From positions 1 to 27,737 of IMG/VR virus record IMGVR_UViG_3300044621_000632: 27,737 nt of DNA. One strand, written 5' to 3'. Positions 1-27,737 of this stretch are shown here, piece after piece. Position 1 is the stretch's first letter. Each line of letters begins with the position of its first letter. A program made the translations under genes and the position numbers. The DNA comes from a virus. The notes under the pieces were generated by a model that saw nothing but the letters and a program-made list of their open reading frames with translations, had not been told where the DNA came from and ran no database searches.

Positions 1-713
1 TTGGAGGCCAATTCGCCACGGCTTAGATATGGTGCCGTCAGGTTGGTGTCGGTGATCTTTCGCAGGATGTCCTTGGCTGTGATCGAAACGCCATTGCGAC
101 CGGCGTCGATCTTCTCGATCACATATTCCCGCTGCGTCATAGCTGAGAGTGGCTGACCGATTAGCCCCTCGTAGATGTTGAGCGTGTATCCGATGTGGTA
201 CGGATTGCGGGCAAGCCACTTGCTCCAGAAACTGCCGATCTGGTCTGGATCATAAGCCCTCGTGGAGACATAGGGATCGGTGCCTATGTCATTCCAAGGG
301 AAGTCCTTGATGCGGACATTGCTCACGGCGCGATAGCCTAGCGGGCTTTTATTGCGCGATCCAGAGGCCACGTTGAGGACGGTCGGAGCCGTCTGATAGT
401 TCTGCATTGCCGGGATGGCGAGTGCGGGCTGGTAAATGTAATCGATCAAGAACGGATCGCCCGATTCGGTGACGAGCGTGTTGCCATTCTCTGTCAGCAG
501 ATTGGTGTTGTTATCTTGCCACTCGTAAACGTCATCGTTGACGAATCGCAGCGTCAACGACTTGCTCAGATCGAGAGCGGATAAGAACTTGCAGGTGCGG
601 TCCGTATTCCAACAGGCATCGCCCGTTGCATTGCACGGCGAGACGCCGAAGGTGCGTGAGCATAGCGGCTGGATGATCTCGACAATCTCGACGGGGCGCG
701 CTGCAAAGGTCAT
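1..713 (-). CDS. Tail-tip protein, C-terminus cut by window edge
   Basis: The reading frame starts at ATG 713 and stays open to position 1, giving about 237 residues; the C-terminal end lies outside the window. Its start overlaps the stop of the upstream gene (TGATG), so it is translationally coupled to the tail operon. The N-terminal part has a cysteine cluster (C...SPCNATGDACWNTDRTC) and the later part reads FWSKWLARNPYHIGY...IYEGLIGQ...YVIEKIDA...ITAKDILRK. This pattern is familiar from phage tail-tip or baseplate-hub-like proteins that follow the tape measure. The cysteines may bind a metal, which is inference. The exact role is not established. Confidence 0.75.
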   Translation of the reverse strand, partial: MTFAARPVEIVEIIQPLCSRTFGVSPCNATGDACWNTDRTCKFLSALDLSKSLTLRFVNDDVYEWQDNNTNLLTENGNTLVTESGDPFLIDYIYQPALAIPAMQNYQTAPTVLNVASGSRNKSPLGYRAVSNVRIKDFPWNDIGTDPYVSTRAYDPDQIGSFWSKWLARNPYHIGYTLNIYEGLIGQPLSAMTQREYVIEKIDAGRNGVSITAKDILRKITDTNLTAPYLSRGELAS

Positions 714-1495
714 CAGTAATATCCCGTGACGCCGAGGCTGACAGAGCGATAAGCCTTGATGCCCATATTCACCGGTTCAACGTCTCGGTCGGTCCAGACG
801 AAGCCGACATCGGTCGTGATCTTGGAGGGATTGCCAGCGATGCAGAACGGCTGCAATGGCAGCGTCTTCGCGAACGGCTCGAAGTATGTGTCGTACCAAG
901 CCGTTGTCAGATATTCCCAATCGTAAGATGTAATGACGGCACGCCTCTTGATGATGCGCCCAAGCCATTGGCCGGTCTCAGAGAACTGTTGCTGTGCTTC
1001 GGTGACGCGGTTGAGGTTGAGCGGCCTATGCCCTCCGTAGATCGGTATTGGCATTTGCAAGGAAACGCCAGCGCGGATGATGCCGATTGCGATGTCCGTG
1101 CCATCGTTCACGTTCACCCGCACTTCGCGGACGGTGTAGAGCGCCCCAGCGTTATTGAAGAACACCGCGATGGTCGAGTTGTCGGTTGGCGAGATCGTCG
1201 CACGAGTTGTGTGACCACCTCCGACTGTTGCCGCCGTAGAGATTGTCACCACCTTGCCAGATAGGTTATGCGCTGCGATAAAAACGCAATCGATAGATAC
1301 GTCTGCCGCTGCCACAAGAGTCCAGTTATTCGAGCCTGGCGCAAGCTCCCACCGCTGCGATGTGTAGTCATTGGCAGCATAAGCCGGATTGGTTCCATCG
1401 CCAGAGACAGTGCCGGTTATCATGTCCCACAAGATGCGGGCATGGTTTAGCGGCTCATTCGTGGAGACGGTATATCCGGCTGTGCTTATGGTCAC
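713..1495 (-). CDS. Putative tail-tip structural protein (260 aa)
   Basis: A complete 260-aa frame lies between the fibre-like gene and the partial tail-tip gene, with a 4-base ATGA overlap upstream and a TGATG junction downstream. The first ~130 residues are rich in Thr, Ser, Ala and Val with alternating hydrophobic positions, as in a beta-sandwich. The second half contains aromatic-rich segments (YDWEYL, WYDTYFEPF, FVWTDRDVEPV). I do not recognise a named family. Position after the tape measure and next to other tail genes argues for a virion protein of the tail tip. Attachment or adhesion is possible but unproven. Confidence 0.7.
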   Translation of the reverse strand: MTISTAGYTVSTNEPLNHARILWDMITGTVSGDGTNPAYAANDYTSQRWELAPGSNNWTLVAAADVSIDCVFIAAHNLSGKVVTISTAATVGGGHTTRATISPTDNSTIAVFFNNAGALYTVREVRVNVNDGTDIAIGIIRAGVSLQMPIPIYGGHRPLNLNRVTEAQQQFSETGQWLGRIIKRRAVITSYDWEYLTTAWYDTYFEPFAKTLPLQPFCIAGNPSKITTDVGFVWTDRDVEPVNMGIKAYRSVSLGVTGYY

Positions 1496-2097
1496 GGCGT
1501 TCCTGCCATTTCAATCCAGTTGGTCCCGTCACAAACAAGCAATGCCCATGCGCCATCGGTGTTTGGCAAAATAGGAGTGCTAGCTCCTCCGCCTTCGCGC
1601 GGGACTACATTGCCAGATGCCGACACAACTGTCTGAGCCTGTGTGGTAGAAATCACGAGAATGCGGCCTGTATTGCTTGCAGGTGTCGGAAGCGTGAGCG
1701 TGTTTGATGACCCCGTGCGGTTGCTTATGATGAATGTCACGCCAGCCGCAACCGTGTAATCTGTCGTGACAGTCACCGGAGCAGCAAGGGCAAACGATCC
1801 GTTGACTTGCAGCTTCGCCGTTGGCGTTGCCGTGCCGATGCCCACGCGATCAGTGGATGCGTCTACGAAAACAAGGTTGGCGTCTGTGTCGCCTTCGATG
1901 CGTTGGTCTACATCAGCGCCAGCATCGTTGAAGACGTTTGCCCCTGCGAATGATGCAGCCGGAACATTCTGAAACAACTCCGCGCGCGTCTGCTTCTTGG
2001 TCTCGGGGACGCTTGTGTCCACCACCACATAAAGGTCATCCGTGGCCGTGTTGGCCCCGGTCAGTGCTGATAGTGCTGAAATTTTGATGTCAGGCAC
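1492..2097 (-). CDS. Fibre-like tail protein with GIGT...LQVNG motif
   Basis: A 201-aa protein. The N-terminus (MPDIKISALSAL, then a DDLYVVVDTS segment) and the middle motif DRVGIGTATPTAKLQVNG (near residues 88-105) are characteristic of phage fibre and appendage proteins, where this motif often precedes a trimerising or peptidase S74 region. No S74 peptidase domain is present: the protein ends soon after a beta-rich segment and a C-terminal DGTNWIEMAG motif also common in fibre proteins. It is probably a short trimeric fibre or a tail-tip decoration. Its start is overlapped by 8 bases by the end of the HNH-like gene upstream, which may have disturbed the original junction. Confidence 0.75.
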   Translation of the reverse strand: MPDIKISALSALTGANTATDDLYVVVDTSVPETKKQTRAELFQNVPAASFAGANVFNDAGADVDQRIEGDTDANLVFVDASTDRVGIGTATPTAKLQVNGSFALAAPVTVTTDYTVAAGVTFIISNRTGSSNTLTLPTPASNTGRILVISTTQAQTVVSASGNVVPREGGGASTPILPNTDGAWALLVCDGTNWIEMAGTP

Positions 2098-2551
2098 AGG
2101 CTGTCTCCTTATTTATCTCAAGTGCAACATCAATAGGCCAGTTAAGGCCGTATATGCGCTGGCGTACCGTGCTTGACTTTAGGTTCTTATATGCGATCCA
2201 TTTTTCAAGCGTGCGTGTTTCTCCATTTATAGTAATTAGTCGGCTTGAACGCCTGTTGTTTGCCTGTTCCTTCTTGTCTGCCCATTTGCAATTTTCAGGG
2301 CTGTATCCGCGATTGTTATCAATTCTCTCTAACCCCAATCCAGGCTGATAACTGCCTACCATATCCTGATAGAAATTCTCAAGAATGTTCCATCTTTCAC
2401 AAAGCGTGATCCCGCGAGCACCATAGTTCTTAAAGTGACAATGATCTGGGTTACTTGTGCGGTGCTTCACGCCATACCAAATGTTGCGAAGCCGCTGAAA
2501 GTGTGGCCTTTCCAACAACGATGTCGGCAATGCTTTATGCGTCCGTCCCAT
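2090..2551 (-). CDS. HNH-like (homing-type) endonuclease, inserted in tail operon
   Basis: A 153-aa protein. Residues 43-52 (YGARGITLCE) and 74-91 (LERIDNNRGYSPENCKWA) match a widespread phage family annotated as HNH or homing endonuclease-like. The C-terminal stretch (residues 112-144, TLEKWIAYKNLK...TVRQRI...W..DVAL) looks like the small helix-turn-helix that often follows this nuclease core. It has no virion role. It sits between tape measure and fibre genes, and its DNA is visibly more AT-rich than its flanks, as expected for a mobile free-standing endonuclease gene. It overlaps the tape measure stop by one base (TGATG) and the next gene by 8 bases. Nuclease activity is inferred from family only. 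Confidence 0.8.
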   Translation of the reverse strand: MGRTHKALPTSLLERPHFQRLRNIWYGVKHRTSNPDHCHFKNYGARGITLCERWNILENFYQDMVGSYQPGLGLERIDNNRGYSPENCKWADKKEQANNRRSSRLITINGETRTLEKWIAYKNLKSSTVRQRIYGLNWPIDVALEINKETACA

Positions 2552-4359
2552 CAGGCTATCACTCCGCGAATTGTGCCGCCGTTGCGCTGCGTGCTGTTAA
2601 GCTGGTCGATGAACTGTCTGGCGAACTTCTCGCCAAAGCCCATTGGATCATTCATCATTGTAAACTGGAAAGTAGTCGTTGGCGATGCCGCTGCCGGGGC
2701 TGCGGATGCACCACCGCCACCGCCTCTACGTCCACCACCGCCACCACTACTACCGCCGCCGCCGCCGCCTTCGGAGACTCCCTTAATAGCCGCCACGGCA
2801 CTCATGCCCTTGGCAAAGACGGCGGCATAATTGGCGAACTTCTGAATGGGCGTGATGGCGGTTGGATCATTCATCGCACTAACGGCTGCGCGGATGGTGT
2901 CAACGATTGCTTGTGCTGCGGCTGCGGCCTTCGCCACTTTAAGCAGACGCTTTCCGCCCGCTTGTGCGACTTGAGCCATAGAGCCAAAGAAGGAAGACGC
3001 GGCAGTCAGATCACCATCAAGACGTTGAGACTGAATGGATGCAAGATCACTTGCGTGTTGCTCCGCACGTTGCAGCATAAGGTCTTTGAACTCTGCATCG
3101 AGTTCATCCTTGCCGGTCAAATGCCCGCGAAGCAATTCCATATCTGCTGCATATTCAGCCTCAAGAATTTCACGCTCAGACATAAAGCCATCGCGGATCG
3201 ACTCAAGCCTAGCCATATAGAATTCGTCCACCTCTTGCGATGGTGCAACGCCTGGAACAGTAGAACCGGCACCTTCTCCACCAGCACTGGCGTCACCAGG
3301 AAGCCTTGGCGCTTTTGACTTAGACGAAAAGTTTCCAGCACTTTCGAGCAATGCGGCTGCATCTTCTGGCCTAGCTTGAAAGTTCTTTCGCATGTTTGCA
3401 AGGATTTGAGTATTGCGTTCCCACACCTTGCCTACTTGTTCAGATGATGCTGCCCAAGCATCCATTGCATTTGCGAACTGTCCTTGCTTGATGTATTCAA
3501 GCGCAACGCCAGCGGCATTCAACCTTATGGTAAATGCTTCCCACGCCGATGTCAGGAATTGTACTGTCTCGGCCAGCATGCCGAATGCACCATCAATTAG
3601 GTTCGCTATCTTTTCTACATAGTCACCTTCTTCTACGAATTTGATGAACCTGTCAGTCAAGTCCTTCATTTTTGGCGCTGACTTTTGCGCGATTGTATTT
3701 GCTAAACCAGTGAATAGGCTGGTGATCCTCGTTAGGTTGTCGTTGAAACCTTCCGCCGCTTTTGAGGTGTTTGTCGAAATCTCAAGACCAAAACGACTAG
3801 CTTCTTCGGTCATCTGTGCGAGGCCATCGCGGCCCGCATTGAGCATCGGAATCAGATCGGCACCGGAGCGGCCCAATATGGCCATCGCTAACGCTGTTTT
3901 GCCAGCGCCGTCTTCCATTCCTGCAAAGCGTTCCGCCACATCGAGCAGCACTTCCTCTGTGCCGCGCAGATTGCCTTGTGCATCAGTGACCGAAATGCCA
4001 AGAGCCGTGAAGGCTTCGTTCCCGGCTTGCATGTTCTTGGAAAGCTGACCAAGACCGACTTGCAATTGGCCTAGAGACACATCCGAAAGTTTAGCGGCAT
4101 ACTCTAACCGTGAAAGGCTCTCGGAAGTCATGCCGATCTTCTGAGCAGTCTTTCCGATTTCATCGGCGAAGTTGATGGCCTGTTTGGTCAGCGCACCAAT
4201 GGCGACTCCGCCAGCCGCCGCCGCTGTTGCAAAGCCAGCAAGACCAACGGCAGCAAGCTTCGAGAAGTTCTGTATCTTGCTGCCAGCACTGGCAATGCCC
4301 TTGTCGAAGTCATCCGTATTGGCGCTGATCTTGACTTCGATTCCGCTAACTTGAGCCAT
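2551..4359 (-). CDS. Tape measure protein
   Basis: 602 aa, the longest tail gene, placed directly after the tail assembly chaperone as usual for siphoviruses. It sets tail length and is threaded through the tail tube, later helping DNA entry. The N-terminal ~250 residues resemble other tape measures (KISANTDDF..GI, an Ala/Gly-rich hydrophobic segment at about 33-60, then FADEIGKTAQKIGMTSESLSRL and MAILGRSGADLIPML). Further hydrophobic or helical stretches follow. Around residues 531-552 lies a Gly-rich tract (runs of 5-6 Gly with Ser and Arg) joining a short C-terminal domain (MNDPMGFGEKFARQFIDQLN). At the usual ~0.15 nm per residue the tail would be near 90 nm; that figure is an estimate. 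Confidence 0.93.
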   Translation of the reverse strand: MAQVSGIEVKISANTDDFDKGIASAGSKIQNFSKLAAVGLAGFATAAAAGGVAIGALTKQAINFADEIGKTAQKIGMTSESLSRLEYAAKLSDVSLGQLQVGLGQLSKNMQAGNEAFTALGISVTDAQGNLRGTEEVLLDVAERFAGMEDGAGKTALAMAILGRSGADLIPMLNAGRDGLAQMTEEASRFGLEISTNTSKAAEGFNDNLTRITSLFTGLANTIAQKSAPKMKDLTDRFIKFVEEGDYVEKIANLIDGAFGMLAETVQFLTSAWEAFTIRLNAAGVALEYIKQGQFANAMDAWAASSEQVGKVWERNTQILANMRKNFQARPEDAAALLESAGNFSSKSKAPRLPGDASAGGEGAGSTVPGVAPSQEVDEFYMARLESIRDGFMSEREILEAEYAADMELLRGHLTGKDELDAEFKDLMLQRAEQHASDLASIQSQRLDGDLTAASSFFGSMAQVAQAGGKRLLKVAKAAAAAQAIVDTIRAAVSAMNDPTAITPIQKFANYAAVFAKGMSAVAAIKGVSEGGGGGGSSGGGGGRRGGGGGASAAPAAASPTTTFQFTMMNDPMGFGEKFARQFIDQLNSTQRNGGTIRGVIA

Positions 4360-4914
4360 GCAACAGTTCCTTTAATTCCTCTACATCGGCCCTAGTCAGT
4401 TTCCCGGCGTATGTTTCGCCTGGCTCTTTCGGTTTCTTCAACTCGTATTCCAACCACCACTCGGGAATGGTCATCTCCCAGAACTCGCTAGGCTGAATTC
4501 CCCATTCCCTCGCCCATAGATACATCCCGTTCCAGTCTAGTTCTCCATACTCTCCATGATCTTCGCCCTCGCCTTCGACTGGCTTTCGGTCTGGGCGTCT
4601 GGATTTTTTGCTTTGGTCTCGGACGGAGAGAAGGCCAGCATGACCAAGGAAATCAAATCGGCAACGTCTGTTGCGCTGCCATTGATCAACTCCTCATAGA
4701 CCTGTTCGTCCGTGACCCTGCACCCTGCCGCCGTCAGCATCTTTGCAAGCACGAAAGAGATGTGGCTGACAGGCGGATGACCTTGGCTTGTGCGAACGGC
4801 GATGTCCGTGAAGGATATGTCGCCCATCTCGATTGATCGCATCAGCTTCATGGAAGGGACGAAGCGATACTCTTCACCCTTCCACTTGATTGTTAGCTCC
4901 CGAAAGATTGCCAT
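4346..4914 (-). CDS. Tail assembly chaperone, -1 frameshift product (gpGT-like, ~189 aa)
   Basis: The 125-aa upstream frame can be extended by a -1 ribosomal shift at A AAA AAT (4609-4603). The second frame is open from there to TAG at 4348-4346, overlapping the tape measure start by 14 bases. The shifted part reads ELDWNGMYLWAREWGIQPSE followed by FWEMTIPEWW, which matches the short tail assembly chaperone family of alphaproteobacterial phages and GTAs (W.....A...GI.P.EFW.MT). The predicted fusion has 104 residues of frame 0 plus 85 of frame -1. Such G/GT pairs bind the tape measure and recruit tail tube subunits in lambda. The second frame has only an internal ATG and no convincing ribosome site, supporting frameshifting over independent initiation. 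Confidence 0.8.
4537..4914 (-). CDS. Tail assembly chaperone, unshifted product (gpG-like)
   Basis: 125 aa, between the tail tube gene and the tape measure, the usual place of the lambda gpG equivalent. It begins MAIFRELTIKWKGEEYRFVP and is mostly helical after that. The C-terminal tail (KAKNPDAQTESQSKARAKIM) is hydrophilic, as expected for the region where frameshifting occurs. It should be a non-virion chaperone that coats the tape measure before tube polymerisation. The start at 4914 lies only 2 bases after the tail tube stop. Frame-0 product and -1 product share the first ~103 residues. Confidence 0.8.
   Translation of the reverse strand: MAIFRELTIKWKGEEYRFVPSMKLMRSIEMGDISFTDIAVRTSQGHPPVSHISFVLAKMLTAAGCRVTDEQVYEELINGSATDVADLISLVMLAFSPSETKAKNPDAQTESQSKARAKIMESMEN
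4603..4609 (-). other. Slippery heptamer A AAA AAT for -1 frameshift
   Basis: Read on the minus strand, codons GCA AAA AAT of the 125-aa chaperone form the heptamer A AAA AAT in the correct frame (codon starts 4608 and 4605 are in phase with ATG 4914). This fits the X XXY YYZ rule for -1 frameshifting. Five bases downstream, CGCCC (4597-4593) can pair with GGGCG (4568-4564), a possible stimulatory stem. The -1 frame then stays open through the recognisable second chaperone domain to 4346. Confidence 0.8.
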
Positions 4915-4916
4915 GA

Positions 4917-5306
4917 TTACGATGCCGTGAACGTAATCGTTCCAGAGGACTGGATCGAGGCCGTGAAGGTCGTGGCGTCTGCCTGTTCGCCGGTCACAGC
5001 GAAGCTGGCAAGGAAGAAGTTGCCGGTGAACGATCCAAGGCCAAGCAGTTCGATGGTGTAGGCTTCGAGCAGCGCCGAGGCGGTGCCAACGGCAAGCGCC
5101 AGGAAGGTGGTGTCCTCAAGGATGCCTACGACTTCGGCATCGATGGAGCGGACACCGACATCAGCCAGCATCTTGCGCCAGCCGTTGTCATCCTTTTCGG
5201 TGATGTCAATCGGCTCATTGTTGATGGTGAAGCTATCGGCACGAGCACCAGCCACGGCAGTCGAGCCACGCTTGATACGGACTTTGCGTCCAGCGATTGC
5301 GGGCAT
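4917..5306 (-). CDS. Major tail tube protein, TP901-1 type, short paralogue
   Basis: 129 aa. Core signature GARADSFTINNEPIDITEKD, then GWRKMLADVGVRS and GILEDTTF, is typical of TP901-1-family major tail proteins, which polymerise into the tail tube. It has no extra C-terminal domain. The gene follows a clearly homologous longer copy (5322-6002) at a 15-base distance, and a Shine-Dalgarno-like AAGGAA lies upstream of its ATG. The pair looks like a tandem duplication. Which copy makes the bulk of the tube is not visible from sequence; lack of an Ig domain suggests this is the plain form. Confidence 0.88.
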   Translation of the reverse strand: MPAIAGRKVRIKRGSTAVAGARADSFTINNEPIDITEKDDNGWRKMLADVGVRSIDAEVVGILEDTTFLALAVGTASALLEAYTIELLGLGSFTGNFFLASFAVTGEQADATTFTASIQSSGTITFTAS

Positions 5307-5321
5307 GTTTCAGTTCCTTTC

Positions 5322-6002
5322 TTAGGTCACGGGTCCACGGATGTTAGAGAAGGCCACCGTAGACCCTACGCTATTGGTGGCGGTTACACGGCACCGGATA
5401 TACTTTCCGGTGTCGGAGCCTGTGAGTGTGTATGTAAGGTTGGTTGCAGAAGCGATGTTGGCCCATGACGGGTCATTGGGATCGGCAACATTGCCACGCT
5501 GCCACTGACGGGCGAAGGTGATCGTAGCATCGCCAGCCCATGTGCCGTTGGTAGTGGTCTGGACGTTGGTTCCGGAGAGTGTGCCGGTGATCGCCGGGAG
5601 AACGGTGTTGTAGGGGCCGATGGTGGCCGTCATGTTCTCGCCGCTCTCAAGAGTGGCAGTGAAGGTTACAACATCAGCCTGTTCCGCGCCGATCTGAAGG
5701 CCCTGGAGCATGAAGTCGCCGGTCAAGGTGCCGATGCCGCTTATCGTGACCACGCACTCCTTGAGTAGCGCCGTGGTGGCCGTGCCGACGGAATCCGCCA
5801 AGAGGACGGTATCCTTGAGCACGCCTTCGATCTCGCAAGAGACAGAGCGCAAGCCGACATCGGTCAGCATGGTGCGCCAACCAGCATCATCCTTGTCAGT
5901 GATGTCGAGCGGCTCATTATTGATCGTCACGCTGTCAGCACGAGCGCCCACGATGTTGGAGCCGTTGCGGCTTATGCGAACTGATCGGCCAGAAATAGCC
6001 AT
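5322..6002 (-). CDS. Tail tube protein with C-terminal Ig-like domain
   Basis: 226 aa. Residues 1 to ~128 are homologous to the next gene (GARADSVTINNEPLDITDKD, GWRTMLTDVGLRS, GVLKDT). Residues ~133-226 form an added domain with Ig-like features: LSGTNVQTTTNGTWAG, FARQWQRG, then YTLTGSDTGKYIRCRVTATN. Ig-like domains are often displayed on phage tail tubes and capsids and are thought to bind cell-surface sugars weakly. The start has GAGG 7 bases upstream. This copy is either the decorated tube subunit or a subunit for a special position in the tube. Confidence 0.88.
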   Translation of the reverse strand: MAISGRSVRISRNGSNIVGARADSVTINNEPLDITDKDDAGWRTMLTDVGLRSVSCEIEGVLKDTVLLADSVGTATTALLKECVVTISGIGTLTGDFMLQGLQIGAEQADVVTFTATLESGENMTATIGPYNTVLPAITGTLSGTNVQTTTNGTWAGDATITFARQWQRGNVADPNDPSWANIASATNLTYTLTGSDTGKYIRCRVTATNSVGSTVAFSNIRGPVT

Positions 6003-6041
6003 GCAAGAACCTCTTCTTTGGCCGTGATTATATCACGGAAA

Positions 6042-6470
6042 CTATGCAATCCACAATACACGGTACAAGATGAGGCCGCGCTTGGTCTTGCCATCAGGAT
6101 CGCGCGAGAAATTGCAAGAGTCGAGTTCGGTGGTGATATGCGTGACGCCCGCAATAGAAAGCGGCTGGCGGCGCATCCTGCCATCGACGGCATCAACTAC
6201 GGTCTTCAGATCGAGCATGGATGCGGCACGGTCCCATACGTCGATCTGAACGATGGCCGATCCGCCAAGATCATCCTTGCTGTCGAAAGGATTGATCGTG
6301 TCAGCCCCGATGGTGATGAACGGGAAGGCTGATTCCAATTCACTGTCAGCCGCCTGTGGGACATCGGTAAAGATCGCCACGAGCGGGCTGTAGTAGGTGC
6401 TGAGAAGGCTGGTAACGGCGCTATCGTTAAGCCGGTTGTAGACTGCCGTCTGAAGATCATCAGATTTCAT
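6042..6470 (-). CDS. Tail terminator/completion protein, DUF3168 family
   Basis: 142 aa starting at the ATG that overlaps the upstream stop by 4 bases (ATGA, 6470-6467). A longer in-frame start at 6566 exists but would overlap the upstream gene by 100 bases. MKSDDLQTAVYNRLNDS...VAIFTDVPQAA...FPFITIG...DSKDDLGG...IQIDVWDRAASM matches DUF3168, whose members cap the tail tube and join it to the neck. Gene order gp10-type then DUF3168 then tail tube is standard. The ~40 bases after its stop, before the tail tube gene, contain no clear terminator. Confidence 0.85.
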   Translation of the reverse strand: MKSDDLQTAVYNRLNDSAVTSLLSTYYSPLVAIFTDVPQAADSELESAFPFITIGADTINPFDSKDDLGGSAIVQIDVWDRAASMLDLKTVVDAVDGRMRRQPLSIAGVTHITTELDSCNFSRDPDGKTKRGLILYRVLWIA

Positions 6471-6931
6471 TTCGTTGTCTTCTCCGCGCGTGCCTTGGCC
6501 TTGGCGATTGCAATCTCGACCCGTTTCAGCATCTTTGGAATTACCCGTTCGACGGCGGGAATCCAAGACGGACGTTTCGCCATCTTGAAGGTGCCGAACT
6601 CAAGGTAGTAGGCATAGTCAAGACGGCTTCCAATGGCTTTTGAATACTTGCCACGGCTTTCGTTGTAGATCGAAATGACAAGCCCGGCGGTATCGGTGGC
6701 CGGTGCTTCACCCGGAGCAGATGCTCGGTGAACCTTGTCCTTGTTCACGCCTCTGGCATATTCCCTGCCTGTCTTGGGTGGCCCCTGTATGGCCTTGCGG
6801 ACGTCCGTGACGGCTTCCAAGGCGGTGGCATCGACAATGAGAGCCAGAGATCTGCCAAGGTCCTTCCCATAGGCTTGCAAGGCCGCGTTGACCTCTTTCA
6901 AGCCCTTGATCTCGACCTTGACATCCGTCAC
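6467..6931 (-). CDS. HK97 gp10-family neck/tail protein
   Basis: 154 aa. It starts MTDVKVEIKGLKEVNAALQA and carries the recognisable SRLDYAYYLEFGTFKMAKRP segment near residue 105, a hallmark of HK97 gp10-like proteins. These act at the head-tail joint or tail completion. The C-terminal ~25 residues are Lys/Ala-rich (IAIAKAKARAEKTTK). It overlaps the upstream adaptor gene by 4 bases and the downstream DUF3168 gene by 4, as in a translationally coupled chain. Confidence 0.9.
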   Translation of the reverse strand: MTDVKVEIKGLKEVNAALQAYGKDLGRSLALIVDATALEAVTDVRKAIQGPPKTGREYARGVNKDKVHRASAPGEAPATDTAGLVISIYNESRGKYSKAIGSRLDYAYYLEFGTFKMAKRPSWIPAVERVIPKMLKRVEIAIAKAKARAEKTTK

Positions 6932-7275
6932 GTTGCGACCCCGCCATCAACGTCGATCTGAAGCCACTTGTTCGCGAACTCCATGTTATCGAGGAACCGG
7001 ATGTTGTGAATCTTGTTTCTGATCTGCACCCGGTCGGAATCCAGCAACGCCGAGGTGTATCGAACCACAAGGCGCAACCGAACGGTTGCCTCGGTGCGGT
7101 CATGGGCAAATCGCTCTGAGCCGCCAACCGGCACCACATAGGCGCGGGTCGGTGCGCCGGAAACGGTAGCCCAGGATTCCGTCTGGCCTCCTGCACCATC
7201 ACTGGTCAAGGTGCGGCGCTGGAACGTCACCGGCTCTTTCAGCTTGCCGGAATTCATGTCGCAACATTTCATCAT
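6928..7275 (-). CDS. Head-tail adaptor (SPP1 gp16/HK97 gp7-like)
   Basis: 115 aa from ATG 7275; ATG 7272 and 7257 are other possible starts. The longest frame begins at 7359 but would overlap the upstream gene heavily, so I reject it. The segment MNSGKLKEPVTFQRRT...DGAGGQTESWA......RAYVVP.GGSER is typical of phage head-tail joining proteins that close the portal after packaging. Position between the connector/unknown genes and gp10 agrees. The upstream stop TGA (7274-7272) interlocks with both ATGs. Confidence 0.85.
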   Translation of the reverse strand: MMKCCDMNSGKLKEPVTFQRRTLTSDGAGGQTESWATVSGAPTRAYVVPVGGSERFAHDRTEATVRLRLVVRYTSALLDSDRVQIRNKIHNIRFLDNMEFANKWLQIDVDGGVAT

Positions 7276-8042
7276 CGGGTGGTAAACTCTATAATGTCCA
7301 TGTTGACGGAGACATCGACGGTGCTGGCCGATACATTGGCGAGGAAGCCAAAGTCGCACAGCGGCGGGAAGTAGAGCGGCGGATCGAAAACAACGTCGAG
7401 AAGTCCGGCACTTTGCGGATACTCGGTCACGAGCAGCATCGAGGTATATGGTGCTGCTACTTCCAAGATATTCTCTCGCTTGTAGAGAACGATGTTGGCC
7501 TTCTTGTCGGAATCGCTTGAGATGGTCACGTTGCGGAGTGCCGCACTCCGGTCACGCGGAGTAGTGTAGACAGCCATCTCTGTCTTTCCGCGTCCTAGCG
7601 TACCATCGACAATAACTGCCCAGTCCTCTCCTCCTGCGGCATTCTCAATGGTTATCGTCCCGGCGTGCGATCTAGCGGTCTGCGTGGAATATGTTCCAGA
7701 CTTGGACACATAGACATCAAACAGGCGGATGAATGACTTCGATGTTTGCGCGCTTGCGGATGCACCTGCTGTTGCCAGCGCCTGGGTGGTATAGTCACCG
7801 AACTCATCAATGCCGATTAAAACAATTTCTCTCGCCCCGGAACCGTTGGCCGTGTCGTTGGCATTGCCACCGGCCTTGATGCGGAGATGAACATGGGCAT
7901 TTGCTTGGGGCGTGCGATAGAAGCCAGAGCGAGATACAGGCACGAAGCTGGAACCGACAGATGTATTTCGGCCAAACTTGTTGAATGACCGACAACCAGA
8001 AGCCAGTCCGCGCGCAATGTCGAGACTGCTGGGATAGGTCAT
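7272..8042 (-). CDS. Putative virion structural protein, unknown role (256 aa)
   Basis: 256 aa, tightly coupled on both sides (ATGA overlaps). The protein is beta-rich with many Ser/Thr/Ala and no membrane segment. N-terminal words (CRSFNKFGRN..VGSSFVPVSRSGFYR) and the C-terminal end (PPLYFPPLCDFGFLANVSAS) resemble structural proteins seen in marine and alphaproteobacterial phages, but I cannot name the family with certainty. It sits inside the head-tail connector module, where an extra gene is unusual. It could be a neck whisker, decoration or stopper accessory. Confidence 0.7.
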   Translation of the reverse strand: MTYPSSLDIARGLASGCRSFNKFGRNTSVGSSFVPVSRSGFYRTPQANAHVHLRIKAGGNANDTANGSGAREIVLIGIDEFGDYTTQALATAGASASAQTSKSFIRLFDVYVSKSGTYSTQTARSHAGTITIENAAGGEDWAVIVDGTLGRGKTEMAVYTTPRDRSAALRNVTISSDSDKKANIVLYKRENILEVAAPYTSMLLVTEYPQSAGLLDVVFDPPLYFPPLCDFGFLANVSASTVDVSVNMDIIEFTTR

Positions 8043-8719
8043 ATCTTCATGGCCTTATATTGAGCCATAATGACCGAAGCGCCGGATGCGTCATAGGCAT
8101 CACTTGCATCGCAGTCATCTCCACGGTTGCTATAGAGGAAAGCCGCAAGCTGCTTGACGGCACGTTTCATTGGAGACGGCACTGCTGCTGCATTGGCGAA
8201 TCCAGACACATAGATGATCTGGATGGCGTCATTGGCGCGCAGAGCAACCGGCCAAGTCTGACCGCGCTTGAGTGTCAACCTTCCAGGCGTCTGATATGTG
8301 TCAACGTCGAAGACATTGGCAACCGTGATGGCCGTTGCATTGCTGCCTTCATCATAGACAGTGACCGATGTAATCGACTGAAGAGGCCAACGCGGGATAG
8401 CAAGGCTTTGAATGGTGCTGGTGCGCGCCAGTTCTGTGATCGACATCTCACGCACGCCATCCCACCACGCCTCGCCACCAGCGGGCCAGCGATCAAGTGA
8501 GAGCCGCCATGACTGCGTGATGAACGCAAGGCCGGTCATGTTCTCGATCTCGGTTCGAGCATCCGTGATGAGCGTATTGGCCTCAGCGTCAGGAAGTTCC
8601 GTCGAATCAGTGCGAAGATGCGTGCGGAGTTCCGCAGCCGTCACCGGCTCGGATGCAGGGGCGGACGTAAGAACAGAACCTCGGAACTGATAAAGCGGAA
8701 CGGCGGCGCGAAGGCTCAT
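8039..8719 (-). CDS. Head-tail connector, gp6/phiE125 gp8 family
   Basis: 226 aa. PASEPVTAAELRTHLRTD near the N-terminus, then DAEANTLITDARTEIENMTG, LDRWP, RWPLQSITSVTVYDEG, and RLTLKRGQTWP are classic features of the phiE125 gp8/HK97 gp6-like connector, which docks under the portal. The last third is helical (MKRAVKQLAAFLYSNRGD). It is followed by a 4-base overlap with the unknown structural gene and preceded by a 3-base gap after the 64-aa gene. Confidence 0.9.
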   Translation of the reverse strand: MSLRAAVPLYQFRGSVLTSAPASEPVTAAELRTHLRTDSTELPDAEANTLITDARTEIENMTGLAFITQSWRLSLDRWPAGGEAWWDGVREMSITELARTSTIQSLAIPRWPLQSITSVTVYDEGSNATAITVANVFDVDTYQTPGRLTLKRGQTWPVALRANDAIQIIYVSGFANAAAVPSPMKRAVKQLAAFLYSNRGDDCDASDAYDASGASVIMAQYKAMKI

Positions 8720-8722
8720 GGA

Positions 8723-8917
8723 TTAACCTTTCCTGGCTTTCTTCTTTGGCGTCTCGATTTTGGTTTCGAGCGGCGGCATCTCTGCCACTTCAATAGCAGC
8801 ACCTTCGTCCATCGCCAAGACGGCAAGGTTGCCTTCGAGGATCGAGCCAGCATCGAATCGCACAACCGTGTGGCCTTCTGGCGCACAAGAGAACTGGCGG
8901 ATGAGTTTAACCTTCAT
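8723..8917 (-). CDS. Small conserved-type head-module protein (64 aa)
   Basis: 64 aa, start ATG 8917, overlapping the end of the upstream gene by 11 bases. The first half, MKVKLIRQFSCAPEGHTVVR, is a pattern I associate with small uncharacterised phage proteins near head-tail connector genes. The second half is acidic and ends in a basic tail (PKKKARKG). There is no catalytic motif. A structural or assembly role is inferred from context only. Confidence 0.65.
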   Translation of the reverse strand: MKVKLIRQFSCAPEGHTVVRFDAGSILEGNLAVLAMDEGAAIEVAEMPPLETKIETPKKKARKG

Positions 8918-9317
8918 TTGATTGCTCCGATGCGATTGGCATGTAGTAATTCATCCCGCCAGCCCAGATGCGGCACGGATGCTCGACAGTCGCCGGGTCA
9001 AGCCATTCAACGCCGGGGCCACCTTGAGCCAGCACAGCAGGATCATGGCCCTGCGGCACGTAGTCTTCTGGCAGCGGATCAGGACGCGGCCCTGCGATCT
9101 GTGTCAGGCGCACATTGACATGATAACGATCATCCATCACGGCGGGCGTGATGATATCGCCATCGGGGTTAACAACAGCCGGAGTGACAACCACGGGGCC
9201 GATTTCATCAATATAGCAGCCGTTGGGGAGGTCATCATAGGTTAGGCTGACGATAGCCGCCCATGCGTCCCATGTGGCTTCGTCTGCGGCGCGGTACATC
9301 AGGTCATTGCTCATCAT
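8907..9317 (-). CDS. Hypothetical head-module protein (136 aa)
   Basis: 136 aa; ATG 9317 or the adjacent in-frame ATG 9314 can start it, both interlocked with the upstream stop. It contains MYRAADEATWDAWAAIVSLT and a VVTPAVVNPDGDIITPAVMD stretch with an internal TPAV repeat, and ends PCRIWAGGMNYYMPIASEQ. I do not recognise the family. It lies directly downstream of the putative spike gene and could be its chaperone or a cap, as small partners often follow long fibre genes; this is inference. Confidence 0.65.
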   Translation of the reverse strand: MMSNDLMYRAADEATWDAWAAIVSLTYDDLPNGCYIDEIGPVVVTPAVVNPDGDIITPAVMDDRYHVNVRLTQIAGPRPDPLPEDYVPQGHDPAVLAQGGPGVEWLDPATVEHPCRIWAGGMNYYMPIASEQSNEG

Positions 9318-11488
9318 GCTGTCCTCGCTTGAAGTTCTGCGTTGGTCAGGCGGCGCGGGATGTAGGTGATCTGGCGGATGTGGCCGTTGATATCAGCAAA
9401 TCTTGCGGTTTGACTTCCTATAGCCAATACATTGACAATTGGAATTAAGGCGCTCGTGTCAGATGAAACAGAGCCACCGTTCAGGCACGCCGCAATGTCG
9501 TTAAGTTTGTATGCCAGTGCAGATTTTATAGCAGAACCACTTGTAACAGACCCGATGGAAAGTGTCGCCTGACGAGAACCTACCGTGTCAATTATTGCTT
9601 CAGCCGTAGTTGACGCAGAGTAAATTCCCATTCGGTTATTAAATGTTCCATCCCCGAGTTCAGCGTACATTTGGACGGTACTTTTAATGGCTATCAACGA
9701 GACGTTTGCCACCAACGTCCCCTCAGTCGCGCTATACGGAAACTGGCTCGTTGCCACGAACGCCACATCGGCGTTGCGGGTGACGGACGCAGCAGCCGTG
9801 GGGATGTAGGAGGTGGCGAAGGGACCTGCTTCAAGCTGTGCGCCCCAAAGAAAAATCCCATCTACCCCGTTACCCGCCACTACGGCAAAATTCGTATCGG
9901 AGAAATTAACATTACTAGGTACTGTTCCACTGTTATCAGTAGTGAACACCAGCACAACTCTGATCCAGCCATTTGGGAGAAGCTGGTATGATTTGCTAAC
10001 AATCGTTCCACCAGTGGAAACGTCTCCAGAGAAACTTAGCGTGCTTAGGTTGAATGTCGTTGTTATAGGCTTGCCGTTACCGCGAGGTCCAAAGGCAAAC
10101 GAAGACCGTTCCGCAGCCTTTGCAAATACAGACAAAGAATACGTTGTGTTACTAGCAAACGTAACTGAAGGACCAATAGAATGCTGCACATTTGTTGCAT
10201 CAGATATAATTTTGTCAGCAGTAGCTGTTCCATCAGGAGCTGTTGTTGCGTTTGCGGTTACAGTCGTTGCTACTTTTACATAAACGGCGTCATTAAACTG
10301 CTCGCTGTTTAACAGCAAATTTGTCCGCTGCTCCTCCACCAGCAACCCCTTTGCCGCCAGCGTTGACGGGTCGTAGTCAAGGCGAGGACCGTGTGCAGCC
10401 GCCGCGCTCGGAGCCGCGCCAAAGTTAGGCGTGTAAGGGTCAAGTGACGCGCTGTCGGAGAGTTGCGCGCCCCAGAGATAGACGCCAGAGATGCCATCGC
10501 CAGTGAACGAAGAGCCTCGGGTAGCAGCGCCGCTATCAACCAGATTGATGTTTGTATTACCAGCCGCCCCAGAAAGTGTGCTGGTAATCGCCAGGCGATA
10601 CCAACCGTTTGCGGCGTCCGTGATGGAAGCCGATGTGTAATTGCCAGAGGTTACAGTCGCCAACGTAAGGTCAAAGTTAGCAAAATTAGTAGATATTCCT
10701 CCAGTCCACAAAAGTTGGACGAAACGTGCGCCAGATGCCTTCACATAAACGGAAAAGGTGTACGCTGCCGCAGTCGATGTGAACGCTTGGTTCGTAAATG
10801 TTGCAGTAGTTGAAGCCGCTGAAACCAACGTATCGGCAGACAATGAGCCATTTGGAGCCGCTATGGTATTTGCAGAAATGCTGGAGTTTCCTTTCGTCCA
10901 CGCCGCATTATCAAACGCTTCCGTGAAACCCAACAGGTTCTTCGGCGTGCTGGGGTTGTACATCGGATACGCGGAGGCGTTGGCTTGCATCCCGCCGAGG
11001 TCGGAGCGGTAGAGGTGTGCGCCCCATGCGTAGACTTCATCGCCGCTGGTGACAATGCGGATGCCCGCGCTCTTCGTGCCAGCCGTCGGGGTCTGCGTGA
11101 CAGTGTAGAGCGCCCAATCGTTGGTGATTGTAACGGTCGTGTATGTGCCGTTGTCGGCAGCAATCTGAATGTTGCCCGCCCCGGTCTTGCGGCGCAGCCA
11201 CACGCCAAAGACGTAGGGTACAGCAACAGCCGTGTAGGACTGCAAAACCGTGCCATTCGCGCCCGAGGCGGCGATAGTGTCCGCCGTAACCGCATTATCA
11301 GGGGCTGCAATTGAATTTGCAGCTACCGTGGCGCTGCTCTTCGTCCAGCTTGTGGTGTCAAACTGCTCGCTTGCCAACAGCAGATTATGCTGAGCCCAAT
11401 TGATGTAGCCGTCGCTGTCCGTCACGGTAGCAAGAGAACCGCGCGAGAACGTGATGAGGTCAGTTGCGAAACCAGTTGTCGTCGGCAT
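9314..11488 (-). CDS. Putative head spike/fibre with three CBM-like modules and LamG-like end
   Basis: 724 aa. Three similar jelly-roll-like modules are visible: residues 35-178 (NLLLASEQFD...W.K, TADTIA, WGAHLY), 183-355 (NLLGFTEAFDNAAWTKG, SADTLV, YLWGAQL) and 389-572 (NLLLNSEQFND, TATADKII, FLWGAQLEAG). The N-terminal cap (residues 1-34) contains TDLITFSRGSLATVTDSDGY. Residues ~580-724 resemble a concanavalin/laminin G-like domain ending RRLTNAELQAR. Such modules bind carbohydrates. Because the gene lies between capsid and connector genes rather than in the tail block, I infer a head-mounted spike or fibre; databases often name similar modules phage head spike fibre domains. A receptor-binding role is possible. 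Confidence 0.8.
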   Translation of the reverse strand: MPTTTGFATDLITFSRGSLATVTDSDGYINWAQHNLLLASEQFDTTSWTKSSATVAANSIAAPDNAVTADTIAASGANGTVLQSYTAVAVPYVFGVWLRRKTGAGNIQIAADNGTYTTVTITNDWALYTVTQTPTAGTKSAGIRIVTSGDEVYAWGAHLYRSDLGGMQANASAYPMYNPSTPKNLLGFTEAFDNAAWTKGNSSISANTIAAPNGSLSADTLVSAASTTATFTNQAFTSTAAAYTFSVYVKASGARFVQLLWTGGISTNFANFDLTLATVTSGNYTSASITDAANGWYRLAITSTLSGAAGNTNINLVDSGAATRGSSFTGDGISGVYLWGAQLSDSASLDPYTPNFGAAPSAAAAHGPRLDYDPSTLAAKGLLVEEQRTNLLLNSEQFNDAVYVKVATTVTANATTAPDGTATADKIISDATNVQHSIGPSVTFASNTTYSLSVFAKAAERSSFAFGPRGNGKPITTTFNLSTLSFSGDVSTGGTIVSKSYQLLPNGWIRVVLVFTTDNSGTVPSNVNFSDTNFAVVAGNGVDGIFLWGAQLEAGPFATSYIPTAAASVTRNADVAFVATSQFPYSATEGTLVANVSLIAIKSTVQMYAELGDGTFNNRMGIYSASTTAEAIIDTVGSRQATLSIGSVTSGSAIKSALAYKLNDIAACLNGGSVSSDTSALIPIVNVLAIGSQTARFADINGHIRQITYIPRRLTNAELQARTA

Positions 11489-11553
11489 CAGCCCTGCATC
11501 CTTACGGCGCGATCATTGTGAACAAATCAATTGCAGATTTTACGATGAGAGAA

Positions 11554-11575
11554 GCGGCCCCATTGAAGGAGCCGC
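11554..11575 (-). terminator. Intergenic hairpin after decoration gene
   Basis: On the minus strand GCGGCTCC (11575-11568) pairs with GGGGCCGC (11561-11554) with one G-U pair and a 6-base loop. It lies 14 bases beyond the stop of the 147-aa gene and before the spike gene. The tail after it is only mildly U-rich (TTCTCTC), so it may be a partial terminator or an RNA-stabilising element that lowers spike expression relative to capsid genes. Confidence 0.5.
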
Positions 11576-11588
11576 CCCTTAGTCAAGT

Positions 11589-12032
11589 TTAGGTAGCGGC
11601 CACGTTGCTGCCGACGAACGTGGTGGCAGCGCGATGCGGCTTGTTGAGGATGCCGTAGACCTTGACGGTCGCATCGGTGCCGGTGGTGCCAACGCCGTTC
11701 ATGCGAACATAACGCTTGGAACCCTTGTAGCCAATGCCGCCGATGATCTTGTTGTCATCGCCATCGGCAGTGACAGACAGGGCAATCGTGCCATTAACCG
11801 AATCAGCAGCGACAATGGCCGCAGCGTCACCAGCAACGGTCGTGTCGGAGTGCTGGGCCGTGAATGTGAAGCCAGCAGCAGCGCCAGCATCGGTCACGGT
11901 GTCGGTAGCAAGCATGAGCGTCACGGCGTCGAAGCCACGAGTATCAACCCACGAAGTAGCCCCGGCAGTAGTGCCAGAGAGGGTCACGGTGCCAAGCAGG
12001 ACAACCTGCTTGTTTGAAAGCATATCACGCAT
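11589..12032 (-). CDS. Probable capsid decoration/structural protein (147 aa)
   Basis: 147 aa, starting at ATG 12032 with AAGGA about 8 bases upstream. It is Thr/Ala/Gly/Val-rich and beta-prone, with a balanced periodic pattern (VLLGTVTLSGTTAGATSWVD, TRGFDAVTLMLATDTVTDAG, GSKRYVRMNGVGTTG). It lies immediately downstream of the major capsid gene and is flanked on both sides by hairpins, the usual place of an abundant head decoration or cement protein. I know similar uncharacterised proteins in phages but no assigned fold. The role is inferred from position and composition. Confidence 0.7.
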   Translation of the reverse strand: MRDMLSNKQVVLLGTVTLSGTTAGATSWVDTRGFDAVTLMLATDTVTDAGAAAGFTFTAQHSDTTVAGDAAAIVAADSVNGTIALSVTADGDDNKIIGGIGYKGSKRYVRMNGVGTTGTDATVKVYGILNKPHRAATTFVGSNVAAT

Positions 12033-12060
12033 CTCAAGAATCCTTCTTATCGGCGTGGTT

Positions 12061-12086
12061 GCGGAGCGGCGTTATTGCCGCCCCGC
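12061..12086 (-). terminator. Strong hairpin just after major capsid gene
   Basis: Minus-strand GCGGGGCGGC (12086-12077) pairs with GCCGCTCCGC (12070-12061) with one G-U pair and loop AATAAC, 9 bases after the capsid stop. No U-tract follows, so it is more likely a 3'-end stabiliser or processing/attenuation hairpin than a full intrinsic terminator. Confidence 0.5.
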
Positions 12087-12095
12087 GTTAGTGCT

Positions 12096-13391
12096 TTAGG
12101 CAGTGAACTCGATCAGCTTGAGAGCCTCAAAGTTCACGACATCGCCGCCCACACGCTTCGTGGTGTAGAACTCAACGTAGGGCTTGGCAGAGTAGGGATC
12201 GCGCAGAGTGCGGATGCCGAGGCGGTCCACGATCTGATAGGCTTCGCGCATATCGCCAACGGCGATGGAGAGCGAATCCGTGGCCGGATCGGGCATGTCC
12301 TCAAAGGACGCGACCGGATAGCCGAGCAGCGAAGCGGGCTGACCGGCAGCGATGCCGGGAGACCACAGGTAAGCGCCGTCCGAGTCCTTGAGCTTGCGCG
12401 TCAGCTTGAGCGTGGCGCGGTTCATGAACCAAGTTGCGTTGGCGCGGTACTGCTGCTTGAGGCCATAGAGCGCGTTGATGAGAACATCGCCACCGTTGGG
12501 AGCGGCGGCAAATGCGCCGTTCACGCCGGTATCGAAACGCTCGATGGTGCCGGGAAGCGTGGTGCCAGACGAATAGGTCAGGAAGCCACGGGGCTTGTTG
12601 ACGCCGTTGCCGACAACGAAAGCGTTGGCTTCGTCACGGGCAAACTTCTCGGAAACCTTGGAGGCAAGCCATGCTTCCATGTTGATCGAGGCGTCATCGA
12701 GCAGCTTCTGCGTTGCCTTGGGCTTCGCATAGAGTTCGTGGGCAGGAATGCGCCACTTGCCAAGCTGCGGCGTGTTGGTCTCAGGACGGCTGTCCGTTTC
12801 TCCAACCCAGCCCGAAGAGGCTTCGTTGAGATCGAACAGGCCTTCGAGGGCATCCGAGGAGATGACCTGGATCGAGGCGTATGCACGCATCGGGCTGGTC
12901 TCGAAGACCTTCATCACGATACGGCCAGAGAGGTCGGGATTGACCACATAGCCGCCATCTGGATCGGTGCCGACCGACAGAGCCTTGCGCTCATCCGGCC
13001 CCATGACTTCTTCGCCCTTGCGGAGGAAGGTGTCGAACGCGGCTTTGTAGCCGTCCATGTCGGCAGCGCCGAAGGAACCAGCAACAGCGCCACGGCGGCG
13101 TGCGTTCATGGAGGCCCACTCCTGGGCCTTGCGGTCCAGATCGACCACTTCGCCACGCTCGTCGGTGACGATGCGGGACTGACGCTTGGAAGCCAGAACG
13201 GCCTCGTCAGCAATCTTCTGGGCCTTCTCAAGATCGGCTTCGATCTTCTGAAGCTTGGCCTCGGTCACGACATCGGCGCTGCCCTTCTTCTCGATCTGGG
13301 CAAGGCGTTCGTCGTTGGCCTTCTTGAACTCTTCGAATCCGGCGTGCAGCGCCTCAACCGCGCCGACGGCCTTCTTGATTTCCTCTGACAT
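12096..13391 (-). CDS. Major capsid protein, HK97 fold
   Basis: 431 aa. Residues 1 to ~100 form a charged, helical delta/scaffold region (FEEFKKANDERLAQIEKKGS, EADLEKAQKIADEA) that is normally cleaved by the prohead protease. The body has HK97 features: ALSVGTDPDGGYVVNPDLSG, SGWVGETDSRPETNTPQLGK, LDDASINMEAWLASKVSEKF, NPRGFLTYSS-like segment NKPRGFLTY, WFMNRATLKLTRKLKD, LLGYPVASFEDMPD, and a C-terminal VVNFEALKLIEF. It forms the icosahedral shell. ATG 13391 has AAGGA about 8-9 bases upstream, and the gene start lies inside the last 38 bases of the protease gene. A cleavage site near residues 100-130 is expected but not located. Confidence 0.96.
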   Translation of the reverse strand: MSEEIKKAVGAVEALHAGFEEFKKANDERLAQIEKKGSADVVTEAKLQKIEADLEKAQKIADEAVLASKRQSRIVTDERGEVVDLDRKAQEWASMNARRRGAVAGSFGAADMDGYKAAFDTFLRKGEEVMGPDERKALSVGTDPDGGYVVNPDLSGRIVMKVFETSPMRAYASIQVISSDALEGLFDLNEASSGWVGETDSRPETNTPQLGKWRIPAHELYAKPKATQKLLDDASINMEAWLASKVSEKFARDEANAFVVGNGVNKPRGFLTYSSGTTLPGTIERFDTGVNGAFAAAPNGGDVLINALYGLKQQYRANATWFMNRATLKLTRKLKDSDGAYLWSPGIAAGQPASLLGYPVASFEDMPDPATDSLSIAVGDMREAYQIVDRLGIRTLRDPYSAKPYVEFYTTKRVGGDVVNFEALKLIEFTA

Positions 13392-14496
13392 GCAGGAATT
13401 CCTTTAGCTTTGACAGTGACTGTAAAAGGGCGTCTACGCCCTCGATTACGGCCTCTTCATCGCCAGCGTCCCGCTGTCTCTGTAGGGCTTTGAATCCGTG
13501 GAGAGTGAGAGCCACGGCCTCTTTGCGAGAGTATCCTGCATCACGCAGGAAACGCTCGAAATCTCTTTCGGTGGTGATCGACTTGACGTTTGTCACCTTT
13601 GCATCCGGCAGCATCGGGAACGTCACAAGACTGATCTCGAACAGGTCCAGTTCCATCAGTTTGCGAACACGACCATCGCCCTCAGGGATGGCTTCCATTG
13701 TTCGGTATCCGATAGACATGGAATCGATGGCCCCGGCGCGTAGAAGCGCCATTGCCTCGCGGCCTTTTTCTACTTCTTTGAGCAGACGGCCACGGACAAA
13801 CAGGCCACGCTCGTCCTCGTAGATGTCGTCCCAGACGCCGATGGGCTGGCTCATATCGTGCTGCCATAGCATCTTGACTTTACGAGAGCCGAGCGATTTG
13901 CGGAATGCGCCGCGTTCGACCACATCCATTCCCTGATCGACAACGCCGAACACGGAGGCATAGCCCTCGAAGACGCCATCTTGATCCGGTTCGCGCTTGA
14001 GCGTCAGGGCAACGGATTTATGCTGGATCGGTTCGGACATGAACTTGTCGCCCTCTTCTCTGCGAACTATTGCGTTGGCCCATGAGCGGCCAGGATCACC
14101 GCCCCACAAGGCCCATGCGATGCGGCCAGCGGACGGATAGCCATCCTCGCCGGGGGAGAATCCTTGGCCTTGCTTGTCCACCTCATGGCGGGCGAAGTAT
14201 GAGACCATGCGCTTGACGGTATCGAGCGAAAGGTTGCGGCGGTTCTTGATGTCACGAGCGCGGGCAACGCCGATCTCGGTGCCACCACGGTTGAACTCAT
14301 CACGCCATTCGAGGCCGCGTGTGGCTTCTCGTGCCATTGCCTCGTTCGGTGAATATCCATCGGCCTTGCCTTCCCACTTGGAAATGCAGACGGCATAACG
14401 CTGATCTTCATCAGGAAAATCAGACATCGCCTCCTCGTCGCTCATGCAACGGGAGAGAAATTCGTCTTCGCTTTCGGTCGGGCCGGGGCTAGGCAT
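13354..14496 (-). CDS. Prohead protease (S78/U35) with two-part N-terminal extension
   Basis: 380 aa, about twice the usual ~190. Residues ~155-305 are the protease: FEGYASVFGVVDQGMDVVER, WQHD with likely catalytic His213, and IDSMSIGY with likely catalytic Ser261, then LDLFEISLVTFPM. Residues 1-45 form a small module with two Cys (FLSRCMSDEEA..DFPDEDQRYAVC), and residues ~55-147 another (AREATRGLEWRDEFNRGG, TVKRMVSYFARHEVDK, DGYPSAGRIAWALWGGDPG). Both occur in other phage head-module proteins. The C-terminal ~75 residues are helical and overlap the capsid gene start. The enzyme should mature the prohead by cutting the capsid delta domain. An internal start at Met153 could give a short form. 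Confidence 0.9.
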   Translation of the reverse strand: MPSPGPTESEDEFLSRCMSDEEAMSDFPDEDQRYAVCISKWEGKADGYSPNEAMAREATRGLEWRDEFNRGGTEIGVARARDIKNRRNLSLDTVKRMVSYFARHEVDKQGQGFSPGEDGYPSAGRIAWALWGGDPGRSWANAIVRREEGDKFMSEPIQHKSVALTLKREPDQDGVFEGYASVFGVVDQGMDVVERGAFRKSLGSRKVKMLWQHDMSQPIGVWDDIYEDERGLFVRGRLLKEVEKGREAMALLRAGAIDSMSIGYRTMEAIPEGDGRVRKLMELDLFEISLVTFPMLPDAKVTNVKSITTERDFERFLRDAGYSRKEAVALTLHGFKALQRQRDAGDEEAVIEGVDALLQSLSKLKEFLHVRGNQEGRRRG

Positions 14497-14525
14497 GAGG
14501 GGAATATATCATTGCTTGATTGAAA

Positions 14526-15314
14526 TCACAACATGGCCTCAAGGGCGGCTTCGTCCACGATGTAACCAACGGCGCAACGGCAGTTGATGACCTCATCGCC
14601 CGGGCCTTCTGGATCACCGGGAAACATGAGTTCGGCATCGCCAACCTTGAATTTTTCGTCCATGCCCACCGGCGGTTGAGTAGCAGCGATTCGATGCGTA
14701 TCTCTGGTGCGGTCATCAGCAGCAGCCAGCCACTCGCGGGACAATGGCAAGCCAGTCTGCTTTGCGGCCTCCTGGGAGCCGTAATTAGCAGCGCCGTGCG
14801 TCTCTGTGCGGGCAATCACGTTCGCCCGGGTCGAGGACAGGGAAGGCACCAGATCGAGGATGGCATCGGCAACCCCGCGCTGTCCAAGGCCTTCGCGATA
14901 GCCGCGATCCACGGCATTGACAATCTGGCGGCGGGTTGTTTCCGTCACCTCGGTGATGCGGCGGCGGATCATCTCCTGCTGGACATAGCGCAGCGCCAGC
15001 CGCGTCATGATCTGGGCAAAGGATTCCTTCGTCTCCAGCGGCAGGCCGTGCGCCTTGCCTTGGTCGAGAATGCGAAGCCCGAATTGCGTGATCGACGCCA
15101 TCGCCATCTGGCGATAGGTCGCCTCGATGCGGTCATGGAATCCGCGCGGTAAAGTCACCTGATTGGTCTGGAGCCACATCTCCACCATGTCTTTCATGGC
15201 GGTGGCGATCTCGCGTTGCAGGCGGGCGCGGAATTGAACCGTCAGGCGGTCGAGCAAGGCGACCTGACGGCGATGCTCCCGGCGCTTGTTATTATCGATT
15301 AGGCGTCGTGCCAT
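14526..15314 (-). CDS. Mu F-like minor head protein
   Basis: 262 aa. The C-terminal half carries the Mu F family signature: VIARTETHGAANYGSQEAAK, LSREWLAAADDRTRDTHRIA, LMFPGDPEGPGDEVINCRC (Cys245 and Cys247). The N-terminal half is highly basic and helical. Members are minor capsid or head morphogenesis proteins near the portal, and some carry ejected toxin domains; no toxin domain is seen here. It overlaps the portal gene by 23 bases, a common arrangement. Confidence 0.9.
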   Translation of the reverse strand: MARRLIDNNKRREHRRQVALLDRLTVQFRARLQREIATAMKDMVEMWLQTNQVTLPRGFHDRIEATYRQMAMASITQFGLRILDQGKAHGLPLETKESFAQIMTRLALRYVQQEMIRRRITEVTETTRRQIVNAVDRGYREGLGQRGVADAILDLVPSLSSTRANVIARTETHGAANYGSQEAAKQTGLPLSREWLAAADDRTRDTHRIAATQPPVGMDEKFKVGDAELMFPGDPEGPGDEVINCRCAVGYIVDEAALEAML

Positions 15315-16554
15315 AGGCCACAGCTTTCATTTCCTCGACTGTCATGTCAACTGAGGTGTCTCCTGCCACGCTCAAGGGGATTTCGGCGGAAGAAACGAAC
15401 AGGACATCACCGCCATCGATTGGCCCATAGCCCTTCAACGCGCGGCGCTCATTGATGGTGAGGTCTTGTGACTGGTCAGCCATCTGCCACATCGAAAGAC
15501 GCTTCTCGGCAATCGCCGGTATGCTGTCGATGTCAGGCTTGATCTCGACACCGTAGATGGATCCGAGCCATGCGTTCCAATCGTTTACGATCATTTGAAG
15601 CAGTGGGAGCGCCGTGTCTTCCCAGAAGGCCAGACGGGCCTCGGCATAGTTGGAATAGGTGTTATCGCCAGGAATGCCGAGAAGCTGCGGCGGCACGCCG
15701 AAGGCCAAGGCAACGTCACGGGCCGAGGAGAACTTGGTCTCGATGATGGACATATCATCGGGTGACAAGCCCATCTGCTTCCAGTCAAGGCCACCTTCGA
15801 GGAGCATCGGGCGACCGGCATTGGAGGAGCCAGAGTATTGTTCCTCGATCTGCGCCTTGAGACGGTTGAAGTTCTCGTCTGATAGCGTACCGGAATCCTT
15901 GACGGTCAATGCACCGGAAGGACGCGCCGAGTTCTGAAGCAAGGCTTGCATCCAGTTCATGGCTTCGTTGTTCTGGTCGATAGCGTATGAACCTGCCTCG
16001 ATTGGACTCATGCCGTACCAATCGTTCAACGGGTTGAACAGCTTCAAGTGCCGCACATCGCAGGTAAGCGTGCGCGGGTCCATCTCCCATCGCACCTTGT
16101 TCTGGCCGAGCGTGTACTCGTATGCAGACGGGATGCCATTGGATGATGGAACAATCTTCATGCGGTCTGGTCGAAGCTGGTAAAGCTCCTTGACCTCGCG
16201 GCCCACCATGAACCGCTCTTCGTAGCCGTTGCCCGCGATCATCAGGAACGACACCTTGGCGCGAACGTAATCGGAATAGGACTGAAGCGGATTCGGTCGT
16301 TCGAGCAGGGTGATGAGCGGGTGGTCAACCAGTTCCGTCTCGCCACGGTAGACGCCAAGATTGACGGATGCGATGGCATCAGCGATCCGGTTGATGGCCT
16401 GATATGCCACCACGTTCTTGCCATAGGCTTCCCTGGCGAAGGATTCATAGTTGCGTGGAGACCACACGGCTTGGCCGGGATTGATCACCATCAGCTTGGC
16501 GGCAGCGGATTCCTTGCGCTCTTGCGGGCGGCGGAAACGGTCAAAAAGTCCCAT
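15292..16554 (-). CDS. Portal protein, HK97 family
   Basis: 420 aa, usual length for the family. Diagnostic stretches are YGKNVVAYQAINRIADAIAS, DHPLITLLERPNPLQSYSDY, LMIAGNGYEERF, LFNPLNDWYGMSPIEAGSYA, SSARDVALAFGVPPQLLGIP and TYSNYAEARLAFWEDTALPL. Twelve copies form the ring through which DNA is packaged and ejected. ATG 16554 has GAGG 7 bases upstream and follows the terminase stop by 8 bases. Confidence 0.96.
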   Translation of the reverse strand: MGLFDRFRRPQERKESAAAKLMVINPGQAVWSPRNYESFAREAYGKNVVAYQAINRIADAIASVNLGVYRGETELVDHPLITLLERPNPLQSYSDYVRAKVSFLMIAGNGYEERFMVGREVKELYQLRPDRMKIVPSSNGIPSAYEYTLGQNKVRWEMDPRTLTCDVRHLKLFNPLNDWYGMSPIEAGSYAIDQNNEAMNWMQALLQNSARPSGALTVKDSGTLSDENFNRLKAQIEEQYSGSSNAGRPMLLEGGLDWKQMGLSPDDMSIIETKFSSARDVALAFGVPPQLLGIPGDNTYSNYAEARLAFWEDTALPLLQMIVNDWNAWLGSIYGVEIKPDIDSIPAIAEKRLSMWQMADQSQDLTINERRALKGYGPIDGGDVLFVSSAEIPLSVAGDTSVDMTVEEMKAVAYGTTPNR

Positions 16555-16562
16555 CTAGAACC

Positions 16563-17948
16563 TCACAAGGCGCGAACCGCAGGAGCAGACTGCGGCGCGG
16601 TCATATCGGAAATTGCACTCATTGCGGCGTCTATCATATCATCATGTGTGCCGTTGGGAAAGACCGAGGCCTCGGACATGAAATCGGCCAGGTGATCAAT
16701 GTTGGACATGATGTAGACATTGCCGGATTGGACGTAGGGCGCGGCATCAAATGCGCGTGTCACTTTGTCGGTGTTCCGCTGGATCGGAATGATGGGGATG
16801 CCCTCACGTTTCAGCTTCTGGATCAAGCCGGTGCCGCTTACCTTGTCTTCGACCTTGAAGGCTCGAAGCGGCCCATGATACGGCTGGGAATGATGCTTCT
16901 GCCAAAACGCGCGGGCCATCGTTTCAAGTTCTGGAGCCTCCCATTTGCCGCGTGCCATATCGAGCAGCACGATCTGTCCGGTTTGCGTTTGGCCCCAGCA
17001 TTGGAAGACGGAATAGTCATTCTGCTCCTTTGTCTTTTGCGCGGTGTCGGCATAGATCGCGCGCCACTTGAGCGGCGGCATGGCCTCGTAGAACCGCCAC
17101 CACTCATCTTTGAAGATGCCGCCCCCAAGCGGGGCTGGTCGTTGCATGTATTGACCTGCAAAGACGTAGGGGCTGGACTGCTCGAGGCGGTCGAGCATCT
17201 CGGGCGGGAATTGTTCCGGCCAGAACGATGAGCCATCTGGATCCCGGGCAGGGATCACGAGGCTATCCCACTTCTCGCCAGAGCCGCCGCCTAGAAGCCA
17301 GCCGGAAAGATCATCCTCGTGGAGCCGCTGCATGATGACGATGATCGGCGTGTCGGTCTTGTTAAGGCGTGACTGAATCGTGGTCTGATACCAGTCGATT
17401 ACGTTCTGGCGCATGATGGGCGAGGTTGCCTCACCTGCCTTGTGCGGATCGTCGATGATGATGGCACCGCCGAAGCCGTCTCGCATCTTGCCAGCGCCGT
17501 AGCCGGTGATGGTCCCTTCTGCGCCGGTTGCGTAGACGATGCCGCCGTGTGATGTGCGGAATTCATCCTTTGCCTTGCTATCGTCTTGGAGCGACACCCA
17601 CGGGAATATTGATCGATAGGTCTCGTGCTGCATCATGGCGCGGATGTCATATGCGTTGGATGTGGCGAGTCGCTTGGAATAGCTGGCGTGGATAAATTCT
17701 GCATCTGGCACGAGGCCGATGGTCCAGGCGATGAATGCCTTGACGGCAATCTCGGTCTTGCCGGATCGAGGCGGCACGTTGATGATGAGCCGCTTGATGC
17801 GGTGGGCGAAGACCTGCTCAAGGCTGCGGCAGATCGCCCGCTGATGATCGTTCGGCAGCATCTCTTGGTTGGTGCGGGCGCGGTAGATCGTGCGTGCGAA
17901 CTTATAGAGCCGTTGATGGTTGGCGGCTCGATGCTCACTCGGCGTCAT
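16563..17948 (-). CDS. Terminase large subunit
   Basis: 461 aa from ATG 17948; a longer in-frame start at 17972 is a TTG and less likely. The ATPase has Walker A VPPRSGKTE (residues 58-66) and Walker B IIIDD (163-167). The RNase H-like nuclease has IYADTAQKTKEQNDYSVF (Asp301), FKVEDKVSGTG (Glu367) and HDDMIDA near 435-441. This resembles the psiM2-type large terminases. It cuts concatemers and drives DNA into the prohead. The start overlaps the small-subunit gene by 14 bases. Packaging mode (cos or pac) cannot be read safely from sequence. Confidence 0.95.
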   Translation of the reverse strand: MTPSEHRAANHQRLYKFARTIYRARTNQEMLPNDHQRAICRSLEQVFAHRIKRLIINVPPRSGKTEIAVKAFIAWTIGLVPDAEFIHASYSKRLATSNAYDIRAMMQHETYRSIFPWVSLQDDSKAKDEFRTSHGGIVYATGAEGTITGYGAGKMRDGFGGAIIIDDPHKAGEATSPIMRQNVIDWYQTTIQSRLNKTDTPIIVIMQRLHEDDLSGWLLGGGSGEKWDSLVIPARDPDGSSFWPEQFPPEMLDRLEQSSPYVFAGQYMQRPAPLGGGIFKDEWWRFYEAMPPLKWRAIYADTAQKTKEQNDYSVFQCWGQTQTGQIVLLDMARGKWEAPELETMARAFWQKHHSQPYHGPLRAFKVEDKVSGTGLIQKLKREGIPIIPIQRNTDKVTRAFDAAPYVQSGNVYIMSNIDHLADFMSEASVFPNGTHDDMIDAAMSAISDMTAPQSAPAVRAL

Positions 17949-18318
17949 CGTAAATCTTGTTGAGCGCAGCAAGGACGGCGGCAGCGACTGGCTCTGGCTT
18001 CAGTGATCCATCTTCGTTGGAGATGTCCACGGTTTCGCGCCAGCGCGCGCGCGTCTTGAGCCAGAAGATCATTGCGGTTGTATCGCCAGCCTTGGCCTTG
18101 TTGAAGAGCGCACCGCCGATGGTTGCGTTGGCCTTGTCGCGTGCCTGCTTAAGTTCGGCTGAATAATACTTATAAAGCGTCTCCTTGTGGATGCCGAGGA
18201 TTTCGGCAATGCTCTCGTGCGTGGTGCCGACCGTTGCGTGGAGCGAGACAAGCTGGCGCTGCGCGTCTGTCGGCTCATGCGGCTTGCGTCCGGGCTTGGC
18301 TTTGAGTTCGTCGGTCAT
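17935..18318 (-). CDS. Terminase small subunit
   Basis: 127 aa, first gene of the late operon. KPGRKPHEPTDAQRQLVSLH followed by THESIAEILGIHKETLYKYY gives a clear helix-turn-helix at about residues 33-52, then KANATIGGALFNKAKAGDTT and MIFWLKTRARWRE, a pattern of short phage small terminases. It recognises the packaging site and feeds the large subunit. The promoter at 18361-18389 lies about 45 bases upstream. The ribosome site is weak. Confidence 0.88.
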   Translation of the reverse strand: MTDELKAKPGRKPHEPTDAQRQLVSLHATVGTTHESIAEILGIHKETLYKYYSAELKQARDKANATIGGALFNKAKAGDTTAMIFWLKTRARWRETVDISNEDGSLKPEPVAAAVLAALNKIYDDAE

Positions 18319-18339
18319 GCTTGTTTCTTACAAATGGTG

Positions 18340-18361
18340 TTGCATTTTGCAGATTTTTGCA
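18340..18361. promoter_or_regulatory. Three TTGCA repeats (candidate operator, site A)
   Basis: TTGCA occurs at 18340-18344, 18347-18351 and 18357-18361. On the minus strand this reads TGCAAAAATCTGCAA followed by AATGCAA, with the first two repeats 10 bases apart. The block begins on the last T of the late promoter -10 box and covers the expected transcription start. A nearly identical 15-mer (TGCAAAAATATGCAA) is at 25600-25614. A repressor or activator site is inferred. Confidence 0.55.
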
Positions 18362-18389
18362 TTATATCACACTTATAGATGGAGGACAA
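18361..18389 (-). promoter_or_regulatory. Late-operon promoter, TTGTCC-N17-TATAAT
   Basis: On the minus strand TTGTCC (18389-18384) is followed after 17 bases by a perfect TATAAT (18366-18361). It faces the terminase and all head-tail genes. It resembles a sigma-70-type promoter; the predicted start falls inside the TTGCA repeats, suggesting control by a bound protein. Confidence 0.6.
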
Positions 18390-18392
18390 AAA

Positions 18393-18602
18393 ATGGTTTT
18401 CAACGATCCGCAGCGTGACTTTTGCTTTCGCAATGCAGCATACTTTACAGCAGTGCGCGGCCTTCGCCCTGCTAACAGAATACGCAAAGAATTCAAGACT
18501 TTTGAAGATGCTTGCACTTATGGGCGCACTTTTGGCGACAAACGCACCATGATTTACGCTGTTACAAAAGAAGGGCGCGATGCTCACATTTGTAACACAT
18601 AA
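18393..18602 (+). CDS. Small hypothetical protein (69 aa), plus strand
   Basis: 69 aa from ATG 18393, chosen because GGAGG stands about 8 bases upstream; an earlier in-frame start at 18321 is less likely. It contains FRNAAYFTAVRGLRPANRIR, FKTFEDACTYGRTFGDKRTM and IYAVTKEGRDAHI. I do not know its function; the compact positive, aromatic pattern resembles small uncharacterised phage proteins. It is the only rightward gene between 1 and 25648. A weak plus-strand promoter TTGCAT-N17-TATATC (18340-18368) could drive it. It converges on the decarboxylase gene, with 14 bases between the two stops. Confidence 0.7.
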   Translation: MVFNDPQRDFCFRNAAYFTAVRGLRPANRIRKEFKTFEDACTYGRTFGDKRTMIYAVTKEGRDAHICNT

Positions 18603-18615
18603 TGAACTATTCATT
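18601..18615. terminator. Small AT-rich hairpin between convergent genes
   Basis: AATGAA (18601-18606), loop CTA, TTCATT (18610-18615) lies between the converging stop codons at 18602 and 18617. The stem is short and AT-rich, so it is at best a weak bidirectional terminator. Confidence 0.25.
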
Positions 18616-18616
18616 T

Positions 18617-18955
18617 TCACACGCCACGCGGAAACAAACTAATATTGACCGTTTCAACGTCAAATTTATTCAGTACCGCAACTACACAAGCAAGTGGCTT
18701 GCCGTTTGCGCCACAAGTATAACAATCTAAACTAACAAAATTTCTTTCTGGAAATGTATGAATGCTAAAATGGCTCTCAGCCAAAAGCCAAACGCCAGTA
18801 AAAGCTCCAATTCCAAAATCATGTTTTGCAGACCCAAGCACGTTCATTCCACTCTTAGTCAGTGCGTCTTCTACAAAAGAAGATATATTCAACGAATCAA
18901 AACTTGATTCGCGCAACCAAACGTCAGCCGTAACATGTTCACCGTTAGTCTTCAT
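18617..18955 (-). CDS. speD: S-adenosylmethionine decarboxylase-like proenzyme
   Basis: 112 aa. The segment LLAESHFSIHTFPERNFVSL followed by DCYTCG is the signature of bacterial AdoMet decarboxylases. Self-cleavage would occur between Glu60 and Ser61, making the pyruvoyl cofactor on Ser61; His66 and Cys81 match the other processing and catalytic residues with the spacing of the Thermotoga enzyme. It would make decarboxylated AdoMet for spermidine synthesis. It is slightly shorter than cellular homologues (about 120-130). The gene overlaps the methyltransferase gene by 11 bases and is equally AT-rich, so the two came and are expressed together. No spermidine synthase is in the window. A changed substrate (ornithine or arginine) or a role in lowering AdoMet are alternatives. 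Confidence 0.85.
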   Translation of the reverse strand: MKTNGEHVTADVWLRESSFDSLNISSFVEDALTKSGMNVLGSAKHDFGIGAFTGVWLLAESHFSIHTFPERNFVSLDCYTCGANGKPLACVVAVLNKFDVETVNISLFPRGV

Positions 18956-20243
18956 CTTTAGCCATTAGATTTGATTTAATTTCACCAAGTTCATTCGCCG
19001 CTTTTTTCGCATCACCTTTCAGAAAAACAAGAACATTTTGATGCATTTTTCCAATTTTGCGAGTCGCTTGCATTGATTTTCCAGCCCTTAACGGCAATGT
19101 TCCGGCGCTATTTATTAAAATAATTTCATTGTAAAACTTATATCCAGCCTCCTCCATGATCTGAATTGTTTTTGGGATTGTGCCAATATATGCACCAGTT
19201 TTATCGCGGACCTCTCCCATGATTATAATAGCGAATCTATTGGCTTTTAGTTTTGAAAAAGTTTTTTGCAATATATTCTTGTATATAAGAAAAAAATTAT
19301 CATGCGTCATATTGGACAAGTCGCGAGGGTCATCGCTATAAACTTCTAGATCTGCATAAGGTGGACAGCTAAATATTAAATCCATGCTGTCGTTTGTTAT
19401 GTATAAATCCATATTTTCGCTTGTATCGCAATAATACTTGCACACAAGGCCAGCCTTATCGCAACGTTCTTGATTAAGATTTGCTTGTTCTTTTCTAAGT
19501 TCTATCCCTTGAAACTTCATGCCAAGTGAACCTGCAACGAAACCAAAAACAGTATCTCCAGCAAAAGGATCAAACACTGAACCATCTGGTTTTCCGAACC
19601 ATGAGACACATATTTCAGCTAATACTGGGTCTAGTAAACTTACACCATTATTCATTTCAGCCATAATGCTATCGTCTGCTAAAGTTCCTTCTCTACTTTC
19701 TCCGTTGTCTCCGATTAGATCTCGCCATTTACGCTTTAGTTCTATCCAATAACCTTGTCGTGTATCAAGGATGCTAAATGGAGGGACACCATAGCGATTT
19801 GCCATGCTGCCGATTTTGCCGTCTGTATATTTTTCTTCCGGAAGTTCATCAAACATTGATGCCATTTCGCCCAGCTCGAAGCCGGTGATAGTCAGATCAA
19901 ACTTCATGTCTTCGAGGTCTTTCAATTCAACCTTGAGCATCTCGAAGTCCCATCCGGCATCGAGCGCCATCCGGTTGTCGGCAATGACATAGGCGCGCTT
20001 CTGGGCCTCCGTCAGGTGCGCCGCCTCTACGCACGGCACTTCCTTCAGTCCTAGCTTGTTCGCTGCCAGGACGCGCCCGTGGCCCGCCACGATGCCGTTC
20101 TTGCCGTCCGTCACCACGGGGTTGATGAACCCGAATTCCTTGATCGAGGACGCGATCTTGGTGACCTGGGCCTCGGAGTGCGTCCGGCTGTTGCGGGCGT
20201 ACGGGATGAGGTCAGATGTTAAAATCAGCTTATAGGTCAGCAT
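18945..20243 (-). CDS. ParB-like nuclease domain fused to DNA methyltransferase
   Basis: 432 aa from ATG 20243, which sits 14 bases inside the upstream HTH gene; an upstream in-frame extension to 20390 would cross that gene and is rejected. Residues ~5-100 are a ParB/sulfiredoxin-like domain (LIPYARNSRTHSEAQVTKIA, VAGHGRVLAA with GHGR at 54-57, AYVIADNRMAL). Residues ~145-410 are an AdoMet-dependent methyltransferase: FDPFAGDTVFG (motif I, 224-234) and FSCPPYADLEVYSDDP (motif IV, CPPY at 293-296). Such fusions are common in phages and modify the phage genome, often as protection from restriction. The target base is not clear. Base composition drops sharply to AT-rich near 19860, between the two domains. 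Confidence 0.85.
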   Translation of the reverse strand: MLTYKLILTSDLIPYARNSRTHSEAQVTKIASSIKEFGFINPVVTDGKNGIVAGHGRVLAANKLGLKEVPCVEAAHLTEAQKRAYVIADNRMALDAGWDFEMLKVELKDLEDMKFDLTITGFELGEMASMFDELPEEKYTDGKIGSMANRYGVPPFSILDTRQGYWIELKRKWRDLIGDNGESREGTLADDSIMAEMNNGVSLLDPVLAEICVSWFGKPDGSVFDPFAGDTVFGFVAGSLGMKFQGIELRKEQANLNQERCDKAGLVCKYYCDTSENMDLYITNDSMDLIFSCPPYADLEVYSDDPRDLSNMTHDNFFLIYKNILQKTFSKLKANRFAIIIMGEVRDKTGAYIGTIPKTIQIMEEAGYKFYNEIILINSAGTLPLRAGKSMQATRKIGKMHQNVLVFLKGDAKKAANELGEIKSNLMAKDED

Positions 20244-20427
20244 TGCTGTCCTTTTTATTGTCGGTTTTTGTGACTGCCTTAACGGCAAGTTCGATGTATC
20301 GCGGAATCGGCTGCTTGCCGGTTTCATAGGCTCGGAACGTGTTGCGTGCGAGGCCGAGGGCCTCTGCTGCCTTGCGCTTCGATAGGGCAACCGAGGTGCG
20401 CCATTGGATGAGTTCGTCCGGTGTCAT
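20230..20427 (-). CDS. Small XRE/Cro-type HTH protein (65 aa)
   Basis: 65 aa from ATG 20427. LIQWRTSVALSKRKAAEALG followed by LARNTFRAYETGKQPIPRYI is a clear Cro/CI-type helix-turn-helix covering most of the protein; the tail is charged (KTDNKKDSNADL). A longer in-frame start at 20541 would run through the terminator and is rejected. No Shine-Dalgarno is visible; a promoter-like TTGTGG-N17-TATATT ends 7 bases before the ATG, so the transcript may be leaderless. It overlaps the methyltransferase gene by 14 bases and may regulate it or another phage promoter. Confidence 0.78.
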   Translation of the reverse strand: MTPDELIQWRTSVALSKRKAAEALGLARNTFRAYETGKQPIPRYIELAVKAVTKTDNKKDSNADL

Positions 20428-20434
20428 GCGGCGC

Positions 20435-20463
20435 AATATAGAGCAAAAAAAACCCCGCCACAA
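20435..20463 (-). promoter_or_regulatory. Promoter-like TTGTGG-N17-TATATT for HTH gene
   Basis: On the minus strand TTGTGG (20463-20458) lies within the terminator hairpin, with a 17-base spacer to TATATT (20440-20435). The -10 box is 5/6 to consensus and ends 7 bases before ATG 20427, so transcription could begin at or near the start codon. Confidence 0.4.
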
Positions 20464-20471
20464 GGGCGGGG
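20445..20471 (-). terminator. Rho-independent terminator after sigma4-like gene
   Basis: Minus-strand CCCCGCC (20471-20465), loop CTTGT, GGCGGGG (20459-20453) followed by eight T (20452-20445). It lies about 40 bases past the stop at 20510. This is a textbook intrinsic terminator ending the leftward small-gene operon, or acting as an attenuator before the HTH-methyltransferase-decarboxylase genes. Confidence 0.9.
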
Positions 20472-20509
20472 CCAGTTTGCTGCGGCGGGAGGAATAAACC
20501 GCAGGGGGA

Positions 20510-21076
20510 TCAATACCGATATGGATGCTTTGGCACTTCAATGCCCATGCGCCTAGCCTTTTCCCTCATCTCGCGAATGGCCTTCCATTCGTTCTGCCGG
20601 ATGCGCTCTCTCGTGACGCCATAGTCCTTGGCGATATCTTCGAGCGTCTGTTCCGGTTCTCCGGTGAGGCCGAAACGGGCTTCGATCATGGCGCGGCGGC
20701 GTGGGTGAGTGATGGCGGCGACCAGCTTGGCGAGAAGCGGCTTGTCCACTTCCAGGCTCGACGGTGCGGCGATCTGGGCCAGTTGCTCGGCGTCTATCTC
20801 TGCCTCGATAGAGTTGCGGGCGGTGAGCAGGTCTCGCATGTGATGCGGCCAGAGTTCTTCCGGCTCGGTGCGAAGTGCGGAGGAGATGTCCATTGCGAGG
20901 GATGACCAGTCGCCGTTAACAACTGGCTTTAGCTTAAAGTTGAGGAGTTCGCCAATGCGTTGTGGCGTGGTGCCGATGAACTTGGCGAACTCGGCTTGTG
21001 ATTTGAACCCTGCGGCCTTTATGGCGCGAAGGAGTCTGGCGTTGCGGACGGTGACTTTGACAGCGAAGTCGGTCAT
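20510..21076 (-). CDS. HTH plus sigma-70 region 4-like regulator (188 aa)
   Basis: 188 aa. Residues ~10-50 form an XRE-like HTH (LLRAIKAAGFKSQAEFAKFI, GTTPQRIGELLNFK). Residues ~122-172 resemble sigma-70 region 4: ARRAMIEARFGL-like HPRRRAMIEARFGLTGEPEQ then TLEDIAKDYGVTRERIRQNE and WKAIREMREKARRM, close to the RpoD -35-recognition helix. Sigma region 2 is absent, so it cannot be a complete sigma factor. It may bind DNA at two points and contact or redirect host RNA polymerase. It is the last gene of a leftward run and is followed by a strong terminator. It is a good candidate for phage early-to-late control. Confidence 0.8.
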   Translation of the reverse strand: MTDFAVKVTVRNARLLRAIKAAGFKSQAEFAKFIGTTPQRIGELLNFKLKPVVNGDWSSLAMDISSALRTEPEELWPHHMRDLLTARNSIEAEIDAEQLAQIAAPSSLEVDKPLLAKLVAAITHPRRRAMIEARFGLTGEPEQTLEDIAKDYGVTRERIRQNEWKAIREMREKARRMGIEVPKHPYRY

Positions 21077-21327
21077 GGGGTGGCCTCATAGGGGGGTGGC
21101 AGTGGCATCCAAGCGGTGACGTTATTGAGTTTCTCTCCTCGGGGTCCATCGTCGTGCCATCTCTGGCTTGTTTTGTTCCATCGGCCTATGCGGATGCGAT
21201 AGAAGGTTTTGATCTGCCCGCCGAACATGGCAAGCTCGAATTTGCTGGTCTCGTAGGTACAGGTCACGAGGACGTATCCCGGTGGCTTGCGCTCGCCTTT
21301 GGCGATAGGGGTCCAGGTCATGGCCAT
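21073..21327 (-). CDS. DUF551-like small protein
   Basis: 84 aa. The pattern MTWTPIAKGERKPPGYVLVT near the N-terminus and WNKTSQRWHDDG...VTAWMPLPPPYE at the C-terminus fits DUF551-type phage proteins, short beta-rich proteins of unknown function. ATG 21327 has GGGAG 4-5 bases upstream; ATG 21321 forms an ATGA overlap with the previous stop and is an alternative. It overlaps the sigma4-like gene by 4 bases. Confidence 0.75.
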   Translation of the reverse strand: MAMTWTPIAKGERKPPGYVLVTCTYETSKFELAMFGGQIKTFYRIRIGRWNKTSQRWHDDGPRGEKLNNVTAWMPLPPPYEATP

Positions 21328-21542
21328 TCGTCTCCCTCATCGGTAGCATCTCTTTCAAGTTCGTCTAAAAAATCACGCAGTCCAGCCAAAGCCATTTCAG
21401 GCGTTGTGCCCTGAGCATAGGCATGTGTTTCAAAATTATGTTCTGGGTCATCAAGGTGCGCCACATACGATTGAAAAAAATCTTCCCAATAAACAATGAT
21501 TTTATGATCTTCCGGGTTGATAGTTGGATATTCGTTTGTCAT
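21318..21542 (-). CDS. Small acidic protein with HicB-like pattern (74 aa)
   Basis: 74 aa, strongly acidic. KIIVYWEDFFQSYVAHLDDP and AQGTTPEMALAGLRDFLDEL resemble the beta-beta-alpha pattern of HicB-like antitoxin folds (Y..y.e.d..fva, GxTpeEAl). No HicA toxin gene is next to it. It is chained with ATGA overlap to its upstream neighbour. Phages carry orphan HicB-like proteins; similarity by eye is weak. Its DNA looks a little more AT-rich than its neighbours. Confidence 0.6.
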   Translation of the reverse strand: MTNEYPTINPEDHKIIVYWEDFFQSYVAHLDDPEHNFETHAYAQGTTPEMALAGLRDFLDELERDATDEGDEWP

Positions 21543-21736
21543 TCAGTCCTCGTGACTTTGGTGCCGATGATGCCTCTGAGGCTGATCTTGCGGCAGGTGT
21601 AACGGCGGGGGCGGTAGTAGCGGGCAGCATCGTGCTGGAGCGATTTGGAACTCCGACCGGGAGCGAAGAAGGATTCGCCCACTTCGATGGTGCGCCACGG
21701 ATACTTGGGCGGGCGTCCGTTGGGTTTGGTGGTCAT
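21539..21736 (-). CDS. Small conserved-type phage protein (65 aa)
   Basis: 65 aa, basic. The pattern GRPPKYPWRTIEVGESFFAP followed by a basic ARYYRPRRYTCRKISLRG segment resembles a small family seen in many phages of GC-rich hosts, W..(I/L)EVG(E/D)SF..P...(R)P..(Y/F)..R. Function is unknown; nucleic-acid binding would fit the charge but is inference. Both ends overlap neighbours by 4 bases. Confidence 0.65.
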   Translation of the reverse strand: MTTKPNGRPPKYPWRTIEVGESFFAPGRSSKSLQHDAARYYRPRRYTCRKISLRGIIGTKVTRTE

Positions 21737-21990
21737 TGCTGGTCGATCCTAAATGCGACTTCCAGAAAGTCATTGCGGATTTCTGTGATCATCTTGATGC
21801 GTTGGAAGTGTGCTTGATAGGCAAGTGCTCGCCGGGCGTTGGTGGAATAGTCGCGTCCGTTCGGATATGCGGCTTGCAGGGCATCGAGGAGGTCATCGAA
21901 TGCCATATCAAGTGCGGCATTGTTTTCGGTGATTTCCTCGCGGTCTTGTTGTCGAAGATGATCCGGAACCTGGAGCGGGGTGACGATCAT
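21733..21990 (-). CDS. Hypothetical helical protein (85 aa)
   Basis: 85 aa, mostly helical, acidic in the first half (HLRQQDREEITENNAALDMA) and amphipathic later (AYQAHFQRIKMITEIRNDFL). No family recognised. The start at 21990 has GGAG about 6 bases upstream and follows the coiled-coil gene by 3 bases. It is part of the leftward small-gene chain. Confidence 0.6.
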   Translation of the reverse strand: MIVTPLQVPDHLRQQDREEITENNAALDMAFDDLLDALQAAYPNGRDYSTNARRALAYQAHFQRIKMITEIRNDFLEVAFRIDQQ

Positions 21991-21993
21991 GGC

Positions 21994-22320
21994 TCACTCC
22001 GCCTTTTTATCTTTAACGATTGGAAACCCAGAGCTGCGGTTGGCAAGGTATGCCGCTAGGCGGGTCATTAGATCGTAGGTGGGAGTATTCCATCCCTGTG
22101 TTTCACCCTTGCGAGGCGCGGCTCCCGGCAGAATATCAAGCAGGATGTGGACCTGTTGGATTTCCTTCTCCAATTCGGAGCGCAAGGACAGATAGGTCTC
22201 TTTGGTCTTCTTCTGGTCGTCGCGGTCGTTCGTCAGCTTTTCAATTTCCGCCTTCATTGCTTCGATCTGCTCCTTCGCGGCTTTAAGCTGCGTGGACACG
22301 GCGGGTTTTTTCTTCTGCAT
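21994..22320 (-). CDS. Coiled-coil protein (108 aa)
   Basis: 108 aa from ATG 22320, chosen because a perfect AGGAGG lies 7 bases upstream; the frame continues upstream to 22629 but would overlap another gene. Residues ~5-60 are a charged helix likely to form a coiled coil (LKAAKEQIEAMKAEIEKLTN). The C-terminal part is mixed (LPGAAPRKGETQGWNTPTYD). I do not recognise a function; small coiled-coil proteins in this place may be accessory replication or regulatory factors, which is inference. Confidence 0.65.
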   Translation of the reverse strand: MQKKKPAVSTQLKAAKEQIEAMKAEIEKLTNDRDDQKKTKETYLSLRSELEKEIQQVHILLDILPGAAPRKGETQGWNTPTYDLMTRLAAYLANRSSGFPIVKDKKAE

Positions 22321-22348
22321 TTTAGTTCCTCCTGTTGTGTGGATGGGT

Positions 22349-22367
22349 GAGGGGCGTGAGGCCCCTC
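22349..22367 (-). terminator. Hairpin after 58-aa gene
   Basis: GAGGGGC (22367-22361 on the minus strand), loop CTCAC, GCCCCTC (22355-22349) is a perfect 7-bp stem beginning 2 bases after the stop codon. No U-tract follows; probably a stabilising or attenuating hairpin rather than a full terminator. Confidence 0.4.
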
Positions 22368-22369
22368 GT

Positions 22370-22546
22370 TTAGGCAACCGGCTCGGCGCGGAAGTTGGTG
22401 AGGTCCGCGAACCCGAAGGCCACCGCATCGCGCTTGGCGCGTTCGATGCCAGCCTCGGGAGACTTGCGCCATGTGAAGCATTCGAGAACCGAACCATCGG
22501 CGCGGTCTGCGAGGATACGGTAGGAGGCGGAAGAAGCGAGAAGCAT
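22370..22546 (-). CDS. Small hypothetical protein (58 aa)
   Basis: 58 aa from ATG 22546, chosen because AAGGAGG lies about 6 bases upstream; an in-frame ATG at 22612 lacks such a site. The sequence MLLASSASYRILADRADGSV then FTWRKSPEAGIERAKRDAVA looks like a compact alpha-beta protein of unknown function. It is the first gene of the leftward small-gene operon and lies downstream of the TGCAA repeat block at 22615-22653. Confidence 0.6.
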   Translation of the reverse strand: MLLASSASYRILADRADGSVLECFTWRKSPEAGIERAKRDAVAFGFADLTNFRAEPVA

Positions 22547-22614
22547 GTGGCCCTCCTTGGGCTGTGCAGTGGCGGGATTGCCCTGCGCTGTTGATGTCCC
22601 CTTATCCCACATCT

Positions 22615-22653
22615 TGCAAGAACCTGCAAGCGTTATGTTGCAGAAAAGTGCAA
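22615..22653. promoter_or_regulatory. Four TGCAA-type repeats (candidate operator, site B)
   Basis: On the plus strand TGCAA is at 22615-22619 and 22625-22629, and TGCAG/TGCAA at 22639-22643 and 22649-22653. Each pair has a 10-base period (one helical turn), the same spacing as at 18347-18361 and 25600-25614. It lies upstream of the leftward small-gene operon. On the minus strand a weak TTGCAG-N17-GATAAG promoter-like match overlaps it. Confidence 0.55.
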
Positions 22654-22994
22654 GAAAGCGCCATCCCCATAAATACCAATACTAAGCCTTTGAAATTGCT
22701 AGGCTTTTAATTAACTGTCTATATAGCCGTGAGCACCAAAAACGCCAAAGAATGGCAGATTGGCTTGTGCTTTCAATGGCTTAGGCTAATCACGGCATTA
22801 AAGGCAATTAAATGATTTATGGGTGAAGCCGGAAGGGCAGACCCGACCGGCTGGCTGGTGGTGTGTGGTGGGGTGGTGGTACTGTAATATATATAAATAG
22901 TATAATTCTCTCTATATATATACAACACTAGCAACATCAAGCACTTGCACGATCCATTTAGGGGTGACGCCCCACCCTCGAATAAGGCCCCTTA

Positions 22995-23026
22995 AATAAG
23001 AAAAGGCCCCGGATCGCTCCGAGGCC
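22995..23026 (-). terminator. Rho-independent terminator after prim-pol gene
   Basis: Minus-strand GGCCTCGGA (23026-23018), loop GCGA, TCCGGGGCC (23013-23005) with one G-U pair, then TTTTCTTATTT. It lies 25 bases past the stop at 23051 and should end the primase-helicase transcript. Confidence 0.85.
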
Positions 23027-23050
23027 CTGCCACTAGCTCATGTCCCTAGG

Positions 23051-25381
23051 TCAATCTTCCGTAGCCTCCGGTGCCGGGATGAACCACGCCATGCGAGGCC
23101 TTCCTCGCTGTCCCTTATTGGTGTGGCGGCATTGGATGCCGTAGTCGGCAACCAGCTTGTCCATCACCTGGCCTCGGTCCCGAAGCGTTAAGGCATCGAA
23201 CGCCGAGATGCGGTTGCCCAGTTCTGCCTCGGTCAGCCCCTTGAGACCTGATGACCGAAGCTTGGCAATGACTGCCTTGCAGATCGCCTGATGGCTGCTC
23301 TCGGCCATGTTGTCACGGAACATGGCGATTGCGCGCCGGTTGTAGAACCTGACATAATCAATCGCCCACTGCATGGGCTCCGGTCCAATCTCGGTCTCGC
23401 CCAATGACCTAGCGACAATCAGGCTGATCCGCATGGCAATCTCGCGGCTGCGGTTGTACATCGCCTCAAGGCCGGTTTCGTTCTCGCCCTTGATCGCTCC
23501 GACCAGTTCGGCCTCATAGTCCCGCAGGATGTCCATTGCTGGCCTTGTAAAGGGCACCTCGACGGGATCGGGCGGCATGTCATAGGTATTGGTGCCGGTG
23601 AGGTTTCCCGCCCCAGAGTGCGCCTGTGCCTGTTCTTGGAGCCATCCGATGATGCGGTCGCCAATCGGCACGATCCGCCGCTCTTGGCTCATCTGAACTC
23701 CGATTTCAGACTTGACGATAAGGAAGCGGTTCAAAAGGCCAGACGCGATGTCACCGCCTGAGATGGCCCCATAGAACTCTGATGGCGTAGACATGCCTAG
23801 GAGCGTCAAGGACGGCCTTCTGATCACCTTCTCGAAGGCTTCTGCCTGTTCCTTGGTTAAGCCGATGGTGGCATATCCTTGCGGCCGCAAGACGCCATCT
23901 TGCCGACCGAAGCATTCCATGATGGCGGTGAGGCTATCAGCCTTGTGCTGCATCGAGCGATTCGCGGCGCTCTTGAGCGTGCGGCCCAACTCATCGATCA
24001 CGGAAACGTGAATGGGCCGGGAGATGAGAGCCGAGAAGACGCCGCTGGCGCTGGTGTAACCGGCTGGCCCTAGCAGATGCCCTAGCTGGGCCGCATCAAG
24101 CATGGCCTCAATGACTGTCTTGGCGTGTTCCTTGCCGCAACCAGTCTCGCCAATATTGAGCAGGTATAGGTTGCTGAAGTTGCGCTGGCTGGTTGTCCAT
24201 CTCCGCCCCATTGCAACAGCACCAAGGGCAATAGCGGCTTGCACGGCAAACTGCGGCTGCGTCTTGATGGCGGTTGTTTCGTAGTACCGCACAACGTCTT
24301 GGAGCACGCCAGGGATCGAGAGCAGGTGCGCCGGGATAGATGCCAGCGGATTGTCTGGCGTAACAGTGGTGGTGCGTTTTGAAGGCAGCACGCCGGGAGT
24401 TGCCGCCTTGCCGTGGTCAGTCTCGGCTTGCTTCTCGGGCGTCCACTCATGGCTTGGATCGGTCGTGATGTTCAGAAAGAGGGCTGCGTTCTTGATCGCC
24501 GCACTCATGTTCCCGGCGTGCTCGAACTGTAGGTAAAGCTCGAAGCAGTCGAAGGCGTGTTCGTTGCCGAACGGATCGGAACCGTGATGGCTGAAAGCGG
24601 TGTTGTTGTCGAAGACGTTACAACCAGCCAGCTTGGTGCCGCTGTTCGGGCTTAGATACCGATTCGGGGCGGTGCGCTTGTAGCCATACTTGACCAGCAA
24701 CTCTCCGATATTGTGCGCTGCATTATAGGCGTCGATCACCGATGTGCCGGGATTGGGTGCGCGAACCCGCACCGGGGCCTGATACTCAGGCCGAACCTTC
24801 CACGGGCACAAGTCCATCATTTGCGGGCGCAACTTGTCCCACTCGTCCCACATGACTTGAAGTTGACGCGGCAAGATCGGAATCTGATCGAACGGCAAGC
24901 CCTCCCACACATAGGGCTGCATCGTGTCGGGATGGATCGACGGCGGCAGGACATCTTGCACCGGCCCACCGCGCAACTCGAAGACGGTTGTGTTGCCACG
25001 GCCATCCTTGTTCGGCCATGCGATGGAATGCCGTGATAGGTCATCCCGATGGGCGCGGAAGATCAGCTTGCCTCGGCCCTCACGCCCCCGGATTCTGGCG
25101 GTTGATGCCATCAAGGCGTCAAGGTCTAGCCCCAGCCCCTCGAAGATTATCCGCGTCCATTCCATGTGGTCGATGTCAATGGCGCATGTGCCGGTCCATT
25201 GATGGATGAGACCGACATTCCAAGTCGGATTCTTGGAATAGAAGTCGATGGCACCCTGGCCGATAAGTGCCTTGTCCTTCTGGTTCCAGCCGTAGGATGT
25301 CGGCCCCTTCTGCCCTGCCGGGATCGGGACAAGATACCAGCCGAGTTCGGTGTACTGCTTGATGCTCGCTATGATGGTCAT
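23051..25381 (-). CDS. Bifunctional primase-polymerase / helicase-like replication protein
   Basis: 776 aa. Residues ~7-170 are an AEP-type prim-pol domain: YTELGWYLVPIPAGQKGPTS at the start, CAIDID with metal-binding Asp69 and Asp71, and PPSIHPDTMQPYVWEG around 146-160. Residues ~355-650 are a P-loop ATPase like the DUF3987/helicase part: Walker A GETGCGKE (411-418), Walker B VSVIDE (459-464), and LTLLGMSTPSEFYGAISGGD. The C-terminus has a winged-helix-like end (LTEAELGNRISAFDALTLRD). It should prime and unwind phage DNA at the fork. It directly abuts the small HTH gene (TAA then ATG) and ends at a terminator. Confidence 0.9.
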   Translation of the reverse strand: MTIIASIKQYTELGWYLVPIPAGQKGPTSYGWNQKDKALIGQGAIDFYSKNPTWNVGLIHQWTGTCAIDIDHMEWTRIIFEGLGLDLDALMASTARIRGREGRGKLIFRAHRDDLSRHSIAWPNKDGRGNTTVFELRGGPVQDVLPPSIHPDTMQPYVWEGLPFDQIPILPRQLQVMWDEWDKLRPQMMDLCPWKVRPEYQAPVRVRAPNPGTSVIDAYNAAHNIGELLVKYGYKRTAPNRYLSPNSGTKLAGCNVFDNNTAFSHHGSDPFGNEHAFDCFELYLQFEHAGNMSAAIKNAALFLNITTDPSHEWTPEKQAETDHGKAATPGVLPSKRTTTVTPDNPLASIPAHLLSIPGVLQDVVRYYETTAIKTQPQFAVQAAIALGAVAMGRRWTTSQRNFSNLYLLNIGETGCGKEHAKTVIEAMLDAAQLGHLLGPAGYTSASGVFSALISRPIHVSVIDELGRTLKSAANRSMQHKADSLTAIMECFGRQDGVLRPQGYATIGLTKEQAEAFEKVIRRPSLTLLGMSTPSEFYGAISGGDIASGLLNRFLIVKSEIGVQMSQERRIVPIGDRIIGWLQEQAQAHSGAGNLTGTNTYDMPPDPVEVPFTRPAMDILRDYEAELVGAIKGENETGLEAMYNRSREIAMRISLIVARSLGETEIGPEPMQWAIDYVRFYNRRAIAMFRDNMAESSHQAICKAVIAKLRSSGLKGLTEAELGNRISAFDALTLRDRGQVMDKLVADYGIQCRHTNKGQRGRPRMAWFIPAPEATED

Positions 25382-25552
25382 TTATGCACGGCCTTCATAA
25401 AACTCCGTGAGCAGCTTGATCGTCTCATATCGAGCGCCGGGAGCGCCATCTCGAATGGCCTTCACGGTGTTGTAGGAAAGGCCGGTGGCCTTGACGATCT
25501 CGGGAATGTCAGCCCCGGCAAGTCGGGCGCGAATCTCTTCGATGGATAACAT
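25382..25552 (-). CDS. Small HTH regulator (56 aa)
   Basis: 56 aa from ATG 25552, with AGGAG about 8 bases upstream. IEEIRARLAGADIPEIVKAT followed by GLSYNTVKAIRDGAPGARYE fits a minimal Cro/XRE-like helix-turn-helix, and the whole protein is little more than that. It is the first gene of the leftward prim-pol transcript and faces the divergent rightward genes across the TGCAA repeats at 25576-25614. It is the nearest candidate for a protein that binds those repeats; this is inference. Confidence 0.78.
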   Translation of the reverse strand: MLSIEEIRARLAGADIPEIVKATGLSYNTVKAIRDGAPGARYETIKLLTEFYEGRA

Positions 25553-25574
25553 TGGTCAGTCTCCTGTTTGGTGA

Positions 25575-25614
25575 TTGCAATTTTTTCTATTGCACGTCCT
25601 GCAAAAATATGCAA
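25575..25614. promoter_or_regulatory. TGCAA/TTGCA repeats in divergent region (site C)
   Basis: TTGCA is at 25575-25579 and 25590-25594; TGCAA is at 25600-25604 and 25610-25614. The last pair reads TGCAAAAATATGCAA and differs at one base from the site A 15-mer. The block lies between the leftward HTH/prim-pol genes and the rightward recombination genes, so it can control both. No clean -10 box is visible beside it. Confidence 0.55.
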
Positions 25615-25648
25615 TAAGCCATTCCGTTGAGAGAAAAGGAGGCTGACA

Positions 25649-26029
25649 ATGAGCAGCAACATTACGGGCCTTTGCGGGGCCTGGCTTGAAGCCAAACGCC
25701 GTGAAGACGAGGCCATTGAGGCGCGTCGAAAGATCGAGCAAGACATCACCGAAGCACTGGACGCGAAGACCGAAGGCGCGATCACGCACAAGGTTGAGCC
25801 GTATCGGGTGACGCTCACCCAGCCGATCTATCGCAAGATCGATCTGGCAATCTGGGAGACGGTCAAGCACGACATGCCCGCCGAAGCTTGGCCGATCAAG
25901 GTCAAGATCGAAGTGGACGATGCCGGATGCAAGTGGCTGGCAAAAGAGCGGCCAGAACTCTGGTCTATCGCTGCCAAGGCAATCACGGCCACGCCGGGGA
26001 AGATCGGCGTCAAGGTGGTGGCGGAATGA
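25649..26029 (+). CDS. Hypothetical phage protein upstream of Sak4-like gene (126 aa)
   Basis: 126 aa; AGGAGG lies 8 bases before ATG 25649. The N-terminal half is a charged helix (WLEAKRREDEAIEARRKIEQ), followed by a beta-rich part (YRVTLTQPIYRKIDLAIWET, WPIKVKIEVDDAGCKWLAKE). Proteins of this form are common directly upstream of Sak4-type recombinase genes in phages; their function is not known to me. A recombination accessory role is likely from context. It overlaps the next gene by 4 bases (ATGA). Confidence 0.7.
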   Translation: MSSNITGLCGAWLEAKRREDEAIEARRKIEQDITEALDAKTEGAITHKVEPYRVTLTQPIYRKIDLAIWETVKHDMPAEAWPIKVKIEVDDAGCKWLAKERPELWSIAAKAITATPGKIGVKVVAE

Positions 26030-26199
26030 GCAGGGACATCTACGGAGCAGCAGACGCATTGCAGTATGCCCGCGACCACTTGGTCATTGCAAAGACCGAC
26101 AAGGTGAACCGCGACCATCATGTGCGGTGCGCTATTGAGAACCTGCGAGAGGCAATGAGGATACTCGGTGTTAAGGAGGCCGAGAACGATGGCAATTGA
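26026..26199 (+). CDS. Small helical hypothetical protein (57 aa)
   Basis: 57 aa from ATG 26026, overlapping the upstream stop (ATGA). YGAADALQYARDHLVIAKTD and HHVRCAIENLREAMRILGVK are two amphipathic helices. It overlaps the start of the recombinase gene by 11 bases. A longer in-frame start upstream (25888) lies within the 126-aa gene and is rejected. Function unknown; it is coupled to the recombination genes. Confidence 0.6.
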   Translation: MSRDIYGAADALQYARDHLVIAKTDKVNRDHHVRCAIENLREAMRILGVKEAENDGN

Positions 26200-26944
26200 T
26201 CTGAAGAAACTGGAGCGCCCGAAAGGGCAACGCCCAATCATCGCCACCTTCTTTGGTGAGGGCGGCATGGGCAAATCAACCTTGGCTGCGATGTTCCCGA
26301 GGCCGGTGTTCATCCGCACCGAAGACGGAACCGCCAGCTTGGCTGGCAACGATGAGGTGATGCTTTTCCCGCTGGTCTCATCAAGCCAGGAAGTGCTTGA
26401 CCAGATCGAGGCACTGGCAACTCAAGAGCACGACTTCAAGACGGTCGTGATTGATAGCATCACGCAGCTTGCCACGCTCATCGAGCATGAGATTGTTGCA
26501 GCCGATCCCAAAGCCAAGTCAATCAACCTAGCCGGTGGCGGTTACGGCGCTGGCTATAACACCGCCGCCGAGAAGCACCGGCAGGTGCGGGAATGGGCTG
26601 GCGCACTAGCCTACGAACGCGGCATGAACGTGGTTTTCATCGGCCACGCTGACACCGAGACGCTCGATCTGCCAGACTTTGATCCATTTGCCAGATACAC
26701 GGTGCGGATGCACAAGAAGTCATTGCCGCATTACACCGACAACGTTGACCTCGTGGGCCTGATCCGGCTCAAGACCTACGTCCGAGGTGATGGCGACAAG
26801 AAGCGGGCGATCAGCACAGGCGACCGGGAGATCATCTGCTTCCCGCAAGCCTCGAGCGTGACGAAGAACCGTTTCAACGTCACCCAGCCACTGCCGTTCA
26901 CCTTTGAGAGCGGCAACCCTTTTGAAGCCTTTGTAGCAAAGTAG
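26189..26944 (+). CDS. Sak4-like recombinase ATPase (AAA_24 type)
   Basis: 251 aa from ATG 26189, with AAGGAGG 10 bases upstream; a GTG at 26168 is less likely. Walker A FGEGGMGKST lies at residues 22-31, Walker B TVVIDSI follows near residue 85, and LAGGGYGAGYNTAAEKHRQV and GMNVVFIGHADTET are typical of phage RecA-like Sak4 proteins. These anneal single strands or promote homologous exchange with an SSB partner. Its neighbour downstream is such an SSB-like DUF669 protein, 9 bases away, which fits. Confidence 0.9.
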   Translation: MAIDLKKLERPKGQRPIIATFFGEGGMGKSTLAAMFPRPVFIRTEDGTASLAGNDEVMLFPLVSSSQEVLDQIEALATQEHDFKTVVIDSITQLATLIEHEIVAADPKAKSINLAGGGYGAGYNTAAEKHRQVREWAGALAYERGMNVVFIGHADTETLDLPDFDPFARYTVRMHKKSLPHYTDNVDLVGLIRLKTYVRGDGDKKRAISTGDREIICFPQASSVTKNRFNVTQPLPFTFESGNPFEAFVAK

Positions 26945-26953
26945 GAGAAGAGA

Positions 26954-27406
26954 ATGAGACTGAATGGATTCGATGCGAATGTCGTGGAGCCGAGTGCGCC
27001 ACGCGAGGTTATCCCGGCTGGAAAGTACAAGGCCGTGATCACGAAGTCGGAGGAGCGCCCCACCAAGGCACAGACCGGCTCGATGCTGGTGCTGACCTGC
27101 CAGATCATCGAAGGGCCGCACCAAGGCGTGAGCCTGATGGACCGGCTGAACCTCAACAATCCCAACAAAACGGCGGAAGAGATTGCCCAGCGCACGCTCT
27201 CGGCCATCTGCCGGTCGGTTGGTGTGATGATGCCGAACGAGAGTTCTGACCTCCACGACAAGCCGCTCATGATCACGGTCAAGGTGAAGCCCGCAGAAGG
27301 TCAGTATCAGGCATCGAATGAGATCGTTGGATATGAGCCGTGCGAAGGTGGCGCACCGGCTGCTGCACCGGCTGCTGCTGCAACGCCACCCTGGAAGAAG
27401 AAGTAA
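26954..27406 (+). CDS. DUF669-type SSB-like protein
   Basis: 150 aa. FDANVVEPSAPREVIPAGKY, ITKSEERPTKAQTGSMLVLT and VSLMDRLNLNNPNKTAEEIA are characteristic of DUF669, which has an OB-like, ssDNA-binding role and often pairs with Sak4. The C-terminus is an Ala/Pro-rich linker ending PPWKKK; unlike cellular SSB it is basic rather than acidic. GGAG lies 8 bases before ATG 26954. It follows the recombinase by 9 bases. Function inferred from family and pairing. Confidence 0.85.
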   Translation: MRLNGFDANVVEPSAPREVIPAGKYKAVITKSEERPTKAQTGSMLVLTCQIIEGPHQGVSLMDRLNLNNPNKTAEEIAQRTLSAICRSVGVMMPNESSDLHDKPLMITVKVKPAEGQYQASNEIVGYEPCEGGAPAAAPAAAATPPWKKK

Positions 27407-27414
27407 AACGAAGC

Positions 27415-27438
27415 GGGGCGGCTTTTACGGGTCGCCCC
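27415..27438 (+). terminator. Possible weak terminator after DUF669 gene
   Basis: GGGGCG (27415-27420) can pair with CGCCCC (27433-27438) across a 12-base loop containing TTTT, then TAATATTT follows. Stem is short and the U-tract interrupted, so termination is likely partial. Confidence 0.4.
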
Positions 27439-27460
27439 TAATATTTAAGGATTGTGCAGC

Positions 27461-27737
27461 ATGGATCATATTAGGGATTACTGGAAAGACCCTGTCAAAA
27501 AAAAGGCTAGGCTTGAAAAAATGGCGCATACACGATTTTTGAATAAACAGATTGAGATGAAGCGTCGGAGCCAACAGCTCACTGAGTTCGATGAATTGTC
27601 AAGATCGATTGTGCGTCTAAAAAAACAAAAAGATGAACTCGAAGCAAGCATTAAACATCTACTACCACAAACAAAAACAATATTTGAAGACGCATGTTTG
27701 ACGGATGTTACGATCCATAACGAGTTTGAAATAATTG
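27461..27737 (+). CDS. Coiled-coil protein, C-terminus cut by window edge
   Basis: From ATG 27461, with AAGGA about 9 bases upstream, the frame stays open to the window end (92 residues seen). It begins MDHIRDYWKDPVKKKARLEK and continues basic and helical (LKKQKDELEASIKHLL), likely a coiled coil. It is clearly more AT-rich than the recombination genes before it, suggesting separate origin. Family unknown; it may be a DNA-associated or regulatory protein. Confidence 0.65.
   Translation, partial: MDHIRDYWKDPVKKKARLEKMAHTRFLNKQIEMKRRSQQLTEFDELSRSIVRLKKQKDELEASIKHLLPQTKTIFEDACLTDVTIHNEFEII

Follow-up and report, generated by a model that had tools for sequence, protein, structure and literature searches.

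The Cro repressors of lambdoid phages (lambda Cro and 434 Cro) act on inverted operators of 14 to 17 bp. C proteins, such as C.Esp1396I, and Aca repressors are tiny helix-turn-helix (HTH) dimers that autoregulate via inverted repeats, and the lambda CII site is a direct repeat, TTGC-N6-TTGC. Here, a stretch of viral DNA of 27,737 nucleotides (IMG/VR record IMGVR_UViG_3300044621_000632, positions 1 to 27,737; hereafter, the window) was analyzed for a recurring TGCA repeat. As in the lambdoid Cro systems, a very small HTH protein (HTH56) is encoded before replication genes, and inverted repeats, the putative operators, lie over its own and the divergent promoter. In contrast to those systems, no CI partner, integrase, or lysogeny genes were seen (integrase PF00589 was found in none of the eight records searched, which may be fragments), putative operators also occur away from the HTH gene, before the leftward operon and, in part of the group, at late promoters, and HTH56 has no significant sequence match to a solved Cro. 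HTH56 resembles C proteins and Aca repressors in being a tiny HTH protein that presumably dimerizes and binds inverted repeats at its own promoter, but its neighbors are prim-pol and recombination genes, in comparison with Aca a conserved replication and recombination setting, and the fold matches are not significant. A restriction-modification controller was considered as its identity and rejected, as HTH56 is flanked by prim-pol and DUF7173, with no restriction-modification operon. TTGC cores lie 10 bp apart near a -35 element, as at the lambda CII site, but the conserved unit here is inverted.

The carrier phages are a group related to Roseobacter phages. HTH56 lies directly before prim-pol and is divergent from DUF7173-Sak4-DUF669, and the gene order is the same in Roseobacter phages CRP-901 and CRP-902, where a homologous HTH at the same place is accompanied by half-sites in similar geometry; their half-site, however, is TTTACA, not TTGCA. 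The paper on CRP-901 and CRP-902 notes the HTH, and a term search of its text returned no mention of a promoter or repressor (PMC10149686). A literature search for this operator or for a lone Cro-like regulator found nothing relevant.

An earlier note on this DNA had listed four copies of a repeat, TGCAR-N5-TGCAA, and all four were confirmed, at 18347-18361 (minus strand), 22615-22629, 22639-22653, and 25600-25614. A match at 22614-22628 on the minus strand is a second reading of the 22615 site. With both readings of 22614-22629 counted, the window holds five matches, compared with a mean of 0.34 in dinucleotide shuffles, and none of 100 shuffles reached five. The 15-mers at 18347 and 25600 (TGCAAAAATCTGCAA and TGCAAAAATATGCAA) do differ at a single base, as had been claimed. 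Among the 116 TGCA tetramers of the window, only four pairs are spaced by exactly 10 bp, and all four are intergenic, with intergenic DNA scored as about 885 bp (3% of the window) and bases 1-17972 counted as fully coding. When the window was scanned with a symmetric matrix built from the relatives' sites (the training set includes one sequence identical to the window's operator O1), the same four sites ranked highest, at 21.7 to 15.7 bits, and the next-best match, at 11.8 bits, was in coding DNA. Single shuffled windows can reach 17 to 23 with this matrix, so true and chance sites are not distinguishable by score alone, and the case for the sites rests on rank, position, and conservation. The repeats are real, nonrandom, regulatory-looking, and conserved in related phages. 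They lie upstream of separate operons, as the note had proposed for transcription units, although the transcription starts are predicted ones.

The proposed direct-repeat geometry did not hold. Because TGCA is palindromic, TGCA-N6-TGCA reads either as a direct or as an inverted repeat, and the strings of the window read equally well as T-TGCA-N6-TGCA-A inverted repeats. The relatives decide for the inverted form, because the outer T before and the outer A after the repeat are both kept, which only TTGCA-N6-TGCAA explains. Upstream of the leftward small genes, downstream of primase, about 20 close relatives carry TTGCACTTTTCTGCAA-CATAACGC-TTGCAAGTTTCTGCAA or a close variant. Many relatives lack an intact direct repeat at the HTH promoter, where CTGAAATGCG stands in place of TTGCAGGACG; the outer TTATTGCA-N15-TGCAATA and a further TTGCAA are retained. 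A lambda CII-type direct repeat conserved at -35 was not found, as the inverted form is kept and the direct form is lost in relatives. Judged from these alignments, what is conserved is an inverted repeat of 16 bp, TTGCA-N6-TGCAA, which frequently occurs twice, 24 bp apart (Table 1). More generally, one genome cannot separate direct from inverted repeats when the core is its own complement.

Table 1. Putative operators, candidate promoters, and associated genes in the window
Feature	Position	Strand	Basis or remark
Terminase small subunit, first gene behind the 18347 site	17935..18318	-	phrog_309, E 3e-19
Extra half-site TTGCA adjoining the 18347 operator	18340..18344		
Putative operator TTGCAGATTTTTGCAT between the terminase small subunit and rightward ORF 18393-18602	18347..18362		Third matrix match
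Predicted terminase promoter, TTGTCC-N17-TATAAT, TG before -10	18361..18389	-	Promoter scan
First small gene of leftward operon, 58 aa, start AAGGAGGG	22370..22546	-	Conserved in relatives
Candidate leftward-operon promoter, TTGCAG-N17-GATAAG	22601..22629	-	By eye; sequence kept in most relatives
Putative operator O2, leftward operon, TTGCAAGAACCTGCAA, 24 bp center to center from O1	22614..22629		Second matrix match
Putative operator O1, leftward operon, TTGCAGAAAAGTGCAA	22638..22653		Top matrix match
Prim-pol/helicase-like replication protein, behind HTH56	23051..25381	-	PF09250 and PF13148
HTH56, 56-aa HTH protein, proposed operator-binding autorepressor	25382..25552	-	phrog_18104 transcriptional regulator, E 3.8e-7
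Further half-site TTGCAA, HTH56 side	25575..25580		Retained in close relatives
Candidate HTH56/prim-pol promoter, TTGCAT-N17-AATAGA, overlaps operator	25586..25614	-	Weak, by eye
Inverted repeat TTGCA-CGTCC-TGCAA, 5-bp spacer, HTH56/DUF7173 divergent region	25590..25604		
Candidate recombination-operon promoter, TTGCAC-N17-AATAAG, overlaps operator	25590..25618	+	Weak, by eye
Outer half-site TGCAA (TTATTGCA on - strand), part of conserved TTATTGCA-N15-TGCAATA	25610..25614		
Divergent operon: DUF7173, Sak4-like ATPase, DUF669 ssDNA-binding protein	25649..27406	+	

By sequence comparison, the HTH/recombination and leftward-operon sites are conserved. The inverted repeats at the HTH gene's own and divergent promoter are irregular in the window, and L112 and L116 have a canonical pair there. 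Many close relatives lack the 25600-25604 arm, and the outer half-site is retained in all close relatives as well as L036/L037. At the place of the further half-site, a full TTGCA-N6-TGCAA is found in L112 and L116 as their second full operator; in these divergent phages, the HTH gene immediately follows the pair, which adjoins the ribosome site, and a second pair of the L112 contig (L118) lies downstream of primase. Of the candidate promoters, the HTH and rightward ones are less certain.

About a dozen relatives were initially taken for natural HTH knockouts, which proved wrong: these relatives do encode the HTH, with another gene lying between it and primase. An extra gene at this place, methyltransferase-like by eye, is seen in L008, L010-L013, L015, L018-L020, L029, and L035, the relatives being otherwise near-identical. 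In L032, L033, L035, and L038, the primase is only 66 to 67% identical to that of the window, whereas HTH56 and DUF7173 are 92 to 98% identical; as read from these identities, the contrast marks a recombination junction adjoining the operator region.

For the leftward operon, each position of the O1 arms is kept in 26 to 28 of 28 distinct sequences (two of them from the unrelated contig L123), and the inner six bases vary. The script behind this set demanded intact O2 arms, making O2 invariance there a matter of construction; its conservation comes from a separate alignment of the leftward region, in which O2 is intact in relatives. O2 covers the -35 element and spacer of the candidate leftward promoter, and O1 lies upstream. 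Just upstream of O1, at about 22682-22706, a stem-loop (AAGCCT..AGGCTT) is conserved in many relatives. Contig L123 carries TTGCAATTTTCTGCAACAGTAGTG in tandem at about 1210-1275, in 24-bp units of the same pattern, which may be unrelated iterons.

On the late side, the 18347 operator covers the expected start of the predicted terminase promoter, a product of a scan whose overall count in the window was no higher than in shuffles. This site was seen only in the window and the near-identical L006, and no such site precedes the terminase small subunit gene in 13 other loci. In L036, L122, L106, and L091/L102, an exact or 9/10 operator follows a terminator upstream of the late-side genes; it immediately precedes the terminase gene of L122 and, in L036, lies before the gene for the ParB-methyltransferase. 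At this place, only TTGCTCTATATTGCG is present in most close relatives. Late-gene control by the same HTH protein, varying among members, is therefore a plausible reading of these sequences. The earlier proposal that one operator serves all three units is thus supported in part, the terminase site not being conserved at its place. Whole-genome coordination, also proposed there, is plausible for the family, since the late operon of divergent relatives has the operator at its start.

Several features of this region were observed in passing. An S-adenosylmethionine decarboxylase-like gene (18617-18955, minus strand; PF02675, E 3.5e-21) forms a cassette with the 18393-18602 ORF and has no match in close relatives except L006. 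The minus-strand gene at 18945-20243 encodes a DNA methyltransferase joined to a ParB-like domain at the N terminus; in most close relatives, the match is confined to about the first 130 to 150 residues, so the methyltransferase half seems to be exchanged. An extra intergenic operator, TTGCAGATTGGTGCAA, lies at G011:21624-21639 (L227), just before a small protein with a signal-peptide-like start.

The repeats are probably operators of HTH56, which would be a small Cro-like autorepressor acting on inverted TTGCA-N6-TGCAA. An HTH56 dimer would bind this sequence, relaxed in places, often at paired sites with 24-bp spacing. The HTH/prim-pol, recombination, and leftward operons would be transcribed early in infection; accumulating HTH56 would then fill operators that overlap predicted -35, spacer, or start regions and so turn off three operons: its own, the divergent recombination operon, and the leftward one. 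The terminase operon of this phage would be a further target. What the sequences show are the sites and how they are conserved, the order of the genes, and the agreement of site class with HTH class; binding, dimerization, repression, and timing by HTH56 are what we infer. Operators placed over predicted promoters, or adjoining the ribosome site as in L112 and L116, fit repression. Weighing against this reading, phages with an HPT recognition helix keep some TTGCA half-sites, the HTH-promoter site is irregular, with its 5-bp spacer in the window and the loss of one arm in many relatives, the terminase site is not conserved at its place, and the fold matches are not significant.

It is unlikely, although worth weighing, that the same HTH and sites form a dual switch like those of C proteins or of lambda CI at OR, in which the upstream operator of a pair activates and the promoter-proximal one represses. 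The 24-bp pairing, with O2 over -35 and O1 upstream, would suit such a switch, and C.Esp1396I is among the nearest folds to the HTH56 model, although not significantly so. However, the 18347 operator over an expected start and the L112 and L116 operators abutting the ribosome site occupy positions that fit repression only, and L027, L029, and L036 keep O2 without an intact O1.

The sites are most likely read by the phage-encoded 56-aa HTH protein. Of the three binders named in the earlier note, this first-listed one is favored: in a profile search of 12 records, the HTH56 family was present in 12, the HTH-sigma4 protein in 2, and the 65-aa HTH (HTH65) in 4, and many operator-bearing records lack the last two. 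All 12 records with a YNT recognition helix contain exact TTGCA-N6-TGCAA (27 sites in total), several YNT members having been found through the motif itself, and it is absent from three HPT-helix records searched throughout; a reversed control pattern was found in none of the 15 records. At the same intergenic place, HPT phages carry TTTACA-N15-TGTAAA-N6-TTTACA, and TTTACA-N15-TGTAAA occurs once per CRP genome, at the HTH promoter only. Upstream of distinct YNT HTHs, TTGCA half-sites without TTTACA were found in 27 of 27 cases, and TTTACA lies upstream of 18 of 18 distinct HPT HTHs, some with TTGCA too; this contrast is one evolutionary change and may reflect linkage by descent. By analogy with the 434 repressor, the two changed helix residues presumably fall at base-reading positions. 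The key TTATTGCA-N15-TGCAATA was too short for searching, as many of the matches listed were unrelated; only HTH-bearing members were used. An AlphaFold model from the single sequence is a compact four-helix HTH (mean pLDDT, 87.6), and the 56-aa protein leaves room for little other than the DNA-binding domain. A Foldseek search of the PDB with this model gave no match at 0.001 (best E, 0.33), the nearest folds being HipB, Aca11, and C.Esp1396I, and a PDB profile search with the HTH alignment gave weak LacI-headpiece and other matches (best E, 0.03), which were not taken as evidence.

A host regulator, or a phage protein encoded outside the window, might instead read the sites, with HTH56 a bystander; the window and most records are incomplete, and other regulators could lie beyond them. 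We consider this improbable, as the operator adjoins the HTH gene and, across many contigs, operator sequence class and HTH class go together. Moreover, a gene-blind scan of 2.9 million viral contigs for two TTGCA-N6-TGCAA sites 6 to 10 bp apart gave mostly this phage group (of 41 stretches, 35 with its genes and 6 without). It is still less probable that a true direct repeat is read by a lambda CII-like activator (TTGC-N6-TTGC), the HTH-sigma4 protein, or HTH65. The window strings do fit a direct repeat, and TTTTGCAGATTTTTGCA at 18347 matches TTGC-N6-TTGC by eye, but the relatives retain both outer bases (T and A) of the inverted repeat, and at the HTH promoter their direct repeat is broken, and neither of these proteins is found in most operator-bearing records. 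Mere promoter elements or chance can be set aside almost entirely: TTGCA coincides with candidate -35 hexamers at three promoters and some shuffled windows attain similar matrix scores, but O1, the 18347 site, and the post-terminator sites in L122 and L036 lie away from any recognizable -35, and enrichment, the reversed-pattern control, and conservation oppose chance. The HTH-sigma4 protein (20510-21076, minus strand) has a sigma-70 region 4 domain (PF04545) behind an HTH-like N terminus; it is present in only part of the group, and the G001 copy has an internal TGA.

With HTH56 as the preferred reader, the sites make up a newly delineated regulon of a familiar kind, and the earlier idea of one regulator appears largely right. 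More tentatively, and with somewhat less than even confidence, we suggest an apparently lytic lineage in which a lone Cro-like protein, without a lysogeny repressor, times early, accessory, and late operons, and in which specificity was switched between sublineages (HP replacing YN where the recognition helix begins), with a matching TTGCA-to-TTTACA operator change at the HTH promoter. If true, a phage group that is related to marine roseophages and has come to light mainly through metagenomes would gain a first regulatory map. It would also provide a concrete protein-operator pair whose specificity has switched in nature, and a case of apparently lytic phages retaining a Cro-type brake without its lysogeny partner; one small switch probably times much of infection. 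One HTH56 homologue (L022, 7023-7211), whose operators are retained, has a short in-frame insertion (RDNSRRLIDGSESGARY) immediately behind the recognition helix.
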